Origin: Edaphobacter sp. 12200R-103
GTDB taxonomy: Bacteria; Acidobacteriota; Terriglobia; Terriglobales; Acidobacteriaceae
Assembly: GCF_010093025.1 (NCBI RefSeq)
Contig: NZ_CP048114.1
Location: forward strand, 1,984,001-2,048,000
Reading direction: 5' to 3'
DNA: 64,000 nt
A model generated the notes under the pieces. The model had not been told where the DNA came from, made no database searches, and saw only the letters and a list, made by a program, of their open reading frames with translations. The position numbers and the translations under genes are program-made. Below, in pieces: positions 1-64,000 of the stretch (position 1 is its first letter; each line of letters begins with the position of its first letter).

Positions 1-604
1 TATCAAGCATTTCGACCTGTGCCACAACTTCGCGGGCGTAGAGTGGATCACGACGCGTTCCGGAATTTGCCAGCTTGGGGCCATGCGGCTCAGGGCCGAC
101 CCACCCATCAAAGCCATATGAGTCCAGCCGGTTGGCGCGCCGGTAGATATCTGCGATCTCCGGAATGGGCTTGCCGGCATCGGTCGAACTATCGATGGAT
201 TCGTGAGTGCCCCCCATCACGATATCGGCATGCGAAAAGTGCCACTTGCCCTTGTAGTACGTGCGATAACCACCCGCGCGAAAGTATTCTCCGAGCGTCG
301 GTATGGTATTCGCATCGAGCCAGAACATGTCCGGATCAAAGGAACCTTTCGCGGCTCCAGCTGTCTGGCTCACACCGTGCAGCGAAGGGTATTGGCCGGT
401 GAACAGGGTCGCGCGGCTGGGCTGGCAGGCCGTGGACGATGCATAGTGCCGGTGAAACTCCATCCCTCGGGAACGCATCCATTCCTGTGCCTGAAGGCCG
501 CGCTTCAGATACTGCTTCACTTCCGGAGTTTCATAGCTCACAGGATAACGTTGCTGATCCACCATGATTATCAGAAAGTTCGGCCTGCTTCCGCTCAATT
601 TCAT
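1..604 (-). CDS. Sulfatase, N-terminal part (runs off the window)
   Basis: Reading the reverse strand from an ATG at 604 gives an open frame to the window edge (about 201 residues). It opens with RPNFLIIMVDQQR, the usual start of the alkaline-phosphatase/sulfatase fold. At residues 60-64 it has CQPSR, the CxPSR signature whose cysteine is converted to formylglycine in type I sulfatases, followed by ATLFTGQYPS. GKWH near residue 130 is the second conserved sulfatase block. A GGAG ribosome site lies just upstream of the ATG. No signal peptide is visible, so it may be cytoplasmic. Substrate cannot be told; the C-terminal half is missing. It lies outside the tRNA island that carries three further sulfatases. 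Confidence 0.9.
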   Translation of the reverse strand, partial: MKLSGSRPNFLIIMVDQQRYPVSYETPEVKQYLKRGLQAQEWMRSRGMEFHRHYASSTACQPSRATLFTGQYPSLHGVSQTAGAAKGSFDPDMFWLDANTIPTLGEYFRAGGYRTYYKGKWHFSHADIVMGGTHESIDSSTDAGKPIPEIADIYRRANRLDSYGFDGWVGPEPHGPKLANSGTRRDPLYAREVVAQVEMLD

Positions 605-671
605 GAGTTCTCCTTTTCATTAGCACAGGATTTACAAGGAATCCCATTCCGCAATGTTTGTTCCTGCGTCC

Positions 672-1005
672 CTAAAATTCGGGGGAACAGGATTTAATAC
701 ATTGATAAATACAGGGTGCGGTGAAAGTCGTATCGCGTACGAAAAACGCATCGAACCTGAGATTCGCATTCGGAGACATGACGCAGGTCCGAGAGTGCCT
801 GGCGTCATAGTCACTCAGGGCATCTCTGATGGGTGCTATAGACGTCGCCAGCCGTACCATTCTTCGTATTCACTTCCGGCAATACGAGGATGTCAATCCG
901 GTTATCTGCGACAACCATTGCAGTGGCTTCGACAATATCGAGGAAGCGCGCGTTGGTAGGGTCGCAATCCTGCATATTCCAGTTAAGGATTCGGGCGTTC
1001 GGCAT
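672..1005 (-). pseudogene. Decayed endonuclease/exonuclease/phosphatase-type gene
   Basis: A 64-codon reverse frame (1005-811) reads ARILNWNMQ, then RFLDIVEATAMVVAD and IDILVLPEVN. That is the N-terminal beta strand and catalytic glutamate block of the endonuclease/exonuclease/phosphatase (EEP) superfamily, which normally exceeds 250 residues. The frame stops at 811. Protein-like text (NLRFDAFFVRDTTF) continues in another reverse frame to about 672, suggesting frameshift plus deletion. I see no complete gene in 605-1233. The first block is a fair family match; assignment of the second is a guess. Confidence 0.35.
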
Positions 1006-1233
1006 GCTTGAATCAGATCTCAGCTTTCGTAAAGCTCAACAAGGCTTCAGACAAATTCACTTTTCAGCCGAGCCATCGCAATGGTCTGCTTCTTTCGACA
1101 ACAACGGTAACATGGCAGTGGGTGGAACATAAACCACATCAGCAGATAGCCGTTTTAAAACGAGCTGAATGCGGTACCGCATTACGGTCGGCAACCAGAG
1201 TTCCTGACGGTTCGACGCGTTCTTCTTCTGGCG

Positions 1234-2727
1234 TCAGAATGAGGCTTCCGGGTCGTGCTCGACGGGAGGGGCTTTGATCATAATGGAACGGACTTTTCCC
1301 AGAGCTTCCTGATCGGCTAATACCGAAAGGATGTCTCCGGCCCTGATTGTTGTACTGCCTCGCGGTACCAGATGCTCGTTCTTTCTTGTCACCAGCATGA
1401 TATGAGCCTCGCGCGGGAGATGGAGGGCAACAAGCTGCCTGTCCACAGCGTTTGATCCTTCACTCACTGTTATTTCGACGACCTGGCCCTGCTCTTCTCC
1501 AGCCGGGAGCATCTCTAAAGGAAATCTTCGGTCAGTAGCGGGCAATGGCTTCTGCAACTTCAGCTTCTGCGCAAGCCATCCAATCGTGGTTCCCTGCAGG
1601 AGCAAAGAAATCGATACCGTGAAAAAGACGATGTTGAAGTAGATCTCCGCATTCTGCACTCCCTCAAGCAGCGGAAAAGTCGCCAGAACAATGGGGACCG
1701 CTCCTCTCAGACCGATCCATGAGATCAGGATCTTGGGGCGTAATCCGACCTTCCCGAAGGCGAGGCTGATAAAGACGCCCAGAGGACGTGCAACCACGAC
1801 CAGAAACAGCGCAAGAAGCACAGAAACTCCCATGACTGGCAGCAGTCTCGACGGATAAACCAGAAGACCTAAAACCAGGAACAGGATGATTTGCATAAGC
1901 CATGCAAGACCGCTGTGGAATGTCGTCAGGCTGCGGCGATGGACGAAGTCTCTATTTCCCATCACCACCCCAGTGAGATAGACGGCCAGAAATCCGCTTC
2001 CTCCCAATGCCGTAGTGACTCCGTAGCTGAACAGAACGATGGCTACAGTTAGGGCTGAATAGAGTCCCTCCGCGTCCAGATTCAATCGATTGATGAGGGG
2101 CACTGCTGCTCTTCCGATTGCCCAACCTGCCACGCCGCCGATCAGCATCTGTTTTAAAAACAGCAATACCAGCAGCCAGGGACTTTGGCCAGGAGATTGG
2201 ATCAGATGAATGATTCCGACCGTCAGGAAGACGGCCATGGGATCATTGGTGCCCGACTCCAGTTCCAGGAGCGGCTGGATTCTGCCCTTCAACGAGATTC
2301 CCTGAGAGCGCAAAACCGAGAAGACCGCAGCGGCATCGGTCGAGGAAACGATCGCTCCCACGAGCAAGCCATGGAGCCAGTCGACGCCGAGCAGCACTGT
2401 GGAAAACCAGCCTACGATGATTGCCGTAATAAAGACGCCAATCGAGGCCAGACTCAAGGCTTGCCACAATACTGGCGCGACGACACGCCAGTTGGTATCC
2501 AGGCCGCCCGCAAAAAGGATGAAGGCTAGTGCCACCACGCCGACGGATTGAGCCAGACCTGCATTATCGAAGGGAATGCGGCCCGGTCCCTCCGATCCAG
2601 CCAGTATCCCAATCAAAAGAAACAACAGTAATGCCGGCACCCCGAGCTTACTGGACGCCTTGCTCGCGACCACCCCCAGTGCGAGCAGGATCGCCATGAT
2701 AATCAGGATTTGCTCGATCGTCAGCAT
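1234..2727 (-). CDS. K+/H+ antiporter (CPA1 / NhaP2 type) with TrkA-C domain
   Basis: 497 residues. The first ~385 are almost entirely hydrophobic helices, consistent with a 12-13 segment cation:proton exchanger. Conserved-looking blocks include SSTDAAAVFSVLR and LESGTNDPMAVFLT, the TDxxxx and NDP signatures of CPA1 exchangers that carry the ion-binding aspartates. Residues ~410-485 form a soluble TrkA-C (RCK-C) module (VEITVSEGSNAVDRQLVALHL...), typical of potassium/proton antiporters of the NhaP2/CvrA type. It acts in the inner membrane in K+ and pH balance. It is transcribed divergently from the glutamine amidotransferase at 2903, with 175 bp between. Whether it carries K+ or Na+ cannot be read from sequence. 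Confidence 0.9.
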   Translation of the reverse strand: MLTIEQILIIMAILLALGVVASKASSKLGVPALLLFLLIGILAGSEGPGRIPFDNAGLAQSVGVVALAFILFAGGLDTNWRVVAPVLWQALSLASIGVFITAIIVGWFSTVLLGVDWLHGLLVGAIVSSTDAAAVFSVLRSQGISLKGRIQPLLELESGTNDPMAVFLTVGIIHLIQSPGQSPWLLVLLFLKQMLIGGVAGWAIGRAAVPLINRLNLDAEGLYSALTVAIVLFSYGVTTALGGSGFLAVYLTGVVMGNRDFVHRRSLTTFHSGLAWLMQIILFLVLGLLVYPSRLLPVMGVSVLLALFLVVVARPLGVFISLAFGKVGLRPKILISWIGLRGAVPIVLATFPLLEGVQNAEIYFNIVFFTVSISLLLQGTTIGWLAQKLKLQKPLPATDRRFPLEMLPAGEEQGQVVEITVSEGSNAVDRQLVALHLPREAHIMLVTRKNEHLVPRGSTTIRAGDILSVLADQEALGKVRSIMIKAPPVEHDPEASF

Positions 2728-2902
2728 GTCTCGTCCATCATAATCAGGCAGGCTCTCTCTTGAGATCGATAGGGCCGGAGAAGCCCTAGCATCACGGAAT
2801 ACGCTCTGGTCGTGGAAGCTATCTATCTGCCGTCAGGCATTCCTTTCGGAGGGAACGAGTACTCTTTAGAGCTGTGACGACTATACCGGGAGACGCAATC
2901 GC

Positions 2903-3601
2903 ATGAAGTCTGTTGTAGCTATTCGGCATGTTCATTTTGAAGATCTGGGTTTGTTTCATGGGGTTCTGCAGGCGGCCGGATATGAGGTGCGCTATTTAGA
3001 TGCTGGAACTCATGATCTCTCCGTGGTCGATTCATTGTCCCCAAACATCATGGTCATACTAGGAGGACCTGTGGGAGTTTACGATGACGAGACCTATCCA
3101 TTCCTCCTTGAGGAGCGGAGGCTTCTTCAGCGAAGGCTTGCCTCCAATCTCCCAACCGTCGGCATCTGCCTTGGAGCACAACAAATTGCAGCGGCTTTAG
3201 GTTCCCGGGTTGCTCCCAGCGGCGGCAAGGAGATCGGTTTTGCTCCTGTTTCGCTCAGCCCGGACGGAAGAGTCAGTGCGCTTCGTCATCTCGAAGGGGT
3301 TCCAGTGCTCCACTGGCATGGAGACAATCTGGAACTGCCCATGGATGCGACCGTGCTGGCATCGACACCGCTGTGCCCAAATCAAGCCTTTTCCATCGGC
3401 GCCAATATCCTTGGGCTACAGTTTCACCCTGAGGCTAACCCAGCCAACCTGGAGGCGTGGCTGATTGGACACGCGGCAGAATTGGCCTCGGCAGGCATCG
3501 ATCCCCGCCAGATTCGCAAAGATGCGAAAGATGATCAAGGGGCTCTGGTTGGTTCCGCAACCAGAATGTTCCAGGAATGGCTCGCGAATATCTCCGCCTG
3601 A
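2903..3601 (+). CDS. Class I glutamine amidotransferase (GMP synthase-like)
   Basis: 232 residues, the usual size for stand-alone GATase1 proteins. Residues 86-91 (GICLGA) hold the nucleophile elbow with Cys89. A later LQFHPEAN block supplies the His-Glu of the Cys-His-Glu triad. VILGGPVGVYDDETYPFLLEE is the oxyanion-strand region seen in GuaA-like and YfeJ-type amidotransferases. It hydrolyses glutamine to release ammonia for an unknown acceptor, since no synthase domain or partner lies nearby. It starts at an ATG after a GGGAGA-type ribosome site. It is too short to be GMP synthase itself. Confidence 0.88.
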   Translation: MKSVVAIRHVHFEDLGLFHGVLQAAGYEVRYLDAGTHDLSVVDSLSPNIMVILGGPVGVYDDETYPFLLEERRLLQRRLASNLPTVGICLGAQQIAAALGSRVAPSGGKEIGFAPVSLSPDGRVSALRHLEGVPVLHWHGDNLELPMDATVLASTPLCPNQAFSIGANILGLQFHPEANPANLEAWLIGHAAELASAGIDPRQIRKDAKDDQGALVGSATRMFQEWLANISA

Positions 3602-3754
3602 GAGATGTTCTCTATGTCTGTCTGTAGAGTTGCGTGACCATCGGAAATATTGTCTGCGCATTAACGGGATCCTTTCCCATCTCTTTCAAATCGGATCCAG
3701 CCCCTCGGCGGGTGGGCCTTCGATGGCATTTGCGGCAAAACGGCTGACGCCGTA

Positions 3755-3863
3755 AAGATAAGTCAAAATCCCCCCGGACACCATTCCCCTAAATGTGTAT
3801 TTTTTTTGGCCGCGTAACGCGCCACTGTGTGAGGTGCGCTCAGGAAACATCTGACTTATCTTT
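3755..3863. promoter_or_regulatory. Long-arm inverted repeat in the leader of the collagen-like gene
   Basis: The 348-bp gap 3602-3949 contains no gene. It holds a perfect 12-bp inverted repeat, AAAGATAAGTCA at 3755-3766 and its complement at 3852-3863. The repeat encloses a T8 run (about 3799-3806) and a small CGCG-TAA-CGCG hairpin. The ribosome site GAGGAG precedes the GTG start at 3950. This could be a structured 5' leader, the end of the upstream unit, or a protein-binding pair of half sites. No known riboswitch consensus could be matched by eye. Confidence 0.35.
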
Positions 3864-3949
3864 CCCCTTGCAAGAAAGCGAGTTAAAGTGACCTGCGCGA
3901 CAGATTGACCTTTTGAATTTCCCGATTCTGATCGATAAGAGGAGTACCC

Positions 3950-5914
3950 GTGCCTGCGCTGAGACTTTCAGGCTTTGCTCGTATTTTTGCCTTGTGCCTT
4001 TGGCTGGGTTTCTACAATGTTTCTGCACACGCCACTGAGGCCCCCCTGGTCGCAGATGCCCACGTCAGTGCGGCTCGATCCGATGTCAATCTGGGCTACA
4101 TGTCCAATTTGTATGTTGGGAACGGCAATACAGCCTATCTGCAGTTCGATCTCAGCAGTTTGCCAGCCGGTATTACCTCGACCCAGATATCTCGAGCGAC
4201 TCTCACGCTGTTCGTCAATCGCGTGTTTACGCCCGGATCTCTGACACTTGCACCGGTGACCGGTGCATGGTCTGAATACGGTATTACCGCAGCAACAGCC
4301 CCCGGCGCGGGCGCAGCTACTGCCACCACTCCTGTTTCGGCCGCGGGACAATATATTACCGTCGATGTCACCTCGCTCGTGCAGGGGTGGATTACAACTC
4401 CCGCCAGCAACTACGGCGTGGCTCTTGCTTCATCCGGCGCCAATGTACTTCTGGACAGCAAAGAAAACGATCAGACGGGACACGCTGCATATCTCGATGT
4501 GACGGTCGTTTCGGTCGGACCGCAAGGAATACAGGGTCCTGCTGGCCCACAGGGCGTTCCCGGAACACCGGGCCCGATCGGCCCGCAAGGAGCTGCCGGA
4601 CCAACAGGACCGGCTGGCCCAATTGGCGCAACCGGCCCGGCCGGACCGTTCGTTGGCGGTGCATGGTCGGCGAGCGTGACCTATCCAGCAGGTTCCGTGG
4701 TGTACTATTCGACCGACGGAAATACCTACGTTGCTCTGCAGGACAGTACAAACGTCGTTCCCGGAACTGACCCGACATCTTGGCGTGCGACCTCTGGTGT
4801 CGCTGGACCGACAGGCCCCGTTGGACCTCAAGGGCCACAAGGTATCCAGGGACTTATAGGCCCGGTTGGCCCACAAGGAGCGACTGGTGCGCAGGGCATA
4901 CAGGGCCCACAAGGTATACCAGGGGCCACAGGCCCCGCCGGGCCGCCAATCTCCTTTCAGGGGACGTGGAATAGCGCAAAGATCTATTCCATAGGAGATA
5001 CCGTTGCGGAGAGCGGAACAAGTTATATCGCGCTCGCAAACAATTTCAATGTCGATCCCGCTATCGATGTATCAGGCCCAGGCGGTACCTGGGCTGTTTT
5101 GGCACAGAAGGGTATTGATGGTGCAACAGGTTCCACAGGCCCACAGGGACCTCAAGGCATCCAGGGAAATATCGGCCTCACAGGCCCTATGGGCCCTCAG
5201 GGACCGATAGGGCCAACAGGCCTTCAGGGCATACAGGGGGCCACAGGACCACAAGGACCTCCAGTCAACTTCCGCGGCACATGGCAAAGCTCGACGATGT
5301 ATTCCATCGGAGACGCAGTTGCGGAGAGTGGCACGAGCTATATCGCGCTCGCTTCCAATCTGGCAATTGACCCCGCGACCGACGTAGCAGGCTCTGGGGG
5401 CGTATGGGCTGTTCTCGCTCTGAAAGGCGCCGATGGAGCAACCGGGCCTACGGGACCAACCGGAGCGACTGGAGCGACCGGCCCACAGGGACCGGCAGGA
5501 CCACAAGGTCCGCAAGGTCCTGCAGGAGGCAGTTCAATCGGTGGTGCAGGCCACAATATGGCTACCGCTGCGGGAACAATTTATTTCAATCCAAACTCGA
5601 ATGGTACTGCGACAGCCACGCCGAATGGTCAAAATAGCTTGAGAGCTTCTGCTAACTGCACCGCCTCATTAAACGTGACTGCTTATGCAACGACAGGGGT
5701 CACCTACAGTTTGGTGAAGTTGACTCCCAATGCCGGCGCTCAGGCTCTAACGACTGGAGCAACCCTCGATACCTGCTCCCCATCGGGTGGCTCTGCTCCG
5801 CAGACCTGCACTTTAAGTGCGAGTCTTTCTCAGGGTGACATCGTCACACTTCAGGTTGTAACACTCGCAGCAACTTCAAATCCACCGTTCTACACATCAT
5901 TCGTCTGTCAATAA
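3950..5914 (+). CDS. Exported DNRLRE / collagen-like repeat protein
   Basis: 654 residues starting at a GTG preceded by AAGAGGAG. A signal peptide covers roughly residues 1-28. Residues ~30-185 are a DNRLRE-type beta domain ([23 protein letters not shown], later [12 protein letters not shown]). Four blocks of Gly-X-Y triplets (about 190-235, 285-335, 387-438 and 493-531) alternate with three ~48-residue modules beginning GTW/GAW and containing [17 protein letters not shown], which resemble small chitin-binding CBM5/12-like modules. A ~120-residue C-terminal domain with paired cysteines closes the protein. It probably forms a trimeric extracellular stalk. It lies upstream of three tail-collar genes. 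Function is unknown; adhesion is inferred. Confidence 0.85.
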
Positions 5915-6002
5915 TGTTTGACAGGGCAGGTTCATGGCTATTGGCGTTCATGCAACGTCATGGCTCTTTCATCAGGAAATTGACTGACAAGGAGAGTAAT
6001 AG

Positions 6003-6536
6003 ATGTCTGATCAATATCTAGGCGAGATTCGACCGACGGCGTTCAATTTTGCACCCGTCGGCTGGGCTCTCTGCCAGGGGCAAATTCTTCCAATCTCTCG
6101 ATACACTGCACTTTTTTCTCTACTGGGAACATATTTCGGGGGAAACGGTACCACTACATTTTCCCTCCCTGATCTTCGAGGAAGAGTGGGGATTGGCCTT
6201 GGAACCGGTACTGGTTTAAGCCCTTATACGATCGGCGAAAGCGCTGGCGAAGAGAACGTTTCTCTCACTCTGAACCAGATACCTCTTCACAGCCATCTAG
6301 CGTCTGCCAATGCGAATCCTGGAGGGAATACATCGCCTCAAGGTTCCGTATGGACGCAGGTAAATGACGGCGCCGGAACAAGCTATAACGACTACGCTCC
6401 TCCACCGCCGAATGTAACGATGCCGCCGACGACCCTCAGTCCCACGGGAGGGAGCCAGCCGATGAACATTCTGCAGCCATATCTGACCCTCAATTACATC
6501 ATTGCCCTCGAGGGTATTTTCCCGCCGCGTCCGTAA
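6003..6536 (+). CDS. Tail-collar domain protein (MdpB-like), copy 1
   Basis: 177 residues, starting at an ATG after an AAGGAGAG site. It opens with YLGEIRPTAFNFAPVGWALCQGQ and continues FGGNGTTTFSLPDLRGR, the phage tail collar signature (PF07484). It lacks a signal peptide. The family is named for microcystin-dependent protein MdpB, and its members occur in bacterial chromosomes outside recognisable prophages. It is the first of three tandem paralogues of 177-179 residues, each with its own ribosome site. No capsid, sheath, tube or baseplate gene is nearby, so it is not part of an intact phage here. The biological role is unknown. Confidence 0.88.
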   Translation: MSDQYLGEIRPTAFNFAPVGWALCQGQILPISRYTALFSLLGTYFGGNGTTTFSLPDLRGRVGIGLGTGTGLSPYTIGESAGEENVSLTLNQIPLHSHLASANANPGGNTSPQGSVWTQVNDGAGTSYNDYAPPPPNVTMPPTTLSPTGGSQPMNILQPYLTLNYIIALEGIFPPRP

Positions 6537-6579
6537 TGACTACTGTTGCATGAGTTTTTGTGGCTCAAGGAGAGATTTA

Positions 6580-7119
6580 ATGGCTACACCTTTTTTAGGC
6601 GAGATTCGGGAAGCAGCGTTCGGTTTCGCACCTCCAGGATGGCTGCCTTGTGATGGACGCCTGTTGTCAATATCAGAAAACGATACGCTTTACGCCCTTT
6701 TGGGAACTACGTATGGCGGCGACGGCATAAACACCTTCGGAATTCCCGACCTGCGAGGACGTGTCGCTGTCCATCAGGGCAAATTGAATGGAAACTCCAG
6801 CACCTACGTCATAGGACAGATGGCTGGAACAGAACAAGTAACGATTCTGCCTTCACAGATGGCGGCACACACACACGCAGTCAATGTCAGCACCGAAGTT
6901 GCGACGCTCAAGGCTCCCACCTCGAATGCAACATGGGCACAAGTGACACAGGACGGTTCCACCATCCTGGACGGCTACTCAGCACCTCCAGGAAATGCCT
7001 CTCTTGCACCCGCCACGATTTCTTCTACAGGTGGGAGCCAGCCCTTCCCAATTTTGCAACCTTATCTGACGGTAAATTACATGATCGCTGTCGCGGGAGT
7101 ATTCCCAAGTCAGGGCTAA
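6580..7119 (+). CDS. Tail-collar domain protein (MdpB-like), copy 2
   Basis: 179 residues from the ATG at 6580, chosen because AAGGAGAG precedes it and the protein then aligns from its first residues with copies 1 and 3 (FLGEIREAAFGFAPPGWLPCDGR). The open frame reaches further upstream, but that extension has no family similarity. It shares YGGDGINTFGIPDLRGR and the C-terminal block GGSQPFPILQPYLTVNYMIA with its neighbours. It is the most diverged of the three, with aspartate-glycine in place of the Gln-Gly/Asn-Gly turn seen in the others. Role unknown; probably co-expressed with the flanking copies. Confidence 0.88.
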   Translation: MATPFLGEIREAAFGFAPPGWLPCDGRLLSISENDTLYALLGTTYGGDGINTFGIPDLRGRVAVHQGKLNGNSSTYVIGQMAGTEQVTILPSQMAAHTHAVNVSTEVATLKAPTSNATWAQVTQDGSTILDGYSAPPGNASLAPATISSTGGSQPFPILQPYLTVNYMIAVAGVFPSQG

Positions 7120-7172
7120 CCACTTGCGGTGGGCTTTAGAGTGCAGCGGCAAAACCGAAAAGGAGTTTTGAG

Positions 7173-7706
7173 ATGGCAAATTGGTATCTGGGAGAGATCC
7201 GGGCTGTGAGCTTCAATTTTGCGCCGCGTGGATGGGCGCTTTGCAATGGCCAGGCGTTGCCGATTGCGCAGAACCAGGCCTTATTTTCGCTGCTTGGAGT
7301 GCAATTCGGCGGCAATGGGACCACGAACTTCAACCTTCCTGACCTTAGAGGGCGCACCTCTGTAAGTTGGGGGCAGTCCACTTTGGGAACGAACTATACC
7401 GAGGGAGGAACGGGGGGAAGCGAAAGTATAACGATGACGGCACAGCAGCTGCCCGCCCACACACATATCGTAGCTGGAAGCAATGTCGACGCCACCCTCG
7501 CCGATCCGACAGGCGATGTATGGGCAGCAGGGTCGGATAACAGTGGGACACCAGTTCTCGCGTTTACAGAAAACAAGCCAAACGCGGTCATGGATCCCTC
7601 CGCCATTGCCCAAACTGGCAATAGTGCTCCCATCCCCGTCGTGCAGCCATACCTGGTAGTCAATTACATCATCGCGACGACGGGAATATATCCCTCGCGG
7701 CAATAA
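7173..7706 (+). CDS. Tail-collar domain protein (MdpB-like), copy 3
   Basis: 177 residues, ATG after AAAAGGAG. It opens YLGEIRAVSFNFAPRGWALCNGQ and has FGGNGTTNFNLPDLRGR and the terminal VQPYLVVNYIIATTGIYPSR block, so it is a full-length paralogue of the gene at 6003. The spacers between the three copies (43 and 53 bp) are too short for obvious independent terminators, which supports one transcript. The three copies may build a hetero-oligomeric tip on a common scaffold, by analogy with tail fibres; that is inference only. Confidence 0.88.
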   Translation: MANWYLGEIRAVSFNFAPRGWALCNGQALPIAQNQALFSLLGVQFGGNGTTNFNLPDLRGRTSVSWGQSTLGTNYTEGGTGGSESITMTAQQLPAHTHIVAGSNVDATLADPTGDVWAAGSDNSGTPVLAFTENKPNAVMDPSAIAQTGNSAPIPVVQPYLVVNYIIATTGIYPSRQ

Positions 7707-7735
7707 AGCAGGACCGGCCAGACACACGAACCCGC

Positions 7736-8269
7736 ATGTCAGCAGCAGCGATCCATTCCGTAGATTCCAGGAGCATCCATCATGCTCTCCGTATCGCTTG
7801 CGATGAAGATGCCTCTTTCCTTTTGGCTCTCTTCGTCGAAAGGAATTCACCGAAATTCGCGGCTCTGGAATGGGATGACATCCAACTTCGCCCGGTCCTG
7901 CAAATGCAGTATCGGGCACGCATAAAGGGATTTGCTCAGCAGTTTTCCGGCCTGCAGGATTTCGTAATTTGCGACATACAGCAGCAGCCGATTGGCGAGC
8001 TGCTTCTAAATCATAGCGCCGGCGAGATACGGGTTGTCGATCTATGCATTTCGAGTGCGTACCAGGGTCGAGGAATTGCGACACAGTTGCTGTCGGAGCT
8101 GCAATATAAGGCTGCGACAAAGGCAGCCATGATCACACTCAGCGTCGATCATGGAAATCCGGCTCGAAGGTTATACGAACGGCTTGGATTTCAGGAAATA
8201 GCAAGCGATGCTCTCCAGGTAGAGATGCATTGGAGAGCTACCGATAGTAAATCGGCGAATAAAGGTTGA
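7736..8269 (+). CDS. GNAT-family N-acetyltransferase
   Basis: 177 residues. The C-terminal half carries the acetyl-CoA binding region: VVDLCISSAYQGRGIATQLL matches motif A (V-x-x-x-x-QGRGxG/A), followed by LSVDHGNPARRLYERLGFQEI, motif B. Substrate is unknown. It follows the tail-collar triplet by only 29 bp and ends 3 bp before the next gene, so it belongs to the same transcription unit. A GNAT enzyme beside tail-collar genes suggests protein or amine acetylation linked to that locus, but nothing in the sequence proves this. The start is the ATG at 7736; the ribosome site is weak. Confidence 0.85.
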   Translation: MSAAAIHSVDSRSIHHALRIACDEDASFLLALFVERNSPKFAALEWDDIQLRPVLQMQYRARIKGFAQQFSGLQDFVICDIQQQPIGELLLNHSAGEIRVVDLCISSAYQGRGIATQLLSELQYKAATKAAMITLSVDHGNPARRLYERLGFQEIASDALQVEMHWRATDSKSANKG

Positions 8270-8272
8270 TTG

Positions 8273-10492
8273 ATGCGTAAGTTAACGAAGAAGTTCCTGC
8301 AAAAAACGGCTCCGTCCATTGCATGCGCGTTTTTTTGTGGAGCGACGCCTCTGCTGGCCCAGGGCATTCTGTCCGTCACCCCTGGCAGATCCATCGCGAC
8401 GAACACGGGAACTCGAGTCGTCGGTTATGGCGGCGATGGAGGGACAGCCACATCGGCAACCCTGGCCTCCCCCTCAGCCACAGCATACGATACAAATGGA
8501 AATCTCTTTATTGCGGATACGCAGAATCACGTCGTTCGTAAAGTATCTGCCGATGGCACCATCACAACGGTTGCCGGCAACGGCACTGCGGGATTCGGCG
8601 GTGATGGCGCAGCCGCCACGCAGGCGTATCTTGACACTCCGACCGGCGTGGCAGTGGATAGCAGTGGAGATATCTACATTGCAGATTCGCACAACAACCG
8701 TATCCGGAAGGTTGCAAATGGTGTAATCTCTACGATCGCAGGAACAGCGACCGCCGGATTTTCGGGAGATGGAGGGGCGGCGACCTCTGCGCAGCTGTCG
8801 CTTCCCTCATCCGTTGCTGCAGACTCAGCAGGCAATCTCTATATTGCAGATACAAATAACCAGCGTATTCGTAAGGTTGCTGGAAACGTCATCACAACGG
8901 TCGCGGGCAATGGGAATGAGGGCTTTGCGGGTGATGGCGGAGCAGCGGTAGCTGCTTCACTCGATTTGCCGACAGGAGTTGCAGTCGACAGCTCTGGGAA
9001 GATCTATATAGCGGATCAGCACAATCATCGAGTCCGGGTCGTAGATCCGGCAGGTAAGATATCTACGATCGCAGGCAGTGGCACCACCGTAACCTTCGCG
9101 GGTGGCTACTCCGGGGATGGAGCGAATGCAGCGGCTGCTCTGCTGGCGAAGCCAAGCGGTGTCTCTGTCGATAATGCAGGAAATGTCTATATCGCAGATA
9201 CGAACAATCAACGTATTCGTCAGGTCGGGAATGGAACCATTGTGACGCTTGCCGGCACAGGGCAACAGGGCTTTGCTGGGGATAGCGGAATAGCAACCAG
9301 TGCTCTTCTGAATGCGCCCAGAGGAGTTACGGCAGATGCCTCAGGAAATCTGGCGATTGCAGACACCTTAAATGAGCGAATCCGTAACAGCAAATTGCCA
9401 TTATTGGCTTTTGCGCATCAGCCTGTGGGTACTCCCTCCACACCCCAGACCGTAACGCTCACAAACATCGGCAATGCTCCGATTACAGTTTCACAAATAA
9501 ATTTTATTGGGGCCTTTACGACGGCGAGCGGCGGAACATGTTCAACTGCTCCGATTATTCTTGCTCCAGGCGCAAACTGTACTCAAAATATTGCGTACCT
9601 TCCACTTGCCTCAGGCGCAACTGACGGATCTGTGTCCTTTGGAGGCGCTGACATTGCACCGCAGCGAATTCTTCTCAACGGTTCAGCCGAACAATCCTCC
9701 ACAACAACATCGCTTGTGACAAATGCTTCGCCAAGCCTGCTGGGGCAACCAATTATGTTTACAGCCACCGTAGCTGCAGCAGGATCGGCAACGGGTGTAA
9801 TCACGTTTCACGATGGCCCTGCTGTGCTCGGCGCACCGTCGCTTATCTCTGGTTCGGCATCCGTGACGACCAGCACGTTATCCGCAGGATCGCATACTAT
9901 TACGGCTGTTTACGGCGGCGACCCTAATTTCATTGGAAGCAGCTCCCCGATCCTCTCGCAGGTTGTTCAGGATTTCAGTTTCAATCCTGTTTCCGGCGCC
10001 GACACAGACCAGACAGTTCAGCCTGGACAAGCAGCGACGTATAAATTCTCGCTCCAGCCTGTATCCAGCGCATTTACCTTTCCGATTACCTTATCGGCCA
10101 CCGGACTGCCTCCGGGAGCGACCGTAGCATTTTCTCCCCAGACCTTTACCCCAGGTCCGACGGGAACCAATTTCTCTATGGTCGTTACGACCCCAGGCAT
10201 TACTGCATCACTGCACAGGACCTTGAGCGGAAGCGGTATTCTGATTGCTATATTCTTCATCCCTTTCTTCGACGTGTCACGTAAGAGGAGTCAAAAGATA
10301 AAGCCCCTTCTGCTGAGTGCCATTGCACTGGTTGGATTGGCAGCAATCACGGGGCTGACCGGTTGTGGCGCGGGTAACGGTTTTTTCAGTGAGACTCCGA
10401 AAAATTACACCATTACTGTGACCGGAACAGCGGCGGGGCCCCAGAACACCACCTTGCAACACACCACTTCAGTCAGGCTGACCGTGCAGTAA
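8273..10492 (+). CDS. NHL-repeat / Ig-like exported protein
   Basis: About 739 residues from the ATG at 8273 (AAAGG eight bases upstream; a TTG three bases earlier is also possible). After a signal peptide (~1-30) come about six NHL-type blade repeats, each with GxFSGDGG, GVAVDSSGxIYIAD and NNRIRKV, spanning residues ~40-380. Residues ~385-475 resemble a choice-of-anchor/ASPM-like beta domain, and ~480-565 an Ig-like repeat (GVITFHDG, HTITAVYGGD). Near the C-terminus are a hydrophobic helix and a second hydrophobic stretch ending LTGCG. The architecture is common in acidobacterial surface proteins. It probably sits on the envelope as a binding scaffold. It is the last gene of the 3950-10492 run. 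Confidence 0.85.
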   Translation: MRKLTKKFLQKTAPSIACAFFCGATPLLAQGILSVTPGRSIATNTGTRVVGYGGDGGTATSATLASPSATAYDTNGNLFIADTQNHVVRKVSADGTITTVAGNGTAGFGGDGAAATQAYLDTPTGVAVDSSGDIYIADSHNNRIRKVANGVISTIAGTATAGFSGDGGAATSAQLSLPSSVAADSAGNLYIADTNNQRIRKVAGNVITTVAGNGNEGFAGDGGAAVAASLDLPTGVAVDSSGKIYIADQHNHRVRVVDPAGKISTIAGSGTTVTFAGGYSGDGANAAAALLAKPSGVSVDNAGNVYIADTNNQRIRQVGNGTIVTLAGTGQQGFAGDSGIATSALLNAPRGVTADASGNLAIADTLNERIRNSKLPLLAFAHQPVGTPSTPQTVTLTNIGNAPITVSQINFIGAFTTASGGTCSTAPIILAPGANCTQNIAYLPLASGATDGSVSFGGADIAPQRILLNGSAEQSSTTTSLVTNASPSLLGQPIMFTATVAAAGSATGVITFHDGPAVLGAPSLISGSASVTTSTLSAGSHTITAVYGGDPNFIGSSSPILSQVVQDFSFNPVSGADTDQTVQPGQAATYKFSLQPVSSAFTFPITLSATGLPPGATVAFSPQTFTPGPTGTNFSMVVTTPGITASLHRTLSGSGILIAIFFIPFFDVSRKRSQKIKPLLLSAIALVGLAAITGLTGCGAGNGFFSETPKNYTITVTGTAAGPQNTTLQHTTSVRLTVQ

Positions 10493-10591
10493 ATAGGGTA
10501 GGCTCAAGCCGAACCTTCGCCGCTAGAGTGTCAGCAGGTATGGATGGAATACTATGCCCCATCGACTTTAGCGATTAGCTGTTGCCTTGAT

Positions 10592-10891
10592 TTACCAAGT
10601 TAGTTCCCTGCTCTGCCAGGATCTATCTGTCGGTACAGGTGACTTTATCTGGATGCATCTCATGGCCATTGGGCGTGGCACTGCGCCATAATACCGACTG
10701 TGCCACCGAAGCCACCTTCCGGTATCCAGATGAATCCACGAGCGATTTTCTGTGTCGATCAGATGTGCGAGAAAGTGTGGCCCGGGCTCCATCTGTTCAC
10801 TTGCCTGGTCGAACCACTCGCCGCAGGGTGTAACCTCTACGGCCCATTCCAAATTCAATTGGATCAGCCAGCGTTCCGCCTCCTCTTTCAA
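10592..10891 (-). CDS. Hypothetical protein, 99 residues (weak)
   Basis: A reverse frame from a TTG at 10891 gives 99 residues with balanced composition (KEEAERWLIQLNLEW, GPHFLAHLIDTENRSWIHLDTGRW). It shows no family I recognise and no clear ribosome site. It lies in the 581-bp gap between the NHL protein and the sulfotransferase. The remainder of that gap (10493-10591 and 10892-11073) shows no gene or repeat. The frame stays open for several codons upstream of the TTG, so it could be the tail of a decayed gene. Treat as tentative. Confidence 0.3.
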   Translation of the reverse strand: MKEEAERWLIQLNLEWAVEVTPCGEWFDQASEQMEPGPHFLAHLIDTENRSWIHLDTGRWLRWHSRYYGAVPRPMAMRCIQIKSPVPTDRSWQSRELTW

Positions 10892-11103
10892 TTGATAATC
10901 GGCGACGTCCAGACTTTATACGATACGACGCCATCTGCCCCTACAACCGATCCCTCTGAGGCCAAAAAAATATGAGTGAGCGACGGAAAAAGATATTCAA
11001 ATGACACTTTGAAATTCTTGTTCCGGTATTGTCGATTGTCGATATGACTTCCATGGCGCTGTAGGCCACGTAGATGATTATGCAGTCATCCTGGGATGCT
11101 TTG

Positions 11104-12051
11104 ATGAAATTGCCCAATTTCTTTATCGTCGGTGCTCCAAAGGCTGGAACTGATGAACTTTATTACTATCTGGACCAACACCCGCAGATTTTCATGAGTC
11201 CGTTGAAGGAACCATGCTTCTTCTCAAACGAGATCCGAATTGAGAACTTCTCAGAGGAGTTGCAGCCCGCGGCAAGGGCATCGGCTCAAAGCCTAAGCAC
11301 CTATCTTAATGGCGGGGCAGCTCAAAAGCGTTTTGGAGGCATGATAACTTCCATCGAAGATTACAGGGCTATTTTTGATGGTGTGAGGGATGAGATCGCA
11401 ATTGGGGAAGGGAGCGTTTCATATCTGTGGTCCTCGTCAGCAGCAGGCTTGATCGCCAAAACAATTCCGCATGCGCGCATCATTATCGTCCTAATGGACC
11501 CCGCCGAACGAGCGTTTCATCAATATCTCAAGAGTCTGTCGGATAGAAATGTAACTCATCCTTTCCATATTCATCTTGAAATGGCTCTAAGAGATCGACA
11601 GGATAGAATCAACATCTATCATCCGTTCCTTTCATTCGGGAACTATACAGAACAGGTACGCCGCTTCAAAGAACGATTTCCTTCGAACCAAATTCATCTA
11701 TCCCTTTATGAAGACCTACAGTTTGACTATCAGTCCTGGTTCAAAAGCATTCTCTCCTTCCTGCAGGTTGATGACGCTTTTGTCCCGAAGCCGGTAGCAG
11801 TTCCCTCCACGCCTCACTTCTCCCGATATAGCCAGATAGGGAAATACAGTAGGGTCAAGGGCTTTGGTTCTTTATCAAAACTCATTCCACGGTCTTTGAA
11901 ATTGAAGCTGAAAGATTCTCGCCTTCTGCGAGGAGGAAAGCCATCGCTTTCTCAGGGAAGTCGGGAGATATTGGTCAACTACTATAAAGAAAATATCCTC
12001 GAACTCGAGGAACTTATCGATCGAGACCTCTCGGCGTGGCTTCGCATATGA
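11104..12051 (+). CDS. Sulfotransferase family protein
   Basis: 315 residues from the ATG at 11104; an in-frame ATG at 11074 would add ten residues before the conserved LPNFFIVGAPKAGTDELYYYL. That opening is the 5'-phosphosulfate-binding loop of PAPS-dependent sulfotransferases. Further family marks are LKEPCFFS and the region IAIGEGSVSYLW followed by ARIIIVLMDPAERAFHQYL, the 3'-phosphate binding segment. It is cytoplasmic, moving sulfate from PAPS to a carbohydrate or other hydroxyl. The neighbouring sugar O-methyltransferase (convergent, adjoining stop) suggests polysaccharide or glycolipid decoration. The gene is visibly lower in GC than most of the window, which may mean transfer. Confidence 0.85.
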   Translation: MKLPNFFIVGAPKAGTDELYYYLDQHPQIFMSPLKEPCFFSNEIRIENFSEELQPAARASAQSLSTYLNGGAAQKRFGGMITSIEDYRAIFDGVRDEIAIGEGSVSYLWSSSAAGLIAKTIPHARIIIVLMDPAERAFHQYLKSLSDRNVTHPFHIHLEMALRDRQDRINIYHPFLSFGNYTEQVRRFKERFPSNQIHLSLYEDLQFDYQSWFKSILSFLQVDDAFVPKPVAVPSTPHFSRYSQIGKYSRVKGFGSLSKLIPRSLKLKLKDSRLLRGGKPSLSQGSREILVNYYKENILELEELIDRDLSAWLRI

Positions 12052-13227
12052 TCATTGATCTCTAGATATCTCATATAGCAGCTCGCACTGGAGATGATCT
12101 CGCCTGCATGGCCCATGCAGGTAATACTCCTTTTTATCTATCAGCATAAGACCACGGGATTCGTCGATCAACTGCTGAAAATGGCTGGCGGCATCACGCA
12201 TCCCCTGGTAGAGAAAGTATTTTTTGGTTAGATGTCGCACGTGTTCCAAGTACACCATCAATGCATTCTCATCTAGATCCGACATTGCGTGCGCGCTAAA
12301 TACTATATCTGCAAAACATGATGGTATCCTGGGCAACTCAGATAGGGGCATCAATACAATGTCATAATCATCAAGGTCGGAGACGCTCATCGGCGCCTCG
12401 CCATAAAGTAGAATTCTCTTTTCTGGAAAATTTCGAAACAGGTAATAGGCTGCCAGAGCGAGGCTCTCAGGAAGATCAAAGTTCCAATATTTCAACTTCG
12501 GTGAGTCGCGCAACAGATAGTACGCCATAGCCCCATAACCGCCTCCAATCTCGGCAATCAAAGCATCACTCTTCTCGGTGATATCGGTAATTCTCCGAGA
12601 TCCGTAATGCTGATGCTCTGCTCCATTCGCGATGAATACGCCATCCAACACGATTCCAAATGGATTGCCCACATTTGGTCCTCGAAGGTCGCAGAGATCG
12701 TATTCTCCTGATGTAAGATTCCGCCATCGGTCAAGACGCGATAAAGCCTCTACAAGATATGCACTTTTATGAAGGGCCGCTAATGCCCGCGAGGGCGTAG
12801 CTGTAATCAGCAGGTTCTTGCCTACCAGGCCATCGCTGCAGGAGTCACGAAAGAAATTTGCGTACATTCGTTGCAAGGCGGTGATATCGCCCATCGTTAA
12901 AGCCGCGATCACATGCCGAAGACTTGTGCGCTGCAATATCTTCCACCACGCTGTAGGCGTGTAGACTTCCTGGACCGGCGCACACGTAGCTGCTCGGTAG
13001 GCCCTGCAGATTCGGCGCAAGATCTGTTCATCGCATGGACCAGTGTCATCCCGAGCCAATAGTCCTTGCTCAACCAAGGCAAGCTGAAATCGTGCATCGC
13101 CTTTGTAATGCCATAGGCCCTCAAAACCGCGCCGCGCTGCTGTGGCATGCAATCGAAGCAGTAACCCCAGGCCGCGTGCGGCGTGGAGAGGATGACGAAG
13201 GTGGCGCGTCTTCAGCATCTTTGTCAC
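12052..13227 (-). CDS. Putative sugar O-methyltransferase
   Basis: 391 residues. The central block EIGGGYGAMAYYLLRD is a class I SAM-binding loop. With the flanking text (LDGVFIANGAEHQHYGSRR and WNFDLPESLALAAYYL) it matches the putative sugar O-methyltransferase family. It starts at a GTG at 13227 directly after the cytochrome stop; an ATG at 13218 is an alternative. It is the third gene of a leftward operon (outer-membrane protein, cytochrome c, methyltransferase) with junctions of 0-2 bp. It is convergent with the sulfotransferase, with stops almost touching. Probable role: methylation of a surface sugar or of the product of the radical SAM locus; unproven. Confidence 0.75.
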   Translation of the reverse strand: MTKMLKTRHLRHPLHAARGLGLLLRLHATAARRGFEGLWHYKGDARFQLALVEQGLLARDDTGPCDEQILRRICRAYRAATCAPVQEVYTPTAWWKILQRTSLRHVIAALTMGDITALQRMYANFFRDSCSDGLVGKNLLITATPSRALAALHKSAYLVEALSRLDRWRNLTSGEYDLCDLRGPNVGNPFGIVLDGVFIANGAEHQHYGSRRITDITEKSDALIAEIGGGYGAMAYYLLRDSPKLKYWNFDLPESLALAAYYLFRNFPEKRILLYGEAPMSVSDLDDYDIVLMPLSELPRIPSCFADIVFSAHAMSDLDENALMVYLEHVRHLTKKYFLYQGMRDAASHFQQLIDESRGLMLIDKKEYYLHGPCRRDHLQCELLYEISRDQ

Positions 13228-13229
13228 AT

Positions 13230-13526
13230 CTACGGATTAAAGAACCGCAGGAGAGCTTGCGCATCTCTTTCGCTCAGGTTTGCACGCACACGCATATGTC
13301 GGACAATGCTGCCTGCAATACGCGGCGAGAACCCGTCGGGCGGGTTATGACATCGCGAACAGTTCTGCATAAAAACGCGTTCACCTTCGTTCATACGCAC
13401 AGGCTGTTGCGCCTGCTTCTTCTGCGGTGTCGAAGCTTGAGTTTGCGAAGTCGACGTCGATTGTCCCAATACGACGAAAGGCATGGTGAAAATCCCAGCG
13501 AGAACGATCCATCGGAGCAGATTCAT
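13230..13526 (-). CDS. Small exported cytochrome c
   Basis: 98 residues. Residues 1-~22 are a signal peptide (WIVLAGIFTMPFVVLGQ). A Ser/Thr/Gln-rich linker follows, then NCSRCHNPP, a single CxxCH haem-attachment motif. The region after it (GFSPRIAGSIVRHMRVRANLSERDAQALLRFF) supplies the helix that in small class I cytochromes carries the axial methionine. The mature domain is only about 55 residues, near the minimum for a cytochrome c fold. It overlaps the upstream outer-membrane gene by one base (TAATG). Likely a periplasmic electron carrier. Confidence 0.85.
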   Translation of the reverse strand: MNLLRWIVLAGIFTMPFVVLGQSTSTSQTQASTPQKKQAQQPVRMNEGERVFMQNCSRCHNPPDGFSPRIAGSIVRHMRVRANLSERDAQALLRFFNP

Positions 13527-14593
13527 TACTTCTTTCCCTTCCAGGCTGGGAACAGAAAACGGTAGACAATGCCGGTCTGCCAGATGTTCCTGTTACCTGA
13601 TTCCGAAAATTGTCTTGAATAGCTGGTATTGATTCGCACGTTGTGTGGTAGATGGTAGTCAAGACCGAAGTCAGCTCGCTGTGTATCCTTTGAAGGTAGG
13701 CCATCCGTAGGATCTGGCGCATTTCTGAAAACCTGCTGCAGACGAAAGACGGGCTCAAGCCTCCCAATTGCGCTCTCTGCCCCTCCGAAGCGTGAAAGAC
13801 GGTAATCCGTCTCGACCCAGTAGCCGTGGGCATGCGTCGTATGGGCATACTCCGAGCGCATCTTAAACGCTGTATTGGGAGGTAGCCACCAGATGTGGAA
13901 TCCGACCGCATCCGAATTACTGCCCTGCAACAATCTGCCATAGGACACTCCGACCTCAAGCCTAGGCCTCGGCAGATAAGCATTCACGCGTAAACCGGTT
14001 GACCGTGACGCATTGAACTGCTCATTTGCGCTGCGTGCGGAAAAATATGCGGTGTAGTCGATCGAAACCTTCCCGTTGGAGTATGCATTACCGCGCAGCA
14101 TGCCACCAAGGCCTGCGCCAGTTCCCGTTCCAATAGGAACAATCAGTGGGGCATCCTGAAAATTGCTGATCCAGATGGGCGACAGGCGTTCTGTGTAGGT
14201 TCCAAAGGGGGACAAAAAGCTGCCAGCGACAATAGTCAAATGTGAGGTCGCTAAATAGTTAGCCTGAAGGTATGTAAGAGCTACAAAGTGACTCGTATCG
14301 TATCCCTTACTTCCGTTGGGGAAAAATGCTTCAAGCAGATACGCACGAGATTCCACTTGCAGACGCTTCGTAATGGGTGCCTGGATCAATGGAGAAATTG
14401 CGGGAATATATGTGGTATTGCCGCCATTCGTACTGGTGAAAAAGCCGACACCTCCTGAGATAAGAGGCGTTTCCTGGGCACATGTTGGTCGGCCACATAG
14501 AAGGGCAGCTACCGGAATCGCAAGCAGGCGTCCGGCACGCATAGCTCTGGTTCGCAACGTGTTTTGCTTTTGCGATTTTGCAAAGGACAACAT
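13526..14593 (-). CDS. Outer-membrane beta-barrel protein, porin-like
   Basis: 355 residues with a signal peptide ending around ALLCGRPTCAQ. The rest is a run of amphipathic, aromatic-rich strands with short turns (QVESRAYLLEAFFP, HFVALTYLQANYLATSHLTIVAG, FGLDYHLPHNVRINTSYSRQF) and ends with a strand and basic tail, as expected for a barrel of about 14-16 strands. No specific family is recognised. It is the first gene of the leftward operon with cytochrome c and the sugar methyltransferase, and is divergent from the radical SAM operon (150 bp between), so it may share a control region with it. Function is inferred from shape only. Confidence 0.65.
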   Translation of the reverse strand: MLSFAKSQKQNTLRTRAMRAGRLLAIPVAALLCGRPTCAQETPLISGGVGFFTSTNGGNTTYIPAISPLIQAPITKRLQVESRAYLLEAFFPNGSKGYDTSHFVALTYLQANYLATSHLTIVAGSFLSPFGTYTERLSPIWISNFQDAPLIVPIGTGTGAGLGGMLRGNAYSNGKVSIDYTAYFSARSANEQFNASRSTGLRVNAYLPRPRLEVGVSYGRLLQGSNSDAVGFHIWWLPPNTAFKMRSEYAHTTHAHGYWVETDYRLSRFGGAESAIGRLEPVFRLQQVFRNAPDPTDGLPSKDTQRADFGLDYHLPHNVRINTSYSRQFSESGNRNIWQTGIVYRFLFPAWKGKK

Positions 14594-14743
14594 GGCATCA
14601 ATCTAGATTTCACGGCATTGATGGGATGTCATCTGCATGTCGGAAAATTGTCATTTCCGTGGAGCACAACGCGGAACAAAGCAAAGACAATATCGAGACA
14701 AACGGCTGATAATTCCTCGGCCTGTTCTACCTAGACTCCATTC

Positions 14744-16270
14744 ATGGTCACGGAGAAAACGCGGCGCCAATCGCGGAAGGTCGTCTTCTTCTTCCCTTCC
14801 TTCGCCAGTTCGGAGGCCACCGCGCCTCTAGGCATTCTTGCCGTTTCCACGCCGCTGCTCCGTGCCGGCTACGATATCGTTCTTATCGATTCAACTATTA
14901 CCCCCAATTTCAAACAGCGCGTCCTCGACGAAATCAAGGACGCATTCTGCTTCTGCGTGTCTCTGGTTACAGGGCCGATGATCCGCGAAACCGTGGACAT
15001 CGCCAAGGCGATCAAGGAGTGGGACCACGACTTTCCTATTATTCTTGGCGGCTGGCACCCATCGCTCCTGCCAGGTCAAACGTTGGAAGCTCCTTATATC
15101 GATTACATCGTTCGCGGTCAAGGTGAAGACAGTCTTCTTGAATTAATACGCCATATTGAATCCGGCGCCGCACCAGACTTTATCTCAGGCATAGGCTTCA
15201 AGCGTGACGGCAAGCTTATTTTCACGCAAGAGCGGCCATTACGCCCACTAATAGAGATGCCGCCTAAGGCATACCATCTTGCGGACTTTGACGCTTACGA
15301 GCGCAAGTGCGGCCGCAGATGGGCGATGTATACCTCAAGCCTTGCTTGCCCATTTAACTGCGCTTATTGCACGAATTCCGGCGTGTACGGCCGTAAGTGG
15401 AACGCCCTTCCACCAGAGCAGTTTGTGGAGGAGACTGTTGATCTCAGTCGCCGCTATGCGCTCGATATGATCTGGGTCGTTGACGACAACTTCCTTGTAG
15501 ATATGGACCGCGCCCGCGGCATTGCAGAAGGCCTCGTGCGCGAAAATTCGCACTACACGTGGAGCATACAGGCCACCAGCAATGTTGTCGCACGGCTAAC
15601 ACCACACGATCTACGCATGCTTCGGCGTGCGGGCTTACAGCAAATATGTCAAGGGGTCGATTCCGGCTCTTCGACTGTACTCAAAGCCATGCACAAGGAC
15701 TGGCAGGACTTCGAATCGATCTATGAGAGCGCAGCACGTTGCCTCGAGGCAGGTATTCGCCCTTCTTTCAATATTATTTTTGCGTTTCCTGGCGAAGGAC
15801 GTGCAGAGCGCCGCGAAACCATTGACTTCATGATGAAGGTCTGCCGACGTTATCCAGGTGCAGAGTTCTGGACCAATATCTTTACTCCCTACCCTGGCTC
15901 ACCGATCTTCTCCAGGACAACTGAGCTTGGTATCGATCCGCCGGCATCCCTTGAAGCATGGGCCGACTACTTTCCCCGTTACACCAGGCTTCCCTGGCTC
16001 AATGGCAAAGAACATCGCCGACTCCAGATCACAAGAGACTATCTGCGCCTGGCATTCGATCGTATTCCAATTGGTGCTGATCGGCGTGGCAGGGTGACAC
16101 GTCTTTTGCAGAAGAGCATGTCATTACCAGCACGGTGGCGTCTCGACCACGATCTCTACAATGCGCCCCTAGAGCTATGGGTCAATAACCGCATCAAGAA
16201 ACGCATCGCAGCCAAGCCTGCCGTAGATGCCAAACGACTTGCAAGAACACCGGAGGAGGCCGCGTGCTGA
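14744..16270 (+). CDS. B12-binding radical SAM protein 1
   Basis: 508 residues. Residues ~12-140 form a Rossmann-like cobalamin-binding domain ending in DYIVRGQGEDSLLELI, the usual closing block of this class. The radical SAM domain follows with CPFNCAYC (Cys202, Cys206, Cys209) binding the 4Fe-4S cluster, and GVDSGSSTVLKAM and FAFPGEG further on. The C-terminus has ~90 extra residues. The family includes BchE-type cyclases and cobalamin-dependent methylases acting on unactivated carbon or phosphorus. As in many members, DxHxxG is not evident in the B12 domain. It is the first gene of the eight-gene operon, with the ATG at 14744; the preceding 150 bp hold no convincing precursor peptide. Confidence 0.88.
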   Translation: MVTEKTRRQSRKVVFFFPSFASSEATAPLGILAVSTPLLRAGYDIVLIDSTITPNFKQRVLDEIKDAFCFCVSLVTGPMIRETVDIAKAIKEWDHDFPIILGGWHPSLLPGQTLEAPYIDYIVRGQGEDSLLELIRHIESGAAPDFISGIGFKRDGKLIFTQERPLRPLIEMPPKAYHLADFDAYERKCGRRWAMYTSSLACPFNCAYCTNSGVYGRKWNALPPEQFVEETVDLSRRYALDMIWVVDDNFLVDMDRARGIAEGLVRENSHYTWSIQATSNVVARLTPHDLRMLRRAGLQQICQGVDSGSSTVLKAMHKDWQDFESIYESAARCLEAGIRPSFNIIFAFPGEGRAERRETIDFMMKVCRRYPGAEFWTNIFTPYPGSPIFSRTTELGIDPPASLEAWADYFPRYTRLPWLNGKEHRRLQITRDYLRLAFDRIPIGADRRGRVTRLLQKSMSLPARWRLDHDLYNAPLELWVNNRIKKRIAAKPAVDAKRLARTPEEAAC

Positions 16271-16313
16271 CGGTCTGCTTGAAACCAGCTCGACGACTGC
16301 AAGGAGGTAGTCC

Positions 16314-17792
16314 ATGGTTGACGTCCTGCTGACTCACTCCTACCACCTGAATTTTGATCCCAAACAAGTTCGAAAGATGCAGCCATATCGCCCTCTGGGG
16401 ACGCTTTTTGCGGCATCCACTTTGCGCGAGCACGGATGCAGTGTCACCCTCTTCGACACGATGTTATGTAGCCCGGATGAGTTGGCTCGCGTTCTTGACG
16501 AACAATGTCCAAAGATACTTGTTATTTATGAGGATGACTTTAACTTCCTCACCAAGATGTGCCTGAGTCGCATGCGCGAGGTTGTCTGGAAGTTCGTGGA
16601 TATGGCGAAGCAACGATCGCTTCCAGTCATTATTCATGGCTCCGATGCCAGCGATCACCCTGACCTGTTTCTCAATCGCGGAATTGACTATTTGCTGCTG
16701 GGAGAGGCGGAGACCACACTCGCCGATCTTTGCGATGCAATCCTTATGGGCAAGACACCTGACAATCTCCCCGGGCTTGTTCAACGAAATGATCAAGGAG
16801 AAATTGTCCGGCCGAAGCAGACTCTCTTATCTAATCCATCATGGTCACACCTCTCACCCCCGAACGACCTTATCGATTTTTCACAATATCGGGAAGCTTG
16901 GATCACTGCGCATGACTACTTTTCCGTCAACATGGTAGCCAGCCGCGGTTGCCCATATCGCTGCAATTGGTGCGCTAAGCCTATCTCAGGTGACAAATTT
17001 CAACTTCGTTCCGCAACTGATGTTGCCGAAGAGATGCGTCTGCTTAAGTCGAGCGCCGGCGTTCAACATATCTGGTTCAGCGATGATGTCTTCGCACTCA
17101 GTCATCAGTGGACGCAGGAGTTTGCGCACGAGGTCACAGCGCGTCATGCCGCGTTACCGTTCAAGATCCAAAGCCGAGCTAATCTAATGACAACTCAGGT
17201 TGTCGGTTGGCTAAAAGAGGCAGGCTGTGTCGAAGTCTGGATGGGCGTCGAATCTGGATCACAAAAGATCCTCGATGCCATGGACAAAGGAATCACTATC
17301 TCTCAGATTGAGGAAGCCAGAGAGAGACTGAAGAGTGCTGGCATTCGTGCTTGCTACTTTCTTCAATTTGGCTATCCTGGCGAACATTTGACTGAGCTTC
17401 AACAGACTATCGCGCTTGTACGTAAGACCCGCCCTGACGATATAGGAATTTCATTCTCATATCCCCTGCCCGGCACAGTCTTCTATGAACGCGTTCAGGC
17501 CCAACTGGGCTCGAAGCGTAACTGGGTCGCAAGCGACGATCTCTGCATTCTCTTCCAAGCGGAGTATTCCACAGACTTTTACTATGCCGTTCGCGAGGCT
17601 CTGCATGCAGAGGTTGACAGTTGGACAGATGACACACCGGAGGTTGTATACCGTGTGCAATGTCTCTGGGATGAGGTTCAGAAGCTTGAAACATCCGAAC
17701 GTCAGAAAAACCATCAGAGCGGCGACAACACCCGGAGGTATTCAACTGGTTTTGTGCACACAGAACAGCTGACGAGGACGGCGGAGGCATAG
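16314..17792 (+). CDS. B12-binding radical SAM protein 2
   Basis: 492 residues. The start is fixed by a near-perfect ribosome site, AAGGAGGT, six bases before the ATG. The N-terminal ~150 residues are B12-binding-like and open with HSYHLNFDPKQ...QPYRPLG, a block shared with the next gene. The radical SAM motif is CPYRCNWC (Cys213, Cys217, Cys220). WMGVESGSQKILDAMDKG and FLQFGYPGEH are conserved downstream blocks. It is likely a paralogue of the protein at 17793 from an old tandem duplication. Its stop abuts the next start with no spacer. Substrate unknown; a methyl or alkyl transfer or ring-forming step is plausible from the family. Confidence 0.87.
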   Translation: MVDVLLTHSYHLNFDPKQVRKMQPYRPLGTLFAASTLREHGCSVTLFDTMLCSPDELARVLDEQCPKILVIYEDDFNFLTKMCLSRMREVVWKFVDMAKQRSLPVIIHGSDASDHPDLFLNRGIDYLLLGEAETTLADLCDAILMGKTPDNLPGLVQRNDQGEIVRPKQTLLSNPSWSHLSPPNDLIDFSQYREAWITAHDYFSVNMVASRGCPYRCNWCAKPISGDKFQLRSATDVAEEMRLLKSSAGVQHIWFSDDVFALSHQWTQEFAHEVTARHAALPFKIQSRANLMTTQVVGWLKEAGCVEVWMGVESGSQKILDAMDKGITISQIEEARERLKSAGIRACYFLQFGYPGEHLTELQQTIALVRKTRPDDIGISFSYPLPGTVFYERVQAQLGSKRNWVASDDLCILFQAEYSTDFYYAVREALHAEVDSWTDDTPEVVYRVQCLWDEVQKLETSERQKNHQSGDNTRRYSTGFVHTEQLTRTAEA

Positions 17793-19184
17793 ATGCGCGA
17801 TCTACTTCTTGCTCACGGCTATTTTTTGATGGAAGACCCAAAGGAGCGCGTCATCATGAAACCCTATGCTCCCTTGGGAATCCTCTATCTCTGCTCGCAC
17901 CTCCGCTCCAAAGGCTTCAGAGTCGATGTCTATGACACCACCTTTTCCACGAAGGCAGACCTCCTTCGCTTTTTACAAAGCGAGGAACCCTCCGTGCTCG
18001 GTCTCTACGCAAATCTGATGACGCGCGTCAATGTCGTTGAAATCATCGAGGCCGCGCGACTCTTCGGATGGACTGTCATCGTCGGTGGCCCCGAAGCCGG
18101 CTCCTATTCATTGGAATATCTGCAGGCGGGCGCCAACTTCGTTGTCTTTGGAGAGGGCGAAAACACACTCGAGGAGCTTCTGCTCACAATCAAGAACCGC
18201 GGGAGTGATTACACCTGCATCCGGGGTCTCGCCTATCTTGACGCCCAGGGACAACATCATCAGAACGCTCCACGCGAGCAGATATCGAACCTCGACCTTC
18301 AGCCGTGGCCCGCTCGCGATGCTATCGATTTGCAACGCTATGTAAGCACCTGGCGCGAGCATCATGGCATGGGGTCAGTCAACTTCATAACAGCGCGAGG
18401 CTGCCCCTTTTCCTGCAAGTGGTGCAGCCATGGTGTCTATGGCCAGTCCCATCGCCGTCGCACTCCCGCTAGGGTCGTGGACGAGGTAGAGTGGCTCCTC
18501 GAAACTTATTCCCCTGACATGGTATGGATCTCTGATGATGTCTTCACCATCAATCACGAGTGGATACGCAACTACTACCAGGAGATGCAGCGAAGACAGA
18601 TTCGAATTCCGTTTGAATGTATCTCGCGTGCGGATCGCCTTACGCCGGAGATGATGGATCTGCTTGCGGAGCTCGGATGCTTTCGCATCTGGATCGGTGC
18701 AGAAAGCGGCTCGCAACGCATCCTCGATTCCATGGGACGTGGCGTCAAGCTTGATCAGGTTCATCGCGCTGTGGAGATGTGTCGCGAACGCAAGGTGGAG
18801 AGCGGTATGTTTCTTATGTGGGGCTATGAAGGAGAAGACCTCGAGGATATCGAAGCCACTATCAGTCATGTCTCGAGATCTAAACCGGACATCTTCTTTA
18901 CCACCGTCTCCTACCCTATCAAGGGAACGCCGTACTACAACAAGATCTCGGAAAAACTTATCCAGATTGCGGCCTGGAGTAAGACCTCCGACCGCGAACT
19001 GCGTATACGCGGCAGGCACAGCCGTAACTTTTATGCTCACGCAGATCGCCTTCTTCGAGAGGAGGTCGCTCTCGCACGAGCGATAGAGACGTCCGCAAAT
19101 GCCATCGATATTGCAGCGATGCGGCAAAACATTCATGAATCCCGTTCCGCAATGATGGCTTTGTCGCATGAGGTAGAACAATGA
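17793..19184 (+). CDS. B12-binding radical SAM protein 3
   Basis: 463 residues, ATG directly after the previous TAG. The opening HGYFLMEDPKE...MKPYAPLG parallels protein 2. The cobalamin-type domain ends FVVFGEGENTLEELL. The cluster motif is CPFSCKWC (Cys204, Cys208, Cys211), then VWISDDVFTINHEW and WIGAESGSQRILDSMGRG, again matching protein 2 block for block. It overlaps the following methyltransferase by ATGA, so translation is coupled. Two such similar enzymes in one operon suggest either two chemically similar steps on one substrate or a heterodimer. Confidence 0.87.
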   Translation: MRDLLLAHGYFLMEDPKERVIMKPYAPLGILYLCSHLRSKGFRVDVYDTTFSTKADLLRFLQSEEPSVLGLYANLMTRVNVVEIIEAARLFGWTVIVGGPEAGSYSLEYLQAGANFVVFGEGENTLEELLLTIKNRGSDYTCIRGLAYLDAQGQHHQNAPREQISNLDLQPWPARDAIDLQRYVSTWREHHGMGSVNFITARGCPFSCKWCSHGVYGQSHRRRTPARVVDEVEWLLETYSPDMVWISDDVFTINHEWIRNYYQEMQRRQIRIPFECISRADRLTPEMMDLLAELGCFRIWIGAESGSQRILDSMGRGVKLDQVHRAVEMCRERKVESGMFLMWGYEGEDLEDIEATISHVSRSKPDIFFTTVSYPIKGTPYYNKISEKLIQIAAWSKTSDRELRIRGRHSRNFYAHADRLLREEVALARAIETSANAIDIAAMRQNIHESRSAMMALSHEVEQ

Positions 19185-19999
19185 CCTTAGTGACTCCTCA
19201 AAGAACGGCGGCCGCAGCGGCATTCGACCATCTCGCAGTTGATTATGATGCGGTCTTTACTCATTCTTCCATTGGGAGTGCACAGCGGGCTGCTGTCTGG
19301 GAATGCGCGAAGAGCATCTTCACTCCTCACAGCCGCCTACTGGAGCTGAACTGCGGCACAGGAGAGGATGCGATCCACTTTGCAGAGCAAGGCTTCAACA
19401 TAACGTCCTGCGACATATCACCTGCCATGATCTCGCAGGCACGAAGAAAAGCCCTACAGACTCACACAAACGATCACATTCGGTTTTATGTTCAGGCAAA
19501 CGAGAAGATTGGCGACCTGCCAGAGAAACATCCGTTCAGTGGGTGCTTTTCCAATTTTTCAGGGCTGAACTGTGTTAAAGACCTCAATGGCCTGTCATCG
19601 TCGCTCGCTCCAATGCTACTTCCCGGTTCGCCCCTTTTGTTCTGCTTTTCGACGCGATATTGCCTCTGGGAGATCGCTTGGCATCTGCTTCGCGCGGATC
19701 TGTCTCGCTGCAGCCGCCGCTGGAGCGGATACCACGAGACGACACTCGGCGACACCATCCTTTCAGTCTATTATCCAACCTGCAGAGAAATCAGTCGCAG
19801 CTTTGCCCAAGACTTCCGATTAATCGCCGTCTACGGCATTGGCATCACGGTCCCTCCATCTTATGTAGAGCCTTGGATTGCAAAACGCCCAGGCCTGCTG
19901 CAAACTCTTCAAAGAATTGATACAGCCATCTATCGCCTGCCGATGATTAATCGACTCGGAGATCACATGTTGTTGCATCTCGAGAGGTTGCACTCATAA
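19181..19999 (+). CDS. Class I SAM-dependent methyltransferase
   Basis: 272 residues. LLELNCGTGEDAIHFAEQG is motif I of class I methyltransferases, followed by ITSCDISPAMISQAR carrying the acidic ribose-binding residue. The fold matches UbiE/BioC-like small-molecule methyltransferases. It starts within the ATGA overlap with radical SAM 3 and ends in a TAATG overlap with the next gene. Substrate unknown. Because it is embedded between radical SAM genes, it most likely methylates O or N on the same compound that the B12 enzymes modify. Confidence 0.85.
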   Translation: MTLVTPQRTAAAAAFDHLAVDYDAVFTHSSIGSAQRAAVWECAKSIFTPHSRLLELNCGTGEDAIHFAEQGFNITSCDISPAMISQARRKALQTHTNDHIRFYVQANEKIGDLPEKHPFSGCFSNFSGLNCVKDLNGLSSSLAPMLLPGSPLLFCFSTRYCLWEIAWHLLRADLSRCSRRWSGYHETTLGDTILSVYYPTCREISRSFAQDFRLIAVYGIGITVPPSYVEPWIAKRPGLLQTLQRIDTAIYRLPMINRLGDHMLLHLERLHS

Positions 20000-20979
20000 T
20001 GGCCCAAGACACTCTCATCTCTTCACAGTATGCCGCCCTTAACGGGTTCAGGCTTCGCTGTCCTCGCTGTGCTGCACCATTCGAATGGTCCGAGAAACAG
20101 GAAGAGAGCCTCTTATGTGTTGAATGCCATTTCCCCATGTCCCAGAAGGATAAGATCTGGCGGGCTCTTCCCATTGAACGTGCCACCTACTATGCACGAT
20201 TTATCAAGGACTACGAAGCAATTCGTACGGCAGAAGGCAGAGGAAGCGCCGACAGCAGCTACTATCTACGGCTTCCTTTTGCGACTCATAGCGACCACAA
20301 TGCCGAGCAATGGAAAATCCGCGCTGCGACATATCGGTACTTCAAACAGATACTTCTTCCGCAGATCAGCTCGAATTCACAGGGAGCCGGAAACATTCTC
20401 GACATTGGCGCCGGAAACGGCTGGCTCAGTTATCGGCTTTCTCAGGCCGGAATGATCGTCGTGGCTATCGATTTACTTACAAATACTTTAGACGGCCTGG
20501 GTGCCGCAAGCCATTACGACACCTACCTCAAGTGTCCCTTCCTTCGAATTCAAGCAGAGAGCGATCGCCTTCCTCTTTGCGACGCCCAGTTTGATGCTGT
20601 CATCTTTAATGCATCTTTCCACTACGCCGAAAATTACCTCCGGACACTGCACGAGGCTCTGCGCTGTCTTCGCCCTGGAGGTATGGTCATCATCGCCGAT
20701 TCCCCCTGGTATGCGCATGAAGACAGCGGATGGAAGATGCTTGCTGAGAGGCGATCACAGTTCTTCAATCGATTTGGCATATTCTCGGACTCCATCTGCA
20801 GCCAGGAGTTTCTTACAGATGAGCGCCTGGACCAGTTGGCCCACAATCTGGGGATTCGCTGGGAACGCCACACTCCTTTCTACGGCTTACGTTGGTATCT
20901 TCGCCCGTTGATTGCGAAGCTCAAAGGGAAACGAGAGCCATCAACATTTCGAATCTATGTTGCAAAAAAGCCTGCATGA
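19999..20979 (+). CDS. Methyltransferase with N-terminal zinc-ribbon
   Basis: 326 residues. Residues ~15-45 carry two CxxC pairs (CPRC and CVEC) with a spacer of about 20, a probable structural zinc site like the Trm112-type or RlmA-type N-terminal ribbon. The class I methyltransferase core follows: ILDIGAGNGWLSYRL, then VAIDLL, and FDAVIFNASFHYAEN. It overlaps both neighbours by one to four bases. Ribbon-plus-methyltransferase proteins sometimes act on polymers, but here the context is a small biosynthetic operon. Substrate unknown. Confidence 0.83.
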   Translation: MAQDTLISSQYAALNGFRLRCPRCAAPFEWSEKQEESLLCVECHFPMSQKDKIWRALPIERATYYARFIKDYEAIRTAEGRGSADSSYYLRLPFATHSDHNAEQWKIRAATYRYFKQILLPQISSNSQGAGNILDIGAGNGWLSYRLSQAGMIVVAIDLLTNTLDGLGAASHYDTYLKCPFLRIQAESDRLPLCDAQFDAVIFNASFHYAENYLRTLHEALRCLRPGGMVIIADSPWYAHEDSGWKMLAERRSQFFNRFGIFSDSICSQEFLTDERLDQLAHNLGIRWERHTPFYGLRWYLRPLIAKLKGKREPSTFRIYVAKKPA

Positions 20980-22439
20980 TCATTCTCTTCCATCCTCGTG
21001 CAACGAAGCCCCGCAACTGTCGTATGCCACTTGCCATACTCGCACTTGCAGCGGTTCTTGAGGGACGCGAGACCTATGCCATCGTTGATGGCAATCTGGA
21101 CAATACACCACTTGACTCCATCCTCGACTTGATCGATCACCACCAGGTTGAACTACTAGGTGTCTCTGTCATGCCAGGTCCGCAGATGGTGGCCGGAATG
21201 GAGGTCTCGCGAGAGATCCGCCGTCTACGCCCTAATATTCCTATTGTATGGGGCGGCTATTTTCCCTCCATCTATCCCGATGCCGCCCTCAACGCAAAAT
21301 ACGTGGATTATGTGGTTCGCGGACAAGGGGAAGAGACACTACTGGAGTTGATCGAATCCCTGCGAGGGAAACGCAATCTCTCCACCATCCGTGGCCTCTC
21401 TTACAAGGATGCATTTGGTCTTCATCGCAACAATCCGGAACGCACAATGAAGGGACCGGATAGCTTTCCGTGGGTGCCATATCACCGTATACCGGTCAAA
21501 CAATATCTGCGTCCATCTTTCTTCGGAAAGCGTACCGCTGTACATCATGCCAGTGTTGGCTGTCCGTTTAACTGCTCTTTTTGCGGCGTGCATGCCGCAT
21601 ACGGACGTGACGAGAAGATGGAGTCGCCCGAACGAACTTTCGAGATACTCAAACATCTCGTTTCCCTGTACGGTGCCGATTCTGTCCAGTTTTACGATAT
21701 GAATTTCTTTCTTCGTGAAGACCACGCCCGCAAGCTGTGTGATCTGATAGCACCGCTTCAACTTCGATGGTGGTGCGAGGCTCGGGTCGACATCATGTCC
21801 CGATACTCAGACGAGACCATGGCTTCCATCGCACGTGCTGGTTGCGCCATGATCTTCTTCGGAGCTGAATCAGGTGCCGATTGGGTCCTCAAAGACATGC
21901 AGAAAGGCATCACCACCGCTCAAACTCTCACCATGGCACGACGTACGCGGCAGTTTGGCATCATTCCCGAGTTCTCCTTCGTCATCGGCAACCCCAAAGA
22001 TCCAGAGACGGACACACGTGAAACCCTCGCCTTCATTCGAAAGATCAAGAGGATCAACCCTGACAGCGAGATCATCATTCAGCACTATACGCCGACACCT
22101 CAACCCGGTCAGATGTATGGTGAGGTCGATGACAAGATCACATTTCCTTCCACACCTGCCGAATGGGCAAGCAAACGATGGCTCGACTTCACGCTACGGA
22201 TCGATACGGGGGCTCCGTGGCTGCGGAGCAGGACCAAGAGGCTTATCGATAACTTCGAGCTAGTCGTTGCTTCACGCTGGCCGACTGTGCAGGATATTCG
22301 TGCGCCGCGATGGAGCCGTTTTTTGCTCAAAGCTCTAAGCGCATGGCGATATAAGCTTCACGTCTACGACCATCCCGTCGAGCTGCAATGGGCACATAAC
22401 TTTATTAACTTGCGTAAGCCCAAAAGGGAAAGCCTTTGA
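20976..22439 (+). CDS. B12-binding radical SAM protein 4
   Basis: 487 residues from the ATG at 20976, which overlaps the previous stop as ATGA; a longer frame upstream has no family match. The N-terminal domain ends DYVVRGQGEETLLELIESL, the B12-type block. The cluster motif is CPFNCSFC (Cys196, Cys200, Cys203). FFGAESGADWVLKDMQKG and FSFVIGNPKDPETDTRETL follow. It resembles protein 1 more than proteins 2 and 3 in its opening and in its ~80-residue C-terminal extension (PWLRSRTKRLIDNFELV, HPVELQWAHNFI). The stop overlaps the next start (TTGA). Confidence 0.87.
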   Translation: MIILFHPRATKPRNCRMPLAILALAAVLEGRETYAIVDGNLDNTPLDSILDLIDHHQVELLGVSVMPGPQMVAGMEVSREIRRLRPNIPIVWGGYFPSIYPDAALNAKYVDYVVRGQGEETLLELIESLRGKRNLSTIRGLSYKDAFGLHRNNPERTMKGPDSFPWVPYHRIPVKQYLRPSFFGKRTAVHHASVGCPFNCSFCGVHAAYGRDEKMESPERTFEILKHLVSLYGADSVQFYDMNFFLREDHARKLCDLIAPLQLRWWCEARVDIMSRYSDETMASIARAGCAMIFFGAESGADWVLKDMQKGITTAQTLTMARRTRQFGIIPEFSFVIGNPKDPETDTRETLAFIRKIKRINPDSEIIIQHYTPTPQPGQMYGEVDDKITFPSTPAEWASKRWLDFTLRIDTGAPWLRSRTKRLIDNFELVVASRWPTVQDIRAPRWSRFLLKALSAWRYKLHVYDHPVELQWAHNFINLRKPKRESL

Positions 22440-24376
22440 AAGCTCCAACGAACAGTACGGCGCAGCTGGATAACAGTGCCGCCTTTGCGGCGTGGGCTGA
22501 AGTCTACGATACGCAATTGAACCCCATGTTGGCTCTTGAAGAGAGATATCTCAACTGCGTCCTGCCTTCCGTTGATGGCAAGGACGTGCTTGATGCCGGC
22601 TGTGGCACTGGGCGTTGGCTTCGACGACTAGCCAATATCGGTTCCCCGCAGTCGCTACACGGTATAGATAGCTCTCCGGAGATGCTTACCTCAGCACGAC
22701 GGGCTTGCACAAGAGAGACATCACTCATTCTGGCGCAACTACCAACTGTGCCGCTTCTCTCCGCATCGATCGATTTGGCGCTCTGTTCATTTGCACTCAG
22801 CTACATCTCTGATCTCGAATCTCTTGCCAGCCAGTTTCGTCGCATTCTTCGAGAGGATGGCGATCTCTTAATAACAGATCTCCATCCCGATACAGCAATG
22901 ACTCTGGGCTGGCAACGTAGTTTTCGCTCTTCCGAGATAAGCTTTCACCTGCAATTCGAACCACGCCTCATCGAAGCCATATTGCACGCGTTCGACCAAC
23001 AAGACTTCCAGACAGTCGGCCTCTATCAACCTTCCTTCGGTGAACCCGAATACTCTATCTTCGCCAGTCAGGGCAAACAAGCCTCTTATAACGAGGCTAA
23101 CGGACAACCCGCAATCTACATCCTCCACCTTAGGCCGAAAACTACTAGGCCCGGCGACCGAATTACATTGGCGAACGCGAACTTTGTCCTCGGTGGTCAG
23201 GAGGTTGGAACAGGCAATATCACAATTCACAATGACGCTGTAGCGTCGGTTATCTCAAACTATCCACAACATCGCGCTCACAATGATCTCGATCTATCTG
23301 GATATACTCTCTTTCCTGGCCTCATCAATGCGCACGATCATCTGGAGTTCGGCCTGTTTCCCCGCCTCGGCTCTCCTCCATATCAAAACGCCACTGAATG
23401 GGCTCGCGACATTCACAATCATTGTCGTCCAATTATCGAAAAGCACACCAGAATACCGCGCGACATTCGTCTATGGTGGGGGGCTCTCCGCAATCTACTA
23501 TGTGGGGCAACCACGGTCTGTCACCACAATCCGGCTTCCGCTGTCTTTTCCGACCCTCAGTTCCCTGTTCGAGTCCTCACCGAATTCGACTGGGCTCACT
23601 CGCTGACGTTCTCCACCAACATCGGTTCCATGCACACCCAGTCCGCCCTGATAAAGCCTTTTATTCTTCACGCCTGTGAAGGAATCGATTCGACCGCCAA
23701 GAGTGAGTTCACACAACTGCTCGACATGAATGTGCTCGATGAGCGGACAGTGCTCGTGCATGGCCTGGCGATGGACGTCGACGAGATTATCAGGTTGAAT
23801 CAATGCGGCGCATCATTGATCAGCTGCCCTTCGTCCAATCAATTTCTTTTCTCTCAGACTCCCTCAATCGAACAGCTATCAGCCGTAGACCGACTCGCCA
23901 TCGGTAGCGATTCATCGCTGACTGCGGATGGAGACCTGTTGGATGAGATCAGATTCTGTCATACCCACCTCCAGCTCTCCTCCGGTAAACTCTTCAACTT
24001 TGCCATGCATGCTCCAGCTATAGTTCTTCAGCTTAAAGGCTATGCAGGATGCCTCATGCCAGGAGGCCCTGCGGACCTCTTCGCAGTTCGATCTTGCTCA
24101 CAGCTACCGGCACAACAATTGGTTTCCCTCAGCTGGCGTGACATTGAACTCGTCATCATAGCAGGCACGATACGCCTCGCATCCAATGAGATGATGCATC
24201 GAATTCCGGCTGAACTGACCAATAGCCTGTCACCCCTGTTGATAGACGGAGTCACACGCTGGATCGCAGCCCCCGTCACATCACTTTTCGAAGCTGCCGC
24301 TGGCGTTCTGGGCACAGACCGAGTCTGCCTCAACGGTCGACTCATAGCTATTCCAGAGGCACAGCATGTCCACTAA
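22436..24376 (+). CDS. Methyltransferase-amidohydrolase fusion protein
   Basis: 646 residues starting at a TTG whose last two bases lie in the previous stop; GGGAAAG precedes it. Residues ~10-215 are a class I methyltransferase: DVLDAGCGTGRWLRRL and LHGIDSSPEMLTSAR. From ~235 onward is an amidohydrolase of the TRZ/ATZ deaminase-hydrolase type: YTLFPGLINAHDHLEF gives the HxH metal pair, CHHNPAS and LVHGLAMDVDEI further histidines, and LAIGSDSSLTADGDLLDEI the catalytic aspartate. Both halves look complete, so this is a true bifunctional protein, not a readthrough. The hydrolase half implies hydrolysis or deamination of a small ring or amide. Such a pairing is unusual in my experience. Confidence 0.85.
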   Translation: MKAPTNSTAQLDNSAAFAAWAEVYDTQLNPMLALEERYLNCVLPSVDGKDVLDAGCGTGRWLRRLANIGSPQSLHGIDSSPEMLTSARRACTRETSLILAQLPTVPLLSASIDLALCSFALSYISDLESLASQFRRILREDGDLLITDLHPDTAMTLGWQRSFRSSEISFHLQFEPRLIEAILHAFDQQDFQTVGLYQPSFGEPEYSIFASQGKQASYNEANGQPAIYILHLRPKTTRPGDRITLANANFVLGGQEVGTGNITIHNDAVASVISNYPQHRAHNDLDLSGYTLFPGLINAHDHLEFGLFPRLGSPPYQNATEWARDIHNHCRPIIEKHTRIPRDIRLWWGALRNLLCGATTVCHHNPASAVFSDPQFPVRVLTEFDWAHSLTFSTNIGSMHTQSALIKPFILHACEGIDSTAKSEFTQLLDMNVLDERTVLVHGLAMDVDEIIRLNQCGASLISCPSSNQFLFSQTPSIEQLSAVDRLAIGSDSSLTADGDLLDEIRFCHTHLQLSSGKLFNFAMHAPAIVLQLKGYAGCLMPGGPADLFAVRSCSQLPAQQLVSLSWRDIELVIIAGTIRLASNEMMHRIPAELTNSLSPLLIDGVTRWIAAPVTSLFEAAAGVLGTDRVCLNGRLIAIPEAQHVH

Positions 24377-24428
24377 TCTGGTTTTCTTTATTTCAGGCGC
24401 GGTATAACGCACCTCAACGAGATGGTCG

Positions 24429-25469
24429 ATGTCCACTGAGATTATCGCGATCAAGTCCCCGATAACCGCGAACGATATCCCCGGCGAAATCCGATCTCTG
24501 CCGATCCTCATCCTTAACGTGCATGAGAATTGCAATTGCCGATGCATAATGTGCGATATCTGGAAACGCCCTGCCGGAAAAGAACTCGAGCTTGACCAGG
24601 TTCGCAAATATCAGAAGGATCTACAGAAACTTGGCGTGCAACAGGTCGTATTCACGGGTGGCGAGCCATTGCTTCATTCACACTTTGAAGATCTTTGTAC
24701 GTTCTTCCGCGGATGCTCTACACGGATAACTCTCCTCAGCACGGGACTCTTGCTTAAGAAGCGCGCCCAGATTATTGCCGACCATGTCGATGAGGTCATC
24801 GTCTCGCTCGATGGTCCTGAAGAAACACACAACCGAATCCGGAACATCCCTCACGCCTTCCAACTCATACATGAAGGCATCGCGGCTATTAGGCGTCTAC
24901 GGCCCAATATATCCATTCATGCACGGAGCACCGTGCAGTGCCGTAACTTCGCTCAGCTGCGACAAACTGTTGCGGCCGCAAAATCTCTCGAATGCACCTC
25001 TATATCGTTTTTGGCAGTCGATACTTCGTCACAAGCATTCAACCGCGAGTTGATCTGGCCCCAAGAGACTCAACAACAGATCGGCCTCACGTCCGCTCAG
25101 ATCTCGACCCTCGAAGAAGAGATCGAGCTCCTTATCCTGCATAATGCCGTCGATCTTCAGAATGGATACATCGTTGAAGGCCCTGAAAAGCTACGCCGCA
25201 TCGCGCGTTACTTTCGCAGTCGTCTGGGTGAACTTCCCTCTATCGCGCCGCCCTGTAACGCTCCCTGGGTCTCTGCCGTTCTCGAGGTGGATGGCTCTCT
25301 TCGGCCCTGCTTCTTTCATCGTATCGTCGCAGAGACACGGGAACAGTCGCTCATAGAAGCACTCAACTCTAGCGCAGCTATTCAATTTCGCCGGACACTC
25401 AATATCGCCGAAGATCGCACCTGTCAAAATTGCGTTTGCTCACTCAACTACCGCGTGCGTGAAACCTGA
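24429..25469 (+). CDS. Radical SAM protein 5 (SPASM/twitch-like C-terminus)
   Basis: 346 residues, ATG at 24429, 52 bp after the fusion gene. It has no B12 domain. CNCRCIMC places the cluster cysteines at 35, 39 and 42 (Cys37 is extra), followed by VVFTGGEPLLH, the classical GGEP block binding SAM. The C-terminus has further cysteines (APPCNAPW, RPCFFHR, CQNCVC), consistent with an auxiliary cluster of SPASM or twitch type. Such enzymes often modify peptides or act as small-molecule epimerases or dehydrogenases. It ends the operon and overlaps the convergent nucleotidyltransferase gene by 30 bp. Confidence 0.87.
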   Translation: MSTEIIAIKSPITANDIPGEIRSLPILILNVHENCNCRCIMCDIWKRPAGKELELDQVRKYQKDLQKLGVQQVVFTGGEPLLHSHFEDLCTFFRGCSTRITLLSTGLLLKKRAQIIADHVDEVIVSLDGPEETHNRIRNIPHAFQLIHEGIAAIRRLRPNISIHARSTVQCRNFAQLRQTVAAAKSLECTSISFLAVDTSSQAFNRELIWPQETQQQIGLTSAQISTLEEEIELLILHNAVDLQNGYIVEGPEKLRRIARYFRSRLGELPSIAPPCNAPWVSAVLEVDGSLRPCFFHRIVAETREQSLIEALNSSAAIQFRRTLNIAEDRTCQNCVCSLNYRVRET

Positions 25470-26738
25470 ACCACGCAGGCGCCACATCATTCCGTGGAAT
25501 ATCGTCCGACAATGCAATCGCGAATAGGCGATGGATCTTCTGCAGCAATAGGCCAGCAAGCGAAGAATACTTTTCCCTCTCGTCTGGCGGATCTTCCGAT
25601 CATTAAGCACAACAAATTCAAGATCGGGATCGGGCAGGCGGTGGGGGAAAAATGTCCTGCGAATAATTGTCTTCCTGAGATGGCGATGGCTCTGGCTCAA
25701 CAGGCTCCAGTGTAGCCATACGGCATCTTTATTCTCACGAAACGGCAGCTCCATGGGCACATGTCCGAAGTTTTCAAGCCATGACCTCTGTGCTCTCGGC
25801 AACCCGTCAAGCACCTCGCGGGCAACGTCCGGCATATCGCATCCAAAGCATCGCGCTGCCAACTTGAATGCAATCACTTCTTTCGCACGCAGATCTTCGC
25901 TATGCTGCGACTGCCACCTGCTCCAGAACGCTTCATCATGCATCTTCCTGTCGAGAAACTCCGCCATCTCATAAACATGATGAATTACCGTGTCATAAAC
26001 CAGAAGGTTCCTCAGGATATGCATCGACTGGTGGCCCAGAAGATCAATATCCTGCAGTACAGGAACCTTCATGCCTTCAATACAACGCGTGACTCTGCGC
26101 TTGAAGAAACCTCGAATCTCATCTTCATGCTGTAGTAACGTAACTTTTTCATTCCAAAGACTATGGTGCAGTTCAATGGAGAGCGGCATCTCAGGATCGA
26201 ATGCATTACCGCGCCAGGTCCATTGGCCCAGCCGGTACAGGGTAGGACTATGGTCCGCTCTGCGAAAATCCACTGTTGTATTCGGCTGATATCCGGCCGA
26301 CACAAGCGCCGCTTGTGCAACGGCAATAGCTTCAGGGCCGCAGTACATATCGATGTCTGACTGTTGCCGCAGCCACGGAGACTCCACGAACTCCGGCGCA
26401 AGTGTAAATCCCTTGATCACCACGTACTCGATTCCCGCCTTTGCCAGACAGGCGTCTGCCTCCAGATAGGTGTCCTTTACGCGACAAAAACGTTCCTGGT
26501 TATCTTTCAGGTTGCTATCAAGCCTGCTTCTAACCCATTCGGGCAATTTCAGCGATCTCTTCTTTGCGAGTGGCAGCGTCAGGTGCGCCAGATCGCTAAA
26601 ATGCAGCAAATTCTCCCATTGCTGATCACTAAGGGCCATCATATTTTCCACTGGATGCTTACGATGAAGTGCCGCGTATAGAGCGACTGCTTCAGAGGGA
26701 ATCACCGGCCGTTTTAAAATATCTACCTTATCCTGCAC
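25440..26738 (-). CDS. Nucleotidyltransferase-fold protein (PF14907 type)
   Basis: 432 residues. YVVIKGFTLAPEFVESP...RQQSDIDMYCGPE is the signature of the uncharacterised nucleotidyltransferase family PF14907, with the DID acidic pair for metal binding. Members commonly sit in peptide-modification clusters, often with PqqD-like and HprK-like proteins. It overlaps the upstream HprK-like gene by 16 bp, so it is the last gene of a four-gene leftward operon, and its 3' end overlaps radical SAM 5. No PqqD homologue was found nearby. The reaction is unknown; transfer of a nucleotidyl group is inferred from the fold. Confidence 0.8.
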   Translation of the reverse strand: MQDKVDILKRPVIPSEAVALYAALHRKHPVENMMALSDQQWENLLHFSDLAHLTLPLAKKRSLKLPEWVRSRLDSNLKDNQERFCRVKDTYLEADACLAKAGIEYVVIKGFTLAPEFVESPWLRQQSDIDMYCGPEAIAVAQAALVSAGYQPNTTVDFRRADHSPTLYRLGQWTWRGNAFDPEMPLSIELHHSLWNEKVTLLQHEDEIRGFFKRRVTRCIEGMKVPVLQDIDLLGHQSMHILRNLLVYDTVIHHVYEMAEFLDRKMHDEAFWSRWQSQHSEDLRAKEVIAFKLAARCFGCDMPDVAREVLDGLPRAQRSWLENFGHVPMELPFRENKDAVWLHWSLLSQSHRHLRKTIIRRTFFPHRLPDPDLEFVVLNDRKIRQTRGKSILRLLAYCCRRSIAYSRLHCRTIFHGMMWRLRGSGFTHAVVE

Positions 26739-27715
26739 TTGCTCCCCTCTATTGTTTCCGACAGAAGTTGAACAGCCGAATCAAGGTCTGTATATCTCAT
26801 CTCGAACATCTGAGCACCGAGCAGCCGTTCCAACGCTTCATCTGTCGGCGATCCATGGGGGGCAGGCACCAGAAGAAACTTTTTAAAGTAATTTTTGACT
26901 TGGTCTCTCGCGATTGCGTGGAGCCCGGGGGCCAGTTCTCCACTGCGATTCAAAAACAAGATAAACCGGATGTCTGTGAAATCTGCCTGTCTAATGCCTG
27001 GCAGTTCGTTCGTGCCCACCTCGATCGAAGGTTTCCCCGCAACGCGTGGCGTATTCTCTCTTCCGCTCAACTCCGTAAAAAGCCCCGCAGAGGCATCTCG
27101 AAACCTTATCTGGTGGCAGTTCCCTACGACCCTGGCGTGTTCTCCTTCCAGTAGCAGATAACTGGCGTCGTCCGAAACATAGCTCCAACCTGACCGCGCA
27201 CAGGCATAAGCCAGTGTCGTCTTGCCAGCACCGGACTCACCACACAGCAACACACCTGTTCCGTTCCACGCAATAGACGCTCCATGCAGAGCAACCGCGC
27301 GCAGGGTCGATATCATCGATAAGGCAATTGCCTCCAGCACGTAATAGCGAAGGTGAAGCTCCATCTTCAGGAACATCTCGGCCAGCATCCCGCGTGCAAC
27401 CCCCTGTCCGAGATCAGCCACAACAACGCTCTTTTCATCGAACGCGACTGTCAGCAGTTCACCATCTATTTGCACTGAGGGTGCTTTTATCAAGCTCTTC
27501 AACTCTCCCTCACCAAACTTAAGCTCGATGACAAGTGGCTCACTGGAACTCATAGGAGTGAATTTGCTCCAGCTTCTCCGAGCCATCTCCAGCACCTCGG
27601 CTCGATTCGTCACAATACGAACTGGGAAACCGAGCGGAAAGAAGAGTTCGCTGCAATAGCCTGAGGACAGCTTCCTCCGGTCCACCGTCGCATTGCACTC
27701 ACTTGGCATATTCAT
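26723..27715 (-). CDS. HprK-like serine kinase
   Basis: 330 residues. The C-terminal part has a P-loop, LLCGESGAGKTTLAYACAR, followed by SYVSDDASYLLLEG, the arrangement of the HPr kinase/phosphorylase catalytic domain. The N-terminal ~140 residues differ from true HprK. Relatives of this shape accompany lasso-peptide and other peptide-modification loci, where they are thought to phosphorylate a peptide or small substrate. It overlaps the upstream cytochrome c gene by 17 bp and the downstream nucleotidyltransferase gene by 16 bp. No HPr or PTS gene is near, so a carbon-control role is unlikely. Confidence 0.8.
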   Translation of the reverse strand: MNMPSECNATVDRRKLSSGYCSELFFPLGFPVRIVTNRAEVLEMARRSWSKFTPMSSSEPLVIELKFGEGELKSLIKAPSVQIDGELLTVAFDEKSVVVADLGQGVARGMLAEMFLKMELHLRYYVLEAIALSMISTLRAVALHGASIAWNGTGVLLCGESGAGKTTLAYACARSGWSYVSDDASYLLLEGEHARVVGNCHQIRFRDASAGLFTELSGRENTPRVAGKPSIEVGTNELPGIRQADFTDIRFILFLNRSGELAPGLHAIARDQVKNYFKKFLLVPAPHGSPTDEALERLLGAQMFEMRYTDLDSAVQLLSETIEGSKCRIR

Positions 27716-28190
27716 CTTCCGAATAAGCTCGCGGCTGTCCCAGACTTCCGGCTGGGGGTAAATGCCTCAGATACACTACGATCGACCACATATCCCGATC
27801 GCTCAAAATTCCCTTGGAGGCCGGCATGCCCGAAGGGCGAATACCGTTCTCGATGATCCATTTCAGCTGCCCGTCGTCATAGCTCTGCACCATACTGGAA
27901 TTCAGCGGCGGTATTGCAGGTGACATGCTAGCTGCGAAGGGTACTCCAGTATTTTGTCCATCTCTCCCATGACATACAACGCAGTATGAGGAAAACATCT
28001 TCTTCCCTTGTTCTACTGTCTCAGCCGTACTGTGGATTGGATTGATATCCTTTTTTCCTCCAACAGTCAGATGATGTTTTGTCCACTGAATGAACGTCGT
28101 CTCCAGTTTGCCTGCAGGAGCAACGCGACATCCCTGCAGCGCAAAGCAGGTCATTCCCAGAGCAGCGCAAATCATGAGACGGCAGGCCAA
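27699..28190 (-). CDS. Lipoprotein cytochrome c
   Basis: 163 residues from a TTG at 28190; an ATG at 28175 is a possible alternative. The start region is a lipoprotein signal (MTCFALQGC), so the protein is probably lipid-anchored in the periplasm. CVVCHGRDGQNTG is the CxxCH haem site. SGMPASKGILSDRDMWSIVVYLRHL supplies the likely axial methionine and C-terminal helix of a class I cytochrome c. It follows the cupredoxin gene by four bases and overlaps the HprK-like gene, tying periplasmic electron transfer to a cytoplasmic kinase in one operon. Confidence 0.87.
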   Translation of the reverse strand: MACRLMICAALGMTCFALQGCRVAPAGKLETTFIQWTKHHLTVGGKKDINPIHSTAETVEQGKKMFSSYCVVCHGRDGQNTGVPFAASMSPAIPPLNSSMVQSYDDGQLKWIIENGIRPSGMPASKGILSDRDMWSIVVYLRHLPPAGSLGQPRAYSEDEYAK

Positions 28191-28194
28191 TTTC

Positions 28195-28551
28195 TTAGTC
28201 CGTCACGTGAACTGTGAACTTCATCGTCCCATGGCCGACGCCGCAGAACCTGCCACACTGTCCCAGGAAGTCCCCTGTCGACTGCGGAGTGATTATCACG
28301 TCCCCGGGGCTTCCTTTGCTCACCTCGAGATTGATGCCCAGGTCTGGCAGGGAGAGACTATGCGAAACATCCTCTGAGATCAACCGGATATCGACTGTCT
28401 CCCCTTTCTTCAGCACGACCTCTGACGGCGAGAAGGCAAAGCGCTTTACATGTACTTCGATGGTCCGCGATACCTCATCCGATTTGGTTCTAGCCTGACA
28501 AGGCTGTAAGGCCAGCCCACCCAACAGAATGGCCATCATCAACTTCCGCAT
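28195..28551 (-). CDS. Exported cupredoxin (CuA-like, COX II-type)
   Basis: 118 residues from the ATG at 28551, chosen because GGGGGTG precedes it and a signal peptide (LMMAILLGGLALQPCQA) follows at once; a longer upstream frame has no ribosome site. The core is a cupredoxin: VKRFAFSPSEVVLKKGETVDIRL, then SHSLSLPDLG. GQCGRFCGVGHGTM provides the Cys-x3-Cys-x3-His-x2-Met ligands of a binuclear CuA site as in cytochrome oxidase subunit II. It lacks the transmembrane hairpin of subunit II, so it is a soluble periplasmic copper protein. It is the first gene of the leftward operon. Confidence 0.85.
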   Translation of the reverse strand: MRKLMMAILLGGLALQPCQARTKSDEVSRTIEVHVKRFAFSPSEVVLKKGETVDIRLISEDVSHSLSLPDLGINLEVSKGSPGDVIITPQSTGDFLGQCGRFCGVGHGTMKFTVHVTD

Positions 28552-28842
28552 CTTCACCCCCGTGAACTCGAAAAACCTTCCCGCAGTACGACAAAATCGC
28601 ACCGCGATCCTGGATACGAGGTGAGTATAAGTAGTTCCTTTTGTCTGGGTTGTCACTACCCCGTCTTGTGCTTGTCAAACTACTCTTTATCATTGGCATC
28701 ACAACGTTCGGATCAGCCATTCCCCCGCGGCTGCACGAAGACGCATTTGTCTGGATTTTGTCATTGGATTGTATTTTTGTGATATTTCCGTAACATCTGT
28801 GTCGCGTTCTTGACACACTTACTATGAGGAGGAGGCCGTAAC

Positions 28843-29532
28843 ATGCATAAGATTCTCGTCATAGAAGACGACCCGCGCATACAGAAGGCACTTCAGCGAC
28901 AGTTTATGCTTGAAGGGTTTGACGTCATCATCACAGGGAACGGCAACGAAGGCGTTGCCGCGGTTCAGGCCGCACGCCCCGATGCCATTATCCTTGATCT
29001 TATGCTGCCTGGGATGTCCGGACGCGATGTATGCCGAACCATTCGGCAGTCAATGCCCGACATACCGATCCTTATATTAAGCGCCGTCTCCGAAGTCGCG
29101 GACAAAGTGCTTCTCCTGGAACTCGGCGCCGACGATTACGTCACCAAGCCCTTCAGTCCGCGCGAGCTTCTCGCCCGTGTGCAGGTCGCGCTCCGACGTC
29201 GCCGCCGGGATGAGCCTGCCGAGACTGCACGCTTTGGGAATATTACCGCTGATTTTGCGCGCATGGAGGTACGCAAGGATGGTGCGCTCATCGCCATGAC
29301 AGCACAAGAGCTCAAGCTTCTCCGCTACTTCATCGAGCACGCCGAGCACGTTATTACCCGAGAGAAGCTGCTGATTGACGTCTGGGGTTACAACTCCTAT
29401 CCCACCACACGCACCGTCGACAATCAGGTGCTGAAGCTAAGGCAAAAGCTGGAGCCTGATCCCGCAAATCCGCAATATTTCCGCACATTGCACGGCATCG
29501 GCTACAAATTCGTCGGTAATATCTCAAACTAA
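28843..29532 (+). CDS. Response regulator, OmpR/PhoB family
   Basis: 229 residues. The receiver domain has the acidic pair EDD near residue 9, the phospho-acceptor Asp52 in IILDLMLPG, and the conserved lysine in DYVTKPFSPREL. Residues ~130-229 form the winged-helix DNA-binding domain (LTAQELKLLRYF-like block, VDNQVLKLRQKLEPDP, LHGIGYKF). An exceptionally strong ribosome site, GAGGAGGAGG, precedes the ATG. It sits one base before the histidine kinase. The likely target is the downstream porin/cupredoxin unit, or the divergent cupredoxin operon 291 bp away. Confidence 0.93.
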   Translation: MHKILVIEDDPRIQKALQRQFMLEGFDVIITGNGNEGVAAVQAARPDAIILDLMLPGMSGRDVCRTIRQSMPDIPILILSAVSEVADKVLLLELGADDYVTKPFSPRELLARVQVALRRRRRDEPAETARFGNITADFARMEVRKDGALIAMTAQELKLLRYFIEHAEHVITREKLLIDVWGYNSYPTTRTVDNQVLKLRQKLEPDPANPQYFRTLHGIGYKFVGNISN

Positions 29533-29533
29533 G

Positions 29534-31348
29534 ATGCTCAGCCCCAACTTCCTCCAACGATTCCGCATGCGCACCACGCTCCTGGTACCGTTGCTGATCG
29601 TCTTTCTCGGATGGACCCTGCTGAGCATTCTCATTCTTCGCATTATCGTCGAACAGCAGACACGGAATGAACTCGCCTCCGATCTCAGTCACTCCATATC
29701 TACGTATCAGAATCTGCAGCGCCAGCATCACGGCCTGATGCTGCGCCAGGCAGCTCTTATCGCCGACCTCCCGACTATTAAGGCGCTCATGACCTCAAAT
29801 GATCGCCACACGATTCAGGATGGCAGCGCAGGATTCTGGCACACCAGTGACAGCGATCTCTTTGCCCTCTTCGATGCAAATCTCAATCTCTCCGCGGCCT
29901 ATCGCCGGGGCGGAGCGCTTCCAGACGCCACGCTCGAGCAGGCTCTCTCCGACCATCTCAAGAGTGGCGAGGATCACTTTTATGTGGTTCTCGGTGGCAT
30001 TCTCTATGAGATCGCGGTGCAGCCGATCATCTTTGGCGACCACACCAGCGGCACACTGCTGGGCTATCTTCTCGTCGGGTATGCATTGGACTCTCAGGTG
30101 GCTCGTCAGGTCAGCGAGGCGGCTGCGGCTGAAGTTCTCTTTTCCAACGGAAATACCTATCTCGCTGGCACACTCAGCCCCGCGCTGCATGATCAGCTCA
30201 TCGCTGACCTGCCTCACATCCAATCCACCGGAAACGCCCAGACAATTCGTCTCGATGGCCAGCGTTATCTTGCCACGGCATTGCCACTAGAACCTGGCGC
30301 GCCGGGCGTGCCGGCTCCTCATCTGGTGGTGCTCAAATCTTTCCAGCAGGGACAGGCCCTTATTCGTCGTGTCAATCGCTGGGTTGCCACTCTCAGCATC
30401 CTTGTCGTATGCGCTGGAATGATCATCCTCCTCTCGGTCTCTCGCTCCATTACTCGGCCGATCAACTCGCTGATGCATGGCGTACGTGCAATGACTGGCG
30501 GAGACTATACATATTCGCTTGAAGTGAAAGGTGGCGCTGAAGAGATACGCGAGCTGAGTCGCTCTTTCGACCGCATGCGAGCCCAGTTGGATCAATCGCG
30601 AAAGGAGCTCGTCCAATCGGAGCGCCTCGCCACCATCGGCCGCATGGCAAGCTCAATCTCACACGATCTTCGTCACCACCTCTCGGCCATGTATGCAAAT
30701 GCGGAGTTCATGTGTAATCCGGCACTTCCCCAGACAGAGCGCGAAGAGCTGCTGACCGAGGTCCGAACCGCCGTCCATGATATGACGGATCTTCTCGAAT
30801 CGCTTCTGCTCTTCAGTCAGACCGGTAAGGCTCTCCAATGTGTGACCGAAACCATGTCCACGGTGCTGAAGCGCTCAATCAACACCATCCGCTCTCATCC
30901 GGCGGCTCATAATGTCTCCCTCTCTCTCGATGCACCGTCCAACATTCAGGGATATGTAGATACGCGCAAACTGGGCCGTGCAATCTATAACCTTCTGCTC
31001 AACGCTTGCGAAGCCGCTCAGCGATCACCCTCTCCAGCTGTCCATGTCCAGCTCACGCAGGATGAAAATATGATCTACATCAGGATCATTGACAATGGTC
31101 CCGGCGTGTCAGAGTCCGTCCGCAAAACCATGTTTCTTCCCTTTGTCAGCGAAGGAAAACAAAGCGGCACCGGACTCGGCCTTACACTCGCCGAACACAT
31201 CGCATCCGAGCATGGCGGCGCAATTGCCTTTGAACGCACGGACGATCATCTCACCATTTTTTCTCTCGTTCTCCCCCGAAACACATGGCCCGATCCCCCA
31301 GGATCGCAAGAAGGCTCCAATGAAGATATCTCGAAGGTGACACAGTGA
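29534..31348 (+). CDS. Sensor histidine kinase
   Basis: 604 residues. A first membrane helix (~15-40) is followed by a ~250-residue periplasmic sensor with a Cache-like feel, a second helix (~285-310), then a HAMP linker (SRSITRPINSLMHGVRAMTGGDY). SSISHDLRHHLSAMYANAEF holds the phosphorylated histidine. N, G1 and G2 boxes are NLLLNACEAAQ, IIDNGPGVSE and GTGLGLTLAEHI. The ligand is unknown. It overlaps the porin gene by four bases, so the two-component system and the porin/plastocyanin genes form one unit. Confidence 0.92.
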   Translation: MLSPNFLQRFRMRTTLLVPLLIVFLGWTLLSILILRIIVEQQTRNELASDLSHSISTYQNLQRQHHGLMLRQAALIADLPTIKALMTSNDRHTIQDGSAGFWHTSDSDLFALFDANLNLSAAYRRGGALPDATLEQALSDHLKSGEDHFYVVLGGILYEIAVQPIIFGDHTSGTLLGYLLVGYALDSQVARQVSEAAAAEVLFSNGNTYLAGTLSPALHDQLIADLPHIQSTGNAQTIRLDGQRYLATALPLEPGAPGVPAPHLVVLKSFQQGQALIRRVNRWVATLSILVVCAGMIILLSVSRSITRPINSLMHGVRAMTGGDYTYSLEVKGGAEEIRELSRSFDRMRAQLDQSRKELVQSERLATIGRMASSISHDLRHHLSAMYANAEFMCNPALPQTEREELLTEVRTAVHDMTDLLESLLLFSQTGKALQCVTETMSTVLKRSINTIRSHPAAHNVSLSLDAPSNIQGYVDTRKLGRAIYNLLLNACEAAQRSPSPAVHVQLTQDENMIYIRIIDNGPGVSESVRKTMFLPFVSEGKQSGTGLGLTLAEHIASEHGGAIAFERTDDHLTIFSLVLPRNTWPDPPGSQEGSNEDISKVTQ

Positions 31349-32916
31349 CAGATCACTCTTCTATCCGCCTCTCAGTCATCCTGTTTATCGTTTTCTGCGT
31401 ATCTTTTGGATCGGCTCATGCACAGACGCAAGAAACGAACCCCGCTCCAACTCAGGCCCAGCTCCAAAGCCTTGCATCTCGTCTCGCAGATGCTGAAAAG
31501 CGCCTTCAACAGTCCCAGCAGGAGATGGAGCGCCTACGTGAGCAGATCAGCGAGATGCAAAGTGAACTTTCCGCGCTGCATACTCCAACGACAACTCCAA
31601 CTCCGGCTACAGTTCCTACACCCACAGCTCCGCTCATCGCCGCCGGGACCGCGTCCTCTTCAACTTCAACCGCGGATATCAAGGAACAGCTCGCCATGAT
31701 TCAATCTCAGGTCGAACAGCACGATCAGATTAAAGTTGAAAGTGCCTCCAAATATCCTGTACGGCTGACCGGACTTGTTCTCTTCAACGCTTTTTCTAAT
31801 CACGGTGGCGTCGACAACTTCGATCAGCCTGGTTTCGCGATTCCGCAAAGCTACGATACGCCGTCGCAGACTTTTGGCGCGAGCCTCCGTCAAACCATCC
31901 TTGGCATCCAGGCTAACGGCCCTCATCTTGCCGGCGCTTCCAGTTACGCCGAGGTAAACATGGATTTCTACGGAGGCATTCCATATAGCAGCTATAGTTC
32001 CAGCGGAGGGAATAGTTACGGCTCGGGTGGAGGCATCGTTCGCATGCGCACAGCCTTAGCCAGCTTGCTTTGGAGTAAAGATACCCTTGAAGCAGGTTTC
32101 GTCGCTCCTCTCATCTCTCCTCTTTCACCTACGTCTTATGCCTCCGTCGCCGAACCCGCCATGGCAGGAGCTGGAAACCTATGGGTGTGGGCGCCACAGC
32201 TCCGCTACCTGCATCGTTTTGATACCTCCTCGCGCGGCAACTTCTCCTGGGAGTTCGGACTCTGGGATCCACCCTCGGCCGGATACACCAATACCAGTGT
32301 CTATCGCACTCCCTCCCCGGGAGAGCGCAGCGGCCAGCCAGCCTACGAATCGCGAATTTCGTGGAATCGCGGAGATCCTGATTCACCCGGTCAGTTGCAA
32401 CTTGGCCTCGGCGGGTACTACTCCCGTATGGCCTATACAAACCGCAACGGAGATTCGTATGCGGTCACTGGAGACTGGAAGGTTCCACTCACCCATCGCT
32501 TTGAGATCAGCGGAGAAGCCTATCGCGGACGGGCCATCGGCGGGCTTGGTGGCGGCGTATACAAAAATGCCGTCACTGGAAGCGATCCCATCACCGGCGC
32601 CTCCACCTTCCGCCTGTTGAACGATGCGGGAGGATGGGCTCAAGCCAAATTCCGCTTCACAAACGTCCTGGAGACCAACGGAGCCTTCGGCCTTGACAAC
32701 GGCTTCTCGCGCGACTTCCACTCGTTGGTCCTTCCATCAGATGCCAGTGCCATGCAGCTTCGAGCACGCAACCAGATGTGGTCTGCAAATCTCATTTACA
32801 CACCGAAGACCTATCTCATCTTCTCACCCGAATTCCGTCACATCCGCACATTCAATATCAACAGCGATTCATCCTCAGCAGACATCTTCACGCTTTCATT
32901 GGGATACCGTTTTTAA
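31345..32916 (+). CDS. Porin-like outer-membrane protein with N-terminal coiled coil
   Basis: 523 residues. A signal peptide ends near SFGSAHAQ. Residues ~35-75 are a heptad-patterned coiled coil (LQSLASRLADAEKRLQQSQQ...), then a Pro/Thr-rich linker. The remainder is amphipathic strands ending in FTLSLGYRF, a terminal phenylalanine strand typical of outer-membrane barrels. The coiled coil may anchor it to peptidoglycan or trimerise it. It overlaps the kinase gene by ATGA-type coupling and is followed by a copper-protein-like gene. Substrate unknown. Confidence 0.75.
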   Translation: MTDHSSIRLSVILFIVFCVSFGSAHAQTQETNPAPTQAQLQSLASRLADAEKRLQQSQQEMERLREQISEMQSELSALHTPTTTPTPATVPTPTAPLIAAGTASSSTSTADIKEQLAMIQSQVEQHDQIKVESASKYPVRLTGLVLFNAFSNHGGVDNFDQPGFAIPQSYDTPSQTFGASLRQTILGIQANGPHLAGASSYAEVNMDFYGGIPYSSYSSSGGNSYGSGGGIVRMRTALASLLWSKDTLEAGFVAPLISPLSPTSYASVAEPAMAGAGNLWVWAPQLRYLHRFDTSSRGNFSWEFGLWDPPSAGYTNTSVYRTPSPGERSGQPAYESRISWNRGDPDSPGQLQLGLGGYYSRMAYTNRNGDSYAVTGDWKVPLTHRFEISGEAYRGRAIGGLGGGVYKNAVTGSDPITGASTFRLLNDAGGWAQAKFRFTNVLETNGAFGLDNGFSRDFHSLVLPSDASAMQLRARNQMWSANLIYTPKTYLIFSPEFRHIRTFNINSDSSSADIFTLSLGYRF

Positions 32917-32933
32917 ACTTTAGGCAGGCATAC

Positions 32934-33632
32934 ATGATCGAACATGGAATTCGCCGATGGACAGTTGCGCTGTTGATCGCAGCCTGCACTTCTTATGCCC
33001 ATTGCTCGGAGATTACAGCCACCGTCCACATAGACCATGCAACGCCACACCAGGTATCTCCCGCCAATGTCGTCGTCTGGCTCACCCCCATGAGCACATC
33101 TCTTCCTGTTCCCACACCAAAAACCAATGTGAAACTAACCCAGAAAAACAAGGAGTTTCTGCCTCACCTGCTCGTTGTTCCCACCGGCACAAGCGTTGAG
33201 TTCCCAAATATGGATCCTTTTTTCCATAATGTCTTCTCGTTGTTCAATGGAAAACGCTTTGACCTTGGACTTTACGAGGCGGGCAGTCACCGTTCTGTTC
33301 TTTTTGATCGCGAAGGAGTCTCCTACATCTTCTGCAATATTCATCCACAGATGGCCGCCGTGGTCGTTTCTCTCAACTCCCCATGGTATGCGATCTCCGA
33401 TCCTGCAGGCTCCATCGTTATTCACGACGTTCCACCGGGCCGTTACCACCTCCATGTATGGGCGGAACAATTGGCGCTGTCTTCTTCGACACGAAACAAC
33501 GAAATTATTGATGTACCAAAGGAAAGGTATGAGTTGGGGAACCTGGATTTTCACCGGACCAACACACTAACGATGCATCACAAAAATAAATTCGGCAAGG
33601 ACTATGCGCCGGAAGTCCACGCTGATTATTGA
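32934..33632 (+). CDS. Exported plastocyanin-like (methylamine utilisation-type) protein
   Basis: 232 residues from the ATG at 32934, which opens a signal peptide (WTVALLIAACTSYAHC); upstream frame extension overlaps the porin gene and is discarded. The middle has VPTGTSVEFPNMDPFFHNVFS and later FCNIHPQMAAVVV, i.e. His...Cys-x2-His-x3-Met-like ligands of a blue-copper fold. The C-terminal ~60 residues are a carboxypeptidase-regulatory-like beta sandwich (GSIVIHDVPPGRYHLHVWAEQL). Proteins of this architecture are often annotated as methylamine utilisation or copper-binding. Probably periplasmic, and co-transcribed with the two-component system. Confidence 0.8.
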   Translation: MIEHGIRRWTVALLIAACTSYAHCSEITATVHIDHATPHQVSPANVVVWLTPMSTSLPVPTPKTNVKLTQKNKEFLPHLLVVPTGTSVEFPNMDPFFHNVFSLFNGKRFDLGLYEAGSHRSVLFDREGVSYIFCNIHPQMAAVVVSLNSPWYAISDPAGSIVIHDVPPGRYHLHVWAEQLALSSSTRNNEIIDVPKERYELGNLDFHRTNTLTMHHKNKFGKDYAPEVHADY

Positions 33633-33749
33633 TGCGATCATGCAACTCTCGATGAGAGTCACGGCCTTCCAATTCACAGAGCGGTTCCATCTTCATCAGA
33701 ACGTTCCCTCTCCTTGCCCCGGACGCCAGCAGGCATTCCCAAGACCAAA

Positions 33750-33781
33750 ATGGCCATCCCGGTACTTACCAGGATGGCCAT
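33750..33781. terminator. Possible bidirectional terminator
   Basis: ATGGCCATCC at 33750-33759 is complemented at 33772-33781 with a 12-base loop. It lies between the stop of the plastocyanin-like gene and the convergent small gene at 33808. There is no strong U tract on either side, so intrinsic termination is only likely, not certain. Confidence 0.45.
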
Positions 33782-33807
33782 CATCAAGATCTCGTAGTCA
33801 AGTTTGG

Positions 33808-34068
33808 CTAGCTAGCCATCGTGCCACGCCACGCGGGCTCGTCTACGGCAAACGCCTTGAGAGCCTCCTGCCTGCCTTGCAGTGTTCGGCAGAGAAAACA
33901 TTCCTGACGATGATTTGCAATCGCGTGCTTCACCGCAGCCATCTCCACCTCAGCCTTGCTGCAATCTGCAGTCGAGCCGCCGAAGACGTCCGTATCGCCG
34001 AGACCACGATAGGCCTCAATGAGGCGATTTCTCAGCACATCCATGTGGGGGCACCGTAATTCATGCAT
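33808..34068 (-). CDS. Hypothetical cysteine-containing small protein
   Basis: 86 residues from the ATG at 34068, which has AGAGG seven bases upstream; that ribosome site decides the start over longer versions. The text is protein-like (VLRNRLIEAYRGLGDTDVFGG, VKHAIANHRQECFLCRTLQ) with CxxC near the middle-to-end and no hydrophobic segment. I do not recognise a family. It is the last gene before the left end of the tRNA island and converges on the plastocyanin-like gene. Confidence 0.45.
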   Translation of the reverse strand: MHELRCPHMDVLRNRLIEAYRGLGDTDVFGGSTADCSKAEVEMAAVKHAIANHRQECFLCRTLQGRQEALKAFAVDEPAWRGTMAS

Positions 34069-34368
34069 ACCTAAACCTCTGACAGAAAATTTTGCATAAT
34101 TACAACAACTGTTTTTGGAGAAGAGCGACAAGCCTGGCGGCTAAAGTAGATCCTGGTTCACTCTCTATATCAGATAGGATGCTGAACCTCGGTGGCTCGT
34201 TGCTCAATACGTCCTCGATCCCGCGGTCTGGTCAACTCGACATGCGCATCGATCCTCACGATCCACTGACCTCTTTTATTAGGAGTGATAGTCGCATCGT
34301 CCGCAGTTCGCTCGCGCTCGGGGCAGGCGCGTCGGCGGACACGTACCCTGGATCTTCGATGGAAATGA

Positions 34369-34422
34369 TTGATTCTATGGTGGAGCTGAGCGGGATCGAA
34401 CCGCTGACCTCCTCGTTGCGAA
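34369..34422 (-). repeat. attachment-site repeat (tRNA-Ala 3' fragment), distal copy
   Basis: 54 bp identical to 47934-47987. Bases 34378-34422 equal the last 45 bases of tRNA-Ala(CGC) including CCA, from the anticodon loop to the 3' end, in the same orientation as the intact gene. Identity stops exactly in the anticodon loop, where tyrosine recombinases commonly cross over. It marks the far end of the integrated island. The fragment lacks the 5' half of the tRNA and cannot be functional. Confidence 0.9.
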
Positions 34423-34888
34423 TTCAGGTTACTGACGAACAGGGGACGAGACCAAGAAAGCCAGAGAGAGTGTGAATGGCAGCAAATGCCAATATTTTTC
34501 AATGATTTGCAGCTAATTAGATAATACTGAGCGAGACTGAGAGAGCCACAGCGATTCCGATAGGGATGACGCAGTTACGACACAAACTACGACACACATA
34601 CCTTCTCCCGAAGAGGTAGAGAAGACGTCGGTCTCTGCGCCTTTGGCCTTGAGTTGTTCTCTCGCGATGTATTGTTCGACATCAATTCATCATCATTCCA
34701 CTGGTCGCCTGTGAGGTGCGGCCGATAAGTGGCTTGCCGTTTCTCGTCAACTGAGAACCAAATTGGCAGGACAAAGGTTACGGACTTTACTCCTTAGGGG
34801 TGAGACTAACGCATCCATGTCTGCTCTATGATCCAAGGAGGTCGGGCGAGTGGGCGCGCAACACGATTCGCCAGTGGTGAGAAGCGCC

Positions 34889-35179
34889 TTATGCATGTGC
34901 TGCGCTTCGACTGGCGGTGAACGTTCCTGTGAGTCCTATTGGCTGGAAGTTTCCTCGGCCTGTAATAGTGCCGTTTTCTTCAATTGTGCCGGTCCAGAGG
35001 ATGGTAAAGGTCTGGTCCTGATATTCGCTGTCATGAGCGAATGCCACCCTGTTGCCATCGACTGAGCCGATCAAAGGGTACTGCTTCGGCCCCACGCAGC
35101 CTGACCCACTCAGCTGGTTTCCAGCTTGAATGAGGGCAAGCTTCACGTTGACGGGCTGTCCCTGAATATTGCCTGTCAC
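34889..35179 (-). CDS. Small beta-rich domain protein downstream of sulfatase
   Basis: 96 residues from a GTG at 35179, with GAAGGG just upstream and only three bases after the sulfatase stop, so it is coupled to that gene. The sequence is beta-strand rich with Gly turns (NVKLALIQAGNQLSGSG, FTILWTGTIEENGTITGRG, GLTGTFTASR), similar in feel to a common acidobacterial repeat domain. It has no signal peptide, which is odd for such a domain; it may be a detached C-terminal piece of a once larger protein. Upstream, 34423-34888 holds no gene apart from a short integrase-like vestige near 34570. Confidence 0.5.
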   Translation of the reverse strand: MTGNIQGQPVNVKLALIQAGNQLSGSGCVGPKQYPLIGSVDGNRVAFAHDSEYQDQTFTILWTGTIEENGTITGRGNFQPIGLTGTFTASRSAAHA

Positions 35180-35182
35180 CCT

Positions 35183-36712
35183 TCATTCGCCGGTCAGTGA
35201 GGCCGGTTTTGATTTCTCCTCCGCCGCCAGCTCTTTCTCAGGCACTTGGGACTGCAACGAGTTCAGGCGATCGAGCAAGTGCAGCTGCAGCGTTGCAACC
35301 TCTGGCTTGCCGTACAGGTTGTTTGTCTCTCCAGGATCGCGGTGCAGATCGTATAGCTCCCAGGCCTGGGGCTCGGATACATAATGGATGAGCTTATACC
35401 GCTCCGTTCGTATGCCACGATGAGGACGAACGGCTTCAGGATTGGGCCACTCGTAATACTCGTAGTACCACTCCTTGCGAAACTCGGGGTCTGGTCGGTT
35501 CGCCAATGGAAGAACACTCTTTCCCTGGAAGTGCGAGGGAGTCGGTACCCCAGCTAGGTCGAGAAATGTGGGTGCAAGATCGATGTCGAGAACCTGTTCT
35601 TGCCGAACCGTTCCTGCCTGAATTCGCGCAGGGTAGCGAATCATGAGGGGAACGCGTATGGAAGGTTCATGCATCAGTCGCTTGTCAAAAAGACGAAATT
35701 CTCCCAGGAAGAAACCATGATCGGAGCTGTGCACGATGGCCGTATCGTCGAGAATTCCTTTCTTCTCCAGATACGAAGTCACCCGTCCAATGTTTTCATC
35801 CACGGCGACAAGCCCAGCGTAATAGTCCTTGACCAAACCTTCATGCGAGGCCGCCGCAATATGAGAGGTGGTCGTGCCGATTTTATTCTCCGCTTCAGCA
35901 AATCCCTTTGGCTTGCCAGGATAGCCTTTCAGGTCATCATCAAAGGAAACTGGTTTGGTAATGACTGTATCTCTGAACAGATCGAAATGACGGCGGGCAC
36001 GGAAGAACGGCTCGTGGGGAGCAACAAACCAGATGAGTAGGCAGAATGGCTTGTCGCCGCGATCTTCTTCGAGCCACTGCAAGGCTCGGTCTACTGTCAG
36101 ATCATCAGGATAGACGTTCTGGTATCGCTTCTGTTCACCGATCTTGCCCTTTCGTCCTTCCTTAAAAAAGGGGTTCACGTAGTCGTTGCCGGGACTGTTG
36201 TGTCCGAAATAGTAGTCCCAATAACGATCTTCGACGCCATTACGTACATGAATCTTTCCCAGAATGGCGACCTCATAGCCAGCTTCATGCAGAATCTCAG
36301 TGAATAGCGGGAGATCTTTAGGTAGCGGCGTATTGATGTGCTCATTGGATAAAGCACCGTTCGTGCGTGAGTAAAGGCCAGTCAGGACAGTAGCCCGCGC
36401 TGGAGCGCAAAGAGCGTTCGTGCAGAAGGCGTTCTCAAATCGGATCCCTTCACGGCCGATGCGATCGTGATGCGGTGTTTTCAGAATCGGATTACCGGCA
36501 ATCGATAGAGCATCTGCTCGTTGTCCCTCGCCAAAGAAGAAGACCAGGTTGGGCCGCTTGGGTGGTTTTGTCTGCTCCGCGAGAGCCGACAGGTTGCTTG
36601 TGGAGAGAAGGCCGCTACCGGCCGCCGCAAGTGAGCCCTGCAGGAAGTCTCGTCGAGTCGTATGCGCGCTCGATAGGGAAGGGGTGCGGTTCGTCTTATT
36701 CTGCTCTGACAC
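35183..36712 (-). CDS. Tat-exported sulfatase (CAPAR motif)
   Basis: 509 residues from a GTG at 36712 (CAGGAG six bases upstream). TTRRDFLQGSLAAAGSG near residue 20 is a twin-arginine signal. PNLVFFFGEGQRADAL starts the sulfatase fold. The active-site block is ALCAPARATVLTGLYS; the usual serine of CxPSR is replaced by alanine, an accepted CxPxR variant. VILGKIHVRNG and SSDHGFFLGEF, a metal-ligand block, are present. A C-terminal ELYDLHRDPGETNNLY tail is typical. It is coupled to the TonB receptor 18 bp upstream. Likely acts in the periplasm on a sulfate ester imported by that receptor. Confidence 0.92.
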   Translation of the reverse strand: MSEQNKTNRTPSLSSAHTTRRDFLQGSLAAAGSGLLSTSNLSALAEQTKPPKRPNLVFFFGEGQRADALSIAGNPILKTPHHDRIGREGIRFENAFCTNALCAPARATVLTGLYSRTNGALSNEHINTPLPKDLPLFTEILHEAGYEVAILGKIHVRNGVEDRYWDYYFGHNSPGNDYVNPFFKEGRKGKIGEQKRYQNVYPDDLTVDRALQWLEEDRGDKPFCLLIWFVAPHEPFFRARRHFDLFRDTVITKPVSFDDDLKGYPGKPKGFAEAENKIGTTTSHIAAASHEGLVKDYYAGLVAVDENIGRVTSYLEKKGILDDTAIVHSSDHGFFLGEFRLFDKRLMHEPSIRVPLMIRYPARIQAGTVRQEQVLDIDLAPTFLDLAGVPTPSHFQGKSVLPLANRPDPEFRKEWYYEYYEWPNPEAVRPHRGIRTERYKLIHYVSEPQAWELYDLHRDPGETNNLYGKPEVATLQLHLLDRLNSLQSQVPEKELAAEEKSKPASLTGE

Positions 36713-36730
36713 GGATATCTCCTGAGGTTC

Positions 36731-39700
36731 TTAGAACGAAAGTTTGAGGCGAAATGCGACATTGCGTGGATCGAGGGCAGATGTAATCTTGCCGAAGGTT
36801 GCAGAACCGTATGTGGTCCCCACACCGTTGAATGAAGGGTGATTGAAGAGGTTGAAGAATTGCGCCTGGAAGGTCGTCGTTAGAGCGTGATCGGTGGCTA
36901 TATGGAAGGTAGCTTTTTTTGCCAGACTGAATTGTGTGCTATTTAATCCAGGAAGGCGAACAGTATTGAGACGTGCATTGCCGAACGTTCCCAGTGCCGG
37001 CAACGCGAAGCTTGATTTGGAGAAGTAGTCGTTTACGTTGCCGTGTTTGTAGATGACGCTATTGATCGCGTCAGGCCGCTGACCTGTATTTCCGACGCCA
37101 GCCCTATCCACTGCGATCGTTGGCGTAACCGGCATTCCTCCTTGAAATGTGGAGACTCCGCTGACCTCCCAGCCTCCGAGTGTGTATGCCAGCACGTCCG
37201 ATCGACCGCGGAAGAATGGAAGATCGTACACGTAATTGACGGTAAAGATATGTCTCCGATCGTAGGCTGTTGGACCCGCTTCGGTCGCGAACTGGTTCTG
37301 TCCGACCTGCCGTCCCATGGACTTGGACCAGGTATAAGCGGCTTCAAACAGAAGTCCGTTCTGGAACCGACGACGGACCGTGGCCTGCAATGCGTTGTAG
37401 TTTGCCGAAGCAGAGCGGATATCGTAGTTGATCGCAGCATAGCCACGATAAGGCCGCACCGTATTTACATTGACCGTTCCCGCAGCGACTGCCACATTTG
37501 GCGATGCCTGATTGATATTCGGTGTCTGATCGAGGTGTCTTGCTGTATTGCCGACATAGCTGACGGAGGCCACGGTGGCAGACGGAAACTGATGCTCGAA
37601 CGTAAGCGAATACTGATTCACCGTCGGATAAAGCTTGCGCGTATCAAAGGCGGCTAGCGTTGGAGGAAACGAAGTCTGCGTTCCACCGGTGAAGCCCGTC
37701 AGGGTTGTGTTGTAGATGGTGGCAGACTGTGAGAACGGCGGATTGGCGCTGAGATTCTCGTGGTTGTCATTGTCCCAGTGATAGAAGATGCCATAGCCAC
37801 CGCGAATGCTGGTCAGCGAAGATCCAAAGGGCGCCCACGCAAAGCCGACTCGCGGTCCGATCTGGTTTCGAGTTCCGGTCAAAGATCGCGGAAGATCGAG
37901 GCCCTTCTGATTCTGCACCGTGATGATGCCGTTCTCCGGGTCTCCCGTCCCCGATACCAGCGCGCCTGACGCTGTCACCGCGGGAGCATTCGCCGCAACA
38001 TAAAGCGACGGGACGAAGTCTGAAAGATGGTCATACTTGTCGTAACCGTTTGGAGCGCCACGGAAGACGGTATCGCGTACTCCTATGTTGACAGTAAGAT
38101 TGCGAGTTATCTTCCAATCGTCCTGCGCATATCCCTCATACATGTTTGAGAAGAGATAGACATTCGGAGTGGAGCTCTGCTCTGTATAGCTGTACGCGTA
38201 CCCAGTCAAGAAGTCCGCCAACGCATTGCCGGTCGCCGAGCCTGTGAAGCTGAAGCTGCCCGCCTGTCCTGAGTAAGGAAACCGGTCGAACTTCTGGATG
38301 CGAAGGATGTTGACACCGAATTTGAGCGCGTGGCTCCCCAGCTGCTTCGTCAGATCATCACGCCAGGTGTAGACGTTGTTTGTGTTGTTGGTGAGTCCTT
38401 GTGCCCCGATGGAGGAGTATCCGCTGATGGAGATCGTCGGAATCAGGTTGTATATGTTCGCGTTGTAGAGTGAGGGAATTGCAAGACCTGCAGAGCGGGT
38501 GGCAGAGCTGTCAGGCGTCTGAGTAATGTTGTTTCGTGAATATCCAAAGGTCGCCTGGTTCAGCAGTAACGGTGAAAATGCGTGCGTCCATTGAAGAACA
38601 GTATTCTGGCCGGGCTTGGCGAAATATCCTCCGATCGTAGGGAAGGACTGGTTTGACGGCTTCAGGATGGCCTGCTGCTGGCTCCAGGAATCATGTGCAT
38701 ACCGCACCATGAAGTTATCCTTGTCCGTGATCGGGATGTCTACGCGAACCAGTTCCTCCCTCCATCTCGTCTGACTCTTCGGGCTGACGGCATAATTGGA
38801 ACTGCCCGTGCTGTTGGGTAACGGGAAATATGCATTCAGCAGCAGTGTCGCGTTTGGGTCGATGTTGGTTACCTGATTGTTCACGTAGGAAGCGCCGGTC
38901 ACAGGATTTTTCAGCGCGGTCGGTAAAGACGAGAAGTCTCCTGCTCGCTGTGCTGCTGTCGGGGTGGTCGCCGTGAAGGTGCTCTGCGGTGCGGTCGTGA
39001 AGCCGGTCAGCTCCGGTCCTGATCGGCGATCAAATGCCTGCGACCAGAAGAAGAATAGATTTCTGCCAAAGCGCCCCTTCGCGTTTGGAAGGATGCGGCC
39101 GCCGAAGTCATAACCGAAGTTGTTGTCACGCAGAGGAGGCTTCGAGGGGTTGAAGTAATTGCGCGCGTTGAGCGCATCGTTTGCGAGGACCTCATAGACA
39201 TCACCATGGAACTGGGCGCCGCCTGAACGGGTAATGACATTGACCAGGCTATAACCGTAGGAGCCGATGTCCGCGGTGAAATTACTGGTATGCACCTGTA
39301 TCTCCTGAATTGCTTCCATCGGAGGAAAGAGATTCAGGCCGCGGTTTCCGCCAGTATCCATCGCGAGAATGCCGTCATAGGTGAATGCGTTGGAATTGAT
39401 GCGGCCGCCGTTGATGGAAGTGAGCGGATTGCCTTCCTGACCCACGCCCATGCGCTGACCTGTCTGTGAGCTGCTAACGCCAGGGCTAAGCGAAAGGAAT
39501 TGAGTGAAGTTTCTACCATTCAATCCCAGCTCTTTGAGCTGCGTCCCGCCGATCAACGTGCCGAGGGCACCATCGGCAGTATTGACGGCCGGTGGCGCAT
39601 CCGTGACCGTAACAGCATCTGACGTAGAACCCACCGTCAATTGAGCATCTACGATGCGTGTCGTATCCGCTGCAAGAAGGACAGATTGTTGGGTAAGTTT

Positions 39701-40030
39701 GCGGAAACCAGACGCAGAGATTTCGATCTTGTACTCGCCCGCCCGGACTCCTGCGAAATGAAAGACTCCCTGTGTGTCAGATTCTTCACTGTAGGTTGCG
39801 GCGCTGCTAGCGGATGTTGCGGTGACCTCAGCATGAGCGATCACCGCTCCTGACGAGTCGGTGACACGCCCCGTGATGGTTCCGGTCCCGGTACTTTGTG
39901 CAGGAAGAGACCAGCTGACAGAAAACAACAAGACAAACTCCATAACAAAAGCGCGCACGAATACACCAACCTTTCTGCTGGAGAGGGCACACCAGTGGGG
40001 GGGGGGAAATGGAAAGCTAACAAGGAACAA
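36731..40030 (-). CDS. TonB-dependent receptor, Oar-like (with carboxypeptidase-regulatory domain)
   Basis: Up to 1099 residues. The true start may be an internal GTG or ATG (39943-39970), since the first ~30 residues look unlike a signal and overlap a G10 tract. A signal follows (VLLFSVSWSLPAQ), then a CarboxypepD_reg-like domain (GTITGRVTDSSGAVIAHAEV), a plug region (LKELGLNGRNFTQFLSLSPG), and a ~850-residue barrel ending AFRLKLSF. These receptors are hallmarks of Acidobacteriota and import glycans or other large substrates with TonB energy. No SusD-type lipoprotein is adjacent. It is the first gene of a receptor-sulfatase-small protein unit. Confidence 0.93.
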   Translation of the reverse strand: MFLVSFPFPPPHWCALSSRKVGVFVRAFVMEFVLLFSVSWSLPAQSTGTGTITGRVTDSSGAVIAHAEVTATSASSAATYSEESDTQGVFHFAGVRAGEYKIEISASGFRKLTQQSVLLAADTTRIVDAQLTVGSTSDAVTVTDAPPAVNTADGALGTLIGGTQLKELGLNGRNFTQFLSLSPGVSSSQTGQRMGVGQEGNPLTSINGGRINSNAFTYDGILAMDTGGNRGLNLFPPMEAIQEIQVHTSNFTADIGSYGYSLVNVITRSGGAQFHGDVYEVLANDALNARNYFNPSKPPLRDNNFGYDFGGRILPNAKGRFGRNLFFFWSQAFDRRSGPELTGFTTAPQSTFTATTPTAAQRAGDFSSLPTALKNPVTGASYVNNQVTNIDPNATLLLNAYFPLPNSTGSSNYAVSPKSQTRWREELVRVDIPITDKDNFMVRYAHDSWSQQQAILKPSNQSFPTIGGYFAKPGQNTVLQWTHAFSPLLLNQATFGYSRNNITQTPDSSATRSAGLAIPSLYNANIYNLIPTISISGYSSIGAQGLTNNTNNVYTWRDDLTKQLGSHALKFGVNILRIQKFDRFPYSGQAGSFSFTGSATGNALADFLTGYAYSYTEQSSTPNVYLFSNMYEGYAQDDWKITRNLTVNIGVRDTVFRGAPNGYDKYDHLSDFVPSLYVAANAPAVTASGALVSGTGDPENGIITVQNQKGLDLPRSLTGTRNQIGPRVGFAWAPFGSSLTSIRGGYGIFYHWDNDNHENLSANPPFSQSATIYNTTLTGFTGGTQTSFPPTLAAFDTRKLYPTVNQYSLTFEHQFPSATVASVSYVGNTARHLDQTPNINQASPNVAVAAGTVNVNTVRPYRGYAAINYDIRSASANYNALQATVRRRFQNGLLFEAAYTWSKSMGRQVGQNQFATEAGPTAYDRRHIFTVNYVYDLPFFRGRSDVLAYTLGGWEVSGVSTFQGGMPVTPTIAVDRAGVGNTGQRPDAINSVIYKHGNVNDYFSKSSFALPALGTFGNARLNTVRLPGLNSTQFSLAKKATFHIATDHALTTTFQAQFFNLFNHPSFNGVGTTYGSATFGKITSALDPRNVAFRLKLSF
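39997..40006. repeat. G10 homopolymer tract at the 5' end of the TonB receptor
   Basis: Ten consecutive G on the plus strand (C10 on the coding strand) lie 24-33 bases inside the longest version of the receptor frame, and just upstream of the more likely starts. No other comparable tract was noticed in the window. Such tracts can change length by slipped-strand mispairing. Confidence 0.8.
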
Positions 40031-40485
40031 AGCAAAGACCCGGACGATGCCGGGCCTGCTTGTCGAACTCAGAGTGAGATGGGTTCGTTAGGCACAACAC
40101 AGCATTGTCCGCTCAATGCCAATCGGCAGAACGCAACAACAATGCGTACGGTTTTGTGCATGAAATTTCACTGTAGGTGTTTTATAGCTGAAGAATTGCG
40201 GGAAAGCAACTTGTAACAAAACATGTGACACATCGAAAGAGGGCTATCGACTTATACAGCATTGGCGGTCGACATCAAGAGATGTTGTGATACAGTACGC
40301 GAAGTGCGATTCTCTCGTCAGCTGCGCTGTTGTTGTACTCCGTCTCTCTAAACGACGTTGAGTACGTGCTGTTCCACAAAATACAGCGCTGATCTCCCCA
40401 AAATAGACTTCATTTGTTGCGACGGCTTAACCGGACTTCAGGCTGCTGGAGCCTACGATTCCGGTGTGTTAGGGACGAGGAAACG
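40031..40485. promoter_or_regulatory. Divergent control region of the island
   Basis: 455 bp without a gene between the leftward receptor operon and the rightward sulfatase. It contains the palindrome TGAAATTTCA at 40161-40170. It also has an inverted pair GTACTC...GAGTAC at about 40336-40376 that could be an operator. No sigma-70 promoter can be placed with confidence by eye. Confidence 0.4.
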
Positions 40486-41973
40486 ATGAATCGACGAACT
40501 CTGCTGCAAAATGGCCTCCTGATAGCAACCTCTTCTCTGGTCGGGCGGCGCACATTCGCGGCAACTGGCGGCTCGCGGCCGAACGTCCTGCTCCTGATGT
40601 CGGATCAGCACAAACGCAGCTGTATGGGAGCTTACGGCGATACGGTTGCGCGAACGCCGAATCTGGATGCGCTGGCGGCAAAGAGTGTTCGTTTCACGAA
40701 CGCGTATTGCGCCAATCCGGTCTGCACGCCCTCTCGCGCCTCGCTGATGACGGGACTCTACAGCCACAACCACGAGGCGCAGGACAATGCCCACCCTTAC
40801 TCCTTGCGGCACAAGACGATGGCCCACCACTTCGGCGCGGCGGGATACAGCACGGCGCTGATCGGCAAGATGCACTGGGTGGATGCGCAGACGCACGGCT
40901 TTGACTACAGGCTGGAGTTCAATGACTGGTTTCAATCTCTGGGACCGAAGACGGCGATCTATGCTGACGAGCTTGGGAGACCGAACTCGGGTTCGGGACA
41001 GCCGGAGATCGACGACCTTTGGCGTGACAATGGCGACCCGTGGAAGAATGTCCGGCACAAGGATGAGCGCAAGGGGTCAGTTCATGTGGGGCGAGTCTCG
41101 CTGCTCGAGGAAAAGGATCAGTTCGATTCGTTCGTCGCGCGCGAGTCCGCGCGTTTTCTGCGGAACCATCGAAGTGAGGACGGACCCTTCTTTTTGGTGA
41201 GCTCGTTCCTGAAGCCACACGATCCCTTTATGCCTGCACAGCGGTTTGCAGATATGTTCCGGCCTGAGGATATGAAGCTTCCGGCAAGCTGGGGGAAGGC
41301 TGATCTGGATTCGCTGCCGCGTGAGGTGGTGCAATCCATTCGTTATAACGGCCCCACACCCGAAGTAAGTGATGAGGCTGCGGCGAAACGGCACATGGCC
41401 TTCTACTACGCGAATCTTGCGCAGATGGATGATTGCGTGGGCCAGGTCCTAGCGGCTCTCAAGGAGACGGGGCACGATCGTGACACGATCATCGTCTACA
41501 CATCCGATCACGGCGAGATGCTGGGTGATCTTGGGCTGTGGCAGAAGTTTGAGTTTTACGAAGGCTCCTGCGGTATACCGCTGCTGATACATGTGCCGGA
41601 CGGCGCCAGCGGAGCGGTGGATACGCCGGTAAGCCAGGTCTCCCTCAGCGCGACGATGACCGATCTGGCGGGCGTGCGCCAGGTGACTCCCAACGATGGC
41701 GTGGGTTTTGCCGCACTGGTACGCAATCCGAAGAGCCGGGTGCAGGTAGAGCCCGTCTTTGCAGAGTATGCGTTAAATACGCCGCGCGCCAAATACATGG
41801 TGCGCGAAGGCGACTGGAAATACATCTTCTGGGCGCACGACCGCGACGAGTTGTACAACCTCAAGACCGATCCCGCCGAACTACATAATGTTGCGGCGGA
41901 TGCTCGATGTCGCAACCAGGTTGAGCACCTGAAGGCTGTGCTCTTCGGCTGGCATCGACCAGAGGAGGCATAG
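40486..41973 (+). CDS. Exported sulfatase (CTPSR motif)
   Basis: 495 residues from the ATG at 40486, preceded by GAGG; the longer upstream frame lacks signal or family features. NRRTLLQNGLLIATSSL is a Tat-like signal with an RR pair. PNVLLLMSDQHKRSCMGAYGD opens the fold, NPVCTPSRASLMTGLYSHNH carries the CxPSR formylglycine site, ALIGKMHW and TSDHGEMLGDLG are the other metal/substrate blocks. The tail EYALNTPRAKYMVREGDWKY resembles choline-sulfatase and glycan sulfatases. It heads a rightward unit with a receptor and a second sulfatase. Substrate is not determinable from sequence. Confidence 0.93.
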   Translation: MNRRTLLQNGLLIATSSLVGRRTFAATGGSRPNVLLLMSDQHKRSCMGAYGDTVARTPNLDALAAKSVRFTNAYCANPVCTPSRASLMTGLYSHNHEAQDNAHPYSLRHKTMAHHFGAAGYSTALIGKMHWVDAQTHGFDYRLEFNDWFQSLGPKTAIYADELGRPNSGSGQPEIDDLWRDNGDPWKNVRHKDERKGSVHVGRVSLLEEKDQFDSFVARESARFLRNHRSEDGPFFLVSSFLKPHDPFMPAQRFADMFRPEDMKLPASWGKADLDSLPREVVQSIRYNGPTPEVSDEAAAKRHMAFYYANLAQMDDCVGQVLAALKETGHDRDTIIVYTSDHGEMLGDLGLWQKFEFYEGSCGIPLLIHVPDGASGAVDTPVSQVSLSATMTDLAGVRQVTPNDGVGFAALVRNPKSRVQVEPVFAEYALNTPRAKYMVREGDWKYIFWAHDRDELYNLKTDPAELHNVAADARCRNQVEHLKAVLFGWHRPEEA

Positions 41974-42038
41974 CAAGACGCTCCTGTGCCCGCGCGTGAC
42001 TCTACACGCGTCTGGCCCTTGGCTCGAGGAGGCCTCTC

Positions 42039-45000
42039 TTGTTATCTCGTCTTGTTCGTTTTTTCCTGGTGATTGTGTTGTTGCCGTATGCTCTGCACGC
42101 GCAGCAAACTTCTACTCTGGTGGGCATTGTCTCGGACTCTACCGGCGCCGTTGTACCGGATGCGTCGGTTTTACTAGTAAACACGGCGACGGATTTTCAA
42201 CGTACGGTTATTACCAATGCGCAAGGGCAGTACACGGCCGCATCGGTGCCTGCCGGAAGCTATCGAATTGCGGTGGAGAAGGTCGGCTTCCAGAAGCTGG
42301 AGCGCGAGAACATTACTCTGCCCAGCGCAGCTACAGTAAACGTGGACCTGACGCTGCTGGTGGGCAGCAATGCGGAGACGGTGACGGTCAACGAAGCAGC
42401 ATCGCTGATTCAGTCGCAGAGTGGAGTGGTGTCATCGCTGGTGGATAGCAAACAGATGGTGGCGTTGCCGCTGGCGACGAGAAACTTCACCGATCTTGTA
42501 CTGCTGACACCGGGCGCGCACACGGGCTCGGCCTCGAATCTGGCTGAGGGGGGAAGCGCATACTCGATCCGCGGCGGCGCGAATTTCAGCGTGAATGGAT
42601 CCATCGCAGCAGCCAACTCCTACCTGATTGATGGAATCTACGATCGCAACCTGTGGTTGAATACGCTGGTAATGGTGCCGGTGGTCGATTCAATCCAGGA
42701 GTATCGCGTGATGACGAGCAACTTCAACGCCGAGTACGGCGAGGCTGCAGGCGCGATCACCACGGTTTCTACCAAGTCGGGCAGCAACCAGATTCACGGC
42801 AGCGTGTGGGAGTTTCTGCGCAACGACCAGATGAACGCCAACAGCTACTTTGCCAAGCAGAGCGGTGTCAAGCGCGCACCGTATCGCCGCAACACCTTTG
42901 GTGCGACCGTCGGTGGACCGATCGTGCGAAATAACACTTTCTTCTTCGGTGACTATCAGGGCATTCGTCAGTCGACACCGCAGACCAGCACGACGACCAT
43001 TCCCACGCTGGCTCAACGCCAGATGGTTCGGACGGGAAACTTTGCAGGCCTGGGTACGCAGATCTATAACCCTTACTCGGCGACCGGGACGGGAAGCGCG
43101 GCGAGGCGGACTCCGTTTTCCAACAACCAGATTCCGACCTCGCTGCTCGATCCTGCAGCGGTGAAGCTGGTCGATCTGCTGCCTGATCCAACTAACTCGA
43201 ACGCAATCAACAACTATACGATCGCACCCGCGCTGACGCAGGACACGGATCAGTTCGATGTGCGTATCGACCAGAACCTCAATGCCAGCGACCGCCTGTT
43301 CTTCAAGTACTCGTTCGACCAAACTGAGCAGATCACGCCGGGAACGATCCGTACAGCGGATTCCGGCGTCGCAACGGTAGGGCCGTACATCGGCACGGGA
43401 GGCAAGGGCACGCGCACGCCGCTGCGTACGCAATCCGGCACGCTGGGCTACTCGCACGTCTTTACTCCCGCCACACTGCTGGAGGCGCATGCCGCCATCG
43501 TGCGCTGGAGGGCCGAGGTGACGCCACTTGGCGCCGCCTATGACTCGGCGACGGCATTGGGGATTCCGGGTATCAACTATAACGCTCTGTCCGGCGGCCT
43601 GCCTGGCTTTACCATCGCGAACTTCTCGCCGCTGGGTGATACCTCAACCTATCCGGAGAACAGCTATGTCACGACGTTCCAGTACGACGGCGACATCATT
43701 CACACCGTAGGACGACACACGATCAAGGCGGGCTTCCTCTTCCTGAGGCACCGCTTCAATGGCTTCTCGGCCTTCCCGGTGCGCGGCACCTATGACTTCA
43801 ACGGACAGTTCACGCGTCAGATCGGCTCGACCAGCGCAGCGACGTCATTGGCAGACTTCGCGCTGGGCGCAACCGACGCTGCGAATCGCAATATCCTGAC
43901 CGGCGAGTTTGGCATGCGGATCTTTCAGCTGGCTCCGTACATTCAGGACTCGTGGCGTGCCACCGACCGGCTGACGATTGAATACGGCGCGCGGTACGAG
44001 GTGAGTGCGCCTCCCTATGAAGTACATAATCGCTGGGCGAACTTCGACGTGAGCAGCGGGCTGCTTCGCGTCGCGGGGCTTAATGGAAACGGACGCAGGC
44101 TGCGCAACTTCGACCTGAACACCTTTTCACCAAGGGTGGGGCTGGCGTATGGATTGGACGCGCAAAAGAAGACAGTGGTGCGTGCGGGCTTCGGCATGTC
44201 CTTTGTGGATACGCTGGCGGGAGGCGCGCAGTTGTACAAGAACCTGCCGTACTACTTCGCACAGGTAACGACGACGGACAGCGCAGGCGCTCCGGCAACG
44301 CGTCTGAGCGATGGATTTTCGACGCCCGTAGCTCCGGATCCCAACGATACGGCGGCGATCTCTACAGGAAGCCCAACGGCGTGGGATGTCAATCTAAGGC
44401 AGACGGGAGTCTTCCAGTACAGCCTGGGCGTCCAGCGCGAGATCCGGCCGGACGTAATCGCCGATATCAGCTACGTGGGTACGCGATCCGAGCATCTGCT
44501 GATCAACAGCCTGAACCTTAATCAATCGCGTCCCGGGACGGGCGGTCAGAATCCTCGGCGGCCTTACTACACCATCAACCCTAACCTGGTGAATGTGGCG
44601 TATCGTACGGCTGCGGGAGATGCGTCCTACAACAGCCTGCAGGTCCACGTGGAGAAGCGTACGAGTAAGGGACTGAACTTCGGCGCTTCCTACACGTATG
44701 CGAAGTACCTCTCGGATGTGGGGAACCCCAATGGCGGTGGCAATGGAGACATTCAGGATCACAGCTGCATCCGTTGCAACTGGGGCCCCACGCCGGATGA
44801 CTTTCGCCACACTTTCGTCTTCAACCATGTGTATGAGCTTCCATTCGGCAAGGACAGGCAGTATTTCTCGCACGGGCCGCTGGCGCAGATTGTAGGGCCC
44901 TGGAACCTGAGTGGTGTGTGGTCCTTGCACTCGGGCTCGCCGTTTACGGTGTTCTATGGCAGCAACGTCTCGAACTCCGCGGGGGGCGGAACGCAGCGAC

Positions 45001-45335
45001 CGGATCGTATCGGCTCGGGAAGGCTTGCGAGCGGACGAACGACCTCGCGGTACTTCGATACAGCGGCTTTCACAGCCCCGGCTCTTTACAGCTTCGGCAA
45101 CTCGGGCACGGGCATTCTCACGGGTCCCGGTTACTTCAACGTGGACCTCACGCTGGAACGCCAGTTTGTCGTAACGGAACGGATCAGGGCCGATCTGCGC
45201 GGTGAGTCCTTCAACACCTTCAACCACGCTAATTTCAATAATCCAAATGCAACCATCGGTACAACGACGGCTGGCGTAATCAGCAGCACGCAGTCGCCGC
45301 GAGTGCTACAGGTAGCCCTGAAGGTCACCTTCTAG
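42039..45335 (+). CDS. TonB-dependent receptor, Oar-like, second copy
   Basis: 1098 residues from a TTG at 42039 with GAGGAGG six bases upstream. A signal (FFLVIVLLPYALHAQ) is followed by a CarboxypepD_reg-like domain (STLVGIVSDSTGAVVPDASV), plug (MVALPLATRNFTDLVLLTPG) and large barrel ending LQVALKVTF. It is only distantly similar to the receptor at 36731, so it is not a recent duplicate. It lies 65 bp after one sulfatase and 12 bp before another, making a sulfatase-receptor-sulfatase operon. Confidence 0.93.
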   Translation: MLSRLVRFFLVIVLLPYALHAQQTSTLVGIVSDSTGAVVPDASVLLVNTATDFQRTVITNAQGQYTAASVPAGSYRIAVEKVGFQKLERENITLPSAATVNVDLTLLVGSNAETVTVNEAASLIQSQSGVVSSLVDSKQMVALPLATRNFTDLVLLTPGAHTGSASNLAEGGSAYSIRGGANFSVNGSIAAANSYLIDGIYDRNLWLNTLVMVPVVDSIQEYRVMTSNFNAEYGEAAGAITTVSTKSGSNQIHGSVWEFLRNDQMNANSYFAKQSGVKRAPYRRNTFGATVGGPIVRNNTFFFGDYQGIRQSTPQTSTTTIPTLAQRQMVRTGNFAGLGTQIYNPYSATGTGSAARRTPFSNNQIPTSLLDPAAVKLVDLLPDPTNSNAINNYTIAPALTQDTDQFDVRIDQNLNASDRLFFKYSFDQTEQITPGTIRTADSGVATVGPYIGTGGKGTRTPLRTQSGTLGYSHVFTPATLLEAHAAIVRWRAEVTPLGAAYDSATALGIPGINYNALSGGLPGFTIANFSPLGDTSTYPENSYVTTFQYDGDIIHTVGRHTIKAGFLFLRHRFNGFSAFPVRGTYDFNGQFTRQIGSTSAATSLADFALGATDAANRNILTGEFGMRIFQLAPYIQDSWRATDRLTIEYGARYEVSAPPYEVHNRWANFDVSSGLLRVAGLNGNGRRLRNFDLNTFSPRVGLAYGLDAQKKTVVRAGFGMSFVDTLAGGAQLYKNLPYYFAQVTTTDSAGAPATRLSDGFSTPVAPDPNDTAAISTGSPTAWDVNLRQTGVFQYSLGVQREIRPDVIADISYVGTRSEHLLINSLNLNQSRPGTGGQNPRRPYYTINPNLVNVAYRTAAGDASYNSLQVHVEKRTSKGLNFGASYTYAKYLSDVGNPNGGGNGDIQDHSCIRCNWGPTPDDFRHTFVFNHVYELPFGKDRQYFSHGPLAQIVGPWNLSGVWSLHSGSPFTVFYGSNVSNSAGGGTQRPDRIGSGRLASGRTTSRYFDTAAFTAPALYSFGNSGTGILTGPGYFNVDLTLERQFVVTERIRADLRGESFNTFNHANFNNPNATIGTTTAGVISSTQSPRVLQVALKVTF

Positions 45336-45347
45336 GAGATGAGAACA

Positions 45348-46757
45348 ATGATGGATACAAATCGCCGCGGATTCCTGCAGGCTGGTGCTGCACTAGCAAG
45401 TGGAGTGTTCATAAGGCAATCGCAGGCCCAGCCCGCGTCAGATCGTAGATACAACATCGTGTATGTGCATTCGCACGACTCGGGACGCTACCTGCGGCCT
45501 TATGGTCACAATGTGCCTACACCGAATCTCGCCCGGCTTGCCCGGCAGGGAACGCTGTTTCGCAACATGCATACGGCAGCGCCAACCTGTTCGCCGAGCC
45601 GTGCGGCTTTGCTGACGGGGCAATCCCCACATCAGGCAGGCATGCTGGGGTTGGCGCATCTGGGATGGAGCCTGCACGACTATAACCAGCACATCGTGCA
45701 CACTCTCCGCGACCACGGTTATGTGACGGTACTGGCAGGCATTCAGCACGTGGCGAAGGATCCGACGGTGATCGGCTACGACGAGATCCTTCCACATGCG
45801 ACGATCAGCGCGAAGGATGTGGCCCCGGCGGCGGTGAAGTTTATTCGCAGCAAACCGGACAAGCCCTTCTTCTTGGACGTGGGTTTTTTTGAGACGCATC
45901 GCGAGTTTCCAGAGCCGGTCGACAACCCGGACTATATTCTGCCACCGAGCCCGCTTCCCGACGTGCCCGCGACTCGGCGCGATATGGCGGGCTTCCACGC
46001 CAGCGCACGCATCATGGATAAAGGTGTGGGCGAAGTGCTCGACGCTCTTGAGGCAGCAGGCGTAGCAGAGAATACTCTTGTGATCAGCACAACCGATCAC
46101 GGAATCGCGTTCCCAAACATGAAGTGCAATCTGCGAGATACAGGCACCGGGATCTCCCTCATCATGCGGGGGCCTGGCGTCTTCTCGAAGCCGCAGGTCA
46201 ATGATTCACTGCTGTCGAACATCGATGTCTTTCCGACGATCTGCGACTATCTTGGCATCGAACATCCTCAGTGGCTCACTGGGAAATCTTTTCTGCCAGT
46301 GGTTGCGGGCGCGAGCAAAGAGGTAAATGATGCCGTCTTCTCCGAAGTGACCTATCACGCGGCATACGAGCCGAAACGCTCGGTGCGCACGGCGCGTTGG
46401 AAGTACATACGCCACTTCGATGACCGGCAGACCGTAGTGCTGCCGAACTGCGACGACGGCTATAGCAAAACCTATTGGATGGACAAAGGATGGAAGAGCC
46501 TTCCCTCCGTGACCCATGAGGAACTGTTCGATCTGGTCTTCGACCCTAATGAGCAGAACAACCTGGCGTCCAACTCCGAACCAAAGACCGTGGCCACGCT
46601 GGAGAAGTTGCGAAGTAGGCTGAATAACTGGATGAGAGAGACAAACGATCCGCTTCTCAAAGGACCAGTATCTCTTGTCGCCAACGGTCATGTCGTTCCG
46701 CAGGACGCAGATTCTCCGAAAGGATTGGGGAAGTATGTTCCGAAAGTTCTGCGTTAA
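45348..46757 (+). CDS. Tat-exported sulfatase (CSPSR motif, N-sulfohydrolase-like)
   Basis: 469 residues from the ATG at 45348, ten bases after GGAG (ATGs at 45339 and 45351 are alternatives). NRRGFLQAGAALASGVF is a Tat signal. YNIVYVHSHDSGRYLRPYG and TPNLARLARQGTLF precede TCSPSRAALLTGQSPHQ, the formylglycine site. The DSGRYLRPYG opening resembles heparan N-sulfatase-type enzymes more than the other two sulfatases here, so the three probably have different linkages as substrates. It ends the rightward operon of the island. Confidence 0.92.
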   Translation: MMDTNRRGFLQAGAALASGVFIRQSQAQPASDRRYNIVYVHSHDSGRYLRPYGHNVPTPNLARLARQGTLFRNMHTAAPTCSPSRAALLTGQSPHQAGMLGLAHLGWSLHDYNQHIVHTLRDHGYVTVLAGIQHVAKDPTVIGYDEILPHATISAKDVAPAAVKFIRSKPDKPFFLDVGFFETHREFPEPVDNPDYILPPSPLPDVPATRRDMAGFHASARIMDKGVGEVLDALEAAGVAENTLVISTTDHGIAFPNMKCNLRDTGTGISLIMRGPGVFSKPQVNDSLLSNIDVFPTICDYLGIEHPQWLTGKSFLPVVAGASKEVNDAVFSEVTYHAAYEPKRSVRTARWKYIRHFDDRQTVVLPNCDDGYSKTYWMDKGWKSLPSVTHEELFDLVFDPNEQNNLASNSEPKTVATLEKLRSRLNNWMRETNDPLLKGPVSLVANGHVVPQDADSPKGLGKYVPKVLR

Positions 46758-47146
46758 TTTGGGCATAACTTTATTACACGGCGCATGATCCCTCGCTGAT
46801 GCTCATGGACTTCTCGAAGGCGTGCATAGTACCTACTCACAAGGAAACCCTGGAAAGTGCGGAGGCGAGAGCGACTGCCGCTGCGGATAGGTCCCCCTCG
46901 CTATGTAGGACTGGCGAGCCCCTCAGAGAAGTTCTTTTGCACGATACGAAGCTCTAGCGATTTGACATGGATACAGCACCTTTACGCCTACGAGATGCAG
47001 TACGGGGCCGGAAAAAATAATAAGATACGAGAATGTCGAAATTTCGAAAAATTTCGGCATGGACAATGAGGACACGATGTCTGCCCAATCAGGCTTCCCA
47101 CCCCCCGGCCCCGGGGGTACACGCTTCACGACGCCCGTCTCGATCT
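46758..47146. other. Gene-poor stretch after the island sulfatase
   Basis: No credible gene. It contains a 12-bp palindrome TCGAAATTTCGA at 47036-47047 with a partly overlapping second half (47045-47056), followed by a 25-codon frame from 47072. The palindrome could be an operator of a lost mobile-element gene. Nothing else is seen. Confidence 0.4.
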
Positions 47147-47395
47147 TCAGATGAATGAACTGATCTCATACAGATCACGGGCTTTCAAACTTTTCGGAGA
47201 ACGAGCCCTCTTAGGACGGAGCGCTCGTCCAGGACTCTTCCACGCTCTCCTAGAGCACTTTGGACAGTGTGCGGGGGCGATCGCCTTTCTCGCTTGCCAC
47301 TCGAAATGACAATCTGGATGATCGCACCTCCACCAAAGGGTCGTTCTCATAACTTGACTCATCAATCTCCAGCGCCCCGAGAAGCTGCAAATCAC
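47147..47395 (-). CDS. Small zinc-ribbon-like protein
   Basis: Up to 82 residues; a start at 47347 (about 66 residues) would give a more compact protein. It has WWRCDHPDCHFEW and AHCPKCSRRAW, a Cys4 ribbon with spacing C-x4-C and C-x2-C, followed by a basic tail rich in Arg and Lys. The tail suggests nucleic-acid binding. It lies between the sulfatase operon and the integrase remnant in the mobile part of the island. An overlapping reverse frame is also protein-like, so a frameshifted longer gene is possible. Confidence 0.4.
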   Translation of the reverse strand: MICSFSGRWRLMSQVMRTTLWWRCDHPDCHFEWQARKAIAPAHCPKCSRRAWKSPGRALRPKRARSPKSLKARDLYEISSFI

Positions 47396-47602
47396 GCGAA
47401 GCCAAAGGCTTCATCCAATAGTTCCATCGGAATCGGCGAACCACAATCCTTCTTTTCGTGACTACGGTGATCAGGATTCACATCCAACCCACTCCAAATG
47501 GATTTGGGGTGGGTTGCTGCCTGTGATAGTGAACTCATCATCGGGAAGAAGGTTCGGAAAACCACTTCTTTTACGGCTTCCATGAGATGGAACATCGCGT
47601 AA

Positions 47603-47926
47603 AAGCTGTCATCCAAATCAAGCGTGCAAAGCTCTCTGACAGGGATCACAAATCCATTGAACGGCCTCCGCTTCCATGATTTCCGGCATCATGCCATCAC
47701 AGAGCTGGCGGAGTCGCAGGCGAGCGATGCAACTGTGATGTCTATAGCCGGCCACGTTTCGCCGAAGATGCTCCGACATTATTCGCACGTCCGTTTACAA
47801 ACTAGGCGAGCAGCGCTCGACTCTTTGGGGATTAAACGATCGAGCTCTGGTGATCGTCGGTGCATGAAGCAGGGTTACGACACAAACAACGACACAAATG
47901 TGCCCTTGCGTTCAGTACCCCAACCG
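47603..47926 (+). pseudogene. Tyrosine recombinase (integrase) C-terminal remnant
   Basis: The plus-strand frame after the stop at 47600-47602 reads GLRFHDFRHHAITELAE and GHVSPKMLRHYSHVR, i.e. the HxxR and GH...Y catalytic boxes of phage-type integrases, with the nucleophile tyrosine in RHYSH. The N-terminal domains and the first catalytic arginine are absent; 47396-47600 shows no matching text. The frame continues into the tRNA, which is not meaningful coding. Position beside tRNA-Ala and inside the repeat-bounded island marks it as the inactivated integrase of that element. Confidence 0.75.
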
Positions 47927-47933
47927 CATGTGC

Positions 47934-47987
47934 TTGATTCTATGGTGGAGCTGAGCGGGATCGAACCGCTGACCTCCTCGTTGCGAA
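47934..47987 (-). repeat. attachment-site repeat, proximal copy within tRNA-Ala
   Basis: 54 bp identical to 34369-34422; it covers the 3' 45 bases of the intact tRNA plus nine bases downstream. With the distal copy it bounds about 13.5 kb. Confidence 0.9.
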
Positions 47988-48018
47988 CGAGGCGCTCTCC
48001 CAACTGAGCTACAGCCCC
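47943..48018 (-). tRNA. tRNA-Ala (anticodon CGC)
   Basis: 76 bases on the reverse strand, starting GGGGCTGTAGC and ending CTCCACCA with CCA encoded. The acceptor stem pairs fully and has the G3-U70 wobble that identifies alanine tRNA. The anticodon stem CCTCG/CGAGG closes a seven-base loop TTCGCAA with CGC at positions 34-36, reading GCG codons. The T arm GCGGTTCGATCCCGC is standard. It serves as the integration site of the sulfatase island. Confidence 0.96.
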
Positions 48019-48099
48019 AAAAGGATTTCCAGGCTCACCGCTGCAGGTTTTTCCTGGGTCAGAACGACCTCTCGAGTGTATCAGGAAGCGGACCTTCTC

Positions 48100-48372
48100 T
48101 CAATTCCTGTCCAGGTAGCCGCGAGATTCTACACATGCCGTAACTTGGGTGCCAGCCATCAATGGTTTTTCTACCCGCAGCCAGATCTCACCACCGTCTT
48201 CCACGACTCCAAGAATGGGAATCGAGAGCTTCGCTCCGCTGCGCGCGACCGCTTCCAGGGTGCCATTGTCTCCTGCCGTAAATCCACTAGCCTCCAGCCG
48301 TACCTGCCAATGCTGACGGCCTTCGGTTCTGCCCTCTTCGCGAATGTCTGCTACGACCGTGGAGAACTTCAC
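48100..48372 (-). CDS. Conserved-looking hypothetical protein downstream of fbp
   Basis: 90 residues, start ATG overlapping the fbp stop as ATGA, so it is translated with fbp. The sequence is beta-rich (HWQVRLEASGFTAGDNGTLEAVARSGAKLSIPILGVVEDGGEIWLRVEKPL) with no signal or motif I recognise. The tight coupling suggests a real gene; the function is unknown. Confidence 0.6.
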   Translation of the reverse strand: MKFSTVVADIREEGRTEGRQHWQVRLEASGFTAGDNGTLEAVARSGAKLSIPILGVVEDGGEIWLRVEKPLMAGTQVTACVESRGYLDRN

Positions 48373-49385
48373 GACGCCAAAGCTCCAGCCACCACGCCCT
48401 TGAGGGCCTCCATCTCGCGGCGGCCACCAACACAGAAAGGCGTTCGCTGATGAATGCCCGCCGGGCGGATATCCAGGATGCGGTCGACGCCGTTGGTCGC
48501 TATTCCTCCCGCCTGCTCCGCGATGAACGCCAGCGGATTCGCCTCATAGAGCAGGCGCAGTTTCCCTTTAGGCTGCTTGTCGGTTGGCGGATACAGGAAA
48601 ACGCCCCCCTTCAGCAGCGTGCGATGAAAATCCGCAACCAGGCTGCCGATATACCGTGAGCTGTACGTTGTTCCCAACCCGCCTTCGCGCAGCATCGTCA
48701 CATACGACCGATACTCCTCGGGCCACGACGCTGCATTGGCCTCATTCACCGAGTAGTAGCTCCCCTGCTCCGGCATCTGCATGCGATCGTTACTCAGCAC
48801 AAACGCGCCGATCTTTGGATCGAGCGTGAACCCGAAGACTCCGGCGCCAGCCGTGTAGACCAGTACCGTCGAGGGCCCATAGACTACATATCCAGCTGCG
48901 ACCTGGCGGAACCCCGGCTGCAGTATCGATTCCTCCAGCGTCCCCAGCTCCGCCGGCATTCGGCGCAGCACGCTGAAGATCGTGCCCACATTCACGTTCA
49001 CGTCGATGTTGCTCGACCCATCCAGCGGATCGAAGACCAGGATGTACTTTCCCGTCTCAGCATCGCGGTTGAAGGTAACTGGCTCTTCATCCTCTTCGCT
49101 GACCAATGCCGCTACACTATCGCGGAGGCCAAGACAGTGCAGCATTGCCTGATTCGCATAGACGTCCAGCTTCTGCTGCTGCTCTCCCTGGACATTTTCC
49201 GCGCCCGCAGCTCCAAGAACGTCGCTCAGACCGGCAGAGCGAATCTTCGCCTCGATCATCTTGGTCGCCAGCGTAATTCCGCTCAGCAGCCAGCTGAAGG
49301 TCCCCGTCGCCTCGCGGCCGGTCGACTTCAGCAACGCCTGCTGCTGCTGAAGGATATGCTGCTGCACTGTCGTAATCATTGCCAT
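48369..49385 (-). CDS. fbp: Fructose-1,6-bisphosphatase class I
   Basis: 338 residues from the ATG at 49385 (AGGG upstream; an in-frame ATG at 49418 would add 11 residues). FDPLDGSSNIDVNVNVGTIFSV is the metal- and phosphate-binding signature of class I FBPase. EEDEEPV and the later YPPTDKQPKGKLRLLYEANPLAFIAEQAGG, a substrate-binding block, are also present. It removes the 1-phosphate of fructose-1,6-bisphosphate in gluconeogenesis, in the cytoplasm. It is the first gene of a two-gene unit with the 90-residue protein. Confidence 0.95.
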   Translation of the reverse strand: MAMITTVQQHILQQQQALLKSTGREATGTFSWLLSGITLATKMIEAKIRSAGLSDVLGAAGAENVQGEQQQKLDVYANQAMLHCLGLRDSVAALVSEEDEEPVTFNRDAETGKYILVFDPLDGSSNIDVNVNVGTIFSVLRRMPAELGTLEESILQPGFRQVAAGYVVYGPSTVLVYTAGAGVFGFTLDPKIGAFVLSNDRMQMPEQGSYYSVNEANAASWPEEYRSYVTMLREGGLGTTYSSRYIGSLVADFHRTLLKGGVFLYPPTDKQPKGKLRLLYEANPLAFIAEQAGGIATNGVDRILDIRPAGIHQRTPFCVGGRREMEALKGVVAGALAS

Positions 49386-49518
49386 ACTGTCGCGCCCTCG
49401 CGATCGCCGGATCGTCAACTTTCATCCTACGTTGAGAGATCGATCTTCAACCAGGGCTGCTTGCGAATATCGAAACACCGCACCGATATTCGAATTACGG
49501 TATAGATTTTCTGCCTGC

Positions 49519-50826
49519 TCAGGCCCTGGAGAATGGCTGCTCCAGGGAAGGACTCTGCGGCGTGAACATATCTCCGCCGTCGGGCGTTACCACCCAGTCG
49601 TCCTCCAGCCGAATCCCAAACTCGCCCACGATATAGATTCCAGGCTCGTCCGAAAACGTCATGCCCGACTCCAGCGGCAGGCTGTTCCCCCTTACCAGAT
49701 AAGGCCATTCATGCTCGTCCATGCCTATACCGTGCCCCAGACGATGTGTGAAGTACTTGTAGTCCGGACCAAACCCGGCGTCCGAGATCACCTTCCGGGC
49801 CGCATCATCAACGGCGTGGCACGGAGTCCCTGCCTTTCCAGCTGCCAACGCAGCCGACTGTGCTTTGTGGACGATATCGAAGACCTTCTTCTGCTTATCC
49901 GAAGCCTTGCCCAGCACAAAAGAACGCGAGATGTCCGACTGATATCCCTCCACTACGCAGCCGTCGTCCAGAAGAATGATCTGGCCCTCCTGAATCACCT
50001 GCGGGTGCAGAGAGCCGTGCGGCAGTGCGGAATACTCCGCCACCTGGCACGACGCATCCCCTGGAAATCCCGTCCGCTCGTACCCGACACCGATCAGGTC
50101 GGTGACGTGACGGTTCGTCATACCCGGTTCCAGCGACTTCCAGGCCGCCTCGTAAACCTTCAGCGTGTTATCGTTCGCCAACCGCATCAGCGCCAGCTCG
50201 GCCGTTGATTTCACAGCGCGGCAGCCGGCGGTTACAGGAGTTCCGCTCACCACCGTCAGCGTCGGACTTGCGTGGGCAATACCGTCAGCGAAGGCAAACT
50301 GCGTCCGTTCCTCCACGCCGACACGACCGTTCGCAATTCCTGCTTCTTTAAGGGCCTTAGCCAGCAGCGCGTAAGGACTGTCGTCCTCGTTCCACGTATA
50401 GACACGCGTCACCGAAGCCTGCGGGAGGGTCGCCGCTTTTGCCTCCATGCGCTCGCGAACCCGTCCTTCCTCAAATACGGGACACACCACAAACGGATTG
50501 CCCTTCGCCGGAAGAACCCACGCAAAGAACCGCTCCGACTGCCCCCAGCGCAGGCCTGTAAAGTACGTTAGAGACGTTCCTGTGCAGATCACCAAGGCAT
50601 CAAGCCGGTTCTTCACCAGCAGCCCTCGCGCCCGCTCTACGCGATGCTCACGCTCTCCGAGCTTAATCGGCACGGCCTCAGAGCGGCGGTCTGTAAGAGC
50701 CGCAATCGCCGGAGGAAGCTGTTTCATCTCACGTCCGGAGCCGGACGAATGCTGCGCCTCGATCGGCAAAGACGGCGCCGCAACTGCTGCTGATGCGGCG
50801 AATAGAAAGCTTCGTCTGCTTGGCAT
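49519..50826 (-). CDS. Exported M24 metallopeptidase (Xaa-Pro peptidase type)
   Basis: 435 residues from the ATG at 50826, which begins a Tat signal (PSRRSFLFAASAAVAAP); the longer upstream frame has no sense. Residues ~60-190 are a creatinase-type N-terminal domain. The C-terminal pita-bread domain has LLDDGCVVEGYQSDISRSF (two metal aspartates), HRLGHGIGMDEHEWPYL (metal His), FSDEPGIYIVGEFGIRLEDD (two metal Glu). It is expected to cleave Xaa-Pro bonds or related dipeptides in the periplasm. Monocistronic as far as can be seen. Confidence 0.9.
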   Translation of the reverse strand: MPSRRSFLFAASAAVAAPSLPIEAQHSSGSGREMKQLPPAIAALTDRRSEAVPIKLGEREHRVERARGLLVKNRLDALVICTGTSLTYFTGLRWGQSERFFAWVLPAKGNPFVVCPVFEEGRVRERMEAKAATLPQASVTRVYTWNEDDSPYALLAKALKEAGIANGRVGVEERTQFAFADGIAHASPTLTVVSGTPVTAGCRAVKSTAELALMRLANDNTLKVYEAAWKSLEPGMTNRHVTDLIGVGYERTGFPGDASCQVAEYSALPHGSLHPQVIQEGQIILLDDGCVVEGYQSDISRSFVLGKASDKQKKVFDIVHKAQSAALAAGKAGTPCHAVDDAARKVISDAGFGPDYKYFTHRLGHGIGMDEHEWPYLVRGNSLPLESGMTFSDEPGIYIVGEFGIRLEDDWVVTPDGGDMFTPQSPSLEQPFSRA

Positions 50827-50849
50827 GTGCGGATTGTATCCAATCGCCA

Positions 50850-51163
50850 CAAATACGAGCGCAAAACCATCTCCACAGAGGTCTCCATTCCACAGGGGAC
50901 TCAGAACCGCGTCCCCGCGCGTAATAACTCTCGCGAACGCGTACGATGAGAGCCCTGCCAGACGCCTCAATTCGAATCTTGTGAAAGCTGCCGTCTGGCT
51001 TGAACCGCGTAGGCCTGTACACCACCTGGTACTGGTTTCTTACCTGTTCCTCAATCTCCTTAAGATCGCGAAGTGTCCGTTGGATCCTGCTCATAGAAGA
51101 TGCGTCCTCCGGTCTTCGCTGCCAGGTCACTTGCCTTGTCCCACCCAACTTCCTTAATCTCAT
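50850..51163 (-). pseudogene. C-terminal remnant of a VWFA-related protein
   Basis: The reverse frame reads RRPEDASSMSRIQRTLRDL then EEQVRNQYQVVYRPTRFKPDGSFHKIRIEA and VRVRESYYARG, the characteristic end of the acidobacterial VWFA-related domain family. The von Willebrand fold and the MIDAS site are missing; the fragment stops where the O-methyltransferase gene begins. It is therefore a stub left by a deletion. The frame runs on to 50729 inside the M24 gene, and that part is not considered real. Confidence 0.6.
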
Positions 51164-51168
51164 CCTCT

Positions 51169-51837
51169 ATGGATCAAAATCGCTGGACCACTGTGGACCG
51201 CTATCTCACCGAGACTCTCCTTCCACCCGACCACAGCATGGACGATGCGCTGGAAGCTAACGCCTGCGCAGGCCTTCCTGCGATCGACGTCGCCCCCAAT
51301 CAAGGCAAGATGCTTCACCTCCTTGCCCGCATCCAGGGCGCGCGGCGCATTCTGGAGATCGGCACGCTTGGCGGATACTCTACCCTCTGGCTTGCGCGAG
51401 CGCTTCCCTCTGATGGTCGCCTGGTCACGCTCGAGCTGGAGCAGAAACACGCGACCATAGCGCGCTCCAACCTCGACCGTGCCGGCGTCTCGGCGCTCGT
51501 CGACATCCGCGTCGGCCCGGCGCTCGATTCCCTCGCCGCCCTTTATGCCGAGCAGCCCACACCCTTCGACTTTATCTTCCTGGACGCCGACAAGCCCAAC
51601 AACCCCAACTACCTGGACTGGGCCGTCAAGCTCTCCCGCCCCGGAACACTCATCCTCGCCGACAACGTTATCCGCGACGGAGCCATCGTCGATCCCGGCA
51701 ATCCAGACCCGCATATCAGGGGAACCCGCGAGTTCCTTGAAAAACTCGGCAGGCATCCACGCCTCGACGGCACAGCCATCCAGACCGTCGGCGTAAAGGG
51801 CTACGACGGCTTCGCGTTAGCGATCGTCAAATCTTAA
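51169..51837 (+). CDS. O-methyltransferase (caffeoyl-CoA / COMT-like)
   Basis: 222 residues from the ATG at 51169. RILEIGTLGGYSTLWLARALP is motif I, LVTLELEQKHATIAR the ribose-binding block and FIFLDADKPNNPNYLDWAV the metal-binding DxDK region of the methyltransferase_3 family. These are Mg-dependent catechol-type O-methyltransferases. Size is normal for the family. The ribosome site is weak. Its acceptor is unknown. Confidence 0.92.
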   Translation: MDQNRWTTVDRYLTETLLPPDHSMDDALEANACAGLPAIDVAPNQGKMLHLLARIQGARRILEIGTLGGYSTLWLARALPSDGRLVTLELEQKHATIARSNLDRAGVSALVDIRVGPALDSLAALYAEQPTPFDFIFLDADKPNNPNYLDWAVKLSRPGTLILADNVIRDGAIVDPGNPDPHIRGTREFLEKLGRHPRLDGTAIQTVGVKGYDGFALAIVKS

Positions 51838-51852
51838 TTTGCAGATGGGATT

Positions 51853-51895
51853 CGCAAAGGGCCATCCTCACTCGACTCGAGGATGGCCCTTTGCG
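51853..51895. terminator. Bidirectional terminator between O-methyltransferase and ispF
   Basis: A perfect 17-bp inverted repeat (51853-51869 with 51879-51895) with a nine-base loop lies between convergent genes and ends one base before the ispF stop codon. CGCAAAGGGCC and GGCCCTTTGCG form the base. It lacks a long U tract but its position and stability fit a two-way terminator. Confidence 0.7.
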
Positions 51896-52513
51896 CTAAG
51901 TAAGGTCGTCCGTATTGAAGGGAGCTCGCTTCCGGCCCAGTGCCGAGATATCCCTCGACTCGCCCACCAGGCCCTTCACCACCTCATCGATGTCGTCATC
52001 CACCTCGGCAGTGGCGGCCATTCTCACCGGAGCATCCGCCAGCTTCACACTCTCCAGCAGCACCGTCGCGTGCGCAACGGCGACACCATCCTGGTTCAGC
52101 CCTTCTGGGGTCTTTGCCTTGATGCCAACCTCTCCCGGCTTTACTCCCAGCAGCTCGGCGACGCGCTCGCGCAGCTCACCGGCGATCGGAACAATCTTCG
52201 GACGGGCCATCACCAGCACTGTATCGACATTCACGATCTTGTACCCTGCCGTCGCTACCTCTTCCAACGCCGTCTGCAGAAAGATATCCGAGGCCGCACC
52301 CTTCCACCGCGGATCGCTGGGAGGAAAGAACGTCCCAATATCGCCGGCAGATACCGCTCCCAGCAACGCATCGGTGATGGCATGCAGCAAAACATCGCCA
52401 TCGGAGTGACCAGCCAGACCCTCCGGATGCTCAATCTTCAGCCCGCCGATCACCAGCGGCACGCCCGGCTTGAACGCATGCGAATCAAATCCGTACCCGA
52501 TCCTCATGCTCAT
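51896..52513 (-). CDS. ispF: 2-C-methyl-D-erythritol 2,4-cyclodiphosphate synthase
   Basis: 205 residues. RIGYGFDSHAF and GHSDGDVLLHAITDALLGA are the zinc-binding (DxH, H) signatures of IspF; GDIGTFFPPSDP and KAKTPEGL follow. It cyclises CDP-ME 2-phosphate in the MEP isoprenoid pathway. IspF is usually ~155-160 residues; here ~45 extra C-terminal residues (AATAEVDDDIDEVVKGL...) are appended. It starts within an ATGA overlap with ispD, so the two steps are translated together. Confidence 0.95.
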   Translation of the reverse strand: MSMRIGYGFDSHAFKPGVPLVIGGLKIEHPEGLAGHSDGDVLLHAITDALLGAVSAGDIGTFFPPSDPRWKGAASDIFLQTALEEVATAGYKIVNVDTVLVMARPKIVPIAGELRERVAELLGVKPGEVGIKAKTPEGLNQDGVAVAHATVLLESVKLADAPVRMAATAEVDDDIDEVVKGLVGESRDISALGRKRAPFNTDDLT

Positions 52514-53226
52514 CGCGCACCCGCCTGCTGTAGATAGAACTCAGCCAACTCGATATCGCCCGGCTGCGTAATCTTGAAATTCCTGGCCGATCCCGGCACC
52601 ACCGCAACCTCCACCCCTGCTCGCTCCAGCAGGCTTGCTTCGTCAGTTCCTGCGAATCCATCGGCCTCTGCTTCTGCAAACGCCTTCCGCAGCAGGCCAA
52701 CCCGTGCACCCTGCGGCGTCTGCGCCAGCACCACGCGTTCGCGCGGAATCGTCGCCGTAATGATCGCGCCTTCGGCCGTGCGCTCCACCTGCTTGATCGT
52801 ATCGACCGCCGGCAGTCCCACAATCGCCGCCCCATGCCGCTCCACGGCATCGATGGTCCGCTCGATCGTCGCAGCGTCAATCAGCGGTCTGACCGCATCA
52901 TGCACCAGCACAAGATCGTCGTCGCTCGATTGCAGTCCGGCCAATGCGTTACTCACGGACTCCTGCCGCGAATCGCCGCCCTCGACCACATGCACGCGGG
53001 GACCAAGACCATATTCCTGAATCTGCTGCGTCACGCGCTCGCGTTCCGTTCCCCGCACAGCGACGCATACAGCATCCACGCGCTCAACCTCAAGAAAGGC
53101 CTTCACCGAACGCACGAGAACCGGAACTCCGCCGATCGCCAGAAACTGCTTCGGCGCAGCTGCATGAGACCCGGCAGCCATCCGTGTACCGATGCCCGCT
53201 GCCGGAAGAATGACAAAAACTCGCAT
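52510..53226 (-). CDS. ispD: 2-C-methyl-D-erythritol 4-phosphate cytidylyltransferase
   Basis: 238 residues. VILPAAGIGTRMAAGSHAAAPKQFL is the CTP-binding Gly-rich loop with the basic residues of IspD. DDLVLVHDAVRPLID and ALAQTPQ-like VVLAQTPQGAR are further signatures. It makes CDP-ME from MEP and CTP. It is first in the ispD-ispF pair; the separate, non-fused arrangement is the commoner one. Confidence 0.95.
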   Translation of the reverse strand: MRVFVILPAAGIGTRMAAGSHAAAPKQFLAIGGVPVLVRSVKAFLEVERVDAVCVAVRGTERERVTQQIQEYGLGPRVHVVEGGDSRQESVSNALAGLQSSDDDLVLVHDAVRPLIDAATIERTIDAVERHGAAIVGLPAVDTIKQVERTAEGAIITATIPRERVVLAQTPQGARVGLLRKAFAEAEADGFAGTDEASLLERAGVEVAVVPGSARNFKITQPGDIELAEFYLQQAGAR

Positions 53227-53306
53227 AAACGCGAAGTATACAAGATCATGGCGCCGTTTCCCGCCCGCTCCCGAACCCTTGGTATTCAGCGAGTAATAAT
53301 AGCTCT

Positions 53307-55088
53307 GTGCCGCAACCCACTTCTCCCTCCGACCACTACCGGCAGCGGCTTCAGGCGCGTGAGCTTCGCGTCAGGCACCTGGAAACCATTCACATCCGCC
53401 TCGGCTACCTTCGCCTCCTCCTTGCGGCGGCGCTAGCCGCGCTTGTGTGGATCTACCTTGCGGGACACACCCTCTCGGCCCTGTGGCTCGGCGTGCCTGT
53501 TCTTCTCTTCATAGCCGTGGCTGCCTTCCACGCAAAGCTCCTTGCGCGACAAGCGCTCGCTCAGCGAGCCGTCGATTTCTACCGCCACGGCCTCGCCCGG
53601 ATCGAAGACAAGTGGCAGGGCACGGGTGCCCGCGGCGAGCGCTTCGATGTCTCCGAGCATCTCTACGCCTCCGACCTCGACCTCTTCGGCCACGGAAGCC
53701 TTTTCCAGCTTCTCTCCGCAGCCCGCACCCTCATGGGTGAAGACACCTTGGCAGACTGGCTCCTTCGCCCATCGTCACTCGACGCTATTCGCCAGAGGCA
53801 CCAGGCCATCCCCGACCTCCGCGACCGGATCGACTTTCGTGAGGCCATGGCCGTCTCCGGAGAATCCCTCGAGGCAGCCGTCCATCCCGATCAGCTCACA
53901 GCCTGGGCGCAATCCCCGCTCCAGCTCCCCAGTCAGATCATTCGTTGGTTTTCATTGTTTCTCTCCATCCTCATGGTCGCGACGGCCGTCTATTGGAGTT
54001 TCACCGGCCTGCGGTATCCCTTCTTCCTTGTCCTCCTGCTCGAAGGGAGCGTCGTCGCCACTCATCGCGCCCGCGTCAACACCGTCCTTCACCAGACCGA
54101 ACACGCCCTGGCTGATCTCAAACTCATCTCCTCGCTGCTGGCCCACATAGAAGCCGAAGACTTCAAGACGCCGTACCTTCAGGAGCTCAAGAACAGCCTA
54201 GCCACCCGGCAGGTCACAGCGTCGAAAGCCATCTCCCGACTCGACACCATCGGACAGTACATTCAGTCGCTTGAGAATCCCCTGATGCGCCTGATCGACA
54301 TTCCCCTTCTCTACTCCGTTCAGGTCGCCTTCGCCGCCGACTCCTGGCGCCGCCAGTTCGGTGCGGCTGTACCGGCGTGGCTCTCCGAACTGGGCCAGAT
54401 GGAAGCCCTGCTCTCACTCACGACCTATAGCTTTGAGCACCCGGAAGACCCTCTGCCCACCTTCGTCTCCGGACCTCCCTGCTTTCAGGCCCGGAACATC
54501 GGCCACCCCCTCATCCCTGCTTCACGCTGCGTCCGCAACAATCTCTCGCTTGATTCCGAACAACGCGTCGTGCTCGTCAGCGGCTCCAACATGTCCGGCA
54601 AGAGCACTCTAATGCGGTCCGTCGGCATCAATACCGTCCTCGCCATGGCTGGAGCCCCCGTCCGCGCCCAGTCGCTCCAGCTCACGCCCCTGCACATCGG
54701 GGCCAGCATTCTCATCAACGACTCTCTGCAGAAGGGCGCCTCTCGCTTCTACGCCGAGATCACCCGCTTGCGCCACATCCTCGATCTCGCGACCGGGCAC
54801 CCGCCCCTGCTCTTTCTCCTCGACGAGCTACTCCAGGGAACCAACTCCCGCGACAGGCTCATCGGGGCCGAAGGCATTCTTCGGGCGCTGCTCGAAACCA
54901 ATGCCATCGGCCTCATCAGCACCCACGACCTCGCCCTGACGGCGCTGCGAAGCGACTTCCTGCACAATATGCACTTTCAGGATCAGATTGATGACGGAAA
55001 GATGAAGTTCGACTACATTCTCCGCTCCGGCCCGGTAACCCGCAGCAATGGAGTCGAGCTGATGCGCCTCATCGGCCTCAATGTCTAG
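53307..55088 (+). CDS. Membrane-associated MutS-family ATPase
   Basis: 593 residues from a GTG at 53307. Two hydrophobic helices occur at ~35-80 and a further pair at ~210-250. The C-terminal ~200 residues are a MutS ATPase: VLVSGSNMSGKSTLMRSVG is the Walker A, LLFLLDELLQGTNSRDR the Walker B/signature region and LISTHDLALT the switch histidine block. Mismatch-binding and connector domains of true MutS are absent. Related short, membrane-anchored MutS-like proteins are widespread and uncharacterised. It should not be read as a mismatch-repair enzyme. Confidence 0.85.
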   Translation: MPQPTSPSDHYRQRLQARELRVRHLETIHIRLGYLRLLLAAALAALVWIYLAGHTLSALWLGVPVLLFIAVAAFHAKLLARQALAQRAVDFYRHGLARIEDKWQGTGARGERFDVSEHLYASDLDLFGHGSLFQLLSAARTLMGEDTLADWLLRPSSLDAIRQRHQAIPDLRDRIDFREAMAVSGESLEAAVHPDQLTAWAQSPLQLPSQIIRWFSLFLSILMVATAVYWSFTGLRYPFFLVLLLEGSVVATHRARVNTVLHQTEHALADLKLISSLLAHIEAEDFKTPYLQELKNSLATRQVTASKAISRLDTIGQYIQSLENPLMRLIDIPLLYSVQVAFAADSWRRQFGAAVPAWLSELGQMEALLSLTTYSFEHPEDPLPTFVSGPPCFQARNIGHPLIPASRCVRNNLSLDSEQRVVLVSGSNMSGKSTLMRSVGINTVLAMAGAPVRAQSLQLTPLHIGASILINDSLQKGASRFYAEITRLRHILDLATGHPPLLFLLDELLQGTNSRDRLIGAEGILRALLETNAIGLISTHDLALTALRSDFLHNMHFQDQIDDGKMKFDYILRSGPVTRSNGVELMRLIGLNV

Positions 55089-55107
55089 ATAAGTTTTCTT
55101 AAAAAAC

Positions 55108-55153
55108 GTGTCAACCTGAGCGAAGGCGCAGCCGAAGTCGGAGGATCTGCGGT
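55108..55153 (+). repeat. Dispersed intergenic repeat, copy A
   Basis: CCTGAGCGAAGGCGCAGCCG followed by AAGTCGGAGGATCTGCGGT, in the gap before the methyltransferase at 55276. It is nearly identical to copy B and closely related to copy C, all in the same orientation. Confidence 0.75.
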
Positions 55154-55275
55154 GCGGGATGTTGGCTGAGGCCAGCATCCCGCTTTCGGCCGAGACGTAT
55201 TCATCCATTTTTCAGTTTGCAGCACAGCTTTTCTGGACTATATTCTGCTCACCATCGAGGTTGTCCGGTTGCCGT

Positions 55276-56067
55276 ATGAGTCTGCACGCTTATCTTAAGA
55301 AGGCACTCCCCTCCCCACTGCGTCGCAGGCTCGCACCTCTGGCAAAGACGGTCTACAGAAACGATCTCAACCAGCTCGCTCTTCACTTCCACACCGATAA
55401 GTGGGGCAAACACTGGTACACCCAACACTATCAGCGCTACTTCCACGAACTGAGAAATAAGCCGCTCAATATCCTCGAGATTGGCGTCGGAGGTTACGAA
55501 GACTCCGGAGCCGGCGGGGAATCACTGCGCATGTGGAAGACGTACTTCCCAAAAAGTCGAATCGTCGGCATCGACCTATGCGATAAGACCCATTTCCGCG
55601 AGCATCGAATCGACATACGCCAGTGCGATCAGACCGACGAGAAGGCACTCCGTGCCCTTTCGGCCGAGTACGGCGGGTTCGACATCATCATCGATGACGG
55701 CAGCCACCTCAATGCGCACATCATCACTACCTTCACCATCCTCTTCCCTCTGCTCCGGCCGAATGGAATCTACAGCATCGAAGACACTCAAACCTCATAC
55801 TGGCCCGGGTGGGGAGGAGGGATGAAGAACCCGCAATCCGCCATGAGTTTCTTCAAAAATCTCTCCGATGGCCTGAATCACGTCGAGTATCCCCTCGAGC
55901 AATACGCCCCAAGCTACTTCGACCGGAACATTGTAGAGATGGCTTTCTTTCACAATCTCATCCTCATCCGCAAGGGAGCGAACAACGAGCAATCAAACGC
56001 CCCCGACCTGCTCAAACGAGAGATGAAAGCCTCGCAGGATGTCTCATCGATCACTCTGCCGATGTAA
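55276..56067 (+). CDS. Class I SAM methyltransferase (macrolide sugar MycE-like)
   Basis: 263 residues from the ATG at 55276, chosen because the longer frame includes the intergenic repeat region. LHFHTDKWGKHWYTQHYQRYF and ILEIGVGGYEDSGAGGESLRMW are the N-terminal and SAM-binding blocks. FDIIIDDGSHLNAHIITTF and IYSIEDTQTSYWPGWGG match the metal-dependent sugar 2-O-methyltransferases of the MycE/TylF-like group. No biosynthetic genes surround it. Probable target: a surface sugar. Confidence 0.8.
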   Translation: MSLHAYLKKALPSPLRRRLAPLAKTVYRNDLNQLALHFHTDKWGKHWYTQHYQRYFHELRNKPLNILEIGVGGYEDSGAGGESLRMWKTYFPKSRIVGIDLCDKTHFREHRIDIRQCDQTDEKALRALSAEYGGFDIIIDDGSHLNAHIITTFTILFPLLRPNGIYSIEDTQTSYWPGWGGGMKNPQSAMSFFKNLSDGLNHVEYPLEQYAPSYFDRNIVEMAFFHNLILIRKGANNEQSNAPDLLKREMKASQDVSSITLPM

Positions 56068-56071
56068 TCAA

Positions 56072-56093
56072 GTCCCCGTAAGTCGATGGGGAC
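56072..56093. terminator. Short hairpin between convergent genes
   Basis: GTCCCC (56072-56077) and GGGGAC (56088-56093) form a six-base stem with a ten-base loop, exactly in the 29-bp gap between two convergent stops. It is short and lacks a U tract, so it may be a weak terminator or chance. Confidence 0.35.
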
Positions 56094-56096
56094 AGA

Positions 56097-56552
56097 TCAG
56101 AATTTCAGCATCATCTCGCTCGTACCTCCAAAACCGAACTTCTCATAGATCGGCCTCCCTGCAGCCGATGCATGCAGCGATACGACTTTGATCCCACGCC
56201 CCCGCGCCTCTTCCACGCCAGCCTTTAGAAGCCGGTATGCCAGCCCCTGGCCGCGGGCCTCCGGCACGACGTAAAAGTTCAGGAGATAGGCGCGCAAGGG
56301 CTGCGGATCATGCCAGTGAGGGGGAAAATCCATCAGCCACATCCCACCTCCGCCCACAACAGCTCCCTCGTTCTCGACCAGCCAGCCAAGATACCGGCCA
56401 TCCCCCAGCCGTTCTCTGACCCAGGGAAGAAATGCCTCAGCCACCTCACGCAATCGCTCAGGATCATCGAGTCCCATCTCCGCAAACATCCTGCGTCGAT
56501 GTTCCGTAATCAGCTCGGCATCTGCCTCTGTCGCCAATCTCATCTCAAACAT
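56097..56552 (-). CDS. GNAT-family N-acetyltransferase
   Basis: 151 residues. LLNFYVVPEARGQGLAYRLLKAGVEEAR is motif A with the RGQGL acetyl-CoA loop, and VSLHASAAGRPIYEKFGF is motif B. Opening FEMRLATEADAELITEHRRRMF is typical for small GNATs. Substrate unknown. It is convergent with the methyltransferase and divergent from tilS, with 56553-56786 between, which holds dispersed repeat copy B. Confidence 0.88.
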   Translation of the reverse strand: MFEMRLATEADAELITEHRRRMFAEMGLDDPERLREVAEAFLPWVRERLGDGRYLGWLVENEGAVVGGGGMWLMDFPPHWHDPQPLRAYLLNFYVVPEARGQGLAYRLLKAGVEEARGRGIKVVSLHASAAGRPIYEKFGFGGTSEMMLKF

Positions 56553-56668
56553 CTGCCAAGTATAAAAACAATACGCTTACACAGCCGTTAGCAGAGCGCG
56601 CAATGCCCCAGGTAGCCACGCTCTTCCGCAGCGAAAACATCCGTTTTATAGATCGCTCTAGATGGAAG

Positions 56669-56714
56669 GTGTCATCCTGAGCGAAGGCGCAGCCGAAGTC
56701 GAAGGATCTGCGGT
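56669..56714 (+). repeat. Dispersed intergenic repeat, copy B
   Basis: GTGTCATCCTGAGCGAAGGC followed by GCAGCCGAAGTCGAAGGATC and TGCGGT, upstream of tilS. It differs from copy A by only a few bases. Confidence 0.75.
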
Positions 56715-56786
56715 TCCCCCTCTTCCCGTGTCCATCCTGTCCAGGGTTGAACATCTATCTCCCGCAGCCGCTAACATACAAAGTTG

Positions 56787-57869
56787 ATGCCGAACGCACT
56801 TCCCTTTAGCCGAGAAAACATCCGCCCCGGCGATCGCATCTGCGTCGCGATTTCTGGAGGCGCTGACTCCGTTGCGCTGCTTCTCGCGCTCCAGGAAGCC
56901 AACACCGCAGTCCGCGATTCCCTCGGAGTCGGCCTCTCCGCCGCCCACGTCCACCATGGCATCCGCGATGCCGCCGAATCCGACGCCGACCTCGCCTTCG
57001 TCCGGAACCTCTGCCTCGAGCACGACATTCCCCTGCACATCCACCACGCCGACGTCCCCGCCCGCGCCGCGGAAAACCGCGAGACCATCGAAGAAGCCGC
57101 CCGCGAGACCCGCTATGCCTTCTTCCGCAATCTCATCGCCTCCGGCCACGTCGACTCCGTCCTGACCGCCCACACTCTCGACGACCAGGCAGAGACCGTC
57201 CTGATGAAGCTGCTCCGCGGAGCCTGGACCGAAGGCTTGTCGGGCATTCACCCGGTGGTCCCTGTCGAAGTCTCGGCCTCCTCTACCCAGAGTCCTGCCC
57301 GGACCGGAAAGATCCTCCGGCCGATGCTCTCTACCACCCGTGCCCAGATTGAGTCCTTTCTCAAGGCCCGCAACCAGCCCTGGCAGACCGACTCCACCAA
57401 CAGCGATACGACATATACACGCAACCGTATCCGCCATGAGCTGATGCCTCAGCTCCGCACCTTCAACCCGTCCATCGACCAGAGTCTGGCCAACCTGGCC
57501 GAGCTGGCCCGCGAGGAGGAGTCCCGCTGGCAGGCCGAGCTCGCCCGCATCCTCCCCCAGGTCCTTCTCCCCGGCAAACCCGTCCGCGGGGGAGGCCGAT
57601 CCGTCGCCACAGCTCCTGGCAGCGCCACGATCTCGATCGAGATCGACCGTCTCCGCTCCCTCGATCCCGCCCTGCGTCGCCGGATCCTGCGAGCCGCCGC
57701 CCGCCAGCTCGGCTTCCGGCTCAGCTTCGACGAGACCACTCGCCTGCTCGCGATGGCAGGCTTCGCCACCCTCCCCACCGTAGCCGCCCGATCCGGCGCC
57801 TCCGTACACCTGGCCCAGGGCCTCCGTGCCCAGCGCTCAGCGCGAGAGATCCAGCTTTCCCGCGAGTAA
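56787..57869 (+). CDS. tilS: tRNA(Ile)-lysidine synthase
   Basis: 360 residues from the ATG at 56787 (a TTG three bases earlier is also in frame). ICVAISGGADSVALLLAL is the PP-loop that activates the C34 base of tRNA-Ile2. AHVHHGIRDAAESDADLAFV, LTAHTLDDQAETVLMKLLRGA and TRNRIRHELMPQL are further TilS blocks. It lacks part of the long C-terminal domain of the E. coli enzyme, as many short TilS do. It is followed by ftsH, a common pairing in bacteria, though separated here by 437 bp. Confidence 0.95.
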   Translation: MPNALPFSRENIRPGDRICVAISGGADSVALLLALQEANTAVRDSLGVGLSAAHVHHGIRDAAESDADLAFVRNLCLEHDIPLHIHHADVPARAAENRETIEEAARETRYAFFRNLIASGHVDSVLTAHTLDDQAETVLMKLLRGAWTEGLSGIHPVVPVEVSASSTQSPARTGKILRPMLSTTRAQIESFLKARNQPWQTDSTNSDTTYTRNRIRHELMPQLRTFNPSIDQSLANLAELAREEESRWQAELARILPQVLLPGKPVRGGGRSVATAPGSATISIEIDRLRSLDPALRRRILRAAARQLGFRLSFDETTRLLAMAGFATLPTVAARSGASVHLAQGLRAQRSAREIQLSRE

Positions 57870-58306
57870 ACACATAACAAAAGGCTTAGCACTGTCGAGA
57901 CGAGGCGCCGTGGAGAACACCACCGCATGGCATCATCACAGCGCCACCGTCCCACGCAAAACAAAGTGTCCTCCTGAGCGAAGCCCGAAGGGCGAAGTCG
58001 AAGGATCTGCGGTTTCGCGGGAGCGCCGCAGACGCCAGCGCCGGGCCGAACTCTCCGGAGAACCTTCCCATGCGAAGCCAGCAGAAAACCTCTATTCCGG
58101 CTTTGAATCTTTGCCCCACAGAGTAGAATCTTAAGCATCTGACGGTGTAGGACCGTTACCACGGTTTGCACGGGTGAAACCGGCTCTCCATGGAACCTTC
58201 CTTTATTGCTATCGTCTAACGATGTAGGCTCCCCTGAAGGCTCCGTGCACAAGGGCGCCGGGTCTGACAAGCCGTCCAGGCAATTGCGGCGACGCAGACA
58301 AGGAAA
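57870..58306. other. Leader region between tilS and ftsH
   Basis: 437 bp with no gene. It contains dispersed repeat copy C (57966-58013). The last 170 bp, with several C/G-rich short inverted pairs, probably carry the ftsH promoter and leader, but no element can be assigned by eye. Confidence 0.5.
57966..58013 (+). repeat. Dispersed intergenic repeat, copy C
   Basis: GTGTCCTCCTGAGCGAAGCC followed by CGAAGGGCGAAGTCGAAGGA and TCTGCGGT. The outer parts match copies A and B; the centre differs (CCCGAAGGG in place of GGCGCAGCC), which keeps a short self-complementary core. Confidence 0.75.
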
Positions 58307-60241
<1,935 letters not shown>

Positions 60242-60260
60242 CCAACTTCAACCCAACGTC

Positions 60261-60297
60261 AAAAGAGGGGCAGCCACATCGGCTGCCCCTCTTTTTT
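60261..60297 (+). terminator. Intrinsic terminator of ftsH
   Basis: AGAGGGGCAGCC (60264-60275) pairs perfectly with GGCTGCCCCTCT (60281-60292) across a five-base loop, followed by a T run. It lies 20 bp after the ftsH stop. Textbook rho-independent structure. Confidence 0.93.
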
Positions 60298-60302
60298 CTT
60301 GC

Positions 60303-60348
60303 AAAATGTAGTAACCATCAAAGCGAGTCTTGATGGTTACTACATTTT
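60303..60348. terminator. 19-bp perfect inverted repeat before the catalase stop
   Basis: 60303-60321 and 60330-60348 are perfect complements with an eight-base loop. The 3' side ends in TTTTT on the plus strand and TTTT on the minus strand. It sits just after the manganese catalase stop (60355, reverse), so it most likely terminates that gene, back to back with the ftsH terminator. Confidence 0.75.
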
Positions 60349-60354
60349 TGAGCC

Positions 60355-61227
60355 TTAGGCTCGCTTGGTCGACTTGGAAGGCGTCTTGCTCTTCCCGGAA
60401 GACTTCTTCCCGATGGCCTGGTCTCCGGGAGAAGTCGTCGTTTTCTGGGCTTCGTCCTGCTTGCCCCGATCTTCGCCTTCGATCTTGCCGTTGATTGTCT
60501 GGACGGAGAGGCCGCCGCCGGGGGTATCCATCTTCGGATCGACCACGTGCAGACCATACATCGTGGTCCAGGGTCCACGCATATCGGTATCCCCTTCGCT
60601 TCCGTCGCCCATGGAGCCATTGAAGTACTCGTCGACGATTCCGGGCGTTGGCTTCAGCATTCCGATCGAGAACGGCGGCTTCTCCATGCTCTCCAGCGCT
60701 GCCTGGAATGCCTTCATGTGAGTGATCTCGCGGGTCATCAGGAACTGCAGGGCGTCGATGCTGCCCGGATCGTCGGTATGATCGATCAGGCGTTCATACA
60801 CGATCTTCGCTCGTGCCTCCGCCGCGATGTTGCTGCGAAGGTCCACATCCAGCTCTCCAGTGACCTTCAGGTAGGTAGCTGTCCACGGATTTCCCATGGA
60901 GTCGAAGAGCGCTACGCCCCCTCCCCCGGCGATGGTCACCAGCGGATCCGCCTCGGCGGCCTCGCGGTTGGTCTTTAGCGGCTTCAGATGCATCCGGATT
61001 AAGGCCCCCACAACCTCCAGATGACTAAGCTCCTCAGTGCCAATGTCCAGCAGAAGATCCCGGCGCCCGATATCTTCCAGGCAGTTCCAGCCCTGGATCG
61101 TGTATTGCATCGCTGCAGCCAGTTCGCCGTTTGCCCCACCGAACTGTTCCAGCAACATGTTGCCGAAGCGTACATCCGGCTCCCCGATGTTGACGGTATA
61201 CATCAACTTTTTGACGTGGTGATACAT
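60355..61227 (-). CDS. Manganese catalase
   Basis: 290 residues from the ATG at 61227 (GAGG nine bases upstream); upstream frame extension overlaps the lptE start region and is rejected. The ferritin-like four-helix core is evident: ELAAAMQYTIQGWN, DIGTEELSHLEVVGALI and MTREITHMKAFQAALE supply the Glu/His ligands of the dimanganese site. It disproportionates hydrogen peroxide without haem. A ~30-residue Lys/Ser-rich tail (GKKSSGKSKTPSK) is added at the C-terminus. It is divergent from lptE. Confidence 0.93.
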   Translation of the reverse strand: MYHHVKKLMYTVNIGEPDVRFGNMLLEQFGGANGELAAAMQYTIQGWNCLEDIGRRDLLLDIGTEELSHLEVVGALIRMHLKPLKTNREAAEADPLVTIAGGGGVALFDSMGNPWTATYLKVTGELDVDLRSNIAAEARAKIVYERLIDHTDDPGSIDALQFLMTREITHMKAFQAALESMEKPPFSIGMLKPTPGIVDEYFNGSMGDGSEGDTDMRGPWTTMYGLHVVDPKMDTPGGGLSVQTINGKIEGEDRGKQDEAQKTTTSPGDQAIGKKSSGKSKTPSKSTKRA

Positions 61228-61348
61228 AGAGAAAACCTCACATCCTGATATACGTGCCCACGTGCCCTTTCCCACTACGATGCCAAATATTCGCCATTCG
61301 GCGGTTCGCCATCGTGGATTCGCAAGATGCGACAATAAAACCAACCGC

Positions 61349-61867
61349 ATGAAGCTCCGCCTCGCACTTTCTCTTGCACTCTCCACGCTCCTCACCGGCT
61401 GCGGCTATCACACCGCCGGGTCGGCCACGCACATCCCGCCCAACGTTCGAACGATGGCCGTGCCCATCTTTTCTACACGCACGCAGGCCTACCACACGGA
61501 GATGGACTTTACGCAGGCTGTCATACGGGAGCTGAACACCCGCACGCGGTATCGCGTTCTGAATACGGACGCAACCGACGCGGACGCAATCCTTCGCGGC
61601 ACTATCCTCAGCCAGACCATCACGCCACTGACCTATGACGCCAATTCAAGCCAGTCGTCCAGCTACCTGGTCTCGGTGACAGCCAGCGTGGTGTTGACCG
61701 CTCACGACGGCAGTGTGCTTTATCGCAACGATGCCGTTACGTTTCGCGAGCAGTATCAGTCCACCCAGGACGTAAACACCTTTATCCAGGAAGGATCGCC
61801 GGCGATCTCGCGGATGTCGCGCGACTTCGCGCAGACCCTGGTCAGCGATATGCTCAATTCCTTCTGA
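61349..61867 (+). CDS. lptE: LPS-assembly lipoprotein LptE homologue
   Basis: 172 residues from the ATG at 61349. ALSTLLTGCGYHTAG is a lipoprotein signal with lipobox, and the cysteine-Gly-Tyr-His opening is typical of LptE. AVPIFSTRTQAYHTEMDFTQAVIRELNTRTRYRVLN and ADAILRGTI follow the LptE pattern. It plugs the LptD barrel in the outer membrane during lipopolysaccharide insertion. It lies upstream of holA, an arrangement also seen in proteobacteria. Confidence 0.87.
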   Translation: MKLRLALSLALSTLLTGCGYHTAGSATHIPPNVRTMAVPIFSTRTQAYHTEMDFTQAVIRELNTRTRYRVLNTDATDADAILRGTILSQTITPLTYDANSSQSSSYLVSVTASVVLTAHDGSVLYRNDAVTFREQYQSTQDVNTFIQEGSPAISRMSRDFAQTLVSDMLNSF

Positions 61868-61928
61868 ACTTCGACAATTCTTCTCCCTTGGCGATCTATA
61901 CACACCGGATCGCCATTCATTTGGAGAA

Positions 61929-63155
61929 ATGCCCCCCAAAGGTCATAGTAGAGGTGGGGTTTTACTCTCGACAGGTCCGTCTTACGCCATGCCTTCATCG
62001 CTTCGCAGCTTTGCCTCCACAGACCGGTTTTTAGCCGAGATCGCCTCGTCCTCTTCGATGCGTCCCGGCTACGTTCTCATCGGCGATGAGATCTTTCTGT
62101 ACGACCGCTGCCGCCGCGCTGTCCTCTCCACGCTCATCCCTGAAGGCACCCGCGACTTTTCGCTCCACGACCTGGACCTGGCCGAGACCAGCATCTTTGA
62201 GGCGCTCGATCGAGCACAGACCCCGTCGCTGATGGCGCCCTTCCAGGTGCTCTTTATCCGCAACCTGAAGCAGCTCTATGGCCGCGGATCGAAGAAAGAG
62301 GAGTTTGCCGCGATCGAAGCCTACTTCCGGTCGCCGAATCCGCAGGCGCTGCTGGTGTTTGTTGCAGATCACATTCGCATTCCCACCGACGTGCGCCGCA
62401 TGGACTACCAGGACAAGGAACGGTACGACCGTATCCGAGAGACCTTGGGGGAGTGGTGCGGGATGGTAGAGCTTGCGCGGGTCGACGAGAGCGACGCCGT
62501 GCGCTGGATTGCGGAGACGGCGGAGCTACGGGGCGTCCGATTTGACCCTGATGCCGCCCGAGAGCTTGCCGACTCGCTGGGAGCCGACATGATGCTGATC
62601 TCCAGCGAGTTCGAAAAGCTGTTGCTGTATGCAGGAGCGCGAGGCAACGAAGAGATCGCAAGGAATCGCGTCACGCTGGGCGATGTGGAGACGATGGTGC
62701 TCGCCGCCAAACAGCGCTCGCTCTATGAACTGACGGATGCGATCTCCCAGCATGATCGGCCACGGGCGCTTGCGCTGCTGCACGGATTACTGAACGCCTC
62801 CGATGGGGGCGAGGATGCGGCCATCGGGCATCTCTACATGCTGGCTCGCACCTTTCGCCAGATGATGATCATCGTGGAGAAGAATGTGCGAGATTCGCGC
62901 GCGATCTGGCAAGCCCTGTGGCAGGGTTTCCGCATGCCTCCGTTTGCGGCGGAAGACCTCATCCGTCAGGCCCGCCGCTACAAGTCGCGACGCGAGCTTA
63001 CCCGGGCGCTGCGGCTGGTGGCACGGGCAGACCTCGAACTGCGCAGCTCCCCCGCAAACAAGCTGCTGGTTCTGGAGCGGCTGATCCTGGATCTGTGTGC
63101 CGAACCGAAAACCGCATCTTACGATTCTTCTCTTCAATTTGCGATGGAGCTTTAG
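61929..63155 (+). CDS. holA: DNA polymerase III subunit delta
   Basis: 408 residues from the ATG at 61929 with TTTGGAG close upstream; an ATG at 61989 would lose 20 poorly conserved residues. GYVLIGDEIFLYDR opens the delta fold, and PFQVLFIRNLKQL and LADSLGADMMLISSEFEKLLLYAG are HolA blocks. The C-terminal collar helices follow (LYELTDAISQHDRPRALALLHGL). It opens the sliding clamp as part of the clamp loader. Coupled to lptE in many genomes. Confidence 0.9.
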   Translation: MPPKGHSRGGVLLSTGPSYAMPSSLRSFASTDRFLAEIASSSSMRPGYVLIGDEIFLYDRCRRAVLSTLIPEGTRDFSLHDLDLAETSIFEALDRAQTPSLMAPFQVLFIRNLKQLYGRGSKKEEFAAIEAYFRSPNPQALLVFVADHIRIPTDVRRMDYQDKERYDRIRETLGEWCGMVELARVDESDAVRWIAETAELRGVRFDPDAARELADSLGADMMLISSEFEKLLLYAGARGNEEIARNRVTLGDVETMVLAAKQRSLYELTDAISQHDRPRALALLHGLLNASDGGEDAAIGHLYMLARTFRQMMIIVEKNVRDSRAIWQALWQGFRMPPFAAEDLIRQARRYKSRRELTRALRLVARADLELRSSPANKLLVLERLILDLCAEPKTASYDSSLQFAMEL

Positions 63156-63298
63156 CGGGCAGGAAGTGCGAACAATCACTGACGGGAAGCCGACTTGGCA
63201 TTACCAATTTGCTGAGAATGATTCTCTAAATGAGTCTGATACGCATCAGGAAATCTAGCGCTCTGGAGAGCACACATTCTCCATTGAGGCATCAGCGC

Positions 63299-63877
63299 TC
63301 AAGCAATATCGCGTAGTACATACTCACGGGTACTTTTCAAGATTTGTTTGGCCGTTGCTTCATGGGAGGCGATACTTGCCAACGTAACGGCACCCACAAG
63401 CGCACTGCTGATTGCAGTGGCTAGCGTTCGAGGATGCGGCTTATCCATTTTGGCGAGATGGCTCTCAAGCAGACGGACGAATCTCTCATAACCCAGAAGG
63501 GCGACGCTTCGTACATCCTCGCTTGTCCGCTTAAGCTCCGATCCGAGCATTGCCAGAGGACATAGATCCACATCACTGACAGCAGGCGACTGGCTGAGAT
63601 ACAACGTGATGATTGTCGTCAGTGCATCCCGAGGGGACATCCCGGCGGTTCGTTCTTCAAACATTGCGAAGAGATTTGCCAAAACCTCATGGTAGGCCTC
63701 CTCCAGCAATTGCTCTTTGGAATCGAAGTGGCGGTAAAACCCGCCCTGCGCTATCCCGGACGCAGACATGATCTCTCGGGTGCCTACAGAGGAGATGCCT
63801 TCTGTAAGAAATAGACGAGACGCATTGGACACGATTCGCGCCCTCGATTCCGCAGCTTCCGATCGCGATTTCCGCAT
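63299..63877 (-). CDS. TetR/AcrR-family regulator
   Basis: 192 residues. The N-terminal helix-turn-helix reads RARIVSNASRLFLTEGISSVGTREIMSASGIAQGGFYRHFDSKEQLLEEAY, a full TetR domain. The C-terminal ligand domain is variable, with no recognisable subfamily. It is divergent from a gene starting at about 63981, with a 28-bp near-perfect palindrome between them (63907-63934). It is expected to repress its own gene and the neighbour until a small ligand binds. Confidence 0.92.
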   Translation of the reverse strand: MRKSRSEAAESRARIVSNASRLFLTEGISSVGTREIMSASGIAQGGFYRHFDSKEQLLEEAYHEVLANLFAMFEERTAGMSPRDALTTIITLYLSQSPAVSDVDLCPLAMLGSELKRTSEDVRSVALLGYERFVRLLESHLAKMDKPHPRTLATAISSALVGAVTLASIASHEATAKQILKSTREYVLRDIA

Positions 63878-63906
63878 GAACTAGGACCTCGTTAACATTG
63901 TCGCAT

Positions 63907-63934
63907 CTTTTAGAGGTCATATGAACTCTAAAAG
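63907..63934. promoter_or_regulatory. TetR-type palindromic operator
   Basis: CTTTTAGAG at 63907-63915 is perfectly complemented at 63926-63934, with CATATG at the exact centre (63918-63923). Thirteen of fourteen paired positions match. It lies between the divergent TetR gene and the next gene, the usual place for an autoregulatory operator. Confidence 0.75.
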
Positions 63935-63980
63935 AGAACACATCAAGTCGCTGAACGGAGCAAATGAAAGGAATCTCTTT

Positions 63981-64000
63981 ATGAAGAATCACGAGCCACC
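63981..64000 (+). CDS. Start of the gene divergent from tetR (runs off window)
   Basis: ATG at 63981 with AAAGGA nine bases upstream begins MKNHEP before the window ends. An in-frame ATG at 63921 is also possible, but it lies inside the operator palindrome and is less likely. TetR partners in this position are usually efflux or redox enzymes; identity cannot be told from six codons. Confidence 0.5.

Follow-up and report, generated by a model that had tools for sequence, protein, structure and literature searches.

The eight genes at 14744-25469 of the window (the whole 64-kb stretch of DNA analysed here) encode a conserved and undescribed pathway with several radical steps. The genes of a kinase and a nucleotidyltransferase go with it as a pair, and so do surface-glycan genes in many relatives; together, these statements are the most strongly supported of our conclusions. 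We observed directly the gene content of the set, its conservation, the co-occurrence of its parts and the kinase, nucleotidyltransferase and glycan genes that accompany it. Beyond this, we propose tentatively, at somewhat less than an even chance, that the operon is an Acidobacteria biosynthetic pathway, patchy in distribution and conserved in gene order, whose product would be connected with a surface glycan or a secreted one and would arise by the steps set out below. That the pathway processes an amino N-heterocycle is a weaker claim, and the weakest one is a GTP origin of this heterocycle in the organism to which the window belongs. Since the set is kept together in many acidobacteria, often beside surface-sugar genes, it probably makes a heavily modified compound which is part of the cell coat or travels with it. 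If this is right, soil Acidobacteria would be coated or surrounded by a novel modified heterocycle. To our knowledge, few described pathways devote as many as five or six radical SAM enzymes to a single product, and this set is widespread and occurs in cultivated strains.

The Eight-Gene Operon

The window belongs to a single-contig genome of 4.55 Mb (G000:C1:1984001-2048000). Its ORF listing and translations give eight plus-strand ORFs, A to H, coupled as the first-pass annotation had claimed: gaps of 43 bp between A and B and of 52 bp between G and H, all remaining junctions abutting or overlapping (TAG/ATG, ATGA, TAATG, ATGA, TTGA). Three of the products are B12-binding radical SAM proteins by Pfam, i.e., A (14744..16270, 508 aa, CPFNCAYC), which leads the set in related loci; C (17793..19184, 463 aa, CPFSCKWC); and F (20976..22439, 487 aa, CPFNCSFC), for which we prefer the ATG at 20976 to the mechanical ORF start, a TTG at 20892. 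B (16314..17792, 492 aa, CPYRCNWC), present in all three set classes, is a cobalamin-type radical SAM protein by Pfam and fold, and H (24429..25469, 346 aa, CNCRCIMC) is a radical SAM/SPASM protein. The others are D (19181..19999, 272 aa), a class I SAM methyltransferase retained in the reduced set; E (19999..20979, 326 aa), a SAM methyltransferase missing from some related sets and carrying, by eye, an N-terminal CxxC...CxxC stretch; and G (22436..24376, 646 aa), in which Pfam and the structure model point to a methyltransferase (residues ~1-238) fused to a deaminase-type amidohydrolase (~239-646).

Pfam, with the fold match of B, bears out the domain content first read from the letters, namely four B12-binding CxxxCxxC proteins, a fifth with a SPASM tail, three methyltransferase domains and an amidohydrolase. 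Indeed, all five radical proteins (A, B, C, F, H) exceed the Pfam cut-off of Radical_SAM; SPASM is found in H and methyltransferase domains in D, E and G (residues ~51-146); and Amidohydro_1 covers residues 417-579 of G. The B12-binding domain exceeds its cut-off in A, C and F, while B stays below it (26.4 vs 32.1 bits). On the other hand, the predicted fold of B (pLDDT 79.4) matches full-length cobalamin radical SAM enzymes at 15-20% identity, the top folds being TsrM, MgmA, AprD4, OxsB, TokK, and CysS. A, B, C and F therefore have the architecture of cobalamin-dependent radical SAM enzymes, B on its fold match despite the sub-cut-off B12 score. The CxxxCxxC motif is kept in every related copy that scored above threshold, some of them from loci which overlap or duplicate each other (A 47/47, B 66/66, C 43/43, F 54/54, H 56/56, and 26/26 for A', a sixth radical SAM gene described below).

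The ORF listing and Pfam revealed no NRPS, PKS or precursor gene inside the operon, in line with the lack of a scaffold gene noted at first pass. Among the best 25 NCBIfam families per protein, A to H stay under every cut-off, and those of BchE, HpnJ, HpnR, PhpK, rSAM_ladder_B12, ApyD, BzaD, and AprD4 are not reached by any of them; assignment to a known pathway through family models was rejected on this ground. At the gathering threshold, Rfam gives only a tRNA in the window and no riboswitch. Promoter and terminator scans returned 7 and 12 hits where 12.2 and 13.1 were expected, counts which carry no signal.

These family scores also bear on the possibility of a pathway that modifies membrane lipids, akin to those of hopanoids, ladderanes or iso-diabolic acid. 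The proteins do show a superfamily likeness to the HpnJ, HpnR and rSAM_ladder_B12 models, but with scores of ~69-117 bits against cut-offs of 360-650; moreover, the conserved set holds no recognised lipid synthesis gene and its neighbourhood is of a glycan type. We consider this reading very improbable, and the lipid that had been suggested at first pass as a possible substrate gives way, on the recurrent flanking genes, to a glycan-linked product, perhaps made from GTP.

Conservation and Distribution of the Set

To compare loci, we divided the set into nine parts (A, B, C, D, E, F, the methyltransferase and the amidohydrolase of G, and H). A search of genome contigs with G returned 56 loci, on which the parts were mapped by profiles. 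Of the 56, 54 have three or more of these parts and 23 have all nine, in 22 of them with the order and strand of the window; L051 holds all nine parts with D moved. The first-pass annotation had taken the operon for one dedicated pathway performing several radical steps and had named joint conservation in related genomes as a point on which this view would turn; we found the set conserved as a unit, and the recurrence of its gene order in many genera is beyond chance. Many of the other 33 loci are short contigs, some belong to other set classes, and some show real differences. E is missing, with D and F adjacent, in nine loci (L034, L041, L043, L044, L067, L070, L071, L072, L073), and A is missing in L058, hence the set can do without some of its enzymes. 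Eight further congeneric loci (L089-L096) hold all nine parts. Our maps rest on mechanical ORF picking and on our own profiles, which undercount the genes of short or frameshifted contigs, and the score thresholds dropped fragments from the motif counts and the mirror-tree comparison.

The loci belong to Acidobacteriaceae, Bryobacterales/Solibacteraceae, and other acidobacteria, and partial sets also occur in Ignavibacteriota, Chloroflexota, and Elusimicrobiota. Within the 56 loci, the closest G is that of Acidobacteriaceae bacterium dw_441 (70%). Among 48 congeneric genomes, F, H and full-length G co-occur in an identical group of 20. In G059, the full-length G match contains one in-frame stop. 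B is found in 28 of the 48, i.e., these 20 and eight others (G001, G003, G016, G019, G028, G030, G048, G058), which match well only the amidohydrolase half of G. Across the phylum, 35 of 396 genomes and 15 of 209 genera contain B at E ≤1e-100. When 8000 candidate public protein clusters were scored with the amidohydrolase profile, at least 6224 matched at E 1e-60, and some of these may lie outside such sets. The patchy presence of the set and its differing flanks suggest transfer or loss.

Variants of the Set

The set takes on several forms. Many loci contain A', of which 26 copies were scored and which usually sits between A and B; it is absent from G000, where only A and F respond to the search. 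The methyltransferase and amidohydrolase of G share a single ORF in 28 pairs and occupy separate ORFs in another 29, which include two duplicates, so that the G of the window joins two partners which are separate elsewhere.

In 11 loci (L046, L048, L050, L077-L084), we found a reduced set, D-B-E-amidohydrolase, with one radical SAM enzyme, two methyltransferases, and one deaminase-type enzyme. All 11 also carry NTP_transf_5, the HPr-kinase homologue, and a GT1/GT28-type glycosyltransferase. The existence of this reduced form makes the chemistry directly testable. Cultivable carriers include Edaphobacter lichenicola for the full set and, in all likelihood, Granulicella sp. WH15 for the reduced one. 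In Granulicella mallensis X5P3, the set is split between two loci, B-E-AH-H and A-C-D-F-Gmt (L047, L073). A tree of B (49 rows) places the reduced-set rows, the window, L022, and L024 in one group with support 99/98; L022 is the locus of Edaphobacter lichenicola M8US30. The mirror-tree comparison separates two co-varying halves, A-C-F-Gmt and B-E-AH-H-NTP5, in agreement with the G. mallensis split, a result which is only a hint, since common ancestry raises every value and not all comparisons use the same pairs. Both tree analyses omit seven loci, two of them duplicates (L085 of L039, L086 of L038) and five from separate congeneric genomes (L090, L091, L092, L095, L096).

Kinase, Nucleotidyltransferase, Glycan and Redox Genes around the Set

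The first pass had left the flanks out of the eight-gene operon; the set is, however, not closed. A nucleotidyltransferase, an HPr-kinase homologue, a cytochrome, a cupredoxin, and probable outer-membrane genes recur with the set, and relatives add GT87, Wza/Wzz and GTP cyclohydrolase II genes; many have A' and some lack E. Samples of the neighbour genes were compared with Pfam, and the other neighbours are named by eye. In the window, the NTP_transf_5 nucleotidyltransferase (25440..26738, minus strand, PF14907) is convergent with H and overlaps its end. It is the sole PF14907 copy found in G000, and a copy lies within ~14 kb of the set in all ten set-bearing genomes tested; as for genomes without the set, G033 has no PF14907 and G039 has other copies. 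The HPr-kinase homologue follows (26723..27715, minus strand), with a Pfam match at E 2.1e-7 and 31.1 bits, just under the cut-off of 33.3, and its family retains a Walker-A-like CGxSGAGK stretch. Next come two other recurrent neighbours on the minus strand, a cytochrome c (27699..28190, Pfam) and a COX2-like cupredoxin (28195..28656, Pfam and translation) with, by eye, a CxxxCxxxHxxM stretch that we take to be a CuA-like motif.

Further on, a response regulator, a histidine kinase, a probable outer-membrane protein, and a plastocyanin-like protein, all named by eye, occupy 28843..33632 (plus strand); the last two are found directly 3' of H in L039, L040, L042, and L052. On the other side lies a recurrent pair on the minus strand, a small CxxCH protein (13230-13526) and a probable outer-membrane barrel (13526-14593) which gives no Pfam match. 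The barrel is present in all 28 set-bearing genomes and is not specific to the set, since 9 of 20 other genomes carry it and it is often distant. Overall, cytochromes c, CuA-like, plastocyanin-like, and probable outer-membrane proteins recur around both set classes.

The glycan-type genes of the window are limited to the nucleotidyltransferase, the HPr-kinase homologue, a sulfotransferase (11074-12051, plus strand), and a putative sugar O-methyltransferase (12052-13227, minus strand), relatives of the last two recurring in some related loci. Elsewhere, a GT87 membrane glycosyltransferase adjoins sets of all three classes; it is present in 6 of 11 reduced-set loci and was not found in the other five or in the 64-kb window. 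Export genes of the Wza/Wzz type occur with many of the reduced sets and with several full ones, and none is found in the 31 kb of the window that were scanned (5001-36000). Nor were the HPr-kinase homologue, the nucleotidyltransferase and the export genes seen in every class I locus, many of these loci being short. In other phyla, the sets lie, by eye, amid apparent flippases, glycosyltransferases, and a different nucleotidyltransferase, where Pfam gives a flippase in L071, a GT87 in L070 and, weakly, a nucleotidyltransferase in L074.

As lasso clusters also hold an HPr-kinase homologue, a nucleotidyltransferase and a sulfotransferase, these flanks raise the question of a ribosomal peptide. 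The precursor would be encoded elsewhere, H and the cobalamin enzymes would mature it, and phosphoglycosylation would follow as in pseudomycoidin; the SPASM domain of H and the several superfamily relatives which act in peptide maturation point in the same direction. We nevertheless regard such a pathway as improbable. Indeed, 119 flanks of up to 1.5 kb contain no convincing shared small ORF (20-120 aa), the 18 most widespread small-ORF families listed corresponding to the strand opposite D or GTP cyclohydrolase II or being restricted to close kin. Moreover, the lasso B2 protease PF13471 is absent from G000 and, although present in 6 of 12 genomes, is never near the set. A RiPP/lasso assignment was rejected, with no convincing nearby precursor and no B2 transglutaminase-like leader protease near the set.

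GTP Cyclohydrolase II and the Amidohydrolase

Two enzymes bear on the proposed heterocycle. The first one, GTP cyclohydrolase II, lies between D and B in 10 of the 11 reduced-set loci. Its family is present in 16/16 genomes searched, and an in-set copy in 7 of 8 reduced-set genomes, the eighth (G016) being without. The in-set copies keep the zinc cysteines and EGRGIGL, and nine of ten keep (L/M)TNNPxK, the tenth having SNNPDK. In three full-set genomes (G025, that of L022, with its near kin G041 and G032), the gene lies ~2.4 kb from A, with GT87 between them. It is absent from the locus of the window, both G000 copies being more than 0.6 Mb away; the GTP link is thus seen in relatives only. 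This association reflects few independent events, since every reduced-set locus comes from Acidobacteriaceae and the three class I genomes are closely related.

The second one is the amidohydrolase of G, which models confidently (pLDDT 93.5) as an N-heterocycle deaminase type, its structural matches being deaminase folds at 12-22% identity. Its invariant HxH/H/E/H/D residues correspond to the metal-binding positions and the catalytic Glu of the amidohydrolase barrel fold. We count this predicted fold and these catalytic residues as established, and fold likeness gives no substrate.

The same matches are open to another reading, in which the amidohydrolase would stand off the pathway, clearing S-adenosylhomocysteine or 5'-deoxyadenosine released by the eight SAM-using domains, and the true substrate would have nothing to do with nucleobases. 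The best VIA match is TM0936, which we take to be an MTA/SAH deaminase; the first Foldseek match is an adenosine deaminase homologue; the domain is fused to a methyltransferase; and G000 holds no 5'-deoxyadenosine deaminase family member over the cut-off. But the amidohydrolase itself scores 28.6 bits against a family cut-off of 522 (NF005557), and it is retained in the reduced set, beside a single radical SAM enzyme and two methyltransferases. In addition, the aligned positions that we presume to correspond to the ribose-binding glutamate of MTA/SAH deaminases vary among copies. Such a clean-up role appears unlikely to us.

A somewhat weightier alternative, still doubtful, is that the set decorates exopolysaccharide sugars directly, by C-/O-methylation or deoxygenation of nucleotide- or lipid-linked sugars, the amidohydrolase removing an N-acyl group. 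It would account for the recurrent glycan neighbourhood and for the gene of a sugar O-methyltransferase family close by, and B is likened to AprD4, a radical SAM dehydratase whose structure was determined with paromamine. However, the nameable clusters common to at least three loci, of which samples were compared with Pfam, include no nucleotide-sugar enzyme; the amidohydrolase fits N-heterocycle deaminases, GlcNAc-6-P deacetylases coming far down its profile ranking; and GTP cyclohydrolase II would have no obvious role.

A Proposed Pathway

The alternatives that remain beside the modified heterocycle are, in falling weight, sugar decoration, clean-up of SAM by-products, a peptide with a remote precursor, and a lipid. 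For the heterocycle itself, we infer the substrate, the order of the steps, the chemistry of each enzyme, and the product as follows. The starting compound would be a nucleotide-derived amino N-heterocycle, which the reduced sister set would make from GTP via its dedicated GTP cyclohydrolase II and which the window's organism would perhaps take from general metabolism. The amidohydrolase domain of G would deaminate it; C-methylation or ring modification would fall to the cobalamin-type radical SAM proteins B, A, C, and F; D, E, and the N-terminal domain of G may ensure N- or O-methylation; and H would introduce one further change. The HPr-kinase homologue would then phosphorylate the modified unit, the NTP_transf_5 protein and glycosyltransferases would attach a sugar, and export would take place alongside the polysaccharide machinery.

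The cytochromes c and the CuA-like, plastocyanin-like, and outer-membrane proteins which recur around the set would fit a more specific product, i.e., a phosphoglycosylated heterocycle derived from GTP and methylated several times on carbon and nitrogen, built by five to six radical enzymes and used, with the help of these proteins, as an extracellular redox or copper-binding cofactor. We would give this only a slim chance; if true, it would be a new class of extracellular cofactor.

Comparison with Known Systems

No named system with this gene set emerged, and the first-pass annotation had known of none: neither the listed NCBIfam models nor the literature found, which leaves out most subscription papers, describes it, and the terms 'radical SAM' and 'amidohydrolase' are absent from the main text of an omics paper on Granulicella sp. 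WH15 (PMC7074687). The paeninodin and pseudomycoidin clusters resemble the set by their HPr-kinase homologue and nucleotidyltransferase, sometimes with a sulfotransferase, and phosphoglycosylation of the lasso peptide pseudomycoidin is the precedent for this pair (PMC8498205); in contrast, no precursor and no B2 protease were found near the set. The toxoflavin and pseudoiodinine pathways use GTP cyclohydrolase II, a deaminase, and methyltransferases (PMC9911603). The reduced set and the three class I genomes show the same combination, with a deaminase-type enzyme, and differ by their radical SAM enzymes, by an amidohydrolase instead of a RibD-type deaminase, and by their glycan neighbourhood, the window having no nearby cyclohydrolase. 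The OxsB-type enzymes of oxetanocin and albucidin offer a precedent for cobalamin radical SAM enzymes acting on a substrate of the nucleotide type (PMC7074753), in pathways which count two or three genes and have no comparable methyltransferase set.

The amidohydrolase of G has the fold and the invariant HxH/H/E/H/D residues in common with hydrolytic deaminases, at 12-22% identity and with the difference that it is fused to, or lies beside, a methyltransferase. These deaminases (MTA/SAH, adenosine, isocytosine, triazine) are presumably of the COG0402 type. Finally, TsrM, MgmA, TokK, CysS, OxsB, and AprD4 have in common with the present proteins the B12-binding plus radical SAM architecture and the CxxxCxxC motif, and B aligns with them over most of its length. 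They differ in that identity is only 15-20% and that, here, four to five such proteins are brought together with H in one operon.

Genes neighboring the set and its partial relatives

Around the conserved operon, copper-protein-like and cytochrome c genes are repeated neighbors in both classes, the full set and the reduced one (D, B, E and the amidohydrolase). In the window, such genes lie at 28195-28656, 27699-28190, 32778-33632 and 13230-13526, with CxxxCxxxHxxM, CxxHxxM and CxxCH stretches recognized by eye. They may serve envelope electron transfer close to a glycan cluster. The sole RNA gene detected within the 64-kb window is a tRNA-Ala (CGC), at 47943-48018.

Other neighbors are found in related genomes. 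A cytochrome P450-like gene adjoins each of the Bryobacterales-type sets L061, L062, L064, L067, L069, L072 and L075, as assigned by Pfam for the L075 protein and by profile matches for the others. The GT87 membrane glycosyltransferase carries a WD40-like beta-propeller stretch toward its end in L097 (3306-5405) and in L047 of Granulicella mallensis X5P3 (12324-14492); in L112, the match to this stretch falls below the cut-off.

In two further acidobacterial families (L087 and L088), only relatives of F-C or E-A-F-C are present, those of F (a B12-binding radical SAM protein) at about 39% identity, and glycosyltransferase-like genes adjoin them. These partial sets are perhaps half of the pathway on its own.
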